Shown piece after piece: positions 1 to 64,000 of a stretch of 64,000 nucleotides of DNA (the first letter of the stretch is position 1; each line of letters opens with the position of its first letter). Source of the stretch: Lacibacter sp. H407 (GTDB lineage: Bacteria; Bacteroidota; Bacteroidia; Chitinophagales; Chitinophagaceae). The notes under the pieces are model-generated. The model saw nothing but the letters and a program-made list of their open reading frames with translations. It did no database searches and was not told the DNA's origin. The stretch is from assembly GCF_037892605.1 (NCBI RefSeq), contig NZ_JBBKTU010000001.1, positions 2,666,001 through 2,730,000 on the forward strand, written 5' to 3'. The position numbers and the translations under genes are program-made.

Positions 1-1
1 T

Positions 2-883
2 GAAAAAATATTTGTTGATGAAGGACAGTTTGTAAAAAAAGGGCAACTGCTGTTCAAGATCATGCCACTCATTTACCAGGCAGAAGTTGCAAAAGCAAAA
101 GCAGAAATGGAGTTTGCCGAAATTGAATACAAGAACACCAAAAGCCTTACCGATAACAATGTTGTATCGCCTAACGAACTGGCTCTTGCAAAAGCCAAGC
201 TGGATAAAGCAAAAGCAGAGCTGGCATTAGCGCAGGCTCATTTAGGCTTTACTGAAATACGTGCGCCTTTTGATGGAATCATGGATCGTTTTCAGAAACG
301 TTTGGGCAGTCTTATCGACGAAGGTGAATTACTCACTACTCTTTCGAACAACAGCAAAATGTGGGTGTACTTTAATGTTCCGGAAGCTGAGTATCTCGAC
401 TATATCCAAAAAGCAAAATCGCAACAAACACAACATGTGCTGTTGCAAATGGCCAACAAAGAATTGTTCAGCTTACCCGGCATTGTAGAAACCATTGAAG
501 CCGATTTCAATAATGAAACAGGCAACATCGCTTTCAGAGCAACATTCCCGAACCCAAAAGGGATTCTTCGACATGGTGAAACAGGAAATGTTTTGATGCC
601 TGTTACACTTAAAAACGTCCTCATCATTCCGCAAAAGGCAACTTTCGATGTGCTCGATAAAAAGTTTGTCTATATCGTTGATAAAAACAATGTGCTGAAG
701 GCAAAACAAATCACCATTGCTCAGGAAATGCCACACTTGTACATCGTTGCAACAGGACTTAGCGCCAGCGATAAAATTCTTGCAGAAGGTTTAGGTAAGG
801 TGAAGAACAACGAAAAGATCACGTATGAGTTTGTTTCGTTCAGGAAAGAAATGGCGGAGTTAAATAATTTACATGCCGAGTAA
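2..883 (+). CDS. RND efflux membrane fusion protein (AcrA/HlyD type), 5'-truncated
   Basis: Periplasmic adaptor that links an inner-membrane RND pump to an outer-membrane channel. The reading frame is open from base 2, so the start and signal/lipid anchor lie outside the window. What remains begins in the lipoyl half-motif (VDEGQFVKKGQLLFKI). It continues through an alanine/lysine-rich coiled coil (KAKAEMEFAEIEYKNTKSL), the second lipoyl half (LGFTEIRAPFDGIMDR) and the beta-barrel and membrane-proximal domains (GETGNVLMPV, VYIVDKNNVLKAKQI). It ends 26 bases before the pump gene, in the same direction, which fits an MFP-pump-channel operon. The family assignment is firm; the exported substrate cannot be read from the sequence. 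Confidence 0.93.
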   Translation, partial: EKIFVDEGQFVKKGQLLFKIMPLIYQAEVAKAKAEMEFAEIEYKNTKSLTDNNVVSPNELALAKAKLDKAKAELALAQAHLGFTEIRAPFDGIMDRFQKRLGSLIDEGELLTTLSNNSKMWVYFNVPEAEYLDYIQKAKSQQTQHVLLQMANKELFSLPGIVETIEADFNNETGNIAFRATFPNPKGILRHGETGNVLMPVTLKNVLIIPQKATFDVLDKKFVYIVDKNNVLKAKQITIAQEMPHLYIVATGLSASDKILAEGLGKVKNNEKITYEFVSFRKEMAELNNLHAE

Positions 884-909
884 GGCAGGAACCAAAAAAC
901 AAATATCGA

Positions 910-3900
910 ATGTTTAATAAGTTTATAAAAAGACCGGTTCTTGCTATTGCGCTATCTATCGTAATTGTTTTCATGGGACTGTTGGCTATTAAAACATCAT
1001 CGGTTGCACAGTTTCCTGAAATAGCTCCACCCCGGGTAAATATCTTCATTGAGTTTCCCGGTTCTAATGCAGATGTATTGGTGAAATCAACACTTACCAT
1101 TCTGGAGCGTGCTATTAATGGTGTACAGGGTATGCAATACATTTTGAGTGATGCTACCAGTGCAGGCGAAGCAACGATTGAAGTGATTTTTGAACCGGGC
1201 ACCGATCCAACGCTCGCCGCTGTGCGAGTGAAATCAAGAGTTGATCAGGTAATGACCAACCTGCCTCCTTTGGTTCAACGGGAAGGGGTGATCATCTCTC
1301 CGTTACAACCAAGTATGTTGATGTATTTGAATCTTTACAGCGAGAAAAACGATGTTGATGAAAAGTTTTTATTCAACTATGCCAACACATTTATTTTGCC
1401 GGAGCTTCAACGGATCAAGGGAATGGGACTTGCTCAGGCAATTGGCAGTCGTTCGTTTGCAATACGTGTTTGGTTAAACCCTGAACGAATGAGAGCCTAC
1501 AGCATTTCTGCTGATGAAGTGTTGAAAGCAATTGATGAGCAAAGTGTATTGGCAAGGCCGGGCAGGGTTGGCTTGAGCTCAGGAAAAACTGCACAATCGC
1601 AGGAATATGTTTTTACTTACAAAGGATGGTACAATACACCTGAGCAATACCAGGATATTATTATCAAGGCAAATGCCAATGGTGAACTACTGAAGCTGAA
1701 AGATATTGCTGAAGTTGAAGTAGGAAGTGAATTTGTTGATATCTACTCAAACAAAGATGGCCATCCTTCTGCATCGCTTGTACTGAAACAAAATCCCGGC
1801 AGTAATGCCAGTATCGTGATCGATGAAGTAAAAGCAAAACTGCAGGAGTTGAAAAAAGATTTTCCTCCGGGTATTGATTACGAGATCAACTACGATGTAT
1901 CAAAATTTGTGGATGCATCCATTGAGAAAGTATTACACACATTGGTAGAAGCATTTATTCTTGTGGCCATTGTTGTGTTTATTTTTCTTGGTGATTGGCG
2001 ATCTACATTCATTCCCATTCTTGCAGTTCCTGTATCACTCATTGGTGCATTTACATTGATGAAGTTCTTCGGCTTAAGTATTAACCTCATTACATTGTTT
2101 GCGTTGGTACTCGCCATTGGTGTGGTGGTGGATGATGCCATTGTGGTAGTAGAAGCAGTACATGTGAAGATGGAAGAAGAAAACCTCTCTCCTTTCGCTG
2201 CAGTTAAGAAAGTGATCCGTGAGATCAGTGGTGCCATCATTGCCATAACCTTAGTTATGATCTCGGTATTTGTTCCGGTTGCATTTATGAGCGGACCAGT
2301 GGGTGTACTCTATCGCCAGTTTTCATTGACCATGGCAAGTGCAATTTTCATTTCCGGTTTTGTGGCACTTACGCTTACACCGGTGTTATGTGCCATCTTA
2401 CTCAAGAACACGCATGGCAAACCAAAACGGAAAACGCCGATCAGCATGTTTCTCGATTGGTTCAACAGAACGTTTGAACGTGTTACAGGTAAGTACACCA
2501 AATTTCTTACACTGATTGTAAACCGAAGAGTGGTTACGTTTGGCGTTTTAATTGTATTTGCGTTTGGTATTGCCGGCGTCAACAAAGTGTTACCTGCAGG
2601 ATTTATTCCAAGTGAAGATCAGGGGCAGATCTATGCGATTATACAAACAGCACCCGGCACCACGCTTGAACGTACCAATGAAATATCCAGAAAGCTTCAA
2701 CTGATTGCAAGGAAAATCGAAGGTGTTGCATCGGTAACTTCTCTTGCAGGTTATGAAATTCTTACGGAAGGACGTGGATCGAATGCAGGTACTTGTTTGA
2801 TCAACTTAAAAGATTGGTCGGAGCGGAAACAATCTGTAAAAGAAGTGATCGAAGAGTTGGAAAAAGAATGCAAAGATCTTCCTGCCAATATCGAATACTT
2901 TGAGCCACCTGCTGTGCCGGGTTATGGTACATCGGATGGTTTCTCTCTGCGTTTATTAGACAAAGGCAGTGATGTAGATTACCAGGAATTCGACAAAGTA
3001 AATGCTGAGTTTTTAGCCGAACTGAAAAAAAGAAAAGAGTTGAATGGTTTATTTTCTTTTTACTCAGCTAAATATCCGCAATATGAAATTTTTGTAGATA
3101 ACGAATTGGCCATGCAAAAAGGGGTTTCTGTTGGTGATGCCATGGAAAACATGAACGTCATGATCGGCAGCACCTACGAACAGGGCTTTATCCGGTTCAA
3201 CAACTATTACAAAGTGTATACGCAGGCGGGTCCTGAGTTCAGGAAGCAGCCATCCGACATTCTCAACATGTTTATCAAAAATGAGCATGGTGAAATGGTT
3301 CCCTACTCAGCTTTCATGAAAATCAAAAAGACACAGGGGCCCAATGAAATTGCACGTTACAATTTATACATCTCGTCGTTGATAAATGGTATACCAGCGA
3401 AGAGCTACTCATCAGGTGATGCCATCAGGGCCATTAAAGAAGTAGCATCACAAAAATTACCACGTGGTTATGATATTGCATGGGAAGGTCTTTCATACGA
3501 TGAAGCAAGAAGAGGAAACGAAGCCTTGTATTTATTTCTTGTTGTACTCTTCTTTGTGTATTTAATTCTGGCTGCACAGTATGAAAGTTTTCTGTTGCCG
3601 TTTGCAGTGTTGCTTTCGCTGCCACCCGGTATATTCGGTTCGTTCCTGTTATTAAAAAGTATGGGATTAGCGAATGATGTATATGCACAGGTTGGGCTTA
3701 TTATGTTGGTTGGTTTGCTTGGCAAGAATGCGGTATTGATCGTTGAATTTGCAGTGCAGAAACACAACAAAGGCGCTACTGTACTTGATGCAGCCATTGA
3801 AGGTGCGAGAGCCCGTTTCCGTCCCATCTTAATGACATCGTTTGCATTTATTGCGGGTTTGATTCCATTGGTACTTGCAACAGGACCTGGTGCTGTGGGT

Positions 3901-4155
3901 AACCATACCATTGGTGCATCTGCATTGGGTGGTATGTTATTCGGAACCGTTTTCGGTGTCATCATTGTACCGGGACTCTACTTCGTATTCGGCAAACTGT
4001 CGGAAGGCAAACATCTCATCAGAGACGAAGATGAAAATCCGTTGAGTGAAGATTTTGTTGAAAGCCGTTCCGAGGCAGCACTTACGAAGACGATCAAAAA
4101 ATTAATCAAACGAATCAGAAACACTAATACAAATGAAAATGAACATAACAGCTAA
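910..4155 (+). CDS. RND efflux pump inner-membrane permease (AcrB/MexB, HAE1 family)
   Basis: Proton-driven multidrug exporter of the inner membrane. The 1081-residue length and layout match the family: an N-terminal helix (FIKRPVLAIALSIVIVFMG), two large periplasmic loops, and two six-helix blocks. The proton-relay aspartates of TM4 are visible at about residues 408-409 in GVVVDDAIVVVEAV. The second half carries the matching GLLGKNAVLIVEFA segment. The C-terminal cytoplasmic tail is charged. It follows the fusion protein by 26 bases and overlaps the outer-membrane factor by 23 bases, so the three genes are probably cotranscribed. The substrate is unknown; antibiotics, bile acids or solvents are possible for this family. 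Confidence 0.97.
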   Translation: MFNKFIKRPVLAIALSIVIVFMGLLAIKTSSVAQFPEIAPPRVNIFIEFPGSNADVLVKSTLTILERAINGVQGMQYILSDATSAGEATIEVIFEPGTDPTLAAVRVKSRVDQVMTNLPPLVQREGVIISPLQPSMLMYLNLYSEKNDVDEKFLFNYANTFILPELQRIKGMGLAQAIGSRSFAIRVWLNPERMRAYSISADEVLKAIDEQSVLARPGRVGLSSGKTAQSQEYVFTYKGWYNTPEQYQDIIIKANANGELLKLKDIAEVEVGSEFVDIYSNKDGHPSASLVLKQNPGSNASIVIDEVKAKLQELKKDFPPGIDYEINYDVSKFVDASIEKVLHTLVEAFILVAIVVFIFLGDWRSTFIPILAVPVSLIGAFTLMKFFGLSINLITLFALVLAIGVVVDDAIVVVEAVHVKMEEENLSPFAAVKKVIREISGAIIAITLVMISVFVPVAFMSGPVGVLYRQFSLTMASAIFISGFVALTLTPVLCAILLKNTHGKPKRKTPISMFLDWFNRTFERVTGKYTKFLTLIVNRRVVTFGVLIVFAFGIAGVNKVLPAGFIPSEDQGQIYAIIQTAPGTTLERTNEISRKLQLIARKIEGVASVTSLAGYEILTEGRGSNAGTCLINLKDWSERKQSVKEVIEELEKECKDLPANIEYFEPPAVPGYGTSDGFSLRLLDKGSDVDYQEFDKVNAEFLAELKKRKELNGLFSFYSAKYPQYEIFVDNELAMQKGVSVGDAMENMNVMIGSTYEQGFIRFNNYYKVYTQAGPEFRKQPSDILNMFIKNEHGEMVPYSAFMKIKKTQGPNEIARYNLYISSLINGIPAKSYSSGDAIRAIKEVASQKLPRGYDIAWEGLSYDEARRGNEALYLFLVVLFFVYLILAAQYESFLLPFAVLLSLPPGIFGSFLLLKSMGLANDVYAQVGLIMLVGLLGKNAVLIVEFAVQKHNKGATVLDAAIEGARARFRPILMTSFAFIAGLIPLVLATGPGAVGNHTIGASALGGMLFGTVFGVIIVPGLYFVFGKLSEGKHLIRDEDENPLSEDFVESRSEAALTKTIKKLIKRIRNTNTNENEHNS

Positions 4156-5560
4156 ATACATTGCACTTGTTGTTTGCATAGGTTGGCTGGGTGCCTGTAA
4201 AATACCTGCTGTTAGCAGTAAACAGGAAAGAAAATTTACTCCTGCGGCTTACACCAACTCGCAGGATACAACCAACTCGGTAAAATTAAATTGGAAAAAC
4301 TATTTTACCGATCCCAATCTTCTTGCATTGATCGACACTGCTCTCCGTAATAACCAGGAGTTGAACATAACGTTACGTGAAATTGAAATGAGTAAGAATG
4401 AGATCATGGCACGGAAAGGTGAATACATGCCATTCCTTCATTTGAAAGCAGGTGCTGTTGCCGACAGAGCAGGTAACTACACATGGGATGGCATTTCGGA
4501 AGAAGACTGGAAATCAAGTCCGGATAAAGGTCATCCATACATTGGAGATTTCATGGTGGGTACCTACTTTACATGGGAACTGGATGTGTGGAAGAAATTA
4601 CGTACTGCAAAAAAAGCAACCGTCCTGCGATATCTGTCAACCATTGAAGGAAAAAACTTTATGGTTACAACGATCATTGCAGAAATAGCCAACTCTTATT
4701 ACGAGTTAATAGCGATGGATAATCTACTGGCGATTATTCAACAGAATATTGAGTTGCAAAAAAATGCATTGCAGCTTGTGAAGCTTGAGAAAGATGCTGC
4801 GAAGGTTACGCAGTTAGCTGTTAACCGCTTTGAAGCGCAATTGCTCAACACACAAAATCTGCAATATGAAATTCAACAGCAAATCGTTGAAACAGAGAAC
4901 AGGATCAATTTTTTAACGGGACGATTTCCGCAACCTGTTGTACGTAATTCAGCTGCGTTTAACAACCTGGTGCTTGATCCGATCTTTGCAGGTGTGCCAT
5001 CGCAACTGCTATTTTATCGTCCCGATATTCGACGAGCTGAGTTAGAACTTGCTGCATCGAAATTGGATGTGCAGGTGGCAAAGGCGAATTTCTATCCATC
5101 GTTCAGTCTTACGGCTGGTGTTGGTTTGCAGGCATTCAATCCGGTGTATCTGATCAGGCCGGAATCGATCCTTTATAATTTAGCAGGTGACCTGGTTGCA
5201 CCATTAATCAATAAGAATGCAATTAAAACCACTTACTTTAATGCAAATGAAAAACAGATACAGGCTGTCTATCGTTATGAGCGTTCCATTTTAAATGCGC
5301 ATATCGAAGTGGTGAATCAACTTTCAAGAATGGACAACTTCACGAAGAGTTATGAAACAAAAGCGAAAGAAGTGGATATCCTTACACAATCGATCACTAT
5401 TTCAAACAACCTGTTCCGTTCTGCAAGAGCAGATTACATTGAAGTGTTGTTAACGCAACGGGAAGCATTGGAATCCAAAATCGATCTGATTGAGATTAAG
5501 CTGAAACAACTTAATGCCAAAGTAAATATTTATAAAGCGTTGGGAGGAGGATGGAATTAA
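4133..5560 (+). CDS. Outer-membrane efflux channel lipoprotein (TolC/OprM, NodT type)
   Basis: Trimeric outer-membrane channel of the RND system. The protein has 475 residues, the usual length. The N-terminus is a lipoprotein signal with lipobox LGAC and acylated Cys22. Two repeated OEP (outer membrane efflux protein) halves follow. The family signature LLFYRPDIRRAELELAASKLDVQVAKANFYPSFSL is typical of NodT/OprM proteins and is given here in parts: RPDIRRAELEL near residues 299-309 and AKANFYPSFSL after it. The start at 4133 lies inside the end of the pump gene; a second in-frame ATG at 4139 is possible. A strong hairpin terminator follows 17 bases after the stop, so this gene ends the operon. 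Confidence 0.95.
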   Translation: MKMNITAKYIALVVCIGWLGACKIPAVSSKQERKFTPAAYTNSQDTTNSVKLNWKNYFTDPNLLALIDTALRNNQELNITLREIEMSKNEIMARKGEYMPFLHLKAGAVADRAGNYTWDGISEEDWKSSPDKGHPYIGDFMVGTYFTWELDVWKKLRTAKKATVLRYLSTIEGKNFMVTTIIAEIANSYYELIAMDNLLAIIQQNIELQKNALQLVKLEKDAAKVTQLAVNRFEAQLLNTQNLQYEIQQQIVETENRINFLTGRFPQPVVRNSAAFNNLVLDPIFAGVPSQLLFYRPDIRRAELELAASKLDVQVAKANFYPSFSLTAGVGLQAFNPVYLIRPESILYNLAGDLVAPLINKNAIKTTYFNANEKQIQAVYRYERSILNAHIEVVNQLSRMDNFTKSYETKAKEVDILTQSITISNNLFRSARADYIEVLLTQREALESKIDLIEIKLKQLNAKVNIYKALGGGWN

Positions 5561-5577
5561 AGATGTAAATCTGCAAG

Positions 5578-5624
5578 GGTATTGGCTTCGTCAAATCTAC
5601 AGTGATGAAGCCAATACCTTTTTT
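5578..5624 (+). terminator. Rho-independent terminator of the efflux operon
   Basis: Stem GGTATTGGCTTC (5578-5589) pairs perfectly with GAAGCCAATACC (5607-5618), extends by four more pairs including one G-T wobble, and is followed by six T residues (5619-5624). Confidence 0.9.
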
Positions 5625-5680
5625 AACCTAGTCTGCAACAGCGATATTAACAACTGAGTGGATGACAAGCTTTTCGTCGG

Positions 5681-5828
5681 CCCCTTCCTTCGCAGAAATG
5701 TCTCCCGCAGGGGACGTTTCGTGATGCAGCGTTGAAGTGTAATTACGCCAGGTTCCTTTCAGGAGACATGGCTACGAAATAAATAGAAGCCGGCAGTCAT
5801 TACGTTGCGCTGGTGATTACAGCAGCGG
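5681..5828 (+). repeat. REP-1 interspersed hairpin element, copy A
   Basis: First of three copies of an intergenic element (others near 12.8 and 26.3 kb). Outer arms ATGTCTCC (5698-5705) and GGAGACAT (5762-5769) pair over 8 bp. Inner arms AGGGGAC (5709-5715) and GTTCCTT (5752-5758) pair over 7 bp with two wobbles. They are separated by a 3x3 internal loop and enclose a 36-base loop. The arm-to-arm distance is exactly the same in all three copies. The 3' flank (about 5780-5828) is also shared with copy B, where it forms the 3' end of a small reverse-strand gene. Read on the reverse strand here it still gives a peptide ending AAVITSAT before a stop, a relic of that gene's C-terminus. Confidence 0.85.
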
Positions 5829-5845
5829 AAAGATCCACTTCAAGC

Positions 5846-5879
5846 TTTGGGCAGTTAGTAATTCTGAACATTAGTATTG
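5846..5879 (+). promoter_or_regulatory. Possible Bacteroidota promoter for the 5980 gene
   Basis: TTTG at 5846-5849 and TAGTATTG at 5872-5879 resemble the -33 TTTG and -7 TAnnTTTG boxes with one mismatch. The 22-base spacer is slightly longer than usual. This is the only candidate I see between the repeat and the 5980 start; the support is weak. Confidence 0.3.
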
Positions 5880-5979
5880 TGTTTATTCTCACAGTTATTC
5901 TTCTATGACGCACACTTATAAACTTTATAGGGTTGCTTTTTTTTAATTCGTTTCCAATTCATTACTTTAATCCCAAAAG

Positions 5980-6561
5980 ATGAAACTAACCAGCATTCTA
6001 TTCGCACTTATTTTAATCACATTTGCAGGTAAAACGTCATTTGCTCAAGAGAAAGAGGAAAAAATTAAGTGGGCACCCAACCCCGAAATGATTCCTCCCC
6101 ATTTTGATCCTAACAAACATATTTTGCTGGTATTGCAATTGCCCAAACTTAGAAACCCTGAAAAAGTGCATGTAGCCGGTACAAAAGATATTGATGATGC
6201 CTTTAAAGCTAATTATACAGGTTATCAGTATGTGATGATTTCGCCGGCTGATTTAGAGGATGGAAATTCGAAATACAAAGACACATCGGTTTACCGGTTT
6301 GTGCTATACAATACCGGGGTTAAAATAAGCAGGATAGATGGTGGTTACACATTGCGCACCGATCCAAGTACGGGATTGACGATGCGAACATCCAATCCTC
6401 CCGCTCGAGTTGGGCAAACAATTGTTGATTTTTACATGCACGACCGGGTAACAAATGAGGACTATGTAAGAAGTGGCCGACCTACCAGTTTTATTAAAAT
6501 GACGTTGCGCCCTATTATTTTAACGATGGCGCAGCAAGGAAGGAAAAAGAAAGCTGCTTAA
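5980..6561 (+). CDS. Secreted protein of unknown function
   Basis: I do not recognise this 193-residue protein. It starts with a clear Sec signal peptide (MKLTSILFALILITFAG, cleavage probably after SFAQ), so it is periplasmic or exported. The mature part is soluble, with no further membrane segment. It contains a stretch LLVLQLPKLRNPEKVHVAG, a YVMISPADLEDG segment and a basic tail (GRKKKAA). No catalytic motif is evident. It sits 57 bases upstream of the large T9SS cargo protein in the same direction and could share its transcript. Codon use looks like that of the neighbours. The reading frame is well supported by the signal peptide and length, but its role is open. Confidence 0.8.
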   Translation: MKLTSILFALILITFAGKTSFAQEKEEKIKWAPNPEMIPPHFDPNKHILLVLQLPKLRNPEKVHVAGTKDIDDAFKANYTGYQYVMISPADLEDGNSKYKDTSVYRFVLYNTGVKISRIDGGYTLRTDPSTGLTMRTSNPPARVGQTIVDFYMHDRVTNEDYVRSGRPTSFIKMTLRPIILTMAQQGRKKKAA

Positions 6562-6618
6562 TTTTTAAGCAATCTCCCTTTCAGATAACATTGCTGCGAA
6601 GCAAGGAAACTAAAATAT

Positions 6619-9600
6619 ATGCCCACTTCCAAAATCCTACTCTTGTTATTTACCTGTATATGGTTACATGCATCTGTTGATGCACAGCAAGCTGGCAGTA
6701 AACCAACTCCCAACTCAATACGGCCAAGGGCGTTTACGGAAAATGCCAGGGCGATCGATTCAATCCAATCCACCAATGAAACAGCAAATGCCGGCAGAAG
6801 GAATCATGTTTCAGCACCCCTTACAGGTGCAAAGCTAATTCGCAAAGAAAATAATCCAAAGCAGGCCATCGGGCAGCAACTCGTTCCAAACTATCTGTTG
6901 AATAACCAACAACAAGCGACTTCTTTCAGAACCAATGCCATTTGCTATACCATCTCCGGAAGAAATTTTTTGAAACAAGATTCGCTGGTACTTTATACAA
7001 ATGACGCCTGCAAAACAAAAGATGGCAACGTGCTCGTAACCGGCGAATTTGGGGAATACACACCCTACCTGATAGAGAGCGGTGGCTATTGTATAAAAAC
7101 GGATATCGAAGGTAACGTGCTATGGGCAAAGCTATACGACAGTATAGAAGTTGGCGGAACCGATTACACCTATTATACCAGAGTAATTGAATTAGCCAAT
7201 GGCTCTATCTTACTTGCCGGGAGAACAAAAAACAAAATTTCCGGTAACGACGATTTTGTGTTGACCAAACTGGATAATAACGGCAACCTTATTTGGCTGA
7301 AAACTTATGAAGCGAGGTTATGGCAGGGTTTTAATGGCAGCGGAGATTCTTTTCCGCTAACCGATCTTGAAGAAGACCCGGCAACCGGTGCTATTTATTT
7401 TACAGGCGGTCTTTGGGGAGGTATCAGTTGTGTAACAAAAGTTTCCTCTTTGGATGGAAGTATTTCCTGGAGTAATGGTTATGACGGGTACGATAGTGAA
7501 CAACCTTTTGGCATTGTTATTAACAGCGATCACGTGTTGTTGTTTGATCTTGTGAATGGTTATTATAACCAGAGCTATATTCAAGTGACAGCACTCAATA
7601 AAACGAATGGTGATACCTTATTTACCAAATCGGTCAGCCAAACAGGTGACGCATCGCTGGCCCGTTTATATAGAGGTACCCAAGTGGTGAAGTTGAACAA
7701 CGGGCATTATCGTTTATGTGGTCCTACAACCCGGTATTTTCAATTTCCGGCTTTTACCGGAACAATCGATCTTTTTCATGCGGGTGTAATAGACCTGGAT
7801 GAGAACCTCAATTTTGTGAAGGCCTGGGGGTTTAAAAACCGGCTGGAGGCCAATGGCTATAATACAAAGATCAGTTTGTTCCCTGATGGGAGTGGCCTTT
7901 TTACAATGCTGGATTATGTGAGCAGTTATAACGCTGAAACGATTATTTGCCTGTTCAGGGATGACCAGATCTATCATCAGCGCAAGCGACTGCATGCTAA
8001 TGAAGGGATACCCTATGAGCCGGCAAGTCTGCAACTTGCTGATGGTGGTTTTTTGAATATAAAATTGATGGGAGACAGTACAAAAACCGGAGACCAGGGT
8101 TCACGAATTGACTACTACCGTATTCATACTTCAGATACAGCCTCTTTATGTATTGGGTTAAAGGATTCATCCACCTCTGTTTATTATTTTAATTTCGAGC
8201 CGGTGAACAGGCGAATTAATTCAGTGCTTCCGAATGTCTTCAGGGAAAGTCGGGTTAAGAAATTCGAGCAATGGGACTTTTCGCTTCATCCCGATCCTGC
8301 CTGTGTGGTGGTTTCTAATTGCGATACGTTGGTTCTTCGTTCAACTGCTACTACCATATGCCCGGGCAACAATGTTACGATTACTATTGGCAAGAATAAA
8401 GCATGCGGTAGTCTTGTTCCTTTGGAATATGACAGCAGTTTTGTGAGCAGTGTAACTAAACTCAATGACAGTACTTACAGCTTTCATTTTAATAAACCGG
8501 GTAAAGGATTTATTCGTGCAAGTTTGATGGGCTGTGAGTTAAGAAAGGATTCTGTTTTTGTCGAAGTGCTTCCTGCAGTTTATAAGCTGGATATTGGAGC
8601 CGATACAGTGATTTGTCCGGGAAATGAAGTTGTATTGAATGCCGGCGCCGGGTTTGCTTCATATCAATGGCAGGATGGAACAACTGATTCCATTTTTACA
8701 GTTGTTACTCCGGGAACATATTATGTAACTGCTATTAATGGATGCGGTACATCTTATTCAGATACGGTTATTGTCAACGATCATCCACCTATTCCTATGA
8801 GTATCGGTGCAGATCGAACCAAGTGCAACAATGACACTATTCAACTGAACGGACCATCAGGATTTATTAATTACAGTTGGCTGCCCAATTATCAAGTGAG
8901 TTCTACGAATACACAAACTATTATTGTGAATCCCGCAGTTGATACGTCTTACGTGCTGAGAGCCGAGTTAACGCCGGGTTGTTTTGCCTTTGATACAGTT
9001 CGGGTAAACGTGTTTCGTTCGCCAGTGATCAGTCTTGGATCTGATACAAGTTTTTGTGCGGGCGATAGTTTGTTGTTGAATGCGGGCAGCGGATTTGTAC
9101 AATACAATTGGAATAATGGAAGTAATGCGCAACAAGTAACAGGATATTCAGCGGGTGTTTATTCCGTTGAAGCAATAACAGCAGAAGGTTGTAAATCATT
9201 TGATACGCTGCGCATCGTGAATGTATTTAACAACCCGGTTGTTCGTCTTGATACGGATAACGCTATTTGTGCAGGCAGCAGCAAGCTGTTGGATGCAGGT
9301 AGCTTTGCTGCGTATTTGTGGAATGATGGCAGTTCTGCAAGAACCTTAACTGTGAATCAAACAGGAACTTATTCTGTTACCGTAGCTGACAATAATGGTT
9401 GCGTAGGATCTGATACAACAAGCATTACTGCATTGCTCCCTCTTCCTGCTGGTTTTTTACCTGCCGACACCTCCATTTGTACCTATGACAAATTAACCTT
9501 GAAACCGGAGCAGGGTTTTCGTTCTTATTTGTGGGATAATAATTCCACAAACAGCAATGTTACTATCACCAAGCCGGGATTATATTGGCTTACTGTAACC

Positions 9601-9933
9601 GATCAGAACGGTTGTGTTGGAAGTGATAGTGTTCTTGTTGCTCCGAAAGATTGCCTGGCTGGGATTTATGTTCCCAATGCGTTTACGCCAAACAACGACA
9701 ATCTGAATGATGTGATCTACCCCATCATTGGTGGTACTATTGTTCAATACCAATTCAGCATCTTTAACCGTTGGGGGAAATTGGTTTTTACAACAAACGA
9801 ATTAGGAAAGGGATGGAACGGAATATTCGCAGGTTATCCGCAAGATCCCGGATTGTTTACATGGAAATGTACCTATCAGTTAGAAGGCGATAAACCGCAA
9901 GTAGCGAAGGGGTTTGTAATGTTGATTCGTTAA
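6619..9933 (+). CDS. T9SS-exported protein with Ig/PKD-like repeats and gliding-motility C-terminal domain
   Basis: Large secreted protein (1104 residues) probably exported by the type IX secretion system and held at the cell surface. Signal peptide at residues 1-23 (ending ASVDAQ). Residues about 115-480 form beta-propeller-like repeats of the kind GNVLVTGEFGEYTPYL / GSILLAGRTKNK / FVLTKLDNNGNLIWLKTY. From about residue 654 there are five tandem Ig/PKD-like modules, each with a paired-cysteine pattern (DTVICPGNEVVLNAG; DRTKCNNDTIQLNG; DTSFCAGDSLLLNAG; DNAICAGSSKLLDAG; DTSICTYDKLTLKP). Residues about 1014-1104 are the gliding-motility-associated C-terminal sorting domain (YVPNAFTPNNDNLND, FNRWGKLVF). 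The ligand is unknown; an adhesin or matrix protein is plausible. Confidence 0.9.
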   Translation: MPTSKILLLLFTCIWLHASVDAQQAGSKPTPNSIRPRAFTENARAIDSIQSTNETANAGRRNHVSAPLTGAKLIRKENNPKQAIGQQLVPNYLLNNQQQATSFRTNAICYTISGRNFLKQDSLVLYTNDACKTKDGNVLVTGEFGEYTPYLIESGGYCIKTDIEGNVLWAKLYDSIEVGGTDYTYYTRVIELANGSILLAGRTKNKISGNDDFVLTKLDNNGNLIWLKTYEARLWQGFNGSGDSFPLTDLEEDPATGAIYFTGGLWGGISCVTKVSSLDGSISWSNGYDGYDSEQPFGIVINSDHVLLFDLVNGYYNQSYIQVTALNKTNGDTLFTKSVSQTGDASLARLYRGTQVVKLNNGHYRLCGPTTRYFQFPAFTGTIDLFHAGVIDLDENLNFVKAWGFKNRLEANGYNTKISLFPDGSGLFTMLDYVSSYNAETIICLFRDDQIYHQRKRLHANEGIPYEPASLQLADGGFLNIKLMGDSTKTGDQGSRIDYYRIHTSDTASLCIGLKDSSTSVYYFNFEPVNRRINSVLPNVFRESRVKKFEQWDFSLHPDPACVVVSNCDTLVLRSTATTICPGNNVTITIGKNKACGSLVPLEYDSSFVSSVTKLNDSTYSFHFNKPGKGFIRASLMGCELRKDSVFVEVLPAVYKLDIGADTVICPGNEVVLNAGAGFASYQWQDGTTDSIFTVVTPGTYYVTAINGCGTSYSDTVIVNDHPPIPMSIGADRTKCNNDTIQLNGPSGFINYSWLPNYQVSSTNTQTIIVNPAVDTSYVLRAELTPGCFAFDTVRVNVFRSPVISLGSDTSFCAGDSLLLNAGSGFVQYNWNNGSNAQQVTGYSAGVYSVEAITAEGCKSFDTLRIVNVFNNPVVRLDTDNAICAGSSKLLDAGSFAAYLWNDGSSARTLTVNQTGTYSVTVADNNGCVGSDTTSITALLPLPAGFLPADTSICTYDKLTLKPEQGFRSYLWDNNSTNSNVTITKPGLYWLTVTDQNGCVGSDSVLVAPKDCLAGIYVPNAFTPNNDNLNDVIYPIIGGTIVQYQFSIFNRWGKLVFTTNELGKGWNGIFAGYPQDPGLFTWKCTYQLEGDKPQVAKGFVMLIR

Positions 9934-10048
9934 ACCCTACAGAATCTAAGAAAATGAATCCATTTCTTCAGACGTTTCTTACTTATGAAAATTTAAGCAG
10001 TCAATTCCTTTTTGTAAAGACAGGTACAATGGAATGGTGTATGTGGCT

Positions 10049-10262
10049 CGTTCCGGAATATTCTGAAATAGTAAGAATTGTTTCGGAATGAGCAATTATC
10101 AAATTTATTTGTTTCTCTTTTTTTCGGAATATTCCGGAAAACTGCTATGCCAATTCTATGCATGTAGCGACGCTGTCGTAACAGTTACACTCTATTGTAA
10201 TCCGTCGGCCCGAGGTCTGGTGTAACCGACCCATGGAGCTAGGATATATAAATCCTGGGGTC
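10049..10262 (+). repeat. REP-2 palindrome-rich intergenic element, copy A
   Basis: Occupies most of the 9934-10442 gap between the T9SS cargo gene and the TonB receptor. It opens with TTCCGGAATATTCTG and contains a near-perfect palindrome centred between 10130 and 10131 (one mismatch in the arms). GCTATG, AATTCTATG and a TCTATTGTAA segment follow. A 32-base block ending at the palindrome (10111-10142) is identical to copy B. After the core, similarity to copy B resumes at 10220-10262, where both copies can be read as a short related peptide (RPMELGYINPG here). No gene is seen in the rest of this gap. Confidence 0.75.
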
Positions 10263-10442
10263 CGCTACCTGAGACTCCGGGCGACACAGGACAAACCGAT
10301 AAGTTAGATGTGTGTTCCAGGTTCCTGGTTTTACGTTTTAAGGCTGATTGATGATGCCTGCTTCATTCCGTATTGCGTAAACAGTTTTCCTCATTGTGTA
10401 AATGAATTGAGTGTTTATGATTGACATTTGCACCTGAAAAAA

Positions 10443-12701
10443 ATGCTTATGAACAGGATTCTATTAATTTTTTGGCTGGCAATAACAGCGATAGAAACAA
10501 GTGCTCAACAGGACTCAGTAAAAACAGACAGCAGTCGTCTCCATACAAAATACCTGGCAGATATAACAGTGGTAGGCCGTAACAGCCGGGCAGATGTGCA
10601 TTTCCTGCCTGAAATTGTTGGTGTAAATATCAATGCGGGTAAGAAGAACTCATTAATTGTAGTTGATAATGTGCAGGGAAATGTAGTTACCAACACCATG
10701 CGGCAGGTAGTAGCTAAAATTCCCGGTATACAAATTTGGGAAAGTGATGGAAGCGGCATTCAGATCGGTATTGCGGCAAGAGGATTGAGCCCTAACCGAA
10801 GCTGGGAGTTTAACACAAGACAAAACGGTTATGATATTGCTGCAGATCCTTACGGTTATCCGGAAGCATACTACAATCCGCAACTACAGGCAGTGCAACG
10901 GATTGAAATTATAAGAGGACATGGATCGCTGCAATACGGTCCGCAGTTCGGCGGCATGGTTAATTACATTTTACGAAATGGGAATGAGATCAATAAGCCG
11001 TTTGAATTTGAAACACAACAAACTATTGGCAGCAACGGCTTGTTTAATAGTTATAATGCTGTAGGTGGTGAAACAAAGAAGTATCACTACTATGGTTTTT
11101 TTGATCACCGAAATGCAGATGGATACAGGCAGAACAGCCGTTACTATAACAACTCCGGTTTTGGAACATTTACCTATCGTTTTAACGATAAGTTTTCGGT
11201 TACTGCTGAGTTGATGAGGAGTAACATGCGTAGCCAGCAACCCGGAGGTTTAACCGATGCGCAATTGAAACAAGACATGAAACAAAGTTTCAGAAGCCGT
11301 AACTGGTTTGACGTAACCTGGACAACTGCCGCACTCATCAGCAATTATAAATTCAGCGAAACATCACGTTTGAATGTAAAGTTATTTGCTGTACATGGCG
11401 ACAGGAACAGTGTGGGCTTTATGCCATCTGCAGGAATAATTGTAAACGATACCATCAACAAAACCACCAATCAATACAACACACGTAATCTGAATGAAGA
11501 TGATTACAGGAATTACGGTTTGGAAGTACGCTACCTCGGCGCCTACAAGCTTGGTAAAATGAACAACTCATTTTCATTGGGCGGGCGTTTATACAAAGGC
11601 ACAACACTCCGTTATGCAGCTGATGGAAAAGGAAGTACAGGATCAGATTATGATATGAGGGTGAGCGACGGTATCTGGACAAGAGATATTGATTTCAACA
11701 CGGTAAATGCAGCATTACATGCAGAAAACATTTTCAGAATTTCTGAAAAACTGATCGTTATTCCCGGGTTACGGTATGAATATATTACCGGACAAGCAAG
11801 TGGACGTAATGGTTTCAGTGCCGGTAACGAAGTGTTGTTACAGAATCAAAAGCGCAGCCGTGGATTTGTACTGGCTGGTGTAGGGGCAGAATATCATGTT
11901 ACATCAATGAGCGAACTCTATGCAAATATTACACAAGCTTACCGCCCTGTACAGTTTGCTGATTTAACAGCACCGCCCACAACCGATGAAGTAGACCAGG
12001 ATATAAAAGATGCGAAGGGTTATAATGCTGATTTAGGCTATCGTGGACGTTTTGGTTCCTATCTATTTTTTGACGTAAGTGCATTTTACCTGCAATACAA
12101 TAACCGAATCGGCACTATTGTTCAGCAACGTACCGATGGTAGTTTTTATAACTATCGCACCAATGTTGGTAACAGCACAAGCAAAGGAATTGAGGCTCTG
12201 CTGGAATTCAGCCCGGTAAAAGCAATTACAGAGAAATCAACATGGGGCGATATTAACCTGTTTGTTTCTTATGGTTTCACAGATGCCCGTTATGGAAATT
12301 TTAAAGTGATCACAAAAAACAGCAGCAACCAGTTGGTTGAAAGCAATCTGCAGAATAAGAAAGTGGAAAACGCACCGGAGCATATTGTACGAAGTGGTTT
12401 AACTTATTCGTTCAAAGGATTTTCCTTCACCACACAAGTAAGCTATGTAAGTGAAGCATTTGCAGATGCAAACAATACAGTTACAGCAACAGCAAATGCG
12501 CAAAACGGAATTATTCCTGCATATACTGTTACTGATTTAACGGCGTCGTATCGCTTCAATAAAAATCTAAACATCAAAGCAGGTATTAATAATCTTACGA
12601 ATGAAAAATATTTCACTCGCAGGGCGGGTGGTTATCCGGGACCGGGAGCATTGCCGGCAGATGGAAGGACATTCTTTATCAGTGTTGGAGCAAAATTCTA
12701 A
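10443..12701 (+). CDS. TonB-dependent outer-membrane receptor (FecA-like siderophore/iron type)
   Basis: Outer-membrane beta-barrel that takes up a bound ligand with TonB energy. About 752 residues. A signal peptide (MNRILLIFWLAITAIETSAQ) precedes a plug domain with the usual landmarks: VVGRNSR near the TonB-box region, KIPGIQIWESDGSG, IGIAARGLSPNRSWEF, VQRIEIIRGHGSLQYGPQFGG. The barrel ends in a terminal aromatic strand (FFISVGAKF). The spacing and the RPVQFADLTAPP segment are like Fe(III)-dicitrate or other iron receptors; there is no SusC-type N-terminal carboxypeptidase-regulatory domain and no SusD partner. I chose the ATG at 10443 because it follows an A-run; ATG 10449 and TTG 10428 are alternatives. 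It is a single-gene unit with its own terminator. Ligand not determined. Confidence 0.92.
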   Translation: MLMNRILLIFWLAITAIETSAQQDSVKTDSSRLHTKYLADITVVGRNSRADVHFLPEIVGVNINAGKKNSLIVVDNVQGNVVTNTMRQVVAKIPGIQIWESDGSGIQIGIAARGLSPNRSWEFNTRQNGYDIAADPYGYPEAYYNPQLQAVQRIEIIRGHGSLQYGPQFGGMVNYILRNGNEINKPFEFETQQTIGSNGLFNSYNAVGGETKKYHYYGFFDHRNADGYRQNSRYYNNSGFGTFTYRFNDKFSVTAELMRSNMRSQQPGGLTDAQLKQDMKQSFRSRNWFDVTWTTAALISNYKFSETSRLNVKLFAVHGDRNSVGFMPSAGIIVNDTINKTTNQYNTRNLNEDDYRNYGLEVRYLGAYKLGKMNNSFSLGGRLYKGTTLRYAADGKGSTGSDYDMRVSDGIWTRDIDFNTVNAALHAENIFRISEKLIVIPGLRYEYITGQASGRNGFSAGNEVLLQNQKRSRGFVLAGVGAEYHVTSMSELYANITQAYRPVQFADLTAPPTTDEVDQDIKDAKGYNADLGYRGRFGSYLFFDVSAFYLQYNNRIGTIVQQRTDGSFYNYRTNVGNSTSKGIEALLEFSPVKAITEKSTWGDINLFVSYGFTDARYGNFKVITKNSSNQLVESNLQNKKVENAPEHIVRSGLTYSFKGFSFTTQVSYVSEAFADANNTVTATANAQNGIIPAYTVTDLTASYRFNKNLNIKAGINNLTNEKYFTRRAGGYPGPGALPADGRTFFISVGAKF

Positions 12702-12719
12702 ACTGAAACAGATCATAAA

Positions 12720-12748
12720 AAACTTCACTTAAAAAGTGGAGTTTTTTT
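12720..12748 (+). terminator. Rho-independent terminator of the TonB receptor gene
   Basis: Stem AAACTTCACTT (12720-12730) pairs with AAGTGGAGTTT (12734-12744) with one G-T pair, a tight three-base loop and a T-run (12742-12748), 18 bases after the stop codon. Confidence 0.85.
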
Positions 12749-12754
12749 ATGCCA

Positions 12755-12798
12755 TTTTTTTACGGTGAGTCATGTGGAACCGACTCACCGAAAAAAAA
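12755..12798. repeat. Long inverted repeat with T- and A-tract flanks
   Basis: CGGTGAGTC (12763-12771) pairs perfectly with GACTCACCG (12782-12790). The T-tract before it and the A-tract after it extend the pairing by seven A-T pairs after one mismatch. It abuts REP-1 copy B. Because the T-tract is on the 5' side on either strand, it does not read as a normal terminator. Confidence 0.6.
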
Positions 12799-12926
12799 CG
12801 TCTACCGCAGGGGACCTTTCGTCATACAGCGTTTAAGTGTTGTTACGCCACGTCCCTTTCAGTAGACGTGGCTACGAAATAAAGAAGCCGACAGTCATTA
12901 CGTTCCGCTTGTGATTATAGCAGCGG
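12798..12926 (+). repeat. REP-1 interspersed hairpin element, copy B
   Basis: Outer arms ACGTCTAC (12798-12805) and GTAGACGT (12862-12869) pair perfectly; inner arms AGGGGAC (12809-12815) and GTCCCTT (12852-12858) pair with one wobble. Compared with copy A, two pairs of the outer stem have changed on both sides (T-A to C-G, C-G to A-T), so pairing is kept. The 3' part (12898-12926) overlaps the last codons of the reverse-strand PQQ-like gene. Confidence 0.88.
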
Positions 12927-13245
12927 TTACAGCGGCCTGTGTTGCAGCTGCCGCAGCAGCAACCGGTTCGTTTGCAACGCCTGCCATACTAATAAAGTTG
13001 TAACCCCATCCTTTCAGTTCGTTTACCCATACCAGTGAGCCATCTTTTGCACGTAAGCAAAACAAGATACCAGAGGAGGCTATAAAGAGTTTATCGCCTT
13101 CAGCAGAAATTTGTCCGTAGTTATAGCCATTGCTGTTAGCAAGGTATTCTTTCAGTTTAATTTCCCAACTGATGGCCCCATCTTTTTTATTGACAGCAGC
13201 TACTCTTCCTTTCGACAGAATGTACAGATGATTGACAGGCTTCAT
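12898..13245 (-). CDS. Small PQQ-like (BamB-type) beta-propeller repeat protein
   Basis: A 115-residue protein with no signal peptide. It carries about two PQQ-like propeller blades: ILSKGRVAAVNKKDGAISWEIKL (residues about 9-31), and KLFIASSGILFCLRAKDGSLVWVNEL (about 52-77), each with the AVN/CLR-x-KDG-x-x-W blade motif. A full propeller needs six to eight blades, so this would have to oligomerise or act as a partner fragment. The C-terminus is alanine-rich (EPVAAAAAATQAAVTAAI) and its last codons lie within the REP-1 element. A relic of the same C-terminus is seen at REP-1 copy A. It lies alone between REP-1 and REP-2 copies on the opposite strand to its neighbours. The coding assignment is good; the function is unknown. 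Confidence 0.7.
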   Translation of the reverse strand: MKPVNHLYILSKGRVAAVNKKDGAISWEIKLKEYLANSNGYNYGQISAEGDKLFIASSGILFCLRAKDGSLVWVNELKGWGYNFISMAGVANEPVAAAAAATQAAVTAAIITSGT

Positions 13246-13333
13246 GTTTTTTTGATAAAAATAGGAAATGCGGATGAAGGGAAGTGAAGGAGGGAGGCTC
13301 GCCTGCGAAAGAAGAAACGTTCTGCAAAAATAA

Positions 13334-13573
13334 TATTCCGGAATAGTCCGAAATTATTTGAAAAGTTACGGAATAGGATAGTATTCGTTTTACACGTTTC
13401 TCTTTTTTTCGGAATATTCCGGAAAACAGCTATGTGAATTCTATGAATATAATAGCGTCTTATTAATAGTTACATTCTATTGTAATATAATCCGGATTAT
13501 TTCGGAAATTTTTCCGTTCACTTGAAGTGACGTTTAGCCGACCAGGGGAGTTATCCTATGTAAATCCAAGGTG
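13334..13573 (+). repeat. REP-2 palindrome-rich intergenic element, copy B
   Basis: Contains the palindrome centred between 13415 and 13416 (about 13405-13426), a TTACA / TGTAA hairpin (13470-13474 with 13481-13485, loop TTCTAT) and a perfect 14-base palindrome ATAATCCGGATTAT (13487-13500). A CGGAAATTTTTCCG inverted repeat follows at 13503-13516. The tail at 13527-13573 matches the tail of copy A and can be read as a short peptide RPGELSYVNPR, similar to RPMELGYINPG in copy A. Confidence 0.78.
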
Positions 13574-13669
13574 CCATTATTTGAAATCTGATTTGTACAA
13601 GAAAGATTGTAGTATTGATCCGATTATTGGAGAGAAGATTAATAAAGTTCACTTTGATCGAATAGTCCT

Positions 13670-13801
13670 AACAATGAATTATCGGCTGCTTTCGATAATC
13701 TTCCCCATCCTGATACATTAGTAGAACAGATCGTTGAAAATTTAGAAGCCGGGTTGGAACGTTTTAAAGCGATTATTGCGAGTTTGAATAGTAAAGGATA
13801 A
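13670..13801 (+). pseudogene. Remnant of a type I restriction-modification methylase (HsdM) C-terminus
   Basis: A frame ending at a TAA (13799-13801) reads NNELSAAFDNLPHPDTLVEQ followed by IVENLEAGLERFKAIIASLN. The segment LPHPDTLVEQIVENLEAGLE is like the extreme C-terminal helix of N-6 adenine methylases of type I systems. There is no start codon and a stop lies just upstream in this frame (13655-13657), so only about 43 residues remain. No other hsd gene is recognisable nearby. The rest of the 13246-14033 gap, apart from REP-2 copy B, shows no gene. The identification is by eye from a short segment and could be wrong. Confidence 0.5.
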
Positions 13802-14033
13802 TTCTGATTTTCTTCATTCGCATTATCACAACAGGTACATGAAAATAATTGGCCAGAGCTTACAAATCCTATCTGATTTTCGGATTAAGGAATGTTATAT
13901 AAGCTTTCTCATTGAATGATTTTTGTTTCGATTGTTGATCGTTATCGATATCAAAGAAAATCAGTTGTTTCTGTTGCTGGGCTTTGTAATTTTTTTCCTA
14001 TAATTTACTGTAAAGCGACTTGTAATGTCTGAG

Positions 14034-15242
14034 TTATTTATGATTGCTTGTATCACTTAATATTAACTTATCATCCGGTGTTCTCAGGAGAATGCTTTTT
14101 TCATCAAGAAGACGTTTAAGTTTTTGATCCGTCATTTCATCAAGCAACTGGTTTTTTAATTGGAATATCCGTGTATCATTATCACTTTTGTGCCAATTCA
14201 CAATTTTGCATTTGCAGCTTGCATTTTCTAAGGTGTTCAACACTTCTTCAACCTTGCCACCCCGGCCTTGTTTGACATACACTTCCCTGATCCCAATAAT
14301 ATTATTTTTTTCAGCCACGTCAAAACTCCACGATGCTGATATCACATTTTTATATTGACCTGAATCATTCAGTTTCATCAATGAATGACGGGGTGATTCA
14401 ATTTTTCCTTCTTTGTTTCTGATGTAAGAATGAATTGATACAAGCCAAGGCGATTCAAATTGTATGTAACCATCATGAACAAAACTGGCGCCATAGCGGG
14501 TAAATAAAAAATAGCCGTCTTTGTATTTTATGTCCATGATGTTCGGCACTACCAAATGGTATCGGTTAGGGTCAGTTGATCTTGCTTGTGGCGAGCCCGT
14601 ATAGCAAAGCCAGATTCCTTCTAGGCTGTCAATTTCAGCTTGGGTCACTTTATACGGCAAAATTTTTAAATCATGACTGATTGTTACTACCTGATTCCGG
14701 GATGTTCTCCATTGAAAAGTTGAGTAAATCAATGCAGCGGTCAGCAAAATAATAATAAGTAGCAAGAAGGTTTTACCGGGTATGTTTTTTTTGGGACTGA
14801 GGATTTCTGACGATTCATTTACTTCAGTAACTGGGCTGTCAGTCTTTTCCTGCCAGATAAGATTTTCATCTACCGGATCAGCTTCAAAACCTTTTCTGCC
14901 TTTTCCATATAAATAAATATAACAGGCATCAATTAAAAAAGGACGTGGCTTGGAAACAATCTGGTTAAAGAACGCATCTTTTACCTGATTACCTGTAATG
15001 TCGTATTTGCGAAAAGGGTGTTCAAGTTTCCTTGGGTTTAAATCAATTTCATAACGATCATGAATTAAGGTTTCACTTGTATAAGGAAGTTGATTGCTGA
15101 TTTCACTTAAAACCCTTGCAATCGGCTCATAGTTTTTCCGGTTTGAGTTCTTACTGATTACTTCGCCTGATTCCTTTTCAAACTTTTCTATGACTTTGGA
15201 AAGCAGGTAAACGATTTCGGATTTGCCGCTTACAATTTTCAT
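14034..15242 (-). CDS. Single-pass membrane protein of unknown function
   Basis: I do not recognise this 402-residue protein. Residues 1-125 form a soluble, probably cytoplasmic domain (PIARVLSEISNQLPYTSETL, DITGNQVKDAFFNQIVSKPR). One transmembrane helix lies at about 157-177 (TFLLLIIILLTAALIYSTF). Residues 180-402 would be periplasmic: an IDSLEGIWLCYTGS start followed by alternating beta-strand-like segments (YKDGYFLFTRYGASFVHDG), reminiscent of a lipocalin-like barrel. There is no signal peptide, so the N-terminus should be inside. The gene is divergent from the SusC gene at 15420, with a 177-base gap between the two starts. The layout (inside domain, one helix, outside domain) resembles transmembrane signalling proteins such as anti-sigma factors, but no sigma-factor gene or known anti-sigma motif is visible. 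Confidence 0.75.
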   Translation of the reverse strand: MKIVSGKSEIVYLLSKVIEKFEKESGEVISKNSNRKNYEPIARVLSEISNQLPYTSETLIHDRYEIDLNPRKLEHPFRKYDITGNQVKDAFFNQIVSKPRPFLIDACYIYLYGKGRKGFEADPVDENLIWQEKTDSPVTEVNESSEILSPKKNIPGKTFLLLIIILLTAALIYSTFQWRTSRNQVVTISHDLKILPYKVTQAEIDSLEGIWLCYTGSPQARSTDPNRYHLVVPNIMDIKYKDGYFLFTRYGASFVHDGYIQFESPWLVSIHSYIRNKEGKIESPRHSLMKLNDSGQYKNVISASWSFDVAEKNNIIGIREVYVKQGRGGKVEEVLNTLENASCKCKIVNWHKSDNDTRIFQLKNQLLDEMTDQKLKRLLDEKSILLRTPDDKLILSDTSNHK

Positions 15243-15419
15243 AATTTTCTGAGGGCTAACCTGTTAAAAGATTCCAGAAATTATTTTCCGCTTTCCAGAA
15301 ACCCTGAATTAAAAATAGAATTTTTTCCCGAGACAGATAATTCATGTTCCATGGCTTGATGGTTTAATTTTCACATGCCAACTCTGTATTTAAATTTTAG
15401 ACTACCAAAACGAATTGCT

Positions 15420-18400
15420 ATGCCAAAATTCAGATTCTTACAGTTAAGAACGCTTTTGCTGTTATTTGCTCTGACGGGGTTTTCATCCCAATCTTTTAGT
15501 CAGGAAATAAAAATAACAGGCTCCGTTTTCGATGAGAACAACAACCCGATGAAAGGAGCAACAGTTTCCGTGAAGGATTCAAAAGTAGTTAGTTCCACCG
15601 ATGCCAAAGGAAACTTTAGCATTACGATTCCACAGGGGAAAAATATCCTTGTAATAAGCTTCGTAGGTTACGAAACGCAAGAATATACAGCGGGTATTGA
15701 AAGCAGTATTACCATTAAACTGGAGCCTTCCGCTACAACGCTCAATAATGTGGTTGTTACAGCACTTGGCTTTGAAACGAAAAAGGATAAACTGGGTTAT
15801 GCTACCAACAGGATCAGCGGTGAAGCAGTAAACAATTCAGGTGAATCCGGAATTATTCAGGCTTTGGCCGGTAAATCTTCAGGTGTAAGGATTTCACGTT
15901 CCAATGGTGATCCTGGAAGCGGTTCACAAATTTTGATTCGTGGTCAAAGTACAATCACCAGAAGTACCGACCCATTAATTGTTGTTGATGGAGTTCCCAT
16001 TAGTGGAGATGCAAGAGGCGAAACAGCCGGTGGACAGATTCAGCAACAAAGCAGGCTTAACGACATAAGCATGGATGACGTTGCCAATATACAGGTGCTA
16101 AAGGGAGCATCAGCCGCTGCACTTTGGGGTACCCGTGCAGCCAATGGTGTGATCGTAATTACTACTAAAAAAGGAAGCGGTGGAAATAAGCCCACGATCA
16201 ACTTTCGTTCAACTGTTTCATTCGATCAAGTGAGTGCTTTTTATGATCTGCAGACAACGTATGGTCAGGGGAATAATGGTGTTTGGGCAGCGAATGCCAT
16301 TCGTACATGGGGTGATAAAATAGCTAACAGAGCAGGAGGTGATGATATCCTGAACACAGCAGGAGCTTATTTTGTTGGGAACACCGGCAGAACTATTTAT
16401 CCTATCACTACTAAAAATTCTAAAGAAACTTTTGTTGACAAGAATTATAATGATGTTTTCAGAACAGGACATTTCTTAGATAATTCTATCAGCATCAGCG
16501 GTGGCGATAATAAATCTAATTATTTTGTAAGCCTTAGCGATCTCAACCAAAAAGGTGTGGCACGTGCAGGCAGTGATTACAGAAGAACAACCTTCCGGAT
16601 AAATGCCGGTCGTGAATTCAATAAATGGTTGAACTTTTCAAATAAAACTTCTTATACATTAACGAATTCAAACCGTTTACAGGGCGGTATCAATAATGCA
16701 GGGTTACTCATTGGTTTACTGCGCACACCGCCTGATTTTGATAACTCCGATTATATTGGACAATACTATTCAGCTCCCGGTGGTGCATTTATTCCAAACC
16801 GTCATCGTTCATACAGAAATGGATTGGGTTCATCAACTAACCCCGGTTTTAATAATCCATTGTGGGTAATACATCAATTACAAAACAGCACGCTTGTAAA
16901 CAGGTTTATCAATTCTGCTGAAATAAATATCAAACCTGTTAAATGGTTTACACTTACTACAAGAGCAGGGGTAGATTATTTCACCGATCAGCAGAGAAAT
17001 TATTTTCCCTATTTCACAGCAAACTGGAATGCCGGGCAATACAACCGTGAAGAATATTCAGAAACACAATTCAACCTTGATGTTATTGGAAGAGCAGAAC
17101 ATGATTTCACCAATAAATTTTCGGGTAACGTCCTGATAGGGTTTAATTATAATCATTTAAAAACAACCACTCTTGGAGGTCAATCACAGGATTTTATTCT
17201 GCGGGACGGCCCACAGGATCTTAATAATGCTACACCAACAAATATTTCAACTACTGACAGATACCTGAAACGTATTACCAATGCGGGATATAGCAGTATT
17301 GGATTTGCATGGGATGATCAATTGTTTGTAAACGCAACAGGCAGAATTGAAACAGCTTCAACATTTGGTGAGCTTGCAGCAAAAACATTTTTTTATCCTT
17401 CTTCAGATATCGCCTGGCAATTTACAAAAATCAAAGGCCTTGAATCTCTCAAATGGTTGTCATTCGGTAAACTGCGAGCTTCATTTGGTATAGTAGGTGT
17501 TCAGCCGGGATCCTATAATACAATGACAAATTTTACTGCAAGATCCTGGACAGATGGACTTGGTGGTGCTCTTGATCCTGCATTGTATGGAACCGGTTCT
17601 TATTTACAAAATGATGATAAAGGCAATCCTTATTTGAAACCGGAAAGAAAACAGGAAATAGAGTTTGGTACTGATTTACGTTTCTTTAATAATAAGGTTT
17701 CATTAGGTTTCACCGTGTACCAAAACGAAACCAAGGATGCGTTGATATCCGTTACACAATCGCCGGCTACTGGTTTTAATACGATCTATGCTAATGCAGG
17801 AACCATTGAAAACAAAGGAATAGAGCTTGACCTTGGCTATAATGTATTTCAGAAGAACAACTGGTCATTGGATGTAAATATGAACTGGACCCGTAACCGT
17901 AATCTTGTTACTTACCTTGCTAACACCGGCTCTATCGATTTAGGAGGTAGTAACGGTATTTCTTCAAGAGCAGTTGAAGGATATGCTTTGGGTGCTTTAT
18001 TCTCCAATAAATTTCAACGTGATAGTGGCGGTAAATTTATTCTTGATGCAAATGGATTTCCTGTACTGGATCCTGTTGCAGGAGTTATCGGTGATCCCAA
18101 TCCTGATTGGAGAGCTGCTTTTGGTTTTAACCTGAAGTATAAGATCGTTTATCTGAATGCACTCTTTGAACACTCACAAGGTGGAGATGTAGTGAATGGA
18201 ACTGAAGCGGTGTTACTTGATTACGGCACATCTGCTGCCACCGGTTTTGAAAGAACAAGTGATGTTGCTTTGCAAACATACAGGGGAACCACAATAGCAG
18301 CCGGCACAGCATTCAGAGGCAACATCCACAATTTTGGCGGCGGTAATGTTGCGCTTGATCAAAGCTGGTACACTGGTCCTGGTGGCTTTTTTGGAAATAT

Positions 18401-18668
18401 TGGTGAGCAATTCGTTGAAGATGCAACCTGGACAAGATTAAGAGAAGTAAATCTTGGTGTAAATCTTAAAAACAAATGGTTAAACAAAAAGATAGGCATC
18501 AATTCCATCGGATTTGAATTGAGTGGCAGAAATCTTTTATTGATCAGTAAGGTAAACGGGTATGATCCTGATGCAAACAATTCAGGTACCACTTCGGGAA
18601 GGGGAGTTGTCTATTTTGTAAATCCTCCTACCCGTTCATTCCTCGGTACAATCAAACTCAACTTCTAA
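15420..18668 (+). CDS. SusC/RagA-family TonB-linked outer-membrane transporter (dicarboxylate-ester locus)
   Basis: Outer-membrane importer that works with the SusD-like lipoprotein encoded 19 bases downstream. From the ATG at 15420 it has 1082 residues; an upstream in-frame ATG at 15375 would add 15 residues without a better signal sequence. Order of parts: signal peptide (to SFSQ), carboxypeptidase-regulatory-like domain (ITGSVFDENNNPMKGATVSV, residues about 30-105), plug with the family motifs GFETKKDKLGYA, LIVVDGVPISGD, IQVLKGASAAALWGTRAANGVI, then the barrel ending FLGTIKLNF. The neighbours are esterases, a dicarboxylate symporter and organic-acid enzymes rather than glycoside hydrolases, so the cargo is probably not an ordinary glycan. 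Cargo identity is inferred only from context. Confidence 0.94.
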   Translation: MPKFRFLQLRTLLLLFALTGFSSQSFSQEIKITGSVFDENNNPMKGATVSVKDSKVVSSTDAKGNFSITIPQGKNILVISFVGYETQEYTAGIESSITIKLEPSATTLNNVVVTALGFETKKDKLGYATNRISGEAVNNSGESGIIQALAGKSSGVRISRSNGDPGSGSQILIRGQSTITRSTDPLIVVDGVPISGDARGETAGGQIQQQSRLNDISMDDVANIQVLKGASAAALWGTRAANGVIVITTKKGSGGNKPTINFRSTVSFDQVSAFYDLQTTYGQGNNGVWAANAIRTWGDKIANRAGGDDILNTAGAYFVGNTGRTIYPITTKNSKETFVDKNYNDVFRTGHFLDNSISISGGDNKSNYFVSLSDLNQKGVARAGSDYRRTTFRINAGREFNKWLNFSNKTSYTLTNSNRLQGGINNAGLLIGLLRTPPDFDNSDYIGQYYSAPGGAFIPNRHRSYRNGLGSSTNPGFNNPLWVIHQLQNSTLVNRFINSAEINIKPVKWFTLTTRAGVDYFTDQQRNYFPYFTANWNAGQYNREEYSETQFNLDVIGRAEHDFTNKFSGNVLIGFNYNHLKTTTLGGQSQDFILRDGPQDLNNATPTNISTTDRYLKRITNAGYSSIGFAWDDQLFVNATGRIETASTFGELAAKTFFYPSSDIAWQFTKIKGLESLKWLSFGKLRASFGIVGVQPGSYNTMTNFTARSWTDGLGGALDPALYGTGSYLQNDDKGNPYLKPERKQEIEFGTDLRFFNNKVSLGFTVYQNETKDALISVTQSPATGFNTIYANAGTIENKGIELDLGYNVFQKNNWSLDVNMNWTRNRNLVTYLANTGSIDLGGSNGISSRAVEGYALGALFSNKFQRDSGGKFILDANGFPVLDPVAGVIGDPNPDWRAAFGFNLKYKIVYLNALFEHSQGGDVVNGTEAVLLDYGTSAATGFERTSDVALQTYRGTTIAAGTAFRGNIHNFGGGNVALDQSWYTGPGGFFGNIGEQFVEDATWTRLREVNLGVNLKNKWLNKKIGINSIGFELSGRNLLLISKVNGYDPDANNSGTTSGRGVVYFVNPPTRSFLGTIKLNF

Positions 18669-18687
18669 CAAATCCAAATTAATTAGT

Positions 18688-20106
18688 ATGAAAAAATATT
18701 TCATAAGCATAGGGTTCATCATCTTGTTACTAAGCTCATGTAAGAAAATGGTTGATGGGATCAATCAGGAACCGAATAATCCAACTGATGCAGATGCAGC
18801 TACAATGCTTACCAGTATCATGGTTGGTAATATAAACATCCAGGAAGGAGACCTGGCCCGTTTTGCAGGTATGTGGTCGGGTTATTTCAGGGGCTATACC
18901 CAACAATATGATAGCTATCATCAATACGCTGTGATTACCCGCAACTTTGATGGAGCATGGCAACGAATCTATTCCGGCGTTTACAAGAACATCAAAATAT
19001 TGAAACAAAAAGCGACTGCAGTAAACAACCGCCGTATGCTCGGAGTAGCACAAGTGATCGAAGCCAATTTAATGGGAACGACTGCAGCATTATGGGGAGA
19101 TATTCCTTATAGTGAGGCTGCCGATGAAAATTTTCCAAATCCAAAATTTGACAGTCAAGCTTCTGTTTATGCTGCCTTACAAACCTTACTTGACAGTGCT
19201 ATTGTAAATCTCAATTCATCAGCATTTGTAAGCTTTGCTGCTCAAGACATTCACTTTGCAGGGAATATGACACGCTGGATTCAAACAGCCAACACACTTA
19301 AAGCCCGTTACTATCTGCACGTAAAGGATTACGCAAAGGCATTGACTTCAGCACAGAGTGGTATCAGTTCACAGGCAAATAACTTTCTAGCGCCTCATAA
19401 CAATACAAACAGAGGTGCTAACAATCTTTATTATCAATTTTTAGCATTAGACAGACCTAATTGGATTGATGCAACAGGCATGTATGCTGTAAACCTTGTT
19501 AATCCATCAGGAAACCGATATAGAGGGAACACAAAAACGAATGAACGGGCCCGCTACAATTATTTCTACAATAGCGCCACCAATGTGAATTTCAGCGCAA
19601 CGGGAACCGGATTTTTTAATCACAGCACATCCTTTCCCATGGCTACATATGCTGAAAACCTTTTGATACTTGCAGAAGCTGATACAAGAGTAAATGGCTT
19701 TACTGCCGGTTTAGCAAGACTGAATACATACCGGGCTTATATGAATACAGGTGCTTATATAAGCACTGCATATTTAACTACAGGTAACTGGAGATACGAC
19801 CCCTATGTTGCATTAGACTTTGCTGCAGCTGGAATAGAAAATGGCGGCACTTCACCTTTACCACAGGATAGAGCATTGCTGCGTGAGATCATGGAAGAAC
19901 GTTATGTAACATTCATCGGGCAGATAGAAGGATTTAATGACTTCAGAAGAGTATTTACTGAAAATGATATTCGTGTAGCTGTTCCTTTAAATTTTGGAAC
20001 ACAGTTCCCGCAGCGTTTCATCTATCCGCAGGTTGAGATTGACAGGAATACATCAACTCCTAATCCCATACCCGTTTTGTTTGATGTAACACCTGTTAAC
20101 AGATAA
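18688..20106 (+). CDS. SusD/RagB-family substrate-binding outer-membrane lipoprotein
   Basis: Surface lipoprotein that forms the lid over the SusC barrel encoded just upstream. It has 472 residues. Lipobox LSSC with acylated Cys18, followed by KK, as in exported Bacteroidota lipoproteins. The N-terminal NQEPNNPTDADAATMLTSIM and the later tetratricopeptide-like helices (GVAQVIEANLMGTTAALWGDIPYSEA) are typical of the SusD-like family of about 470 residues. The C-terminal segment REIMEERYVTFIGQIEGFNDFRR is the usual terminal motif. The 14-base gap to the esterase gene indicates one transcript. Ligand unknown. Confidence 0.93.
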   Translation: MKKYFISIGFIILLLSSCKKMVDGINQEPNNPTDADAATMLTSIMVGNINIQEGDLARFAGMWSGYFRGYTQQYDSYHQYAVITRNFDGAWQRIYSGVYKNIKILKQKATAVNNRRMLGVAQVIEANLMGTTAALWGDIPYSEAADENFPNPKFDSQASVYAALQTLLDSAIVNLNSSAFVSFAAQDIHFAGNMTRWIQTANTLKARYYLHVKDYAKALTSAQSGISSQANNFLAPHNNTNRGANNLYYQFLALDRPNWIDATGMYAVNLVNPSGNRYRGNTKTNERARYNYFYNSATNVNFSATGTGFFNHSTSFPMATYAENLLILAEADTRVNGFTAGLARLNTYRAYMNTGAYISTAYLTTGNWRYDPYVALDFAAAGIENGGTSPLPQDRALLREIMEERYVTFIGQIEGFNDFRRVFTENDIRVAVPLNFGTQFPQRFIYPQVEIDRNTSTPNPIPVLFDVTPVNR

Positions 20107-20120
20107 ATTATAATTCAGCT

Positions 20121-21011
20121 ATGCAAAAAATATTGCTCATACTTGCTTCTACATTAGTTGGATTCGCTTCCTATGCACAAAGAGAAGTAAAATTATATAA
20201 AGGAAGACCTCCGGGTAATCTTGATGATACTAACAGAGAAGTGCATGTTAAAACCGAACGTGGCAGATTAGATAGCGTAACTATTCCTTCGATTGCTGTA
20301 TTTATACCAGAGAAATTAGATTCCAGTAAAACCTCGGTAATTATTTGTCCGGGCGGTGGCTATCGTTACCTCTCAATTTTTGATGCCGGCTATCAATTAG
20401 CCAGAGAATTAAATAAAGTTGGTATTGTAGCGATTGTATTAAAGTATCGTACACAAATAGAAGGGTATTATCAGGACTTTTCAAAAGTACCATTTAATGA
20501 TTTTGACAGAGCGATCGAAATCATTAAGGATAGTGCCAATAACTGGAAAATAGATGTAACGAAAATGGGGGTTATTGGATTTTCTGCCGGCGGACATTTA
20601 GCAGCATTTAAAACAGTGCATACTACTCACTTCACTCCAGCTTTTAGTGTATTAGTTTATCCTGTCATAAGTTTTATGGATGAGCTGACGAGTACAAGAA
20701 CAGTAACCAGAAAAATGTTGATTGGCGATCATCCTTCAGAAAGTCAGAAGAAAATATTTTCCAGTGAATTACATGTGCGTCCAGGAATAAACCCATGCCT
20801 GCTCATTCATGCGCAAGATGATGGAGGCGTTATTGTTCAAAACAGTTTGGCATTTTATACGGCACTCACCAATGCAAAAGTAAAAGCGCAAATGTTGTTA
20901 TACCAGGAAGGAGGTCATGGTTTTGCAATGCATAATAAAAAGCAAAATGATCATTGGTTACCCATGGCAATGAATTGGCTTCGCTTCAATAAGTTTTTAA
21001 TCAATAACTGA
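20121..21011 (+). CDS. Secreted alpha/beta-hydrolase esterase (acetylxylan-esterase-like)
   Basis: Periplasmic or exported carboxylesterase, 296 residues, with signal peptide MQKILLILASTLVGFASYAQ. The catalytic triad can be placed: Ser155 in GFSAGG, Asp233 in HAQDDGG and His266 in EGGHGF. The oxyanion motif PGGGYRYLS precedes it at about residue 75. This architecture is shared by esterases annotated as acetylxylan or xylan esterases and related lipases. It follows the SusD-like gene by 14 bases, so it probably acts on the substrate brought in by this SusC/SusD pair. Since the downstream genes handle C4-dicarboxylates, a hydroxy-dicarboxylate ester is a reasonable guess, but simple acetyl-ester hydrolysis cannot be ruled out. 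Confidence 0.88.
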   Translation: MQKILLILASTLVGFASYAQREVKLYKGRPPGNLDDTNREVHVKTERGRLDSVTIPSIAVFIPEKLDSSKTSVIICPGGGYRYLSIFDAGYQLARELNKVGIVAIVLKYRTQIEGYYQDFSKVPFNDFDRAIEIIKDSANNWKIDVTKMGVIGFSAGGHLAAFKTVHTTHFTPAFSVLVYPVISFMDELTSTRTVTRKMLIGDHPSESQKKIFSSELHVRPGINPCLLIHAQDDGGVIVQNSLAFYTALTNAKVKAQMLLYQEGGHGFAMHNKKQNDHWLPMAMNWLRFNKFLINN

Positions 21012-21332
21012 GTTTTTTCTGTAAAGAAGTACATGATGTTGTCATACATGCAAGGCTTTATTGCCTTTTTTTAAATAATCATAAACAGCGAAGTATATAA
21101 ATGTGTGTAACAACTTGTTGAGACCAGATAGTTAATCCGTATCCGATTTTTTTGAATATCCCTTGTATTGAAACGCCCGAGGATATGTTATCTGGAAACG
21201 ACGATCGAACATCATTTGATCAACTGACTTTTTCTTAAACAGGATGACAAGTAAATAGGAAAGTAATTATAGAAGTGAGATAGTTAAGCATCTATCGAAA
21301 CAAAATAATCTAACAAACTAAAAATATACAAA
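21012..21332. other. Intergenic region between esterase and symporter genes
   Basis: No gene is seen. A short GC-stem hairpin with a T-run lies near its start. The remainder is AT-rich with no convincing promoter boxes. The gap suggests the symporter begins a second transcription unit. Confidence 0.5.
21052..21072 (+). terminator. Possible terminator after the esterase gene
   Basis: AAGGC (21052-21056) pairs with GCCTT (21063-21067) around a six-base loop, followed by a T-run to 21072. The stem is only 5 bp. Confidence 0.45.
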
Positions 21333-22616
21333 TTGAAATATTTACGCAACCTATATGTGCAGGTTATAATTGCCATAGTCATTGGTATCTTGTTGGGTCA
21401 TTTTTATCCTTCATTTGCCAAACAGCTAAAACCATTTGGGGATGCTTTTATTAAGTTGATTAAAATGATCATTGCCCCTGTTATTTTTTGCACCATCGTA
21501 ACAGGCATAGCCGGTATGCAGGATACCAAAAAAGTTGGCAGGGTAGGAATAAAAGCAATACTGTATTTTGAAGTAGTTACAACCTTTGCTTTAATTATCG
21601 GGCTCTTTGTTGTCAATATTCTTAAGCCCGGAGCAGGAATGAATATCGACCCTGCAAGTTTAGATGCCAAATCAATTGAAGGGTATGTAACTGCGAATGA
21701 GAGCAGAAGTGTTGCTGATTTTTTTCTGCATATTATTCCCGATAATATTGTTAATGCTATTTCTAACAGTAATCTGCTGCAGGTTTTATTTTTTTCTGTA
21801 CTGCTTGGTTTTGCGTTGTCTAAAATAGGTGACAAAGCCAAGCCTTTTTTGCAAACTCTCCAGTCTTTTGAAACAGGTTTGTTCACCGTCATCAATTTTG
21901 TAATGAAGGTGGCGCCATTAGGAGCGTTGGGTGCCATGAGTTTTACTATTGCTAAGTATGGTATTGGTTCACTGGCTTCACTTGGCCAGCTCATGATTGC
22001 GTTTTATATCACCTGTATTGTTTTTGTAATTGGAGTACTGGGTTCAATTTTAAAATATACAGGCTATAATATTTTCCGTTTGTTAAGTTATTTGAAAGAA
22101 GAATTGTTGATCGTATTGGGTACATCATCATCAGAAGCAGCCTTGCCCAGCTTAATAAAAAAACTGGAAAAAGCAGGATGTTCAGAACCGGTTGTTGGAT
22201 TGGTAGTGCCAACAGGTTATTCGTTTAATCTCGATGGCACATCCATATATCTTACAATGGCTGCTGTATTTCTGGCCCAGGCCACCAATACACCATTAGA
22301 CATCAGTCATCAAATTACACTACTGCTGGTGTTGTTACTTACTTCAAAAGGTGCAGCAGGTGTTACAGGAAGCGGTTTTATTACATTGGCAGCAACATTA
22401 CCTGTCGTTGGTCATATACCGGTAGCTGCAATTGCTTTGATCTTGGGTATAGACCGGTTTATGAGTGAAGGCAGAGCACTCACCAATTTCATTGGCAATG
22501 CAGTTGCTACGATAGTAGTTGCTAAATGGGAGAAGGAAATTGATGTGAATGTTTATGACAGTGTAGTTGAGAAAAAAACAGTAGTAGTAAATAAAGTGTA
22601 CAAAAAAACCGCATAA
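21333..22616 (+). CDS. dctA: C4-dicarboxylate:cation symporter (DctA type, DAACS family)
   Basis: Inner-membrane secondary transporter of 427 residues that imports dicarboxylates with protons or sodium. It starts with TTG (21333) and the typical N-terminus [20 protein letters not shown]. The serine-rich hairpin motif is [12 protein letters not shown] at about residues 263-274; the SSSE-A-ALP form is that of DctA rather than of glutamate carriers. The cation-binding NMDGT motif appears as NLDGT at 299-303. The [13 protein letters not shown] segment is also conserved. It is followed by the lipoprotein esterase after a 3-base gap, then pckA and the dehydrogenase. The context supports malate or tartrate as substrate; amino-acid transport is the main alternative within the family. 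Confidence 0.92.
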
Positions 22617-22619
22617 ATT

Positions 22620-23558
22620 ATGAAAGCAGGATTTTACAATAACTGTTGGAAGTTATTTAGTGTGTTAACGTTTTTACTGGTAGTTAGTGGGTGTAAAAAA
22701 GGCGCAACGGATAACAGCGGTAACAATACTCCAACGAATACAAATACCGGTGCATTTACATTTACTTACGCCGGATTTTCACAAAAACCAATCAGGGTCT
22801 TTTATCATATACCGCCAACCGGTGATAAAAGAACAATGCCCATTCTTTTGGTTTTACATGGAGATCAAAGAAATGCTGCGGATTACAGAGATGGTTGCAT
22901 ATCACTTGCTAATAGTAAAAAGTTCATGGTATTTGCCCCGGAGTTTAGCGAAGGAGGTTTCCCGGATGTAACCTATGCCATTGGTAATGTATATAGCGAT
23001 GGTAATAACCCAACACCTTCATCACTGAAACCGGAAGCTCAATGGACGTTTTCTTTTATTGAACCTTTGTTTGATTACATCAAACAATTTACAAGCAGTA
23101 CAAGAAGTACGTATAAACTATTTGGTTTTTCTGCCGGAGGTCAATTTGTACATCGTTTTGTAATGTTTAAACCTGCTGCAAGATATGATACTGCTGTTGC
23201 AGCCAGCAGCGGTTGGTACACGGTTGCCAATCCAACGATTGCCTATCCAAATTATCCATACGGTATTTCAAATTCTCCGCTGGCAACTACAACTCCCGGC
23301 TCCTATTTTTCAAGAAAGGTATTTGTAACTGTTGGGCAACTCGATAATAATAATAACGACGCTTCGATCAGACATAATACACAATCCGATGCACAGGGTT
23401 TGAACCGCTTTGACAGGGCGAATTATTTTTTTCAAAGAAGCCTGGCATATGCAACATCTTTAAGTTCCCCATTTAATTGGGAATATAGAGTAGTGTCGAA
23501 TGCCGGCCATGATTCACAACTAATGATGCAGGATGTTATAAACCTGTTGTTCCAGTAA
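22620..23558 (+). CDS. Lipoprotein alpha/beta-hydrolase (PHB-depolymerase/feruloyl-esterase-like)
   Basis: Predicted lipid-anchored esterase of 312 residues. Lipobox VSGC with Cys25 then KKG, followed by a Gly/Asn/Thr-rich linker (residues about 30-45). The core begins with PIRVFYHIPPTGDKRTMPIL and LVLHGDQRNAADY, as in poly(3-hydroxybutyrate) depolymerase and feruloyl-esterase families. The nucleophile is Ser171 in FGFSAGG, and His297 in NAGHDSQ is the probable catalytic histidine. The gene starts 3 bases after the symporter stop, so the two are translationally close. This second esterase beside a dicarboxylate transporter suggests ester cleavage outside the inner membrane, releasing acid for uptake. 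The exact ester is unknown. Confidence 0.85.
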   Translation: MKAGFYNNCWKLFSVLTFLLVVSGCKKGATDNSGNNTPTNTNTGAFTFTYAGFSQKPIRVFYHIPPTGDKRTMPILLVLHGDQRNAADYRDGCISLANSKKFMVFAPEFSEGGFPDVTYAIGNVYSDGNNPTPSSLKPEAQWTFSFIEPLFDYIKQFTSSTRSTYKLFGFSAGGQFVHRFVMFKPAARYDTAVAASSGWYTVANPTIAYPNYPYGISNSPLATTTPGSYFSRKVFVTVGQLDNNNNDASIRHNTQSDAQGLNRFDRANYFFQRSLAYATSLSSPFNWEYRVVSNAGHDSQLMMQDVINLLFQ

Positions 23559-23601
23559 AAATTCAATTACTGATCTCAACTAACATTCAATTTATAAATT
23601 A

Positions 23602-25197
23602 ATGGAACTACTTTCAAAATACGGAATATCAGATCGTATAATACTTCGAAATTCAAATCCGGCCGTTCTTTATGCCATGGCAATTAAATATGAAGAAAGC
23701 GCTGAGATCACCGATGTTGGAGCTTTGTCATTACGATCGGGTGCAAAAACAGGGAGAAGTCCAAAAGATAAACGCATTGTAGCAGATGTAGATACTGAAA
23801 AAGATATTTGGTGGGGAGATGTTAATATCAAAATGGATGATAAAACATTTCTCATTAACAGACAACGGGCCATTGATTATTTTAATACCCGAACACGCCT
23901 TTATGTTATTGATGGCTATGCAGGATGGGACGAAGAAAATCGGTTGAAGGTGCGGATCATTTGCACAAGGGCTTATCATGCCTTGTTCATGCATAATATG
24001 CTCATAAGACCAACTGCAGAGCAGCTTGAAAATTTCGGCGATCCTGACTTTGTTATTTACAATGCGGGAGAATTTCCGGCCAATATTCATACATCTTATA
24101 TGGCATCAAGAACAAGTATTGATTTCAGTTTCGAAGAAAAGGAAGTGATCATACTGGGTACTGAATATGCGGGTGAGATGAAGAAAGGAATATTCACCAT
24201 CATGAATTACCTGATGCCCAAAAAGGGAGTGTTGAGTATGCATTGTTCGGCTAACGAATCAACAACGGGAGATCTGTCATTATTTTTCGGACTGAGTGGT
24301 ACAGGAAAAACCACGTTGTCTGCAGATGCAGGCAGACGATTAATTGGTGATGATGAACACTGCTGGAATGATAATGGAGTATTTAATATTGAAGGAGGAT
24401 GCTATGCGAAGGTGATAGATATTACCCGGGATAAAGAACCGGAAATTTTTAGCGCCATCAAATTCGGGACAGTACTCGAAAATATAGAAGTTGATCCTGT
24501 CACAGCAAAAGCCGATTATACATCAATCAGGTTCACAGAAAATACAAGAGCTTCTTACCCGCTTGAATTTATTAATAATGTAAAAATTCCGGCGAAAGGC
24601 GGACATCCTACCAATATTATTTTTCTTACTTGTGATGCGTATGGAATCCTTCCTCCTGTTTCAAAGTTAACTCCTGAACAAGCCATGTATCATTTCATTA
24701 GTGGTTACACAGCTAAAATGGCCGGAACCGAAATGGGTGTTACCAAACCGGAAGCCACCTTTTCTGCCTGCTTTGGGGCAGCGTTTCTTGTATGGCATCC
24801 TGCAAAATATGCTGAATTGCTTGCCGAAAAAATAAACAAATTCAAAACGAATGTATGGTTAATAAATACCGGATGGATCAAAGGGTCATTTGGAAAGGGA
24901 GAGCGAATTTCTTTGAAGAATACAAGAGCCATTATTGATGCTATTCATAGTGGAACGTTGGCGAATGCAGAATTTCAAAAAGAAAATATTTTTCAACTAA
25001 GTATTCCAAAAACCTGCGGGGAGGTTGATGCAACAATTCTTAATCCACGTACAGCATGGACTTCAATTGATGAATATGAAACCGAAGCCAGGAAATTGGC
25101 GCAGAAATTCATCGAGAATTTCAGGAAGTATGAACGTGAAAGCAACAACGCAATACGATCAGCCGGTCCAATTATCCGGAATACAGAACATGTATGA
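23602..25197 (+). CDS. pckA: Phosphoenolpyruvate carboxykinase (ATP)
   Basis: Cytoplasmic enzyme converting oxaloacetate and ATP to phosphoenolpyruvate, CO2 and ADP; first committed step of gluconeogenesis from C4 acids. 531 residues, normal for the ATP-dependent class. Visible motifs: [16 protein letters not shown] near the N-terminus (substrate-binding arginine), MHCSAN, the P-loop GLSGTGKTT (about residues 230-238), the metal-binding IGDDEHCW, and [10 protein letters not shown]. The dehydrogenase gene overlaps its stop by 4 bases (ATGA), so the two are coupled. Placing pckA within a dicarboxylate uptake operon fits growth on C4 acids as sole carbon source. This may be the only pckA copy or a dedicated one; the window cannot tell. 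Confidence 0.97.
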
Positions 25198-26252
25198 AAT
25201 ATAAAATAGCAGTAATTCCCGGAGATGGAATTGGAAAGGAAGTAATTCCTGCATCACTTCGTGTGTTAGATAAATTAAGTACCCTTTGTGGTTTTGAACT
25301 TGACTACATACACTACGATTATTCCTGTGAATTGTATAAACGCACAGGTAACATGATGCCTGATGATGGTATTGCCCGACTATCTGATTCGGATGCTATT
25401 TTTTTAGGAGCAGTGGGTTATCCGGGTGTTCCCGATCACATTTCACTTTGGGGTTTATTAATTCCTATTCGTCGTGCTTTTCAGCAATATGTAAACATTC
25501 GTCCAGTAAGATTATTAAAAGGAATTCAATCTCCATTAAGAAACCCTGGTGAAATTGACTTTGTAATTATTCGTGAAAACAATGAAGGCGAGTATTCCAG
25601 TATTGGAGGGAAGATCCATGAAGGAACGACCTATGAGGCAGTAATTCAGGAATCTGTTTTCACGAAAATGGGTGTTGACAGGATCATGAAATATGCATTT
25701 GAGCTAGCTGGAAAGAGAAAGAAAAAACTTGCAAGTGCTACCAAGTCAAATGGTATCATTCACACGATGACTTATTGGGATGAACGATTCGAAGAGATTG
25801 GAAAAAATTATCAGCACATTGAACGATCCAAATTTCATATTGACATCCTGTGTGCACAATTTGTTCAACATCCTGATTGGTTTGATGTAGTGGTAGCCAG
25901 TAATCTCTTCGGAGATATTTTGTCTGATCTTGGTCCTTCGGTAGTTGGTGGATTGGGTATAGCACCTGGTGCTAATCTCAACCCGGAAAAGAAATTTCCA
26001 AGTATGTTTGAACCGGTGCATGGCAGTGCGCCTGATATAGCCGGAAAAAACATCGCAAATCCCATTGCAAGTTTTTGGACAGCACAAATGATGCTGGAAC
26101 ATTTAGGTGAGCAGGATGCAGCTGATCTGTTAATGAAGGCAATTGAAAAAACAACAAGTGCAAGAGAAGTATTAACACGGGATCTTGGAGGTAAAGCTTT
26201 TACTTCAGAAGTTACAGATGAAATAGTAAAGCATCTGGATAGCATTCATTAA
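25194..26252 (+). CDS. dmlA: D-malate / tartrate dehydrogenase (decarboxylating), isopropylmalate dehydrogenase family
   Basis: Cytoplasmic NAD-dependent beta-decarboxylating dehydrogenase of 352 residues. It has the family start [15 protein letters not shown], the substrate-arginine region [12 protein letters not shown], the segment [11 protein letters not shown]-like form [20 protein letters not shown], and the metal site [13 protein letters not shown], with [20 protein letters not shown] for NAD binding. [14 protein letters not shown], in place of the leucine-pathway loop, is shared with DmlA and tartrate dehydrogenase, not LeuB. Likely reactions are D-malate to pyruvate plus CO2, or tartrate oxidation/decarboxylation. 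The start codon overlaps the pckA stop. Leucine biosynthesis is unlikely given the loop and the neighbours. Confidence 0.88.
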
Positions 26253-26284
26253 AGAGGTAATTAATATCATTTTTCTATGGCTAA

Positions 26285-26390
26285 CCCTTCCTTCGCAGAA
26301 ACGTCTCCCGCAGGGGACGTTTCGTGATACAGCGTTGAAGTGTAATTACGCAAGGTCCCTTTCAGGTGATGTGACTACACGAAACAATAA
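26285..26390 (+). repeat. REP-1 interspersed hairpin element, copy C
   Basis: Outer arms ACGTCTCC (26301-26308) and GGTGATGT (26365-26372) pair with one wobble and one mismatch; inner arms AGGGGAC (26312-26318) and GTCCCTT (26355-26361) pair with one wobble. Arm spacing equals copies A and B. The CCTTCCTTCGCAGAAA leader is shared with copy A. As in the other copies it lies just after the end of a transcription unit. Confidence 0.82.
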
Positions 26391-26467
26391 CAGTATGTGT
26401 AGGATAATATGCAATCGTTTCAAGTCTTCGTACCTACAAGCTGTGTCGTTGGTTTAAAAAAATCCTC

Positions 26468-26660
26468 TTCCTGAATATTCTGAAACAGTAGGCAATATTT
26501 TGGAATATGGAATAATGGGAACTACGTAAGTATTGTTTTTTCCGGAATATTCCGGAAAAAGACTATGCAAATTCTATGTATCTAACGGAGCTGTATGAAT
26601 AGTTACATTCTATTGTAATATAATCCAGATTATTTCAGAAATCTTCCTTTAGTTGATTCA
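26468..26660 (+). repeat. REP-2 palindrome-rich intergenic element, copy C
   Basis: Contains a perfect 24-base palindrome (26537-26560, centre between 26548 and 26549) followed by the same GACTATG / AATTCTATG segments. A TTACATTCTATTGTAATATA block and a TAATCCAGATTATTT segment then match copy B. It follows REP-1 copy C by about 80 bases. The remainder of the 26253-26888 gap holds no gene that I can see. Confidence 0.78.
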
Positions 26661-26888
26661 AATTCAGTTCTCTTTTTTCCAATCAAACCTGAGCCTATTT
26701 CTATAAAAAGGATTTCAGGGTTTTTTATTTAATTGAAATCTTCGATAGTTTCAGCAAACGAGTTCAGGATAAAAAGTCTTTTTTCACTAGTTTTCATACG
26801 AAAACAGTATGAAATTGCACATTCTTTTTTAGGACACTGCTTTGAAAAGCATGACCTTTGGAGTTGGTCTTACATTTACTGGATTATT

Positions 26889-27899
26889 ATGGATAAACTG
26901 GATCTCAAGAAATTAGCAAAAGAACTTAATCTTTCCCCTTCCTCTGTTTCACGTGCTTTGAGGGATAGTCATGAAATTAGTAGTGAAACAAGGGATCGGG
27001 TAAAAGCACTTGCTGCAAAATGGGGTTATCAGCCAAATCCCCATGCCAGCAGTTTGCGAAAAAGTACAAGCAAAACAATTGCAGTGATCCTGCCGGAAAT
27101 ACAGAATAACTTTTTCGCACAGGCGTTGAATGGTGTGGAAGAGGTAGCAAAAGAAAAGGGCTATCATGTATTGATTTATTTAACACATGAAGACAATGAA
27201 CGGGAAAAAGAGATTCTCAATTTATCCCGTAACGGCAGAGTAGATGGAATTATGATTTCTGTGGCGAATACAACAACTGACTTTGATCATCTGGAGGCCT
27301 GCCGTGCATCCGGAATGCCACTCGTTTTTTTTGACAGGGTATGTGAAGTGATGAAGTCGCCAAGGATAACTTCCGACGATGAAGAAGCTGCTTTCAAAGG
27401 AACGGAAGTATTGCTGAAAAAAGGATGTAGAAAAATTGCATTTTTATCGTTGGCGGATAACTTATCCATCAGCAAGCGCCGGATTGCAGGATATGAAAGA
27501 GCACTTTCAAAATATCATGTAGCAGATAACAGATTAGTTGTGGAGTGTGGAATTGACGAGGAAAGTAACAGGGTTAAGATTCGTGAGCTGTTGTCTGGGA
27601 ACGATAAACCTGACGCTATTTTTGCAGCAATTGAAAAGTTTGCTGTTAATACATATGAAGTTTGCAATGAACTTAAAGTAATAGTGCCATCGCAGCTAAA
27701 GGTCATTTGCTTTTCGAATTTATCTGCAGCTGCTTTGTTTAATCCTCCTTTATCAACAATTGTTCAGCCTGCTTATGAAATTGGCAAAAAGTCGGCTGAT
27801 GTTCTGTTCAAAATCATTGAAAAGAAAACCTTGCTTCCGAATGATAAGAAGATATCGATCTCTTCACAAATCATTGAGCGCAGATCAACTTCCAGGTAA
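26889..27899 (+). CDS. LacI-family transcriptional regulator
   Basis: DNA-binding sugar-responsive regulator of 336 residues. I chose ATG 26889 because it places the LacI helix-turn-helix directly at the N-terminus (DLKKLAKELNLSPSSVSRAL, residues about 4-23), with the hinge at RDRVKALAAKWGYQPNPHA. In-frame codons further upstream (26733) would add an unrelated 52-residue extension. The sugar-binding core begins KTIAVILPEIQNNFFAQ. It converges on uxaA with only 13 bases between the stops. Two LacI-like operator candidates lie upstream of uxaA, so control of hexuronate use and perhaps of the PUL beyond is likely. The effector is unknown; a uronate or its catabolite is plausible. Confidence 0.92.
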   Translation: MDKLDLKKLAKELNLSPSSVSRALRDSHEISSETRDRVKALAAKWGYQPNPHASSLRKSTSKTIAVILPEIQNNFFAQALNGVEEVAKEKGYHVLIYLTHEDNEREKEILNLSRNGRVDGIMISVANTTTDFDHLEACRASGMPLVFFDRVCEVMKSPRITSDDEEAAFKGTEVLLKKGCRKIAFLSLADNLSISKRRIAGYERALSKYHVADNRLVVECGIDEESNRVKIRELLSGNDKPDAIFAAIEKFAVNTYEVCNELKVIVPSQLKVICFSNLSAAALFNPPLSTIVQPAYEIGKKSADVLFKIIEKKTLLPNDKKISISSQIIERRSTSR

Positions 27900-27912
27900 T
27901 TTCTTGGAAGGA

Positions 27913-29592
27913 TTAAAGAGATACTCCTCTTTTCCAGGGAATAAAATCATCCTGCGCTAATTGCCCTGCTTTTGTGATTATTTCCCCACTGGCTACTTTA
28001 ATACAGAATTCAAGGATTTCTTCGCCCATTTGCTGAATTGTTTTTTCGCCGGAAATAATGGGCCCGGTGTCAATGTCAATGATATCACTCATTCGTTTTG
28101 CCAGAACAGAGTTAGTTGATAATTTGATTGTGGGTGCAACCGGGTTGCCGGTTGGAGTTCCCAATCCTGTTGTAAAAAGAATTAATGTAGCTCCGGACGC
28201 TGCTTTGCCGGTAGTTGCTTCTACATCGTTTCCCGGAGTGCAAACCAAACTCAAACCAGGTTCTGTTGCGGGTTCTGTATAATCCAATACAGACACAACA
28301 GGAGAGGTGCCACCTTTTCGTGCTGCACCTGTAGATTTAATTGCATCTGTGATCAACCCATCTTTAATATTACCGGGTGATGGGTTCATGTGAAAACCGG
28401 AACCTACGTTGCGAGCCTGCTGATCATACGTTTCCATCAGGTTGATAAATTTCGCCGCCGCTTCTTTATTTACGCATCGGTCAATGAGGTCCTGTTCTGC
28501 TCCGCACAATTCCGGAAATTCTGCTAACAATACTTTTCCTCCCAGGGCAACAAGCAAATCGGATGTATGGCCTATTGCCGGGTTGGCGGATATACCACTG
28601 AATCCATCACTGCCACCACATTTTACACCCATGCATAAATGACTGAGCGGAACAGGTTCTCGTTCAAGTTTATTGATTTCAATGAGTCCTTTAAATGTTT
28701 GCCTGATTGCCTCTGAAATTAAGTGCTCTTCACTTTGTATTTTTTGTTGCTCGAAAATATAAATGGGTTTTTCAAATGCAGGATTTCGTTGTTTGAGATC
28801 GGCAAGGAAATTTTTTACCTGCAAATGCTGGCATCCAAGACTTAGCAATGTAACTCCGCCAACATTTGGATGATCTGCATAAGAAGCCAGCAAGGCACTC
28901 AATGTTGCAGAGTCCTGTCTGGTACCACCACAACCACCTGCATGATTTAAGAATTTAATACCATCTACATTTTTAAAAAAACGCTCTGTATTAGGAGATT
29001 GAATCGGGTTCAAATTAATGTTGTCAATGTCTTCTCCGGCCTGATATGCTTTGAACATTTGCCGGGTAAATTGCTTATAGCGATCTGTAACTGCATAGCC
29101 AAGTTCATTCCACATCGCTTCTTTTATCACATCAAGATTCCTGTTTTCACAAAAAACAGTTGGAATAAACAGCCAGTAATTCGCAGTACCTACACGGCCA
29201 TCGTTTCGTTTAAATCCGTTGAATGTTTTATTTACAAACTTTGTAATATCGGGTGCTGTCCACTCGTAATGCGTATCCCGATAGGTATACTTGCCTGCAG
29301 CATGTTTGGTGTTGGCAGTGGTCATTACCTGACCTTTCATTACCTGGAATTGAATTTCACCCACTAACACACCATACATAATCACATCATCGCCAGCTTC
29401 CATATCTTTTATAAAAAACTTATGTTTTGCAGGAACCGGATCATGTATGATAATATCATCTCCGTTGTCTGTAACTACTGTTCTTATGGCTAAATCTTTT
29501 AACGCTACAAGAACGTTATCACTCGGATGTATTCTTAAAAAAGTATGTTGTAGTTTTTCTACTGTACCTGCGCTTTGTAAATCATTTTCCAT
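27913..29592 (-). CDS. uxaA: Altronate dehydratase
   Basis: Converts D-altronate to 2-dehydro-3-deoxy-D-gluconate (KDG) in galacturonate breakdown; cytoplasmic, Fe/Mn-dependent. It has 559 residues. Residues about 13-105 are the SAF domain (FLRIHPSDNVLVALKDLA). The catalytic galactarate dehydratase/altronate hydrolase part starts at FNGFKRNDGRVGTANYWL, with NHAGGCGGTRQDS (about 216-228) and GVKCGGSDGFSGISANPAIG (about 325-344) as conserved cysteine-glycine motifs. A separate N-terminal SAF domain in one chain favours altronate dehydratase over galactarate dehydratase. No uxaB, uxaC, kdgK or kdgA is in the window. The gene points away from the PUL but shares its intergenic control region with araC. 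Confidence 0.94.
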   Translation of the reverse strand: MENDLQSAGTVEKLQHTFLRIHPSDNVLVALKDLAIRTVVTDNGDDIIIHDPVPAKHKFFIKDMEAGDDVIMYGVLVGEIQFQVMKGQVMTTANTKHAAGKYTYRDTHYEWTAPDITKFVNKTFNGFKRNDGRVGTANYWLFIPTVFCENRNLDVIKEAMWNELGYAVTDRYKQFTRQMFKAYQAGEDIDNINLNPIQSPNTERFFKNVDGIKFLNHAGGCGGTRQDSATLSALLASYADHPNVGGVTLLSLGCQHLQVKNFLADLKQRNPAFEKPIYIFEQQKIQSEEHLISEAIRQTFKGLIEINKLEREPVPLSHLCMGVKCGGSDGFSGISANPAIGHTSDLLVALGGKVLLAEFPELCGAEQDLIDRCVNKEAAAKFINLMETYDQQARNVGSGFHMNPSPGNIKDGLITDAIKSTGAARKGGTSPVVSVLDYTEPATEPGLSLVCTPGNDVEATTGKAASGATLILFTTGLGTPTGNPVAPTIKLSTNSVLAKRMSDIIDIDTGPIISGEKTIQQMGEEILEFCIKVASGEIITKAGQLAQDDFIPWKRGVSL

Positions 29593-29981
29593 TGCGTTTT
29601 ATTTTGATGTCAGCATCCTTTCCTGTTCTCCTTTGCTGATCTTTTTTTGTTCTTGATTAGTATACGGAATTGCTTTTCTTATTTCAGACCTTGTTTTACA
29701 AACTGTAACGCCTACCTGAAGAAATATAGGATGCTGTACGATCATTATAAATTTTGCTTCTAATTCTTTTGTGAGATAACTTATTATGAGAAACAATTTC
29801 AAACACCAGTAAATGCAAAAAACAAATTAAGAGATAATGCAAACAGGCATTCGTTATATGATTGCCCTATCATTCAACAATTTTAGCATTCAGTGGAAAG
29901 AGTATGAAGAAGTTCTGCATTAAATCGGTCGAGTCGCAGACAGAATTTGGCAGCCGAACGCAGGTATTTTAGGTTTTTCGG

Positions 29982-29995
29982 GAACGATTGCGTAA
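29982..29995. promoter_or_regulatory. LacI-like operator candidate 1
   Basis: GAACGATTGCGTAA shares the 10-base core AACGATTGCG with a second site 116 bases away. The core resembles LacI-family operators with a central CG (PurR type when read on the other strand, CGCAATCGTT). Confidence 0.45.
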
Positions 29996-30093
29996 AAATT
30001 TATTTCTTTTTGGGATGTAGAATTTTCCGGTTCTTTTCGACCTTTTTGCTTCTAATCAATTATAAGTCAACTCTTTAATTACTTTTTTTTATT

Positions 30094-30109
30094 ACGAAAA
30101 CGATTGCGG
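30094..30109. promoter_or_regulatory. LacI-like operator candidate 2
   Basis: ACGAAAACGATTGCGG; on the reverse strand CGCAATCGTTTTCGT differs by one base from the PurR-type operator pattern CGCAAACGTTTTCGT. It lies just upstream of the candidate araC promoter. The LacI regulator at 26889 is the nearest candidate to bind it. Confidence 0.5.
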
Positions 30110-30116
30110 ACATTTT

Positions 30117-30149
30117 TTTGCAGAAGGCATGGGTAGTAAGCTATATTGG
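30117..30149 (+). promoter_or_regulatory. Candidate Bacteroidota promoter for araC
   Basis: TTTG (30117-30120), a 21-base spacer, and TATATTGG (30142-30149) fit the Bacteroidota -33/-7 pattern with one mismatch. It would leave a leader of roughly 57 bases. Confidence 0.42.
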
Positions 30150-30212
30150 CATTAGGATCCTGAATTTGCTGAGATTCAGGACAAGATTGCTTAACAAACG
30201 AAAACTTGCTGT

Positions 30213-31091
30213 ATGCGTCCCCAACTATTAAAAGTGTCCAAAGAGCCACAATACTCTTTTAGTGTCCGTAGAGATCATGCTCCGTATGTCAATAACCGTT
30301 GGCACTATCATCCTGAAGTTGAATTGATTCATTTTAAGAAAGGAGAAGGCACCCAGTTTATTGGAGACAACATTCGACCTTTTAAAGCCGGAGATGTTGT
30401 GATAGTAGGAGCAAACCTGCCACATTACTGGAGGTTTGATGATGCTTATTTTGAAGAAAATGCGCCTGTTGAAGCCGACGTTAGGGTGGCACATTTTTGT
30501 GAGAATTTCTGGGGAAGCCAATTTTTGGAGCTGCCGGAAAATATGAACATTAAGAGTTTGCTCGACAAAGCAAAACGAGGTTTACAGGTAACAGGTAATA
30601 CCCGCATTAAAGTGGCAACCTTGCTTGGGTCGTTATTGGAAAGTACCAACAATCAACGCATTATTTTATTGATGGAGGCTTTAAATATCATTGCATCTTG
30701 TAAACAGTTAGAGCCATTATCTTCCATTGGATTTAAGTATGATATGGTAGAAGATGAAAAAGACCGGATCAATGCGATCTACGAATACAGTCTCAAAAAT
30801 TTTAAACGGCCTATTTTACTGGAAGAGATAGCGGGTGTTGCGAATATTAGTCCAAACTCTTTCTGCCGTTACTTCAAATCACGAACCAGAAAAACCTATT
30901 CGCAATTTTTAATTGAAATACGAGTTGGGCATGCCTGCAAACTTTTAATTGAAAATAATTTAAGTATTAAGCAGCTCTGTTACGAAAGCGGCTTTAATAA
31001 TTTTACAAGTTTTCATAAGTATTTCAAATTGATTACAAGTAAAAGTCCGCTCACGTATCAGAAGGAGTTTATGGGAAAGTTAACGGCTTAA
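30213..31091 (+). CDS. AraC-family transcriptional regulator with N-terminal cupin domain
   Basis: DNA-binding regulator of 292 residues at the head of the PUL. The N-terminal cupin (residues about 20-95) has NNRWHYHPEVELIHFKKGEG and DVVIVGANLPHYWRF. Two C-terminal helix-turn-helix motifs follow: LEEIAGVANISPNSFCRYFK (about 206-225) and IKQLCYESGFNNFTSFHKYF (about 254-273). It precedes the GH36 gene by 105 bases in the same direction. It is probably the local activator of the PUL; no SusR, hybrid two-component system or ECF sigma/anti-sigma pair is present in the window. The inducer is unknown. Confidence 0.92.
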   Translation: MRPQLLKVSKEPQYSFSVRRDHAPYVNNRWHYHPEVELIHFKKGEGTQFIGDNIRPFKAGDVVIVGANLPHYWRFDDAYFEENAPVEADVRVAHFCENFWGSQFLELPENMNIKSLLDKAKRGLQVTGNTRIKVATLLGSLLESTNNQRIILLMEALNIIASCKQLEPLSSIGFKYDMVEDEKDRINAIYEYSLKNFKRPILLEEIAGVANISPNSFCRYFKSRTRKTYSQFLIEIRVGHACKLLIENNLSIKQLCYESGFNNFTSFHKYFKLITSKSPLTYQKEFMGKLTA

Positions 31092-31196
31092 CTGAATCTC
31101 TAAAACTGTGCTAATATAATTGAATAGAGTGGCAACCTGTAGCTATCCTCTTTTCCTGTAACCTGTTTTCTTTGCTTTAACATTAACTATTGCTAT

Positions 31197-33350
31197 ATGA
31201 GGATTTTGCCTGCAGTTGTTGCGTGCTTTCTTTTTACGTTCCATGCTTTTGGACAGGCAACGAAGCCGATTGTTATTGAAACAAAAAATACAGCGATTGT
31301 TTTGACCGTTGCAAATAACCAACGCTTACAGCAATCGTATATCGGTCAAAAATTAGGGGCTGCAGATTACAATGAAATGAAAGGTGGGCGAGAAGTTTAT
31401 TTAACTGCAGGCATGGAAAATCAGTTTGAACCAGCTATTCGAGTGATTCATGCCGATGGGAATCCCTCGCTTGAGTTAAAATATGTTTCGCATAAAACAA
31501 CGGGTGATGCAAATGTGAAATCAACTGCTATTGTATTAAAGGATCCTGTTTACCCAGTAGAAGTGATTCTGCATTATGTTAGTTATTTTAATGAAGATGT
31601 TTTCAAATGCTGGAGCGAAATTGTACATAAGGAAAAGAAACAGGTGCTGCTTACACAATACGCTTCTTCCTTACTTCATTTCACAGCAGATGAATATTGG
31701 CTCACGCAGTTTCATGGAGATTGGGCAAGAGAAATGAACATTGTGGAAGAAAAATTGACAAACGGAATAAAATCAATTGAGAGTAAGCTTGGCACCCGTA
31801 CAAATTTTTACCAAACGCAGGTTTTCTTTTTATCACTCAACAAACCTTCTACTGAAACGGATGGTGACGTAATTGCAGGAACTTTAGGCTGGACGGGTAA
31901 TTTCAAATTCACGTTTGAAGTTGATCAACGAAACGGACTTCGTGTGCTTTCTGGTATTAATCCATATGCTTCGGAATACAATCTGCAGCCAGGCGAAAAA
32001 TTTACAACGCCCGAATTTATATTTACTTATTCTGCAAACGGAAAAGGATTAGCAAGCCGGAATATTCATCGCTGGGCAAGAAATTATGCCGTATTAGATG
32101 GTAACAAACCCAGGTTCACACTTTTGAATAATTGGGAAGCAACCCACACCAGTTTTACTGAGACAAAATTGGTTGAGCTGTTTGACGAAGCAAAAAAATT
32201 AGGTGTCGATCTTTTTTTGTTGGATGATGGATGGTTTGGAAATAAATATCCACGCAACGATGATAAAAATGGATTGGGCGATTGGCAGGAAGATAAATTG
32301 AAGTTGCCCAGTGGTATTGGTTATCTGGTGAAAGAAGCAGAAAAAAAGGAAATAAAATTTGGTATCTGGTTAGAACCGGAAATGGTAAACCCTAAAAGTG
32401 AATTATACGAGCAGCATCCTGATTGGATATTGAAACTGCCAAATCGTGAAGAGAATTATGGACGTAATCAATTGATACTTGATTTAGTGAATCCGGAGGT
32501 ACAGGATTTTGTTTTCAATATTGTAAACGACATGTTGACGAATTACCCTGGTATTGCGTTTATAAAATGGGATTGTAACCGGAGTATGACAAATGCTTAT
32601 TCGCCTTATTTAAAAGAAAAGCAAACGCATCTGTTTCTTGATTATACAAAAGGGTTGTATAAAGTAATGGAACGCATCCGCAAAAAGCATCCACACTTGC
32701 CTATCATGTTGTGTGCAGGAGGTGGAGGTCGTACAGACTATGGTGCTATGAAATACTTTACAGAATTCTGGCCAAGCGATAATACAGACGGACTCGAACG
32801 CATATTCATCCAATGGGGTTACTCTTATTTCTTTCCTGCAAACACTATTTCTGCACATGTAACAAGTATGGGCAAACAGCAGTCGTTGAAATTCAGGACG
32901 GATGTTGCTATGATGGGCAAAATGGGCTACGACATAAGAGTGAACAATTTTACAAAGCAAGAATTGGAGTTTAGTAATGAAGCAGTAAAGACTTACAAAC
33001 GCATCAGCGATGTCATTTGGTTTGGCGATCTCTATCGTTTAATCTCACCCTACGAAGAGAGCAGGGCTGTGTTAATGTATGTAAATGAAAATAAAAGCAA
33101 GGCCATTCTTTTTAATTATTTTACAACTACCCGTCGAAAAGATATTTTTTCACGAGTTCTGTTACAAGGCTTAGATCATCAAAAGAAGTATCGTTTAAAA
33201 GAAATCAATCTTTTTCCGGGAACAAAATCAACACAGCCAGATAATGAGAAAGTGTTTAGTGGCGAATACTTGATGAAAGTAGGTTTGAATTTGGCACCCG
33301 GAAGGGCAAATGCATTAAGCAGTACAGTTTTTGAAATCACTGCAGATTAA
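31197..33350 (+). CDS. GH36 alpha-galactosidase
   Basis: Removes terminal alpha-galactosyl residues from oligosaccharides; exported to the periplasm or surface (signal peptide ending FHAFGQ). 717 residues, usual for GH36. Domains: N-terminal beta-sandwich (to about residue 300), then the (beta/alpha)8 barrel and a short C-terminal sheet. Catalytic residues: nucleophile Asp459 in FIKWDCNRS and acid/base Asp528 in WPSDNTDG. LFLLDDGWFGNKYPRNDD is the substrate-binding DDGW motif. It is the first enzyme gene of the PUL and ends 12 bases before a PF05426 lyase-like gene. Alpha-N-acetylgalactosaminidase activity is less likely but not excluded. Confidence 0.93.
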   Translation: MRILPAVVACFLFTFHAFGQATKPIVIETKNTAIVLTVANNQRLQQSYIGQKLGAADYNEMKGGREVYLTAGMENQFEPAIRVIHADGNPSLELKYVSHKTTGDANVKSTAIVLKDPVYPVEVILHYVSYFNEDVFKCWSEIVHKEKKQVLLTQYASSLLHFTADEYWLTQFHGDWAREMNIVEEKLTNGIKSIESKLGTRTNFYQTQVFFLSLNKPSTETDGDVIAGTLGWTGNFKFTFEVDQRNGLRVLSGINPYASEYNLQPGEKFTTPEFIFTYSANGKGLASRNIHRWARNYAVLDGNKPRFTLLNNWEATHTSFTETKLVELFDEAKKLGVDLFLLDDGWFGNKYPRNDDKNGLGDWQEDKLKLPSGIGYLVKEAEKKEIKFGIWLEPEMVNPKSELYEQHPDWILKLPNREENYGRNQLILDLVNPEVQDFVFNIVNDMLTNYPGIAFIKWDCNRSMTNAYSPYLKEKQTHLFLDYTKGLYKVMERIRKKHPHLPIMLCAGGGGRTDYGAMKYFTEFWPSDNTDGLERIFIQWGYSYFFPANTISAHVTSMGKQQSLKFRTDVAMMGKMGYDIRVNNFTKQELEFSNEAVKTYKRISDVIWFGDLYRLISPYEESRAVLMYVNENKSKAILFNYFTTTRRKDIFSRVLLQGLDHQKKYRLKEINLFPGTKSTQPDNEKVFSGEYLMKVGLNLAPGRANALSSTVFEITAD

Positions 33351-33362
33351 CAAAACATGAGT

Positions 33363-34556
33363 ATGAAAAAATTATTGACCATTGTTTGCCTTGCAATAAG
33401 TTTCAATGCGGTTGCTCAAGTGCCCAATACATTGGTCATGAATGCAAGTCGCTTGCAGGAACTTAAACAACTTCATCAGCAGCAACAACTCAAAATAGTT
33501 ACAGACCTATGTAAAGAGGCTGATTCATTATTGAACATGAAGCCGCTTTCTGTAATGGAGAAAGAATTTACTCCTGTAAGCGGAAACAAACATGACTATA
33601 TGAGTCAGGCACCTTATTTCTGGTACGATAGCACAAAGCCAAATGGTTTGCCATATATGCGGAAAGATGGTGTACGCAATCCGGAAATTTACAAGATCAC
33701 TGACCGCAGTTATCTTGGCAGACTTGAAAATGCAACCAGAATATTATCACTTGCATGGTTTTTAACAGGCGAAGAAAAGTATGCACGGAAATCTGCCTCG
33801 TTGCTACGTACCTGGTTTATATCCGAAGCAACAAAAATGAATCCGCATCTTGAATACGGGCAGGCAATTCCCGGAATCAATACAGGAAGAGGCATTGGTA
33901 TTATTGAAACCGTTGCATTGATTACGATTGCCGATGCCGCTTCACTTCTTGCAGGATCGAACGCATGGACGACGAATGATCATCAATCATTAAAAAAGTG
34001 GTATGCGGATTATTTAAACTGGTTGCTGATCAGTAAGTATGGAATGGATGAGCACAAAGCAAAAAATAATCACGGGACCTGGTATTATGCACAGGCAATT
34101 GACTTTGCATTATTTACTGACAATAAAGTAACGGCAAACGAATTGATTGAAGAAAGTAAAAACAGGCTCGACAGCCAATTAACAAAAGAAGGAAAGCAAC
34201 CATTGGAGTTAGAAAGAACCAATGGACTCGGATATAGTACAATGAACCTGCGAGGTTGGTTTACTGTAGCAACATTAGCAAAGAAAGCAGGGTTCGATCT
34301 GTGGAATTATAAAACCAAACAAGGTACAGGTTTATACAAGGCACTTGATTGGCTGATGCCGTATGCGATGGGAGAAAAGAAATGGGAATACCAACAGATC
34401 AGTAAATACAACAAGAGTGATCTCTATACTTTGTTACTGCAGGCAGGAGTTGGTTTTAACGAACCGAAATATTTTTCTGTAGCCAAAAAAATTGAAAAAG
34501 AAAGCAGAACTTTCGTGAATGATATTCTTTTTGAAAAAGAAAAAGCAGGCAAATAG
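33363..34556 (+). CDS. Alginate-lyase-fold protein (PF05426; PL5/PL38-like), paralogue 1
   Basis: Probable polysaccharide lyase of the alpha-toroid class, about 397 residues with signal peptide MKKLLTIVCLAISFNAVAQ. Motifs: KHDYMSQAPYFWYDSTKPNG, ending in PYMRKDGVRNPE, and AKNNHGTWYYAQ with the Asn-Asn-His of PL5 alginate lyases (His237 counted from 33363). GRGIGIIETVALI is also shared with the second paralogue. ATG 33357 is an alternative start, two codons upstream. Such proteins in Bacteroidota PULs act on uronic acids other than alginate (for example glucuronan, PL38), so the substrate should not be read as alginate. Eight bases separate it from the next gene. Confidence 0.82.
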   Translation: MKKLLTIVCLAISFNAVAQVPNTLVMNASRLQELKQLHQQQQLKIVTDLCKEADSLLNMKPLSVMEKEFTPVSGNKHDYMSQAPYFWYDSTKPNGLPYMRKDGVRNPEIYKITDRSYLGRLENATRILSLAWFLTGEEKYARKSASLLRTWFISEATKMNPHLEYGQAIPGINTGRGIGIIETVALITIADAASLLAGSNAWTTNDHQSLKKWYADYLNWLLISKYGMDEHKAKNNHGTWYYAQAIDFALFTDNKVTANELIEESKNRLDSQLTKEGKQPLELERTNGLGYSTMNLRGWFTVATLAKKAGFDLWNYKTKQGTGLYKALDWLMPYAMGEKKWEYQQISKYNKSDLYTLLLQAGVGFNEPKYFSVAKKIEKESRTFVNDILFEKEKAGK

Positions 34557-34563
34557 TTGATTG

Positions 34564-37557
34564 ATGAATAGAATGAAGAAAATAGTATCGTTGACTCTGT
34601 TTGCAATGCTCGGTGTCTATCTCCCTGCATTTGCACAGAAAACGAGTGCACCGAAATTTTCTGTAGAAATTATTCCAAAGAATTCAACCCATGTTGCAAA
34701 CGTTACAAACGATAAGATCATTGTTATTACAGGCAGCACGTATGCATTTACCGTTGATACACATGCCGAGAGTGGACTTATTTCTACCCGAACAACCGTA
34801 AAGCAATTGCTTTCGCAAATAAGATCAAAAGATGGTTCAACTCAACAATATGGTGTCCATAGCAAAGAAGGGAGTATAAAAACCGAAGGGGAACTGGTCA
34901 ACGGTGATCAACTCATCGTAACATCACAAGACGGCAAAACAAAAAAAATATATACGATTGCTGTTGAGCCAATGGCATTAAGTGGTCAGCTTTGGTTAGA
35001 AAAAAAGCAACTTACTGTAAACGCCATCTCCAATCTCACCATCTTCTTGACAGCAGGGCAACGATCACCTGATGCCACGGTTAGGATATGGGTGCCGGCA
35101 GGTATCACAGTAACAAAAGAAAATACAACAGTAAACGTTATCGGTCGTGGTGATGTTTTGTTAAAGGATCTGTCAACGCAACCTATCGGACGGGTTGGAA
35201 GTAAATACTCGTACAAGAAAGTTGGAGATGTTGCTATTTCAAAATCAGCCGATGGTAGAACGTTGCTTACTTTCAAACACCTTGATCTCCGTCCTGCGAA
35301 TGGTGCAGATGTCAGGTTGGTAATACGGGATATAAAATTTAGCAGGACAGGTGACTATTTTGTCAAAGCATCTTATACAACTTCGAAACCGGAAACATTA
35401 ACAAGCGCAGGTACAGGTACTGAAACAGCAAGCATTACCGTTACTCCAACCATTGCTGATTTCGAACGGATGTTGAATAAGGATTTACAGTTTCGGGAAA
35501 CAAATGATACGTACACATCTGTTTCTTTCAAATGGGGTTCGTACATTGCCTCTTCCACCTTACAATTATTGCAATCAGTTGATAGCGGAAAAACTTGGGT
35601 TGCATCAAACGCAAAGATCGATCGTAAAAAAAATACGGCTACAATTGCCGGTTTAATCCCGGATAAGCTCTATCGCTTCAAACTATATACAAAAGAAGGA
35701 GTACACAAAGGATCGTCAAATGAAATCACTTTCTTTTCAGGTAAAATGGATGTAAAGCTGTTTGGTGTAAACGGCGATGGTGTAGCGGATCATACAGAAA
35801 AGACAAATGAAGCCATCAGTTATTTGAACAGCATTGGCGGAGGAACGCTGTTGTTCAGTGATGGTGTTTATAATGTACGAACTGTTCATTTAAAAAGTAA
35901 TGTGTGGTTGTATGTGAAAAAAGGTGCTATTATCCGTGCAATCAAAGGAGCGGATGCTCCCGAGACCACATGGTTCAGCGATAAAAAATATCGTTCCGGA
36001 TTATCGCCAACTGATACTGGTCCCTATGATGATCCGGAAAATTATATGACGAAGCAAGATGTTGGCCATCACTATTTCCGTAACTCTATGTTCTTTTCAG
36101 AAAGAGAAGATAATATTAAAATTATCGGCAGTGGTCTTATTACCGGTAACGGAAATTTAGTAACGGGCGACAGAGTAATGAACAATGCACCGGATAACCG
36201 TGCAGATAAAATGTTTACGTTTAAACTTTGTACCAATATAGAAATTGGAGGTATTTACAGAAGCGAAGATTTGTGGTATGATGCGGCAAAAGATGAGCCT
36301 TACTATATTCGGAAAGATGGATCAATCGATTTTGATACCGACAATATGTTGCAGATCGATCAGGGTGGCCACTTTGTTTTGTTAGCTACAGGTACAGACA
36401 ATATCAACGTACACAATACCTATTTTGCCAAACGCAATCAATCGAACGTGCGTGATATTTATGATTTTATGGCTTGTAACAACGTGACCGTTACCAATAT
36501 TTATTCAAAGGTTAGTTCCGATGACATCGTAAAGCCCGGTTCTGATTGTGCATTAGGATTCACTCGCCCTGCAAGAAATTATAAGGTGCGGAACATTATT
36601 GGCGACACCAATTGTAATCTGTTTCAGATCGGTTCTGAAACTGCTGATGATATAATGGATGTTCATGTCGATAATATTTATGTGCTCGGTGCAAACAAAG
36701 CAGGCTTTTCTATCTCAACAAACGATGGGGCGCATATAAAAGACATTCATCTCAATTGTGGCCATACAGGCATTCTTCATTCTCGTTCCAAAATGTTACG
36801 TACGCACACGCCGTTTTTTATTTCTATCTCCAACCGTGGTCGTATCCTTGGCGCAACTGTAAGTCGATTTAAGTTTGATGAAAATGGCGTAAAGCACGAT
36901 GAGTTACTTGTTACCAACGTGAATATCGGCATCGTGGAAAATATTTTGATCAATGGGGTGGATGTTTCAGAAGTTTATGCTGGCAGTTCCTTTGGAGGCA
37001 AACGGGAAAGATGGAAAGCATATGATGCTACTCAACGAACAGCAACGCCTATTGTTGCGGGATACAGTTTACCAAAGAATCAATTTGTAGAAGGAGGGTT
37101 GAATTTTACTTTACCGAATGGACTGCACACGGGGTATATCAAAAATATTTCCTTCAATGATGTTCAGTTTACGTTGAAAGGAGGAAATCCGATTACTGAT
37201 ACTGCTGCCAGTCCACCAGAGCTGGGAGTGGGACAGTACAATGTATCTAATTTAAAAGTACAACCATCGTTCGGATTATGGGCCCGGCATGTAAAGGGAA
37301 TTGATATCCGCAATTGTAGTTTCAATGTTGAAAAAACAGATAGCCGGTATGCATTGTTTTTTGATGATGTAATAGGAGCGGACGTTTCAGACATTAAAAC
37401 TGTAAAGGCTGCAAATAATCCAATTATAATTAAACTGAAAGACTGTGCAGCTTTTACTATGGGAAAGTTGCTCTACTATAATATCAAGTGGAGCGAGCAA
37501 CCTATTGAGGTGTCAAACGGTTTACATGAAGAGGGTAGCAAGATTATTCGATTTTAA
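34564..37557 (+). CDS. Large multidomain GH28-like beta-helix protein
   Basis: Exported protein of about 997 residues. Signal peptide to LPAFAQ. Residues about 25-390 are beta-sandwich modules, the last fibronectin-III-like (SVSFKWGSYIASSTLQLLQS, IAGLIPDKLYRFKLYT). From about 395 the right-handed beta-helix starts with FGVNGDGVADHTEKTNEAIS, the usual pectate-lyase/GH28 N-terminal motif. Further in are VSSDDIVKPGSDC (paired Asp) and FQIGSETADD, which look like displaced GH28 DD and G-x-E elements. It is roughly twice the normal GH28 length. TTG 34561 and ATG 34573 are other possible starts. The likely activity is on a uronic-acid backbone, but the classical NTD and RIK motifs are not clear, so catalysis is uncertain. 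Confidence 0.8.
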   Translation: MNRMKKIVSLTLFAMLGVYLPAFAQKTSAPKFSVEIIPKNSTHVANVTNDKIIVITGSTYAFTVDTHAESGLISTRTTVKQLLSQIRSKDGSTQQYGVHSKEGSIKTEGELVNGDQLIVTSQDGKTKKIYTIAVEPMALSGQLWLEKKQLTVNAISNLTIFLTAGQRSPDATVRIWVPAGITVTKENTTVNVIGRGDVLLKDLSTQPIGRVGSKYSYKKVGDVAISKSADGRTLLTFKHLDLRPANGADVRLVIRDIKFSRTGDYFVKASYTTSKPETLTSAGTGTETASITVTPTIADFERMLNKDLQFRETNDTYTSVSFKWGSYIASSTLQLLQSVDSGKTWVASNAKIDRKKNTATIAGLIPDKLYRFKLYTKEGVHKGSSNEITFFSGKMDVKLFGVNGDGVADHTEKTNEAISYLNSIGGGTLLFSDGVYNVRTVHLKSNVWLYVKKGAIIRAIKGADAPETTWFSDKKYRSGLSPTDTGPYDDPENYMTKQDVGHHYFRNSMFFSEREDNIKIIGSGLITGNGNLVTGDRVMNNAPDNRADKMFTFKLCTNIEIGGIYRSEDLWYDAAKDEPYYIRKDGSIDFDTDNMLQIDQGGHFVLLATGTDNINVHNTYFAKRNQSNVRDIYDFMACNNVTVTNIYSKVSSDDIVKPGSDCALGFTRPARNYKVRNIIGDTNCNLFQIGSETADDIMDVHVDNIYVLGANKAGFSISTNDGAHIKDIHLNCGHTGILHSRSKMLRTHTPFFISISNRGRILGATVSRFKFDENGVKHDELLVTNVNIGIVENILINGVDVSEVYAGSSFGGKRERWKAYDATQRTATPIVAGYSLPKNQFVEGGLNFTLPNGLHTGYIKNISFNDVQFTLKGGNPITDTAASPPELGVGQYNVSNLKVQPSFGLWARHVKGIDIRNCSFNVEKTDSRYALFFDDVIGADVSDIKTVKAANNPIIIKLKDCAAFTMGKLLYYNIKWSEQPIEVSNGLHEEGSKIIRF

Positions 37558-37964
37558 ATACAGCAAAATTATTAATCATATATCAGTAAGCGTTCGAATC
37601 CTGGCTTTTTATAACAGGTTTCTTTTTGAAAGCTTGAATTGAAGATGTTATTTATATGTATTAAGAATTTTGTTTTGTGAGCCCAGGTTCCGATGTGGTA
37701 TATGAATGGTTAAGCTATGTTGGCAAAGGCCTGAAATATGTTAAAATAACTTAGTGTTTAGTTAATCATCAGACGACTGAGTTATGGGAATCTGTTTAGT
37801 TTGCAGCATATATTGCCTAAGTACAGCCAGACAAGAGCGTATAAAAAACTATTGATAAATTTATTTGAAATGACCGAACGCACAGGTTAACCAAAACGAA
37901 TCGGTGTTTTAACGGTCAACAGTTAACGATTTATTTGGATCATTTCTTAAAACCAAACTGCTAT
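37558..37964. other. Leader region of the PUL susC gene
   Basis: A 407-base gap without a gene. It includes AAAAC and GTTTT as an inverted repeat around GAATCGGT (about 37893-37910), whose AACGAATCG core weakly resembles the LacI-like sites near 30.0 kb. GTTAAC occurs twice nearby. A long untranslated leader or promoter region is likely, but no standard -33/-7 pair was found. Confidence 0.4.
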
Positions 37965-40900
37965 ATGGGAAAAGTCACAATTTTCACGTTTGGTAGTAAC
38001 AGCTTACGGAAAAGTTGTTATCTACTTTTAGCCTTTTTACTGCATTTCGCAGTCATGTCAGCACAAGCCCAGTCAAAAAGTGTAACAGGTACTATCAAGG
38101 ATAGTAAGGGGAGTCCTTTGTCCGGGGTTAGTGTTACGCTAAAAGGCGATAGCAAGACAGGAACAACAACCAATCAAAATGGTCAGTTTACAATTGAAAC
38201 TACCGGCAGCAATGCTGTCTTGGTCTTCTCACTTGTAGGTTACACCAGCAGAGAGGAAATTGTTGGCGCACGAACCAGCATCAGCGTTGAGTTAGCCGAA
38301 TCAATCAGCAACCTCGATGAAGTGGTTGTAATTGGTTACGGTACACAAAAGAAAAGAGATGTTACCGGTGCCATCAGTTCCATCAATGCAAAATCGATTG
38401 AAGAAAGGCAACCGATTTCCGTTTTCGATGCCATACAAGGTGCAGCTCCGGGTGTACGTGTAATGAGCGGTTCTGGTGCGCCGGGTGAGGAGGCAGATAT
38501 AACCATTCGTGGTTTGTCAACATTGTCAGATGCAGGTGTACGCCCATTGTACATTGTTGATGGAGTACCCATGAATAACATCAACGCCATCAATCCGAAG
38601 GATATCCAGTCGATGGAAATTTTGAAGGATGCGGCTTCGGCAGCCATTTATGGTTCACGTTCAGCGAATGGCGTAATCATCATTACAACAAAACGTGGTG
38701 AATCGGGTAAACCTCAGATAAATGTTGATTTCTTAAGAAGTTATAACAAACTTTCAAACAGGATTTCTCAATCGAATCGTTTGGAGCGTCAAATGTATGA
38801 TCGCAGAGGTAACCTTGGTCTTGATCCAAAGCCAAATGATTCCACTGCTTTCACCAGAAATACTGATAACGATTATCAGGCACTCATTACTCAACTTGCA
38901 GTACGTAACCAGGTAGATGTTAGTATTAAGGGAGGTAATCAAAACCTGAATTATTTCAACAGCATTCAGTACCTCGATGAAACAGGTATTGTGATCAGCA
39001 GTTATAACAAACGCCTTACACTCCGTACGAATGTGGAGTACCGTCCTTCGAAGCGGGTAAGTATGTTTACACGTTTGAATTTCAGCTACCAAGATCGCAA
39101 TAATATCAGTGAAGGGAATGTGATTGCACAATCGCTGCAACGTCCTCCCGGAATGGCTTTATATTTCCCTAATGGTGAATACATCTATTTTAATGGTGGA
39201 CGTAGGAATCCGTTAGCAGAAGCGTATTTGCGTAAAAACGTTTCAACTATTTACAAAGGGGTACTTTTTCAAGGGTTTGATTTTAAACTCGCAGAACCTT
39301 TAACGCTTCATATTGATGGATCGGCTGATCTTGAGTTACGAAGAAATTATCAGTTTGCTTCTAAATTCCTGAGCAACAGTAATCCGCCGATCAGTTCAGG
39401 AAGTGACGCCACACAAATACCACTGAGGCTTCAGGGAAATGCGTTTTTATCATATAAAAAGACATTCAAAAGCGATCATAATGTAACGGGATTACTTGGT
39501 ATGAACGTTGAAAAAAACAAATACGAACAAACAAATATCGCAGGTACTTTTTTTGTAACTGAAGCAGTTACCACACTCAATGCAGCAGGTGTGTACGATT
39601 TAACGGATCTGTTCTCTACTGCAAGTGGTTCAGCACTCGTTGGTTTTTATGGAAGGGTAGGTTATGATTACAAAGGAAAATATCTTGTAAATGCTACCGT
39701 AAGAAGAGATGGATCTTCAGTGTTCGGTCCGGAAAACAGATGGGGTAATTTCCCATCGGTGTCTGTAGGTTGGCGTTTCAGTGATGAAAAATTCATGGGT
39801 AAGTTTAATGAAATTCTTACTGATGGTAAACTGCGTGCAAGCTGGGGTATGACGGGTAATCAGCAGATCGGTGATTATGATGCCGTACAACAATACATCT
39901 TCGGTTCTTATTTCTATAATGGAGCGAGTGGTGTAAGAAGCAATACAAGGCTTGGAAATCCTTCACTGAAGTGGGAAGAAACAACACAAACAAACATAGG
40001 TCTTGATCTAACATTCCTCGGTGGAAGAATCAGTTTCATTGGTGATTACTATGTAAAAACTACCTCTGATTTGTTATATGATGCTCCCTTACCTGCCGAA
40101 ATTGGTTTTTCAAGCGTAAGAACAAATGCAGGTTCTATTCAAAACAAAGGGATAGAGTTAATGCTGTCGGGATATCCTGTACGTAACAGAGACTTCAGCT
40201 GGCAATCATCTGTAAACTGGTCTGCAGTTCGAAATAAAATTGTGAGTTTGCCTGTTGATTATATTGATGATATCTGGAGTGTACGTCAAGGCGAAGAAGC
40301 GGGAAACTTTTTTGGCTATCGCTACCTGGGCATTTATCAATACGATCAGTCAAATGCATACACAGAAGATTACTCACAACGATTGATTCCTCAATTCCAA
40401 ACAGATGCACAAGGCAATGTAATCATTCAGAAAAATATGCAGCCAATCTTACTGGGCTACACCTTGCCAAACGGTTCACCATACACTGGTGTAGTAAAGC
40501 AAATGACAACTGCTGGTGTTGTATCAAGAGGTGGCGATGTGATCTGGCAAGATCTGCCCGATGAAAAAGGAGAATTGAATGGTGATATCGGTAATGAAGA
40601 CAGACAGTTTATTGGTCATGGTCAACCACGTTGGAGTATTGGATGGAACAATAGCTTCTCATACAAAGGTTTTTATCTTTCTGTAAATATGTATGGAAAT
40701 TTTGGAGGTATGGTGTATAATGATAACAGACGTAACCTCGCATCTTTTTCAAACAGTAACACTACTCCCGATTCTTATTTTGTTAGAGACATGTGGAAGT
40801 ATCCTGGTCAACTGTCCAGCGCTTATCGTGGTGGCGACAGATCGACCGATAACATGCGTCGTGGGGGAAGTCAGTATTTGGAAAGTGGTTCCTTCCTTCG

Positions 40901-41126
40901 GTTACAATCTGTACGCTTAGGGTATCAACTCCCTTCAAAAATTTCTTCCAAGGCTGCTATGCGTAGTTTAAATGTATATGTGTACGGCACCAACCTGTTA
41001 ACATGGACAGATTATTCAGGCTTTGATCCCGAGGTTGGACAACGCAGTGTAATTAAGCCAGGCAATGATCCCGGCAGGTTCCCACGCAGACGTGAATTTG
41101 GTATGGGTCTTAATGTATCATTTTAA
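37965..41126 (+). CDS. SusC/RagA-family TonB-linked outer-membrane transporter of the PUL
   Basis: Outer-membrane barrel importing oligosaccharides. From ATG 37965 it has 1053 residues; the upstream TTG (37935) is not needed. Order: signal peptide (to SAQAQ), carboxypeptidase-regulatory-like domain (VTGTIKDSKGSPLSGVSVTL, about 37-110), then the linker VVIGYGTQKKRDVTGAISSI, typical of SusC. Plug motifs are PLYIVDGVPMNNI and MEILKDAASAAIYGSRSANG. The C-terminus is FGMGLNVSF. The SusD gene follows after 11 bases. A terminator after the fourth gene of the block (44.6 kb) suggests susC-susD-two lipoproteins as one transcript. Confidence 0.96.
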   Translation: MGKVTIFTFGSNSLRKSCYLLLAFLLHFAVMSAQAQSKSVTGTIKDSKGSPLSGVSVTLKGDSKTGTTTNQNGQFTIETTGSNAVLVFSLVGYTSREEIVGARTSISVELAESISNLDEVVVIGYGTQKKRDVTGAISSINAKSIEERQPISVFDAIQGAAPGVRVMSGSGAPGEEADITIRGLSTLSDAGVRPLYIVDGVPMNNINAINPKDIQSMEILKDAASAAIYGSRSANGVIIITTKRGESGKPQINVDFLRSYNKLSNRISQSNRLERQMYDRRGNLGLDPKPNDSTAFTRNTDNDYQALITQLAVRNQVDVSIKGGNQNLNYFNSIQYLDETGIVISSYNKRLTLRTNVEYRPSKRVSMFTRLNFSYQDRNNISEGNVIAQSLQRPPGMALYFPNGEYIYFNGGRRNPLAEAYLRKNVSTIYKGVLFQGFDFKLAEPLTLHIDGSADLELRRNYQFASKFLSNSNPPISSGSDATQIPLRLQGNAFLSYKKTFKSDHNVTGLLGMNVEKNKYEQTNIAGTFFVTEAVTTLNAAGVYDLTDLFSTASGSALVGFYGRVGYDYKGKYLVNATVRRDGSSVFGPENRWGNFPSVSVGWRFSDEKFMGKFNEILTDGKLRASWGMTGNQQIGDYDAVQQYIFGSYFYNGASGVRSNTRLGNPSLKWEETTQTNIGLDLTFLGGRISFIGDYYVKTTSDLLYDAPLPAEIGFSSVRTNAGSIQNKGIELMLSGYPVRNRDFSWQSSVNWSAVRNKIVSLPVDYIDDIWSVRQGEEAGNFFGYRYLGIYQYDQSNAYTEDYSQRLIPQFQTDAQGNVIIQKNMQPILLGYTLPNGSPYTGVVKQMTTAGVVSRGGDVIWQDLPDEKGELNGDIGNEDRQFIGHGQPRWSIGWNNSFSYKGFYLSVNMYGNFGGMVYNDNRRNLASFSNSNTTPDSYFVRDMWKYPGQLSSAYRGGDRSTDNMRRGGSQYLESGSFLRLQSVRLGYQLPSKISSKAAMRSLNVYVYGTNLLTWTDYSGFDPEVGQRSVIKPGNDPGRFPRRREFGMGLNVSF

Positions 41127-41137
41127 TTAAACGAATC

Positions 41138-42700
41138 ATGAAAAGAATAAAAATTATTTCTATACTGGTTGTACTCATCGTAATCGTACCGGGTTTGGGA
41201 TGTAAGAAATTTTTAGATGAAAAACCAATTTCAACAGTTTCGCCGGATAAATTCTGGAAGGATCGAAACGATGCAGCTACATGGATGGCCGGCGTTTACA
41301 ATTCATTACAAACAACGTTAAGTACCAATTTTTATGATTGGGGTGAAGTTCGTGCCGATCATATACGAGTAGGGGGAACAGGTAATGCGCAGCTTACAAT
41401 GATCACCAATACGCTTTCGGCGAATGATGCTGACATCAATGGAATTACAAGATGGAGTAATTTGTATACAACCATCTCTCTTTGTAATTATGGTATCAAA
41501 TATTTGCCTGGTATGATTGAAGCAAACATTGAAGGTGCTGCAGCAACCTACCGTGATTATCTGGGTCAATGTTATGCGTTGAGATCACTTCTGTACTTTT
41601 ATGGATTACGTGTTTGGGGTAGAATGCCATTGCACATCGAACCTATTGAGTCACTGAATCAACCGATTGAGTTATCACGCTCGACGATTGATGAGATGAA
41701 GACCCAAATTCTGAGTGACATTACAGAATCCTTAAAAACAATCGGAAGCTCAACAACGCAGAAATATTATATGCAAAAAGCTGCTGTGTATGCATTGCAG
41801 ACAGATGTTGCGATGTGGTTTCAGGATTACGACCTTGCGCTTACAGCATCACAAAATTGTATTACCGCAAGCGGGTGCACATGGGTTACAAACATAGCCG
41901 GATTTAAAAATATTTTCGTTGCTCCTGAAACATCTACCGAAACGATTTTTAATCTCTTCTGGTCGGTTACAGAAAGAGGTGGTGGAGTTGGTGTTTGCTC
42001 AAAAGTTGGTTCCAGTTCAAATACAAACCAGTATGAGCCCACCACCGAAATATGGTTAGAAATGAAGAATCGTGTTGATCCCGTAAGCGGTAAATCTATC
42101 GACGGTCGTTTATGGGCTTATTGGGATACCTTAACTTATAGAGATGAAACAATTTATGATGGTCCAGGTGTTGTACAATTGGGTAAGTTTTCACCCTGGA
42201 GAACTGTTCAAACACCCGGTGCTTTTTTCACCTTTGAAGGAAACACTGATTGCAGTGTAAAAATTCCAATCTATCGATTTGCAGATATCATGTTGTTGAG
42301 GGCGGAGGCATTAAATAAAAAGGGGCAGCACCAGCAGGCACTTGACATTGTAAACATCGTACGTAACAGAGTGGGATACACTGTCAATGCATTACTGGTT
42401 GATTATACCGGAGATATTACGAAAGGCATTGAGCGCACCATTTTAAAAGAACGTCAATATGAGTTGATGGGTGAAGGAAAACGTTGGTTTGATTTATGCA
42501 GGATCGATAAAATTTATGACTACACCAATGCAGGTTATGAATATTTACGTGAAACATTGAATCCGATTTTATCTACACGTGCAGGCTCTATTTTGTATGA
42601 GAATGAAAACATGGGACGCATTTTATATCCAATTAATGCAGCCATGTTTAATGCCAATCCGAAATTAAGGGGCGATCAGAATCAACCTTATGATGAGTAA
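41138..42700 (+). CDS. SusD/RagB-family glycan-binding lipoprotein of the PUL
   Basis: Surface lipoprotein of 520 residues that caps the SusC channel and binds glycan. Lipobox GLGC with Cys22 followed by KKFLDEKP, the standard start of this family. STVSPDKFWKDRNDAATWMAGVYNSL and YRDYLGQCYALRSLLYFYGL are canonical SusD segments; the C-terminal part has TILKERQYELMGEGKRWFDLCR. It overlaps no gene if the next one starts at 42729. Confidence 0.96.
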   Translation: MKRIKIISILVVLIVIVPGLGCKKFLDEKPISTVSPDKFWKDRNDAATWMAGVYNSLQTTLSTNFYDWGEVRADHIRVGGTGNAQLTMITNTLSANDADINGITRWSNLYTTISLCNYGIKYLPGMIEANIEGAAATYRDYLGQCYALRSLLYFYGLRVWGRMPLHIEPIESLNQPIELSRSTIDEMKTQILSDITESLKTIGSSTTQKYYMQKAAVYALQTDVAMWFQDYDLALTASQNCITASGCTWVTNIAGFKNIFVAPETSTETIFNLFWSVTERGGGVGVCSKVGSSSNTNQYEPTTEIWLEMKNRVDPVSGKSIDGRLWAYWDTLTYRDETIYDGPGVVQLGKFSPWRTVQTPGAFFTFEGNTDCSVKIPIYRFADIMLLRAEALNKKGQHQQALDIVNIVRNRVGYTVNALLVDYTGDITKGIERTILKERQYELMGEGKRWFDLCRIDKIYDYTNAGYEYLRETLNPILSTRAGSILYENENMGRILYPINAAMFNANPKLRGDQNQPYDE

Positions 42701-42728
42701 TTTATCAAGAATTATTAAACTACGTATA

Positions 42729-43448
42729 ATGAAAAATAATCATCAATTTATATTATTTATATTAGCCATTTCGCTTGTTTTTTCCGGCTGTAATAAGTTG
42801 CAGGATGGGTTTGATTACAATCCTTCTTTTTACAACACCGAATTGAAAATGACGGTATTGGAGTTTATGGAATCCCGAAAAGATATTTTTTCCGGCATGT
42901 TAGCTGCAATTGAATATGTAGATGGCGATCCCGCATTTAAGGATGTAAAACAAATGTACTCAAGCACGGGCAACACATTTCTGTTGCTTCACAATACTGC
43001 ACTAACAAATCTGGAAGATGCGACGAGTTATTGGGCAGTGAATACCGTAATGGGTCCTAACCCTGATAATCCTTCACAAACCATCTCAATGAGAGGCTCT
43101 GATTGGTCGCAATACCCTAGAGACACGATTGCAAAACTGTTGCGTTATCATGTATTGAAAGGCAGGCATACATACGAAACACTCGATTCAAGACCAAAGT
43201 GGGTTGAAACATTTGCAATGAGCGCAACGAATGATTCAGCAAAAGTTTATCTCTATCTGGAGAATGTACGTGAAGCCAATTTGCGTGTTAATAACTACGT
43301 TGGCTTGCCGGCCAGTTATAAAGGCGTAAGCATGGGTTGGGTAAACAATGCGCCACGTACACCCGGCTTAAATGCTACAAACGGTGTAGTTCACGTAATG
43401 AATAAGTGGTTTATTCTTCCCACACGAAATGCCATCTTGAATAATTAA
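42729..43448 (+). CDS. FAS1 (fasciclin)-like surface lipoprotein in the PUL
   Basis: Lipoprotein of about 239 residues, lipobox FSGC with Cys21. ATG 42729 is preferred over 42690, which would overlap the susD stop and bury the signal. The remainder resembles one FAS1 domain: MTVLEFMESRKDIFSGMLAAI, NTFLLLHNTALTNL in the position of the first FAS1 box, and NGVVHVMNKWFILP as the second box (G-V-V-H-V-M). FAS1 lipoproteins often accompany SusC/SusD pairs in Bacteroidota, probably as surface glycan-binding or lid partners. The binding role here is inferred from position. Confidence 0.78.
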   Translation: MKNNHQFILFILAISLVFSGCNKLQDGFDYNPSFYNTELKMTVLEFMESRKDIFSGMLAAIEYVDGDPAFKDVKQMYSSTGNTFLLLHNTALTNLEDATSYWAVNTVMGPNPDNPSQTISMRGSDWSQYPRDTIAKLLRYHVLKGRHTYETLDSRPKWVETFAMSATNDSAKVYLYLENVREANLRVNNYVGLPASYKGVSMGWVNNAPRTPGLNATNGVVHVMNKWFILPTRNAILNN

Positions 43449-43470
43449 TTACCTACTAATCTTGTTTTTT

Positions 43471-44547
43471 ATGCGGAAAATATATAGCTCTCTTGCAATC
43501 ATCGCCGTTTCTTTTTTGGCATTTGCCTGTAAAAAGGGTCCCGGTGTAAAAATAGAATCGCTGAATAAAGCAGGCGAAGAATTCTATTTTGGAGAAAAAG
43601 TGCCTGTATGGGCATCAACTTCCGGTGATAATAATGAAACTACTTACGAATGGAAGGCTACCGGCGGAACATTTGATGGGTTTCGTACACAGGATCTGTT
43701 TGAAAACTTGTGGATAGCACCCAATACCGCCGGTGATTATACAGTTACAGCAACAGCAAAAAGCAGTGGCGGTACTTCATCCAAGTCTACATCAATGAAA
43801 GTAACCCGGTATTATTTTGATGAATTTCAAAGCGCTTATACCTTGAACGGAAACGGCTGGAGTACAAGTAACACCACAAATAATCTGGTTACAAATGTTG
43901 ATACCGCTTTGTCTCAATTAAATCTTACATCATCTTCTACCAACGGGCCCAATGTTCGGAGAAACCTTGACCTTGCAGAGTTGAAGATTCCTTTTTCAGT
44001 TCGTACAAGGTTGGGTTGGAGAACTTTTTTCAGAGCCAGTTCAACTATTGTAATCAGTATGTTTTTTAATCAGCCATCAAATCCTACTTATCCCTATATC
44101 CGGGAAATACGCTGGGAAATTTGGCCAACGAATAATCCGGCTACTACCAATAATTTTCAGATACGCTATGAAACATTTGTTCCCGCTACAAACTCATCAA
44201 AATTTAGTACGGTAGGAAATACATTTCCCAATCCATTGCCTTTAATCAGTCCGGTAACCGGAAGGAGCCCTATTTTTTCATTGGCAAATGGTGAGTTGAA
44301 GAACTTCAGTTTTTCAATTGATGCAAATGAAGTTTTTCATGCGTACGTAGGTGGTGCGGAATGGTTTACCAGCAACGGTATTAAAGACTGGTTGGCAGGT
44401 GCCAGAGCTGCTTATCCTGGCTTTCAGGATCCTTCACCACGAGAATATCGTGTAGCGTTCCCTTCAAGACAAAACTCATCCAGTAACGGTACAACACTCG
44501 TAATGAAGCATGTTTATATCAATAATGACGGACAGATATTAAAGTAA
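43471..44547 (+). CDS. Surface glycan-binding-type lipoprotein with PKD-like domain
   Basis: Lipoprotein of about 358 residues with lipobox AFAC (Cys20) then KKGPG. ATG 43471 gives the cleanest signal; TTG 43462 lies just upstream. Residues about 30-115 form a PKD/Ig-like domain (GEKVPVWASTSGDNNETTYEWKA split as PVWASTSGDNNETTYEW, then GDYTVTATAKSSGG). The C-terminal 240 residues look beta-rich with many aromatic residues (FRASSTIVISMFFNQPS, IREIRWEIWPTNNP), as in lectin-like sandwich folds. Its place after SusD and the FAS1 protein matches SusE/F-type surface glycan-binding proteins. No sequence family name is certain. A strong terminator follows. Confidence 0.75.
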   Translation: MRKIYSSLAIIAVSFLAFACKKGPGVKIESLNKAGEEFYFGEKVPVWASTSGDNNETTYEWKATGGTFDGFRTQDLFENLWIAPNTAGDYTVTATAKSSGGTSSKSTSMKVTRYYFDEFQSAYTLNGNGWSTSNTTNNLVTNVDTALSQLNLTSSSTNGPNVRRNLDLAELKIPFSVRTRLGWRTFFRASSTIVISMFFNQPSNPTYPYIREIRWEIWPTNNPATTNNFQIRYETFVPATNSSKFSTVGNTFPNPLPLISPVTGRSPIFSLANGELKNFSFSIDANEVFHAYVGGAEWFTSNGIKDWLAGARAAYPGFQDPSPREYRVAFPSRQNSSSNGTTLVMKHVYINNDGQILK

Positions 44548-44589
44548 TTGTATACAAACGAATTCGATTGTAGTATAATCCAACTTCAA

Positions 44590-44633
44590 AATGGTTGTTG
44601 TAATTTTTATTGCAACAACCATTGTTTGTTTTT
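44590..44633 (+). terminator. Rho-independent terminator after the SusCD lipoprotein block
   Basis: AATGGTTGTTG (from about 44590) pairs with CAACAACCATT (ending about 44623) around an AT-rich loop and is followed by TTTGTTTTT (to about 44633). Confidence 0.85.
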
Positions 44634-44707
44634 AGCCGTCTCATAAACAATCCATCGTTGTGAACAGAAACTGTGTTTTTAGGATTTTAATCGAAATAAT
44701 TAAGTGA

Positions 44708-47152
44708 ATGAAAATGAGATTTATTTTTTCTTTTCTGCTGTTGCAGTTGAGTGTATCAATATTTGCACAACAATCAACAAGGCTCAATAACAACTGGCAA
44801 TTTCTAAAGCAGGATATAGGTGGCATATGGGAAGCAGTAAGGTCGGTGAAAGCAGGTAATCCTGAAGATTTACCGATATGGACAAATGTTTCGTTGCCAC
44901 ATTGTGTAAATGCAACAGATGCAGTTGATCCAGATGTAAATTATTACCAGGGCCCGGCCTGGTATCGTACACAATTAACCATTCAGAATCCATATTCTAA
45001 TGGACGCACCTTATTACATTTTGAAGGTGCCGGACAAAAAACAGATGTGTATGTGTATGATCAAAAAGTGGGCTCACATGTTGGCGGTTACGATGAGTTT
45101 ACAATTGATATTACGGATGCTGTGAAAGCATTTGAAAAGCTGGACACATTCAAAAATCAGTTCAAAGGAAAAATTCCTATCTCAATACGAACAGACAATT
45201 CACGTGACTTGGAGTTAATCCCTTCCGATCTTTCTGATTTTAATTTATATGGTGGCATTTATCGTTATCTCAATTTAGTTTATGTACCTGCTTTGTCTAT
45301 TGATAAATTATTTGCATTTGCGGAAACGGATAAAAATGGTAAAAGCGGAAAGGTAAATATCCGCACAAGATTTTATAATCCTGGAAAACAAACAACTACA
45401 ACTGTCACTGTTAAGTTATTTGATCCGAAAGGAAAATTGATCAATGAGTTTGCAAAGAATGTAACAATAGCGAACAATGAGGTAAGTATTGGTGATATTG
45501 TTGTTTCGAAACCAATGCTGTGGTCAACTGATCAACCGCAGTTGTACAGCGTTGAAGTAGCTGCAGGTGAACACAAGCAAACAGAGAAGATCGGTTTCCG
45601 TCATGTTGAATTTGTTGAGAAAGGTCCGTTCATGTTGAATGGTAAACGCCTATTGTTAAGAGGCACACATCGTCATGAAGATCATGCTGGTGTTGCGGCA
45701 GCAATGACGGAAGAGCAGATGCGTACAGAAATGATCATGATGAAAGAGATGGGCGTAAACTTTATTCGTTTGGGTCATTATCAGCAATCAAGAATTATTC
45801 TAGATCTCTGCGATAGTTTGGGCATTGTAGTTTGGGAAGAAATTCCCTGGTGTCGTGGTGGTTTGGGTGGCGATGTATATAAAGAACAAGCCCGCAGAAT
45901 GCTCACGAATATGATCGAGCAGCATTACAATCATGCATCGGTTATTATCTGGGGATTAGGAAATGAAAATGATTGGCCAGGAGATTTTCCTGAATTTGAT
46001 AAAGAAAAGATCAGAACGTTTATGAAGGAGCTGAATGATCTTTCACATAAACTTGATCCATCACGCAAAACAGCCATCCGTCGCTGTGATTTTTGTAAGG
46101 ATATTGTGGATGTATATTCTCCCTCCATATGGGCCGGTTGGTACAGAGGAATTTATACCGAGTACAAAGAAGTATCGGAAGCTGAAATGAAAAAGGTAAA
46201 ACACTTTTTGCATGTAGAGTGGGGTGGTGATAGTCATGCTGGTCGTCATTCAGAAAATCCCGACAATGGATTACGTAATATTAAAACCGGTGTTGGTGCT
46301 GATGAACGTGCAGGTGACGCATCATTGATCGGTGGTTCTGCAAGAGCTTCAAAAGATGGCGACTGGAGTGAATCATACATCAGTAATTTAATTGACTGGC
46401 ATTTGAAAGAACAGGAAACAATGCCGTGGTTAACGGGTACTGCACAGTGGCCCTTCAAAGATTTTTCTACACCTGTTCGGCCTGATAATCCTGTTCCTTA
46501 CATGAACCAGAAAGGTGTGGTGGAAAGAGATCTCACAAAAAAAGAATCTTACTATGTTTTTCAATCATACTGGACAACAAAGCCCATGGTACATATCTAT
46601 GGACATTCATGGCCCGTACGTTGGGGAAATGATGGCGAAGAAAAAATGATCAAAGTATATTCCAATTGCGATGAAGCGGAATTATTTGTGAATGGAAAAA
46701 GTATGGGCAGCAAGAAAAGAAACAGCCAGGATTTTCCTGCAGCGGGTTTACGTTGGAATGTGGTGTTGAACAATGGAACCAATGATGTAAAAGTGATTGC
46801 CAGGAAAGGAAAGGTTATTGTGGAAGATGCAATCAAATTTCAATACCAAACGGAGAAATGGGACAAACCTGCAAAATTGCTGATCGAAAAGGTAAAAGAA
46901 GAGAACGGCGTCATCACTTTACAAGCGAAATTGCTGGATGATAAAAATGTGCAATGTCTTGATGCAGCAAACTGGATACGTTTCGGATTAACGGGTGATG
47001 GAGAGTTGATCGATAATCAAGGCACATCATCCGGTTCAAATTATGTACAGCTGTATAACGGACGAGCAACGATTTCTGTAAAAACAAAGAATGGCAAATC
47101 AGCTGTAAGCGCAAAAGTAGAAGGAGTGCCAACGGTGTTTATTAATTTATAA
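44708..47152 (+). CDS. GH2 beta-galactosidase-type glycoside hydrolase
   Basis: Exported retaining glycosidase of 814 residues with signal peptide [20 protein letters not shown]. Standard GH2 order: sugar-binding jelly roll ([19 protein letters not shown]; residues about 30-190), Ig-like domain, then the barrel from about 300 ([28 protein letters not shown]). Acid/base Glu420 in WGLGNEND and nucleophile Glu504 in HVEWGGD are visible. The C-terminal part (from about 640) has the DUF4982-type [18 protein letters not shown]. Beta-galactosidase is the best guess; beta-glucuronidase and other GH2 activities remain possible. It heads the second enzyme block and is followed by GH95 after one base. 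Confidence 0.92.
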
Positions 47153-47153
47153 G

Positions 47154-49733
47154 ATGATGAAAATATATTTAACGATCGCATTGCTGTTTATCACACAAAT
47201 TGTTTCAGCGCAAACAACAGTTGATCCCAATTTGAAATTGTGGTATAACAAACCTGCTTCCATTTGGGAAGAAGCATTACCATTAGGTAATGCAAAAACA
47301 GGAGCGATGGTTTTTGGTGGTATTGCAAAAGAACATTTTCAATTAAATGATAACACACTTTGGTCGGGTTATCCAAATCCGGGTAACACAGTGGGTGGTC
47401 CGGCGATAGTAGAAGATGTACGGAAGCAGGTATTTGAAGGAAATTATGACAGCGCTGCAACAGCGTGGCGCAAAATGCATGGACCTTATTCTGCACGCTA
47501 TTTAACCATGGCAGATCTGTGGATTGAAAATAAATTAAGTGATACTGTTGCTTCATCTTATTACCGTGACCTGAATATCAGTAATGCAACAGCTACTGTT
47601 AAGTACAAGATCAATGGCGTAAATTATCAACGGGAAACATTTATCAGTCATCCTGATAAAATAATGATCATCAGGATAACGGCTGATAAAAAGGATGCTC
47701 TCAATTTTACTTTGTCACTTACCAGCAAATTAAAATACGAGGTGGTTTTATATCCCCCTCTCTCAGCCATGCGTGAAGAGAACTTATTAAAATTAAAGGG
47801 CAAAGCTCCGAAGTATGTCGCTAATCGTGACTATGAATCCAAACAGATAGAATATGATGATTGGAATGGCGAAGGAATGAACTTTGAAGTGCTAGTTAAA
47901 GTAATAAATGAAGGAGGAGTTGTAAAACAAGGGCTGGGTCAATTGTTCGTAACAAACGCAAATTCGGTTACAATTTATCTTTCTGCTGCAACGAGCTTTA
48001 ATGGCTTTAATAGATCTCCAGGAAAAGAAGGGAAGGATCCATCCATTGAAGCCAAAGCAAATCTCGACGGAGCCTTGCAAAAATCATATACACAATTAAA
48101 AGCTGCTCATGTCAAAGATTACCAGTCTTTGTTTAACAGGGTGCAATTAAACCTTGGTACAAATACAGCAAAGCTGAAACAACCAACAGATGAACGATTA
48201 AAACAATATGCGACATCGCCGGATGATTACCAGTTGCAAACATTATATTATCAGTTTGGAAGATATTTAATGATCGCTTCAACACGGCCCGGCTCACGAC
48301 CAACGAACCTGCAGGGAATATGGAATGATCATGTGCAACCACCATGGGGCAGCAACTACACTACGAACATTAATACTGAAATGAATTATTGGTTGGCTGA
48401 GAATACCAATTTATCAGAATGTCATCAACCGTTATTTGATTTCATGAAAGAACTGGCAGTGAATGGAGCTGTTACTGCTAAAGTAAATTATAATATCAAC
48501 GAAGGTTGGGTAACTCATCACAACTCTGATCTGTGGGCGAAGACATCACCGCCAGGTGGAACTTGGAATGATCCAAGATCAATGCCACGCTGGAGTTGCT
48601 GGCCAATGGCTGGTGGTTGGTTCAGCACACACTTGTGGGAACATTATTTATTTACGGGCGATAAGAAATTCTTAAAAGAAGAAGCTTATCCGTTAATGAA
48701 AGGTGCTGCACAATTTCTATTACGTTGGTTGATTGTTGATCCCAAGTCTGGATATCTCGTTACCAATCCATCGACCTCACCAGAAAATACAATTAAGATA
48801 AAAGGGAAAGAATATCAGTTGAGCATGGCGAGTACAATGGATATGTCCATCATTCGTGAATTGTTTACTGCTGTAATTAAATCTGCTGATCTGTTGAAAA
48901 TTGATGTAACATTTAAAAATGAATTGATCAAGGTAAGTGAAAAATTATATCCTTATCATATTGGTCAGTATGGTCAATTGCAGGAATGGTTTAATGATTG
49001 GGATGATCCGAAAGATAAACATCGTCATCTTTCTCATTTGTTTGGTTTGTATCCCGGCAGCCAGGTGAATGTAACGACTACACCGGAGTTGGCTGCAGCA
49101 GCAAAGCAATCGCTGTTTCATCGTGGCGATGTGAGCACCGGATGGAGCATGGCATGGAAGATCAATTGGTGGGCACGCTTACAGGATGGTGATCATGCAT
49201 ATAAAATCTTGAGTGATGCGTTCACCTATATCAATCCAAGAGAAGCAAGAGAAACAATGGGCGGCGGTGGAACCTACCCGAACTTATTTGATGCACATCC
49301 TCCATTTCAGATCGACGGAAATTTTGGAGCAACCGCAGGCATCACAGAAATGCTGTTGCAAAGTCATAATGGTGAATTGACGTTACTGCCTGCTTTACCA
49401 ACTGCATGGAAGACAGGATCAGTGAAGGGAATTAAAGCAAGAGGAAATTTTACTGTAACGATCAATTGGAAAGACGGAAAATTGGCACAGACGAAAATTT
49501 ATTCCGGAAATGGAGGTGTTTGCAGAATAAGTTCATTGCAGCCGGTGAAAGTAGTGGAAGTGAAGTCAAAAGCTGCGAAAGGAGATAATAGCAATGGATT
49601 GAATACAAGCTATGGCAAACCTCTTTATAAAAAGAATGAAGCTGCAACATTAGTTGAATTGCCTGTTGCAAAAAGATATGTGATTGATTTTATAACAGAG
49701 AAAGGAAAAACTTATACGGTTGTTCCTTTATAA
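47154..49733 (+). CDS. GH95 alpha-L-fucosidase (or alpha-L-galactosidase)
   Basis: Inverting glycosidase that removes alpha-1,2-linked L-fucose or L-galactose; exported (signal to IVSAQ). 859 residues. Family markers: [20 protein letters not shown] at the start, [37 protein letters not shown] (catalytic asparagine region), [12 protein letters not shown] (general-acid Glu region) and [20 protein letters not shown] (Asp region). All parts of the (alpha/alpha)6 barrel appear to be present. It starts 1 base after the GH2 stop and abuts the GH31 start directly, so this is a tightly packed operon. Confidence 0.94.
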
Positions 49734-51893
49734 ATGAATTGTATGCGTTATTATAAGTGGTTGATAATAATAATTTTTGCTTGTGTAAGTTTTAAAACAA
49801 AAGCACAAGCTCTTCAATGGACAGAAGTTGCTCCGGGAGTATGGAAAGGTATTGTTGGCAAGCCTGAAGCATACGACCTTTTGAAAGCATCCGGTGCCAC
49901 GCCGAATAAAGAGGCGTTGGCAAAAATTGTTGCCTCAGCATTTCCATTTGTACAAAATGATATTGCAGGAACCATCACCGATGGAAAAACATTTTTACGT
50001 TTTCCATTGGAGAAAGAAGAACAACTCTATGGTTTCGGTTTGAATTTTCAAACCGTGCATCAGCGGGGAAAGATCTTGCAACTGCACATGGATCATTATG
50101 GAGGAAAAGATAATGGAAGAACACATGCGCCTGTTCCATTCTATGTTTCATCAAAGGGTTATGGTGTGTTTATCAACTCGGCAAGATATATCAATGTATA
50201 TGCAGGAACAGCAGTTCGAAAAGACAGCAAGAATCCTCCGGTAGAAAAAGATCGCAATACTGATCGATCATGGAGCTCACGTCCTTACTCCGATGCTGTT
50301 GAAATCTCAGTCCCTGCTGCAGGAGTTGAAATTTATGTATTTGCAGGACCAACAACATTAGATGCCGTACGCCGGTTTAATTTATTTAATGGTGGTGGTG
50401 TGTTGCCCCCACGTTGGGGTTTAGGTTTTACACAACGGGTAAGATCGTTGTTTACTGCTGAAGAAGTAAAAGCAGAAGCAGATGCATTTAGAGAGAAAGG
50501 ATATCCATTAGATTTTATCGGGCTCGAACCAGGTTGGCAAAGCAAAGCTTATCCTGGTACATTTGAGTGGGATAAGAAGCGCTATCCGGAACCGGCGAAG
50601 TTTGTAAAGGAAATGCAAGACAAAGGCATCCGTTTGAATTTATGGATCAATCCATATGTTTCAAAGCAAGCTTCGTTTTATAACAGTATAACAAAGTATA
50701 CAGGATCGCATACAGTATGGGTGGGTGAAGCACCTGACTTTACCATTCCTGAAGCGAGAAAAATATTCTTTGGTCAATTACAAAAAGATCAAGTTGATAT
50801 TGGAGTAAGTGGATATAAAATTGATGAAGTGGATGGATACGATCATTATCTCTGGCCCGATGTTGCAACATTTCCATCCGGCATAAGCGGTGAACAAATG
50901 AGAAGTACGTATGGCGTATTAGCGATGCGTTATGCAGCAGAGATGTATCATCAAAAAAATCAACGCACTTATGGATTGGTACGTGCAAACAATGCCGGTG
51001 GCGTATCACTTCCGTTTGTGATCTATAATGATTATTACAATCACGAAGATTTTATCACCGCATTAATTAATAGTGGATTCGCTGGTGTGTTGTGGACACC
51101 GGAAGCAAGAGCGTCTAAAACGGGTGAAGAATGGTTACGTCGTTTTCAAACAGTTGTGTTTTCACCAATGGCGATGATCAACGCATGGAGTAGCGGTACA
51201 AAGCCATGGTCTTATCCCGAAGTAGCAGCACAGGTAAAAGAATTTTCGTTACTCCGTATGCAGATGATGCCTTACTGGTACAGCGAATTTGCAAAATATC
51301 ATTTTGAGGGAACACCGCCTTTCCGTGCGATGGCGTTGGAAGCAGGGTTTAAACAGGAGGTAAAAAAGGAAGCAGTGAATGCAAATCTCGAAGAGAATCC
51401 ATATGCTGAAGCAACTTCAAAAGAGATCAAAGATCAATACATGGCTGGTGAATATTTATTGGTAGCTCCCGTGTTTACGGGACAAACAACAAGAAAGGTT
51501 GTGTTGCCAAAAGGCAAGTGGTACGATTTCTATACCGGTGCGTATGCAGGTGATGGTGAAGTTATTTCTGTTACTCCGGGTCTTGATAAAATACCGGTCT
51601 ATGTAAAAGATGGTGGAATCATTCCCATGATGGCCGCAAGATTACAAGCGCCAAAAGCAGGAGAGAAGGTTGATCTGGAAATCAGATACTACGGCGAAAA
51701 ACCAGGTAACTATAAATTATACGATGATGATGGTGAAACGTTCAACTATGAAAAAGGTGAATACACTTTCCGGGAAATAAAAGTTGAAAAGGATAAAAAA
51801 GGAAAATTAAAAGGCACGATCTCAACTCCGGAAAAAAATAAACCTAATTCAGTTGGAAACATTACCTGGAAATTTATGACGACACCCGGCTAA
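49734..51893 (+). CDS. GH31-family glycoside hydrolase, divergent
   Basis: Exported enzyme of 719 residues; signal peptide ends KTKAQA. GH31 features: N-terminal beta-sandwich with LYGFGLNFQTVHQRGKI, barrel entry GVLPPRWGLGFTQRVRS and YPLDFIGLEPGWQSKAYPG, and the nucleophile Asp364 in GYKIDEVDGYD. In common GH31 enzymes an Asp in a GD motif serves as acid/base; here the corresponding region reads GVLWTPEARAS with Glu457 and no GD. The distal C-terminal domain has YKLYDDDGETFNYEKGEY. Substrate could be alpha-galactoside, alpha-xyloside or another sugar; the altered second catalytic region makes transfer from well-studied members unsafe. The start codon follows the GH95 stop with no gap. Confidence 0.88.
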   Translation: MNCMRYYKWLIIIIFACVSFKTKAQALQWTEVAPGVWKGIVGKPEAYDLLKASGATPNKEALAKIVASAFPFVQNDIAGTITDGKTFLRFPLEKEEQLYGFGLNFQTVHQRGKILQLHMDHYGGKDNGRTHAPVPFYVSSKGYGVFINSARYINVYAGTAVRKDSKNPPVEKDRNTDRSWSSRPYSDAVEISVPAAGVEIYVFAGPTTLDAVRRFNLFNGGGVLPPRWGLGFTQRVRSLFTAEEVKAEADAFREKGYPLDFIGLEPGWQSKAYPGTFEWDKKRYPEPAKFVKEMQDKGIRLNLWINPYVSKQASFYNSITKYTGSHTVWVGEAPDFTIPEARKIFFGQLQKDQVDIGVSGYKIDEVDGYDHYLWPDVATFPSGISGEQMRSTYGVLAMRYAAEMYHQKNQRTYGLVRANNAGGVSLPFVIYNDYYNHEDFITALINSGFAGVLWTPEARASKTGEEWLRRFQTVVFSPMAMINAWSSGTKPWSYPEVAAQVKEFSLLRMQMMPYWYSEFAKYHFEGTPPFRAMALEAGFKQEVKKEAVNANLEENPYAEATSKEIKDQYMAGEYLLVAPVFTGQTTRKVVLPKGKWYDFYTGAYAGDGEVISVTPGLDKIPVYVKDGGIIPMMAARLQAPKAGEKVDLEIRYYGEKPGNYKLYDDDGETFNYEKGEYTFREIKVEKDKKGKLKGTISTPEKNKPNSVGNITWKFMTTPG

Positions 51894-51915
51894 TCGGAAT
51901 CAAATAATCAACACA

Positions 51916-53088
51916 ATGAAATTGCTGTTCATTTTTATAGTAGCGTTCGTCTCGGCTTGTTCTGCACAACAAAAGCTTGGGCATTCTCCTTACAATAAGG
52001 AAGTGCAAGATGTGTTGCGAAATCAAGTATTGAGTAAAGCCGAGTGGGCTTTGCAGCAACAACCTATAACAGTTACTGCACAATCATCGCCACGAAGTGC
52101 CGGAGGCAAACATGATTTTTACAGCGAAGGTGATTATTGGTGGCCCAATCCTGTTAGTGCCGACAGTCCTTATATACAAAAAGACGGCATGACCAATCCT
52201 GATAATTTTGTTGCCCATCGTCATGCAATGATACGGTTGAGTGAAGTGATAGGTGCATTGGCATCTGCTTACAAATTAACAGGCGATGCGAAATATGTAA
52301 AACATGCAACACTGCATTGCAAAGCATGGTTTGCCGATACTGCTACCATGATGCATCCGCATTTGTTGTATGCACAGGCCATCAAAGGTCGGTTTACAGG
52401 AAGGGGAATCGGAGTTATTGATGCTATTCAATTAATAGAAGTAACACAAGGATTGATAGCAATGAAAAATGCTCCTTCAATGGATCAAACAGTTTTAGCT
52501 GCTTCAAAAAAATGGTTCGATGCGTTTTTGCAATGGCTTACCACACATAAGTACGGAAAGGATGAAATGAACGCAACCAACAATCATGGTACCTGTTGGG
52601 TGATGCAGGTGGCAGCATTTTCAAAATTTACTGGCAATGATACCTTGATGAAATTCTGCAGCGATCGTTATAAAAATGTGTTACTTCCCAACCAGATGGC
52701 AGCCGATGGAAGTTTTCCTCAGGAGTTGCGCAGAACAAAACCTTATGGTTATTCCATTTTTAATTTAGATGCTATGACAACGATCTGTCAATTGCTTTCA
52801 TCTGAAAAGGATAATCTCTGGGAGTATCAAACAGCAGACGGCAGATCAATCAAGAAAGGGATTGAATATTTACATCCTTTCATCGCAGACAAAACTAAAT
52901 GGCCTTTAAAGCCGGATGTGATGTATTGGAATGATTGGCCGGTGGCACAACCATTTTTATTATTTGGGGCGAATGCATATAAGAACAAAGAATGGCTGGA
53001 GACTTGGAAAAAACTAGATCATTCTCCAAAAGTGGAAGAGGTGATCCGGAATTTACCGGTACGGAATCCTTTAATCTGGATCAATTAA
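51916..53088 (+). CDS. Alginate-lyase-fold protein (PF05426; PL5/PL38-like), paralogue 2
   Basis: Second member in the PUL of the family also encoded at 33363-34556; 390 residues. N-terminus MKLLFIFIVAFVSACSAQQ may be a lipoprotein signal (VSAC, Cys15). Conserved with paralogue 1: GKHDFYSEGDYWWPNPVSAD against the KHDYMSQAPYFWYDS version, PYIQKDGMTNPDNF, GRGIGVIDAIQLI, and NATNNHGTCWVMQ, with the Asn-Asn-His at His224. The two paralogues differ in most other positions, so they are likely to have different specificities or locations. It overlaps nothing, and the GH29 gene starts immediately after its stop. Confidence 0.82.
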   Translation: MKLLFIFIVAFVSACSAQQKLGHSPYNKEVQDVLRNQVLSKAEWALQQQPITVTAQSSPRSAGGKHDFYSEGDYWWPNPVSADSPYIQKDGMTNPDNFVAHRHAMIRLSEVIGALASAYKLTGDAKYVKHATLHCKAWFADTATMMHPHLLYAQAIKGRFTGRGIGVIDAIQLIEVTQGLIAMKNAPSMDQTVLAASKKWFDAFLQWLTTHKYGKDEMNATNNHGTCWVMQVAAFSKFTGNDTLMKFCSDRYKNVLLPNQMAADGSFPQELRRTKPYGYSIFNLDAMTTICQLLSSEKDNLWEYQTADGRSIKKGIEYLHPFIADKTKWPLKPDVMYWNDWPVAQPFLLFGANAYKNKEWLETWKKLDHSPKVEEVIRNLPVRNPLIWIN

Positions 53089-54963
53089 ATGAGACAATTT
53101 ATATTCTATATCATTTTTGCATCTGCGATCAATGCCGGTTTTGCACAAACAGCAGGTGATGAGGATAAAGAAATGTTCAACCGTGCAAAGCAACGGGATC
53201 AGCAAGCGATTGATGAAGCAAAGAATGGATGGTGGACGGCGTCAATGAAAACACAGGAGCAACGGATAGCCTGGTGGAGAGAAGCGAAGTTCGGCATGTT
53301 TATTCACTGGGGTATTTATTCATTACCAGGTGGTGAATGGAAGGGAAAGAAAGTGAGCGGCTATGCAGAACACCTGATGCGCAAAGAAAAAATTTCACGA
53401 AACGATTATCTCAATCTTTCGCATCAATTCAATCCTGAAAAATTTAACGCAGAAGAATGGATATTGAATGCCAAAAAAGCGGGGATGAAATATTTCATCA
53501 TTACGGCAAAGCATCACGATGGGTTTGCATTGTATGATTCAAATTTTTCTGATTTTGATATTGTTGATCAAACGCCTTTTAAACGAGATCCGATGGCTGA
53601 GTTGGCAGTAGCAGCCAAAAAGCATGGAATGAAATTCGGCTTTTATTATTCACATGCCTTTGATTGGGAACATCCCGATGCACCGGGCAATGATTGGGAA
53701 TACAATAATCCCGGTGGTGATAAATTGCTAGGCGGTGCCAATTGGTTTGATGCACATCCGGAGTGGTTACCAAAAGCAATTAAATATGTTGATGAAAAAG
53801 CAATTCCGCAAATAAAGGAATTGCTTACAAAGTATCATCCGGATATTTTATGGTTTGATACACCGCATAAGCTGCCTTTATCAGAAAATATACGCATCTT
53901 AAAAGCGATCAGGGAAACAGATCCCAATGTTGTCGTAAATGGAAGATTGGTTAGAAATGCGGCAGCAAATTTTGGCGATTATAAAAACACAGCCGATCGT
54001 GCTTCTGAATTTTTTCCTGTAACCGGCGATTGGGAAGCCATACCTACTACCAATGAAAGTTATGGTTATCATCAATTCGATAACAGTCATAAACCTGTCA
54101 GTCATTTTATACAATTGCTTGCGAGTGCTGCATCAAGAGGCGGCAATTTATTGTTGAATATTGGTCCGAAAGGTGATGGCAGCTTTGATGGCAACGATCA
54201 GCAGATTCTAAAGGGTATTGGTGAATGGCTGCAAACGAATGGAGAAAGTATTTATGGGACAGCAGCAAGTCCGCTTCCACTCCAAAGTTGGGGAGTGTCA
54301 ACTTTGAAGGGTAACAAAATTTATCTCCATGTATTCAACTATCCTGCTGATGGAAAACTATATGTTGGCGGTCTAAAATCAGCTATTGCAAAAACCCATA
54401 TGCTTGCTGATCCTAAAAAGCAATTAATAACAACACGTTTGAATGAGAAAGATGTACTGATCAACCTACCTGCTAACAGTATTGATTCAATAAACACGGT
54501 TATTGTGCTTGAGTTAAATGAAAAGCCATCTGTTGATTCGGTACGTTTTGTTGCGCCAAATAGTAACGAGACAAGATTGCTGGCATTTGATGCTATGTTA
54601 AACGGCAAAGGATTTGGTTTTGGCGACGGTAAAACCAACCGCTATTTCGTTGACGGGTGGAAATCATTGGAACAATCTGTTTCCTGGAAGATCCGCTTGA
54701 GTAAAGCAGCACGATACAAAGTGGTCATAAAATATATTGCGGGAGAAATAAGCGGCGGTGAATATGAGCTGTTGACAGGTGGAGTAAATCTTGCAGGTAC
54801 TAATAAAGTAAAGAACGGAACAGCAACGGAAGTCATTACAGAGACTGTAGCAGACTTTTCATTCAGTGGTGGCGAACATGTCTTAACAATAAAGCCCCTC
54901 AAAATTCAAAAACCAGAATTGATGAAGTTGCTTGAAATACAACTTATACTTATCGATAAATAA
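53089..54963 (+). CDS. GH29 alpha-L-fucosidase with C-terminal beta-sandwich, paralogue 1
   Basis: Retaining exo-fucosidase of 624 residues, exported (signal to AGFAQ). The barrel starts with WWREAKFGMFIHWGIYSLPG, then MKYFIITAKHHDGFALYDS with the paired histidines, and FGFYYSHAFDWEHPDAPGND. The nucleophile is Asp257 in WFDTP. RGGNLLLNIGPKGDGSF is the usual late barrel motif. After the GH29 C-terminal domain there is a further beta-rich module of about 130 residues (about 490-624; FVDGWKSLEQSVSWKIRLS) that the second paralogue lacks and that looks like a carbohydrate-binding type domain. No gap separates it from the preceding lyase-like gene. Confidence 0.92.
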   Translation: MRQFIFYIIFASAINAGFAQTAGDEDKEMFNRAKQRDQQAIDEAKNGWWTASMKTQEQRIAWWREAKFGMFIHWGIYSLPGGEWKGKKVSGYAEHLMRKEKISRNDYLNLSHQFNPEKFNAEEWILNAKKAGMKYFIITAKHHDGFALYDSNFSDFDIVDQTPFKRDPMAELAVAAKKHGMKFGFYYSHAFDWEHPDAPGNDWEYNNPGGDKLLGGANWFDAHPEWLPKAIKYVDEKAIPQIKELLTKYHPDILWFDTPHKLPLSENIRILKAIRETDPNVVVNGRLVRNAAANFGDYKNTADRASEFFPVTGDWEAIPTTNESYGYHQFDNSHKPVSHFIQLLASAASRGGNLLLNIGPKGDGSFDGNDQQILKGIGEWLQTNGESIYGTAASPLPLQSWGVSTLKGNKIYLHVFNYPADGKLYVGGLKSAIAKTHMLADPKKQLITTRLNEKDVLINLPANSIDSINTVIVLELNEKPSVDSVRFVAPNSNETRLLAFDAMLNGKGFGFGDGKTNRYFVDGWKSLEQSVSWKIRLSKAARYKVVIKYIAGEISGGEYELLTGGVNLAGTNKVKNGTATEVITETVADFSFSGGEHVLTIKPLKIQKPELMKLLEIQLILIDK

Positions 54964-54971
54964 ACGAACAG

Positions 54972-56207
54972 ATGAAAAAAACGATCTTAATGACCATGAT
55001 AGCTGTTGCAGGAATTGTAATGAACAGCGATGCCCAAAAGGTTAAAGTGAACAAAGTGTTCGCTGATGCAGAGAAGCAAACAAAAGTGATGCTGGCAGAG
55101 ATTCCCCAAGCGAAAGCAACAGGCTCAGCTGCAACGGTTGGTGTATCGCCTGGCGGGTCAGGGCAGGAGCTTGTTTCACCGAGAACTTTAGACAGTGGCA
55201 GGTTAAAATTGGTTTCATCAAGAGACTGGACAAGCGGATTTTTCCCAGGACAGCTGTGGTTCTTATATGAATACACCGGCAATAACGAATGGAAAACTGA
55301 AGCAGAAAAATATACGGCGAAAATTGAGCGGGAAAAAACAAATGGCATCACACATGATATGGGCTTTAAAGTGTATTGCAGCTTTGGTACAGGTTACAGG
55401 CTAATAAACGACGCTCATTATAAAGAAGTGATCATTCAATCTGCAAAAACATTATCAACAAGATTTAATCCTAATACCGGTGTCATCAAATCATGGGATA
55501 ACCGTGCCAAATGGAAGACGCCGGTGATCATCGACAATATGATGAATCTTGAATTGTTATTTGCTGCCACACAATTAACCGGCGATTCTTCTTTTCATAA
55601 AATTGCTGTGAGTCATGCAAATACAACCATGCAAAATCATTTCCGTAGTGATTACAGTTCGTACCATGTGTTGGATTATGATTCCATAACAGGTAAAGTA
55701 ACGCAGAAAACAACGCATCAGGGTTATTCAAATGAATCAGCATGGTCAAGAGGACAAGCATGGGGCTTGTATGGTTATACGATGTGTTATCGCTTTACCA
55801 AAGACGAAAAGTATTTACAACAGGCAGAGAAGATTGCTGCTTTTATGACAAAGCATAAAAATTTTCCAAAAGATTTTGTTCCTTATTATGATTATGATGC
55901 TCCCGGTATTCCCAATGAACCAAGAGATGCGTCAGCAGCAGCCGTCATGGCTTCGGCATTGTATGAATTAAGTATCTATAGTAAAAATGGAAGAGAGTAT
56001 AAAAAAATAGCAAATACTGTGGTGAAAAACCTCACCAACAGTTATCGTTCTGCGATTGGGGAAAATAAAGGGTTTATTCTGTTGCACAGTACGGGTTCCA
56101 AACCGTCTAACAGCGAAGTAGATGTGCCATTGAACTATGCCGATTATTATTACCTCGAAGCGTTGTTGCGTTCAAAGAAATTAAAAGAAAAGAAACCGTT
56201 GTTTTAA
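54972..56207 (+). CDS. GH88 unsaturated glucuronyl hydrolase
   Basis: Cleaves the 4,5-unsaturated uronic acid from the non-reducing end of lyase products. 411 residues with signal peptide to SDAQ. Two aspartates match the family pair: Asp129 in HDMGFKVYCSFG and Asp188 in DNMMNLELL. SRDWTSGFFPGQLW, GYSNESAWSRGQAWGLYGY and DASAAAVMASAL are also GH88 signatures. It implies that a lyase acts on a uronate backbone in this pathway; three candidates (two PF05426 proteins and PL6) are in the same PUL. It begins 8 bases after the GH29 stop. GH105-type activity on unsaturated galacturonyl-rhamnose is the alternative but the motif order favours GH88. Confidence 0.92.
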   Translation: MKKTILMTMIAVAGIVMNSDAQKVKVNKVFADAEKQTKVMLAEIPQAKATGSAATVGVSPGGSGQELVSPRTLDSGRLKLVSSRDWTSGFFPGQLWFLYEYTGNNEWKTEAEKYTAKIEREKTNGITHDMGFKVYCSFGTGYRLINDAHYKEVIIQSAKTLSTRFNPNTGVIKSWDNRAKWKTPVIIDNMMNLELLFAATQLTGDSSFHKIAVSHANTTMQNHFRSDYSSYHVLDYDSITGKVTQKTTHQGYSNESAWSRGQAWGLYGYTMCYRFTKDEKYLQQAEKIAAFMTKHKNFPKDFVPYYDYDAPGIPNEPRDASAAAVMASALYELSIYSKNGREYKKIANTVVKNLTNSYRSAIGENKGFILLHSTGSKPSNSEVDVPLNYADYYYLEALLRSKKLKEKKPLF

Positions 56208-56222
56208 AAGCAATTAAGCCAC

Positions 56223-57611
56223 ATGATCAAAAAGTTAATGACCGTTTTATTTTTCTGCTTGCTTGCAACAGGAAACCTGTTTGCCCATCATATAAAAGTT
56301 GCTTCGATTGAAGAGCTTCAGCAGGCGATCAAAACTGCAAAGCCCGGCGATGTGATTGTGTTGAAGAACGGTGTCTATACAACCACAACTGATATTTTGA
56401 TCAATAGTGCAGGAACAAAAGCAAAACCCATTATCATTGAAGCAGAAGATGCAGGCAAGACGGAAATAGCCGGAGCTGCCGGGTTTAATTTAGTAAGCCC
56501 TGCTGCATACATTATCATCCGTGGCTTTAAGTTTACACATGCAGCTTCCAAAGCAAGATGTTCGGCCGGTTCAACATTTTGTCACTGGACCAATAATATT
56601 TTTGAAACACCGGGCACCGGCGACTATCTGACTATTGCAGGCAGCGATCATGAGGTTAGCTACAATACATTTCAAAACAAGGATTCGCTGGGAAAATTCA
56701 TTGCGGTAAAAGGTGTTGGCAAACAAATTGCTGAACGATTGTTCATACATCACAACTATTTTAAAAAACAAAAGAACCAGGGAAACCGCAATGGGGCAGA
56801 AGCATTTCAGTTTGGATTAAGCGGATTCAGTCTTTCTTCCAGCAACAGCATTGTTGAATACAACCTGTTTGAAGATTGTGATGGTGAAAATGAATTGATC
56901 TCCATCAAAGCATCAAGAGTAACAATAAGGTATAACACTATTCGAAATTCTCCGGCTCAATTCACGTTGCGTCATGGAAATTTTAACCAGGTGTACGGGA
57001 ACTATTTTATCAATACACCCGGTCTCCGCATTTTTGGTGATGATCATCTCATTCACAGTAATCATTTTGAAAACTGCAGTATGGGTATCAACATCGGGAA
57101 TGGTGGAGCAGAAGTAGCAGATGGTGCACCACTTACATCACACGATCGTCCCGACAGAGTGATCATTGCATTCAATACATTGGTGAACAACAAAATCAAT
57201 ATTGCCCAAACAGCAAGAGCTAATGGATTAGGTTCAACCTATATTACTATAGCAAATAATATTATTGTGGGTGGTGGTGCTGCAGTTTCTATTGTTGGCC
57301 CGGCAACAAGTCATTCTGCTGAAGGAAACCTGATTTTCAATACAGCCGGTGCAGGCGATCTTCCTGCCGGAAGTTTCAGCATGATTGATCCGAAGTTGAC
57401 AAGAGATGCATCGGGTAAATATCATCTTCAACAAGGAAGCCCGGCTATTAATGCAGCAAAAGGAAATTATCGTACGGTTGTGGTTGACATGGACGGTCAG
57501 CTACGAACAGATCTGTTAGATGCCGGTGCAGATGAAATGTCGTCTACATCTGTGAAAGCAAGAATTTTAAACCCGGAAGATGTTGGTTTTATGGCTGGAA
57601 AGAAAAACTAA
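56223..57611 (+). CDS. PL6 polysaccharide lyase (chondroitinase-B/alginate-lyase fold)
   Basis: Exported right-handed beta-helix lyase of 462 residues; signal to NLFAHH. The N-terminal VASIEELQQAIKTAKPGDVIVL (in part: IEELQQAIKTAKPGDV) and KNGVY are the usual PL6 start. The proposed Bronsted base and acid are Lys229 in ISIKAS and Arg250 in LRHGN; their 21-residue spacing equals that of Lys250/Arg271 in chondroitinase B. NGAEAFQFGLSG and FEDCDGENELIS supply the calcium-binding acidic residues. Known PL6 substrates are alginate and dermatan sulfate; neither fits the sulfatase-free, fucosidase-rich context well, so another uronan is likely. It ends a tight run; a 165-base gap follows. Confidence 0.9.
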   Translation: MIKKLMTVLFFCLLATGNLFAHHIKVASIEELQQAIKTAKPGDVIVLKNGVYTTTTDILINSAGTKAKPIIIEAEDAGKTEIAGAAGFNLVSPAAYIIIRGFKFTHAASKARCSAGSTFCHWTNNIFETPGTGDYLTIAGSDHEVSYNTFQNKDSLGKFIAVKGVGKQIAERLFIHHNYFKKQKNQGNRNGAEAFQFGLSGFSLSSSNSIVEYNLFEDCDGENELISIKASRVTIRYNTIRNSPAQFTLRHGNFNQVYGNYFINTPGLRIFGDDHLIHSNHFENCSMGINIGNGGAEVADGAPLTSHDRPDRVIIAFNTLVNNKINIAQTARANGLGSTYITIANNIIVGGGAAVSIVGPATSHSAEGNLIFNTAGAGDLPAGSFSMIDPKLTRDASGKYHLQQGSPAINAAKGNYRTVVVDMDGQLRTDLLDAGADEMSSTSVKARILNPEDVGFMAGKKN

Positions 57612-57776
57612 ATTGAATCCTTTAAGCGGATATTACAGGTAGATGTGATTTAGTGATTCGTACTGCCAAAATAATTGAATAGATAGTTATTTCACCGCAA
57701 CCGGCCAATTGAAATAATTGGTTAGTTGCATCTTGGCGAGCTTATTTCTCGTCAGTTAAACTAATCGCCTGCAAAT

Positions 57777-59201
57777 ATGAAAAAGATACTTTTCTTCCTG
57801 TTAGTATGCTGCTATTCTATTGTGTCTCTATTTGCTCAAACAAATGCAAATGATGAACGTATGAAATGGTGGCGGGAGGCCCGACTCGGCATGTTTATCC
57901 ATTGGGGTGTATATGCAGTGCCCGCAGGCACTTACAATGGACAAAAAATTGACCGTATTGGTGAATGGATCATGAACCGTGGAAAAATTCCGGTGAAAGA
58001 ATATCAGGCATTTGCAAAAGAATTCAATCCTGTAAAGTATGATGCGGAGGCGTGGGTATTGATGGCCAAAAACGCAGGTATGAAATATATCGTCATCACG
58101 GCAAAGCATCATGATGGTTTTGCATTATTCAATTCCAAAGCCAGCAGATGGAATATCGTGGATGCTACTCCTTATGGAAAGGATTTGATCAAACCATTAG
58201 CTGAGGCTTGTCGGAAACATGGGATCAAACTTGGATTGTATTATTCACATGCGCAAGATTGGAATAACCCGGGTGGTTCCGCTGCGAGAAAAGTTACAAC
58301 GGAAGGATGGGCCAATCCTGATTCAGCAAAAATTGATGCATACACTGCTGCCAACAGCGGGCATTGGGATCCGTTGCAAACAACAAAAACCATGGCACAA
58401 TATATTGATGAAGTTGCTGTGCCACAAGTGCGTGAAATACTTACCAATTATGGTGATGTGGCTGTGCTTTGGTGGGATACGCCAACCGGTATGACGGATG
58501 AGTTTGCAGAAAAATTAAATGCATTATTAAAACTTCAGCCGAATATAATTACCAACGATCGATTAAAGCGGCCTAACTATCCCGGCGATTTTAAAACACC
58601 GGAGCAGCGTATACCAAACCTGAATGAGCTTGATGGAAAAGATTGGGAAACCTGCATGACCATGAATGAAACATGGGGTTATAAAAGTTATGCCAACAAA
58701 TGGAAGAGTTTAAAAACATTGATTCAAAATACAGTTGACATTGCATCAAAAGGTGGTAACTATTTATTAAACGTTGGACCGAAAGCAGACGGAACATTTC
58801 CGCAAGAGAGTATTGACTTGCTGAAAGGAGTGGGCGCATGGATGAAAGTGAATGGTGAATCGATTTATGGTACAAAGGCAAGTCCGTTTGGATTATTTAC
58901 ATGGGGACGTTGCACCAAGAAAGAAAGCAACGGGAATACCACACTTTACTTTTCTGTATTTGAATGGCCAAAAGATGGAAAGCTTTCTATTCCCGGTTTA
59001 AAGAACCAAATCGTTTCTGCAAAATTATTGGCGAACGGAACAGCGTTAAAAACAGAAAAGAATAACGATGGTTTGCTGATTACAGTTCCTGAAAAAGCAG
59101 TAGATGCAAATGCAACTGTTATTAAAGTTGAAGTGAAAGGAATCGTAGATGCAGCATCACTCAATCCAAAAGAGAAAATGAAAGCAGGTGAGATTGATTA
59201 A
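57777..59201 (+). CDS. GH29 alpha-L-fucosidase, paralogue 2
   Basis: Second fucosidase of the family, 474 residues, with signal to SLFAQ. WWREARLGMFIHWGVYAVPAG, MKYIVITAKHHDGFALFNS, and LGLYYSHAQDWNNPGGS parallel paralogue 1. The nucleophile is Asp234 in LWWDTPTGM. RGGN-type motif appears as SKGGNYLLNVGPKADGTF. It lacks the extra C-terminal module of paralogue 1. The presence of two GH29 plus one GH95 points to a substrate with more than one fucose linkage. It starts a new cluster after a 165-base gap in which I find no clear promoter. Confidence 0.93.
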   Translation: MKKILFFLLVCCYSIVSLFAQTNANDERMKWWREARLGMFIHWGVYAVPAGTYNGQKIDRIGEWIMNRGKIPVKEYQAFAKEFNPVKYDAEAWVLMAKNAGMKYIVITAKHHDGFALFNSKASRWNIVDATPYGKDLIKPLAEACRKHGIKLGLYYSHAQDWNNPGGSAARKVTTEGWANPDSAKIDAYTAANSGHWDPLQTTKTMAQYIDEVAVPQVREILTNYGDVAVLWWDTPTGMTDEFAEKLNALLKLQPNIITNDRLKRPNYPGDFKTPEQRIPNLNELDGKDWETCMTMNETWGYKSYANKWKSLKTLIQNTVDIASKGGNYLLNVGPKADGTFPQESIDLLKGVGAWMKVNGESIYGTKASPFGLFTWGRCTKKESNGNTTLYFSVFEWPKDGKLSIPGLKNQIVSAKLLANGTALKTEKNNDGLLITVPEKAVDANATVIKVEVKGIVDAASLNPKEKMKAGEID

Positions 59202-59227
59202 ATAAAGCGGTTCAATTTTCGTGAAGT

Positions 59228-60796
59228 ATGATCAAAAAAATCTCTTTAGCCCTGGTCGTTTTTATTTCAGCTGTTGTATCAATGGCAGCCGATTTTGATA
59301 TTACAAAATACGGAGCTGTTGGCGATGGTAAAACGCTGAACACAATATTTATTCAAAAAGCAATTGATGAATGCACCAGGAGTGGAGGCGGCAAAGTAAT
59401 TTTTCCAGCCGGCATTTATTTATCAGGCACTATCGAGTTAAAAGATAACGTTACGCTGCATTTCAACAAAGATTCCCGTTTGCTGGGCAGCACAGATTTA
59501 GAGCAATACAGAAATCTTGATCCTTTCACAGAAGGATTGGGCATTGATGTTGGCTGGGCTTTGCTGGTAGCAGTTGATGCAAAGAACATTGGTATCGAGG
59601 GTGAAGGTGCTATTGATGGACAAGGGTCGAAATTAAAAGCAGAACATATTTTAAAAGATACAAGACCCGAAGGTCAACGTTGGGGACGTCGCCCGTTTTT
59701 AGTTCGTATTGTAAGATGTACCGGTGTAACAGTAATGGATGTTACACTCAATTATGCAGCTGCATGGACGTCGCATTATTTCCAATCAAGGAATATCAGT
59801 ATTGAAAATGTAAAAATTTTAAGCGTTGGTGTTGCTCACAATGATGGTATTGGTATTGATGGCTGTCAAGATGTAGTTATTAAAAATTGTGATGTCATTA
59901 GTGGTGATGATGCGTTGGTGTTTAAGACCACATCCAGCAAGATGGCCAATAGAAATATTGTTGTATCAGGAATGCGGTTAAAGAGTTCGCAGGCGGGCAT
60001 TAAGATGGGAACAGAATCAATGGCGCCTTTTGAAAATATTAAGATCAGCAATTGCCATATTTACGAAACAAGAAACGGTGGCATTAAATTGTTGACCGTT
60101 GATGGCGCTCATCTGCGGAATATTGAGATCACTGATATCACAATGGATGATGTACGAACTCCTATGTTATTTCGATTAGGTTCACGATTGAATGTTTTCA
60201 GAAAAGGGCAGGATACAAAACAACAAACAGGAACATTTGAAAATGTTGTGATCCGCAATGTAAAGGCAAGAGCTTCAGACAGTGCACAATTAAAACCGGC
60301 GTCTGGAATTTTAATTACAGGCGTGCCCGGTCATTATATAACGAATCTTACTTTGGAGAATATCGAAATTGAATTGCTCGGAACGGGAACTGTAGAAAAT
60401 TCGAGACATGTTGTTCCCGAGGCAATTGATCAATATCCTGAAGTAAAAACCTTTGGGCCTACCATTCCAGCTTATGGTGTTTGGGCACGGCATGTAAAAG
60501 GATTGAAGCTCATCAACGTTACATTCAAACTAAAGAACAATGATCTGCGTCCTGCTTTTATTTGTGAAGATGGAAAAGATATTGAAGTAAGTGGTTGGAA
60601 GATTCCTGCAACGGAAGGCGGAGAAGCAATCATACGTTTAGAGGATGTAATTGGAGCATTGATTCAGAATAATGAAGTGAAAGGCAGTGCAGGTTTGTTT
60701 GTAAAAGTTGAAGGGGTCGAAAGTAAGTCTGTTACTGTAACAAAGAATAAAACAAAAGAAATCAGAAAAACAATCAGCTTGCCGGGAACTAAATAA
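59228..60796 (+). CDS. GH28 polygalacturonase-family glycosidase
   Basis: Exported beta-helix enzyme of 522 residues, signal to VSMAA. N-terminal motif DFDITKYGAVGDGKTLNT is the family opener. Catalytic aspartates: Asp206 in HNDGIGIDG (equivalent to the NTD motif) and Asp227-Asp228 in SGDDALVFK. NGGIKLLTVDGA likely holds the lysine of the RIK motif, and GIKMGTES the glycine loop. The exo-acting GH28 subgroup (galacturonidase or rhamnogalacturonan type) often has about this length. It supports a backbone or side chain with galacturonic acid, consistent with uxaA nearby. The next gene starts 13 bases downstream. Confidence 0.9.
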   Translation: MIKKISLALVVFISAVVSMAADFDITKYGAVGDGKTLNTIFIQKAIDECTRSGGGKVIFPAGIYLSGTIELKDNVTLHFNKDSRLLGSTDLEQYRNLDPFTEGLGIDVGWALLVAVDAKNIGIEGEGAIDGQGSKLKAEHILKDTRPEGQRWGRRPFLVRIVRCTGVTVMDVTLNYAAAWTSHYFQSRNISIENVKILSVGVAHNDGIGIDGCQDVVIKNCDVISGDDALVFKTTSSKMANRNIVVSGMRLKSSQAGIKMGTESMAPFENIKISNCHIYETRNGGIKLLTVDGAHLRNIEITDITMDDVRTPMLFRLGSRLNVFRKGQDTKQQTGTFENVVIRNVKARASDSAQLKPASGILITGVPGHYITNLTLENIEIELLGTGTVENSRHVVPEAIDQYPEVKTFGPTIPAYGVWARHVKGLKLINVTFKLKNNDLRPAFICEDGKDIEVSGWKIPATEGGEAIIRLEDVIGALIQNNEVKGSAGLFVKVEGVESKSVTVTKNKTKEIRKTISLPGTK

Positions 60797-60809
60797 CAAA
60801 CCTCATTAA

Positions 60810-62384
60810 ATGAAACAACTAAGCAGATTCTTTTTTCTTTTCCTCGTGATTGCTTTAGCAATCATAGAAACCGGTACGGCTCAAACTTCTGCAAAAAGTC
60901 AATGGGTGTATCCTGATGCAAAGGGTAAACTGGTTTATAAAACTCTTGAGACCGGGGATAAGATCATGGACTTTTCATATGCCGGCTATATGGGCGGTGG
61001 TGTAAAAATTCCTTCTGTTGAAGTGAAAATTACTTTGAGCCCGGTTCCGGGAGATAATTCGGCAGCTATTCAACAAGCGATTGATGAAGTATCAAAAATG
61101 AAGTTGGTGAATGGTTTCAGGGGAGCTGTTTTATTAAAGCCGGGTGTGTACGATTGTGAAAAGCCTTTGGTTATTAATACAAGTGGCGTGGTGCTTCGAG
61201 GAAGTGGTTCAGATGAAAAAGGTACAGTCCTTAATTTGATTGGGAAACCACATGTTGCTGTTTCTGTAAGGGGGGATGCGAAATGGAAAGTTATTGGAGA
61301 AGCGACAACGATGGCTGATTCGTATGTTCCTTCCGGTTCAACTTCATTTACAGTTGCCGATGCTTCAGGATTGAAAGCAGGGGATACTATTCGTATAACA
61401 AGACCCATCAATGATACATGGATCGAGTTTATGGGCATGCATCAATTGGTACGTAGTGGAAAAAAGCAAACATGGATCAGTGGTGATATTACAACTGAGC
61501 GAACCATTGCAAAAATTGAAAAAAATAAAATCACGGTTGATGTGTCGTTGAATGATTCGTATGATTCAAAATATATTTCGCCGGCAGTTACCGTACAAAA
61601 AATAACAGCTACAGGTTTACTTACACAGATCGGGATGGAAAACTTCCGCATTCTTGCCGCAGCACAATCTGTTACCATAGATGAAGGTCATCACCGTGCA
61701 TTCACGATGAGTGGCTTGTCAGATGGCTGGGCAAGAAATATTGACGTGTTTAATACGGTCAACAGCATTAGCGTTACTGGTCGGCGAATTACTATTGATA
61801 ATGTCAGCATCATGCATAACCTTCCAACCATTGGCGCAGCAAAGCCTGCTGATTTAAATGGAAGTGGTCAACAGATTTTATTTAACCGCTGTACAATTCA
61901 AGGCGATAATCTTTTCTTCTTCGGAACAGGTGCAAAAGTAACCGGACCTGTAGTTGTATTGAATTGCACATTTCGTGGTAATGGATGGATTCAACCACAT
62001 CAACGTTGGGCAACAGGATTATTAATTGACGGATGCAATGTGCCTGATGGTGGAATTGATTTTATGAATCGTGGTGTAATGGGTTCGGGTCATGGATGGA
62101 CGATTGGCTGGGCTGTTGCATGGAATTGTAAAGCAAAATCTTATCTTAATCAAATGCCGCCGGGCTCAGCTAATTGGGTGATTGGAAGTATTGGTGAGCA
62201 ACAAAAGAAAGCGATTCCCGGTTCAAACGAAACCGGCTCTATCAGCTATAATAATCAACCAATGCAGCCCGAAGGCATTTATGATTCACATGGTATTCCT
62301 GTAGCCCCGGTAAGTCTTTATCTTTCTCAATTAAAAGAGAGGTTAGGCAAACAGGCATTGATCAATATAGGGTACACTGATTAA
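60810..62384 (+). CDS. Secreted right-handed beta-helix protein, pectate-lyase-3-like
   Basis: 524-residue exported protein (signal to GTAQT). Residues about 75-140 have the pectate-lyase-3/GH28-type start PGDNSAAIQQAIDEV, GAVLLKPGVYDCEKPLVI and VVLRGSGSDEKGTVL. A beta-strand insertion (about 150-250) precedes the helix body, which has MSGLSDGWARNIDVFN and ITIDNVSIMHNLP rungs. WIQPHQRWATGLLIDGC resembles the DUF-type beta-helix proteins of pectin and algal-polysaccharide PULs. I cannot name a catalytic residue pair with confidence, so lyase or hydrolase action is open. It lies between GH28 and GH105 genes in the same direction, which suggests work on the same uronate polymer. Confidence 0.78.
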   Translation: MKQLSRFFFLFLVIALAIIETGTAQTSAKSQWVYPDAKGKLVYKTLETGDKIMDFSYAGYMGGGVKIPSVEVKITLSPVPGDNSAAIQQAIDEVSKMKLVNGFRGAVLLKPGVYDCEKPLVINTSGVVLRGSGSDEKGTVLNLIGKPHVAVSVRGDAKWKVIGEATTMADSYVPSGSTSFTVADASGLKAGDTIRITRPINDTWIEFMGMHQLVRSGKKQTWISGDITTERTIAKIEKNKITVDVSLNDSYDSKYISPAVTVQKITATGLLTQIGMENFRILAAAQSVTIDEGHHRAFTMSGLSDGWARNIDVFNTVNSISVTGRRITIDNVSIMHNLPTIGAAKPADLNGSGQQILFNRCTIQGDNLFFFGTGAKVTGPVVVLNCTFRGNGWIQPHQRWATGLLIDGCNVPDGGIDFMNRGVMGSGHGWTIGWAVAWNCKAKSYLNQMPPGSANWVIGSIGEQQKKAIPGSNETGSISYNNQPMQPEGIYDSHGIPVAPVSLYLSQLKERLGKQALINIGYTD

Positions 62385-62433
62385 TTTCATTTGTCTGTTT
62401 TTGATTTATAAATACAAACTAAACGTTCAAGGA

Positions 62434-63579
62434 ATGAAACATATAGCGTTGAAAAAAATAATGGCAGGTCTTGTAATTGTTTCGTTACCTGTGTTAACAA
62501 TTGCACAATCAAAAACCAACATCCAAGAATTTAAAAATTGGCCTAAAGGTTCCTCTCCGCAGGAGATCGGGAAACGTGTCAGTGATCACTACATCGAAAC
62601 GCCGCATACAAATTTTAATCGTCCGGTACCACCTCGTGTCATAACGTATCCTGAAACCTGTACATGGTATGGTGCTTTAACATTTGCAAAACAAACGAAC
62701 GATAAAAAATTGCTTGAGCAACTGGCGCAGCGTTTTGAACCTTTGTTTGGCAGCAGAGATACATTGATTCCAAAACCTGACCACGTTGATTACACAGTGT
62801 TTGGATCTGTACCATTGGAGCTGTACATGCAAACAAAAGATCAACGCTATCTCACCTTAGGAAAACATATTGCTGATAAGCAATGGGGTCCGCCGGAAGG
62901 ACCAAGAGTAAAACCAGAGTCGCATTATTATTATAATAAGGGAATGACCTGGCAAACAAGGATGTGGATCGATGATATGTTTATGATCACAGCTGTACAA
63001 TCGCAAGCTTATCTTGCAACGGGTGATACTGCATATATCAACCGTGCTGCACGAGAAATGGTTCTTTATTTAGATTCTTTACAAATGCCGAACGGTCTTT
63101 TTTATCACGCACCCGATGTTCCATTCTTTTGGGGACGTGGCAATGGCTGGATGGCTGCAGGCATGAGTGAGTTGCTTCGTTCATTACCAAAAAATAATCC
63201 CAACTATAATCGAATAATGACGGGATATAAAACGATGATGACGTCGTTATTAAAATATCAGGCCGAAGATGGAATGTGGCGTCAGTTGATCGATGATCCG
63301 GCATCATGGGCAGAAACTTCCTGTACAGGAATGTTTGCATTTGCATTTATTACTGGTGTAAAGAACGGATGGCTCGATATGAAAGTTTATGCTCCTGCAG
63401 CAAGAAAGGCATGGTTGAAGTTAATCACCTACATCAATGAGAATGATGACATCACTGAAGTGTGTGAAGGAACGAATAAAAAGAATGAGCGGCAGTATTA
63501 CATTGACCGCAAACGAAACATAGGTGACCTTCATGGACAGGCACCTGTCTTGTGGTGTGCAACTGCATTGTTACGTTAA
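62434..63579 (+). CDS. GH105 unsaturated rhamnogalacturonyl hydrolase
   Basis: Removes unsaturated galacturonic acid from oligosaccharides made by pectin-type lyases. About 381 residues from ATG 62434; an upstream TTG (62401) would give an 11-residue addition before the signal. Signal to TIAQS. The catalytic-aspartate region is MWIDDMFMI (Asp180-Asp181). GVR-type motifs include YYYNKGMTWQTRMW and FWGRGNGWMAAGMSELLR, matching YteR/YesR-like GH105 proteins. Together with GH88 at 54972 this gives the PUL two enzymes for unsaturated uronates. It ends 32 bases before the DUF1080 gene. Confidence 0.92.
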   Translation: MKHIALKKIMAGLVIVSLPVLTIAQSKTNIQEFKNWPKGSSPQEIGKRVSDHYIETPHTNFNRPVPPRVITYPETCTWYGALTFAKQTNDKKLLEQLAQRFEPLFGSRDTLIPKPDHVDYTVFGSVPLELYMQTKDQRYLTLGKHIADKQWGPPEGPRVKPESHYYYNKGMTWQTRMWIDDMFMITAVQSQAYLATGDTAYINRAAREMVLYLDSLQMPNGLFYHAPDVPFFWGRGNGWMAAGMSELLRSLPKNNPNYNRIMTGYKTMMTSLLKYQAEDGMWRQLIDDPASWAETSCTGMFAFAFITGVKNGWLDMKVYAPAARKAWLKLITYINENDDITEVCEGTNKKNERQYYIDRKRNIGDLHGQAPVLWCATALLR

Positions 63580-63611
63580 TTGCTTTTATTGAAAGATTAA
63601 AAAATCACTTT

Positions 63612-64000
63612 ATGAAATCAAGACTTTTTTTCTTTATCAGCACTTTATTTTTTTCATCTCTGCTATGTGCACAATCAAAAACGGATGGATGGATCAATCT
63701 CTTTAATGGGAAAGATCTTACCGGCTGGAAACGTTTGGCAGGTACAGCATCGTATACTGTTGAAAACGGAGTGATTGTAGGACGTACCGTGATGAATTCC
63801 CGCAACACGTTTTTAGTTACGGAAAAAGAGTATAGTGACTTTATACTCGAAGCAGAGATCTGGTTAGAAGATGAAGAAGGCAATGCCGGTATTCAAACAC
63901 GCAGCCATTTTGATCCCAAAGCGTTTAATGGTGTGGGAAGAGTGTATGGACGTCAATGTGAAATTGATCCAACACCACGCCGGTGGACCGGAGGTATCTT
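63612..64000 (+). CDS. DUF1080 (3-keto-disaccharide hydrolase domain) protein, 3'-truncated
   Basis: Partial gene cut by the window end; 129 complete codons visible. Signal peptide MKSRLFFFISTLFFSSLLCA. Then WINLFNGKDLTGWKRLAG, the signature of the DUF1080 (PF06439) concanavalin-like domain, with VENGVIVGRTV and FILEAEIWLEDEEGNAGIQT following. Members are exported and found beside glycoside hydrolases; some cleave 3-keto-glycosides. The visible part is about half the usual single-domain length. It shows that the PUL continues beyond base 64000. Confidence 0.88.
   Translation, partial: MKSRLFFFISTLFFSSLLCAQSKTDGWINLFNGKDLTGWKRLAGTASYTVENGVIVGRTVMNSRNTFLVTEKEYSDFILEAEIWLEDEEGNAGIQTRSHFDPKAFNGVGRVYGRQCEIDPTPRRWTGGI

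Follow-up and report, generated by a model that had tools for sequence, protein, structure and literature searches.

The window analysed here is a stretch of 64,000 nucleotides in the genome of Lacibacter sp. H407 (G000:C1:2666001–2730000; the genome comprises 4.87 Mb in 4 contigs), for which gene calls follow a simple longest-ORF criterion. At three places a copy of a short repeat, REP-1, is followed by a copy of another, REP-2, with every element on the + strand, and both the positions and the order are those given in a preliminary description of this DNA. The spacing within the pairs is variable, as described there, at ~4.3 kb in the first, ~450 bases in the second and 84 bases in the third (26.3 kb). 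The contents agree as well: the first pair encloses ORFs 5980–6561 and 6619–9933, and the second a small PQQ-like gene on the - strand. In window coordinates, the features are:

5688–5782, + strand: REP-1, an inverted hairpin dimer, 127 bases behind ORF 4133–5560 (116 bits, covariance model)
5800–5828, - strand: scrap of the 3′ end of the PQQ-like ORF, behind the 5.7-kb REP-1 (window 5696–5828 against 12796–12926, 86%)
6568–6604, + strand: isolated right half of REP-1, located between ORFs 5980 and 6619 (differing at 12 of 37 bases; 0 expected in shuffles)
about 10051–10200, + strand: REP-2 with its 3′ part missing (sequence comparison)
10204–10288, + strand: REP-3, directly behind REP-2 (91.7 bits; this copy went into model building)
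12788–12882, + strand: REP-1, the left edge of a block common to G003, the genome of a sister species (96.1 bits)
12796–13797, no strand assigned: the block common to G003 C1:1519103–1520106 (92% over 1004 bases)
12898–13245, - strand: 115-aa PQQ-like ORF, present too in G003, G007 and G001 (PQQ_2, E 1.3e-7)
13293–13317, + strand: 25-base piece found also in a solitary hairpin, resembling a right half, that lies upstream of the window (92%, E 7e-4)
about 13336–13524, + strand: REP-2, with a 95% identical copy in G003
13516–13577, + strand: possible decayed REP-3 behind REP-2 (weak: 12 bits, E 0.083)
26291–26385, + strand: REP-1, 38 bases behind ORF 25194–26252 (105.8 bits)
about 26469–26650, + strand: REP-2, with no REP-3 reported behind it (sequence comparison; REP-3 model search)

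REP-1 has a length of 95 bases and consists of two hairpins in inverted orientation, which are able to pair mutually into one long hairpin. The fold z-scores of this long hairpin are −4.7, −4.4 and −3.1 in three copies. Across 13 copies it exhibits a mild excess of two-sided changes, found in 5 of 24 pairs (reached in 30 of 500 shuffles), together with 18 further pair types (matched or exceeded in 8 of 500 shuffles); in the two separate hairpins two-sided changes are not in excess. The repeats do not arise by chance, since no + strand match to either half of REP-1 or to its middle turned up when the 155-kb region was shuffled five times. By eye, the outer left foot is GCAG in six of seven copies, while the right foot is GTAG in three, GAAG in two, and GCAG and TTAG in one each. 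No target duplications were seen by eye, and for none of the REP-1 copies did we find a clean empty site that retains both flanks. Around the 26.3-kb pair the right flank recurs in G001 (from ~26845) and G007 (from ~26879), and the empty site is unreadable because both have other genes on the left.

REP-2 is a repeat separate from REP-1 and REP-3, AT-rich, palindrome-rich and about 180 bases long. It resembles MITEs in its size, its palindromes and its absence beside the PQQ gene of G007, and is unlike them in its terminal repeats, which are poor by eye, and in that neither a target-site duplication nor a parent transposon was found; its edges are not set to the base. REP-3 is a third family that has the layout of REP-1 and CCCGGGGTC stems. 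It is found behind REP-2 at 10204, more faintly at L011:15676 (23 bits) and with a weak match at 13516 (12 bits, E 0.083); the model search reported none behind the REP-2 at 26.5 kb or that on contig C2.

How are these repeats distributed? We searched with a covariance model of REP-1 built from 7 copies, some of which are among those scored here, setting aside other-strand matches of the same copies. Eight copies in the genome exceed 50 bits, seven of them reaching at least 85 bits and the eighth being a partial copy of 52 bits at 2661757. Weaker matches occur at 2661680 (35 bits), at 3240263 (33 bits, outside the cluster) and at three places with 26 bits or less. All those of at least 35 bits lie within 2660961–2750865 on the + strand. 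REP-2 has five copies, again all on +, four in the REP-1 region and one on C2. The preliminary description had proposed that the pair forms the two ends of a composite unit, and had named many solo or reversed copies as speaking against this. Solo copies are indeed frequent: of the eight REP-1 copies scoring over 50 bits 5 are unpaired, more than are paired, as are 2 of the 5 REP-2 copies. Reversed copies are absent from this genome, where REP-1 above 50 bits and all five REP-2 are on +; in G003 one of four REP-1 copies is on the - strand.

Within the genus REP-1 was found in 6 of 14 genomes, and in none of 85 outside it (99 genomes, our own included; the filters may lose weak matches). REP-2 turned up in 2 genomes of the genus, with its five copies here and one in G003. 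Thus four congeners with REP-1 had no REP-2 found. The relatives of REP-1 in two of these, G006 and G012, are more distant and look like sister families. REP-3 is present in 7 of 14 genus genomes at 33 bits or above, and in 12 of 14 at E ≤0.01, where many matches are short. Cores of REP-1 and REP-3 (26 and 29 bases, exact search) had no match in a collection of genome contigs that possibly excludes our own and near genomes. Sister families of REP-1 with GCAAYGTC stems, single hairpins in part, occur at L171 and L174 (own genome), L187 (G010), L188 (G012) and L058 (G006).

Are the order, spacing and strand of the pairs non-random? We kept the eight REP-1 positions and the region fixed, and placed four REP-2 randomly in its 38 gaps. 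In 22% of trials at least two REP-2 landed behind a REP-1 at a distance of up to 700 bases, in 39% at least three did so within 5 kb, and in 18% each REP-2 came directly after a REP-1 in order. As to strand, the span has 70 ORFs, 61 of them on +, and therefore twelve elements that follow their upstream genes would all be + with a probability of 0.19. Order, distance and strand are thus not unusual given the clustering (simulated P of 0.18 for order, 0.22 for spacing and 0.19 for strand). That order and strand are constant calls for no particular cause, and a link between REP-1 and REP-2 is unnecessary: REP-1 is followed by REP-2 on + without one because the region is rich in repeats and most of its genes are on +. 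The other suggestion, of one hotspot collecting both repeats, is roughly right, and they meet because both accumulate in the same chromosome stretch. The clustering of REP-1 in ~90 kb is itself the given of the simulation, which leaves it unexplained, and it counts against reading the repeats as independent.

We classified 18 REP-1 and 30 REP-3 copies of at least 33 bits by their flanking ORFs, dropping opposite-strand matches of the same copy. REP-1 lies between tandem genes on the same strand in 13 cases and on the opposite strand in 1, between convergent genes in 3 and divergent genes in 1; the corresponding numbers for REP-3 are 18, 5, 7 and 0. When the families are pooled, 31 of 37 tandem copies point as the upstream gene does, with 10 convergent and 1 divergent; the background consists of gaps of at least 60 bases, of which 225 are tandem, 52 convergent and 48 divergent. 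Sign tests on the tandem copies give 0.0009 for REP-1 and 0.005 for REP-3, where the copies are partly non-independent: two REP-1 neighbours share one gap, two G007 rows for REP-3 belong to the halves of a single split copy, and two species have one block in common. Placement is extragenic, only 2 of 48 copies overlapping ORFs of more than 100 aa under the simple ORF rule. Thus the constant orientation arises because REP-1 and REP-3 are mostly behind genes and point with the upstream gene. For REP-2 (5 copies, that on C2 left out) there are 3 tandem same, 2 tandem opposite and no convergent or divergent positions, and so the position rule is not seen in it, just three of five following the upstream gene. 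A replication-strand rule was also considered and rejected; the direction of 22 among 28 copies matched the local GC skew, and of the six others five follow the upstream gene and one matches neither.

Placement behind genes and in their orientation, the folds, and the mild covariation of the long hairpin would all fit a role for the dimers as selected RNA elements of 3′ UTRs, either terminators or transcript protectors, rather than mobile repeats. We consider this unlikely. Wobble pairs in REP-1 lack strand asymmetry (17 G·T against 15 A·C cells, one pair with a G·T consensus being excluded), congener orthologues of two of the genes are without the element, and the window has no Rfam match at gathering score. 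Downstream of the efflux genes ending at 5560 no REP-1 was seen within ~700 bases in G003, G001 and G010, where other sequence is present.

What becomes of the pairs in related genomes? The second is kept as a block in G003, comprising REP-1, the PQQ-like ORF and REP-2, which speaks for a composite unit; the block does not end with REP-2, and continues for ~270 bases beyond. In G003 it lies in another context, behind a 136-aa ORF and another REP-1, and therefore, as a unit, it either moved or had its flanks rearranged. Here it is preceded by a TonB-receptor gene, the G003 orthologue of which is elsewhere (C1:4394436–4396826) with a different gene after it (by eye). In G007 homology to the TonB-receptor locus ends at window 12761, and the next gene then follows (by eye). 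A leader sequence is found before the TonB-receptor gene at window 10366–10443, and G003 and G007 carry a second copy of it before the next gene. The PQQ gene of G007 has a REP-3 right half to its left and a REP-3-like element to its right, and neither REP-1 nor REP-2 was found in that genome. The absence of REP-2 beside this gene therefore indicates either later insertion here or loss there.

A scrap of the same gene, ~28 bases of its 3′ end, remains behind the 5.7-kb REP-1, which therefore possibly has the same source as the 12.8-kb pair. This scrap is the best evidence that the first and second pairs may share a source; none is shown for the third. The REP-1 of the third pair is closest to an unpaired copy at L011:1771 (94% over 90 bases; low tree support), and the tree does not group the REP-1 copies of the three pairs together (short sequences, low support). 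Gain or loss of the enclosed genes had been proposed as a point of comparison, and in G010 the two genes of the first pair are separated: the homologue of 5980 (75%) is at C1:140554–141081, where a REP-1 precedes it by ~2.3 kb, and the 6619 homologue (82%) is at C1:1207269–1210267. Being ~1.07 Mb apart, they are not one cargo there.

A composite mobile unit with REP-1 as its left end, REP-2 as its right end and genes carried between them would account for the constant order and strand at three places, for the conservation of one pair as a block in a different context, and for the PQQ gene scrap common to two pairs. We nevertheless regard it as highly improbable. It is unsupported because both repeats have unpaired copies, the paired REP-1 copies do not group, the enclosed genes are apart in G010, and the shared block overruns REP-2; in addition, REP-3 is the closer neighbour of REP-2 at two places.

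Immediately upstream of the window are five REP-1 copies, two of them partial, alternating with genes. DNA matches in 13 congeners cover ~17% of L009:3000–15700, against ~80% of window 30000–42000 and 71% of window 4000–16000 (shares summed by hand from rows with repeat pieces excluded, and with a single hand-picked control stretch for gene turnover). A 96-base repeat is found at L009:4162–4257 and 7087–7182 (88%), at the start of the - strand ORF 3435–4211 with its copy behind ORF 6518–7078. Gene scraps terminate at element edges. In G010 a VOC-like ORF (by eye), complete at L055:7858–8322, is also present as a 5′ fragment at L055:5964–6206, and this fragment stops at the 5′ edge of a REP-1. 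The end of the outer-membrane efflux ORF 4133–5560 with its terminator, 155 bases in all (window 5520–5674), has a 93% copy at L011:5077–5231 that starts directly behind a REP-3. In G007 (L103:4333–5564) two ORFs separate the halves of one split REP-3, and TTAGAAT is found at each inner edge; a second possible split there, with halves ~5 kb apart, has no such repeat at its inner edges. In G003, L054:600–6400 contains AAA ATPase-, subtilase- and ThiF-like ORFs (by eye) before two REP-1, possibly a defence-type operon.

Could the dimers be attC-like exchange sites of a cassette system that lacks an integron integrase, with genes entering the loop or joining the edge, so building arrays? The arrays of genes and elements upstream of the window, the small share of DNA matches to congeners in that stretch, the gene fragments ending at element edges and the 7-base repeat at the split REP-3 all argue for it, and like attC sites the hairpins of REP-1 and REP-3 are behind genes, in the same direction, in gene-site-gene arrays. 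The ends of attC are RYYYAAC and GTTRRRY, and these motifs were not seen by eye in the REP-1 alignment. Nor was an integron integrase identified: none of three matches to the general model PF00589 was recognised as IntI, two being XerC/XerD-like and one a broken fragment (named by eye), and an integron is unsupported. There is moreover one clean split case only, and REP-1 is at the left edge of the 12.8-kb block, not behind its gene. We consider a cassette system quite improbable.

REPs are described as lying mostly between unidirectional or convergent genes, near the 3′ end of the upstream gene, often as dimers, and with GTAG or CGTC tags (Di Nocera 2013, PMC3733652); REPINs are inverted REP doublets that form hairpins (Bertels and Rainey, PMC3116915), and Y1 enzymes of Bacteroidetes are flanked by atypical secondary structures (PMC6006769). 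REP-1 and REP-3 are like REPINs and BIMEs in having two inverted hairpins and a spacer that form a longer hairpin, and in lying outside genes, mostly behind the upstream gene. They differ in the low copy number of REP-1 (8 above 50 bits in the genome), in a foot that is GTAG or GCAG only in part, in their clear orientation, and in that no RAYT gene is beside any of the copies examined in our genome, where four Y1_Tnp loci have no REP-1 or REP-3 match of more than 10 bases within ~1.5 kb. No linked transposase was found. The tagged REPs of PMC3733652 have similar outer feet (GCAG/GTAG in REP-1, CGTC/TGTC in REP-3, by eye) and the same class of position; the REP-3 loop of ~10 bases in place of 4–5, the interrupted stems of REP-1 and the few copies set our repeats apart. 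Thus REP-1 and REP-3 are REPIN-like rather than REPINs: their layout and position fit, but their copy number does not and there is no linked enzyme. We have not met REP-1, REP-2 or REP-3 in the literature searched on REP, REPIN and RAYT elements, integrons or Chitinophagaceae repeats, which is no proof that they are unpublished.

With the distribution, position, orientation, fold and shared block of the repeats established, we think it probable that REP-1 and REP-2, as members of two distinct families of small repeats, have each spread on their own and gather in the same gaps between genes. The REP-1 and REP-3 dimers would have moved as single-stranded hairpins by means of a putative Y1 (RAYT-like) enzyme, and the enclosed genes would have arrived separately. 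Against such independence are the pair kept as a block and the gene scrap that the 5.7-kb REP-1 shares with that block, together with a REP-1 copy number below that of classic REPs, the adherence of REP-2 to the position rule in only three of five cases, and the negative results for a linked enzyme and for a clean empty site.

The pairs illustrate how a simple position rule together with clustering can yield a striking order of repeats, and low-copy REPIN-like families are described here in one genus. If the split REP-3 copy is typical, hairpin dimers would be sites of gene exchange outside integrons. Elsewhere in the window direct repeats at 53426–53680 and 58021–58275, 4595 bases apart and 72–79% identical, are probably tandem gene paralogues.
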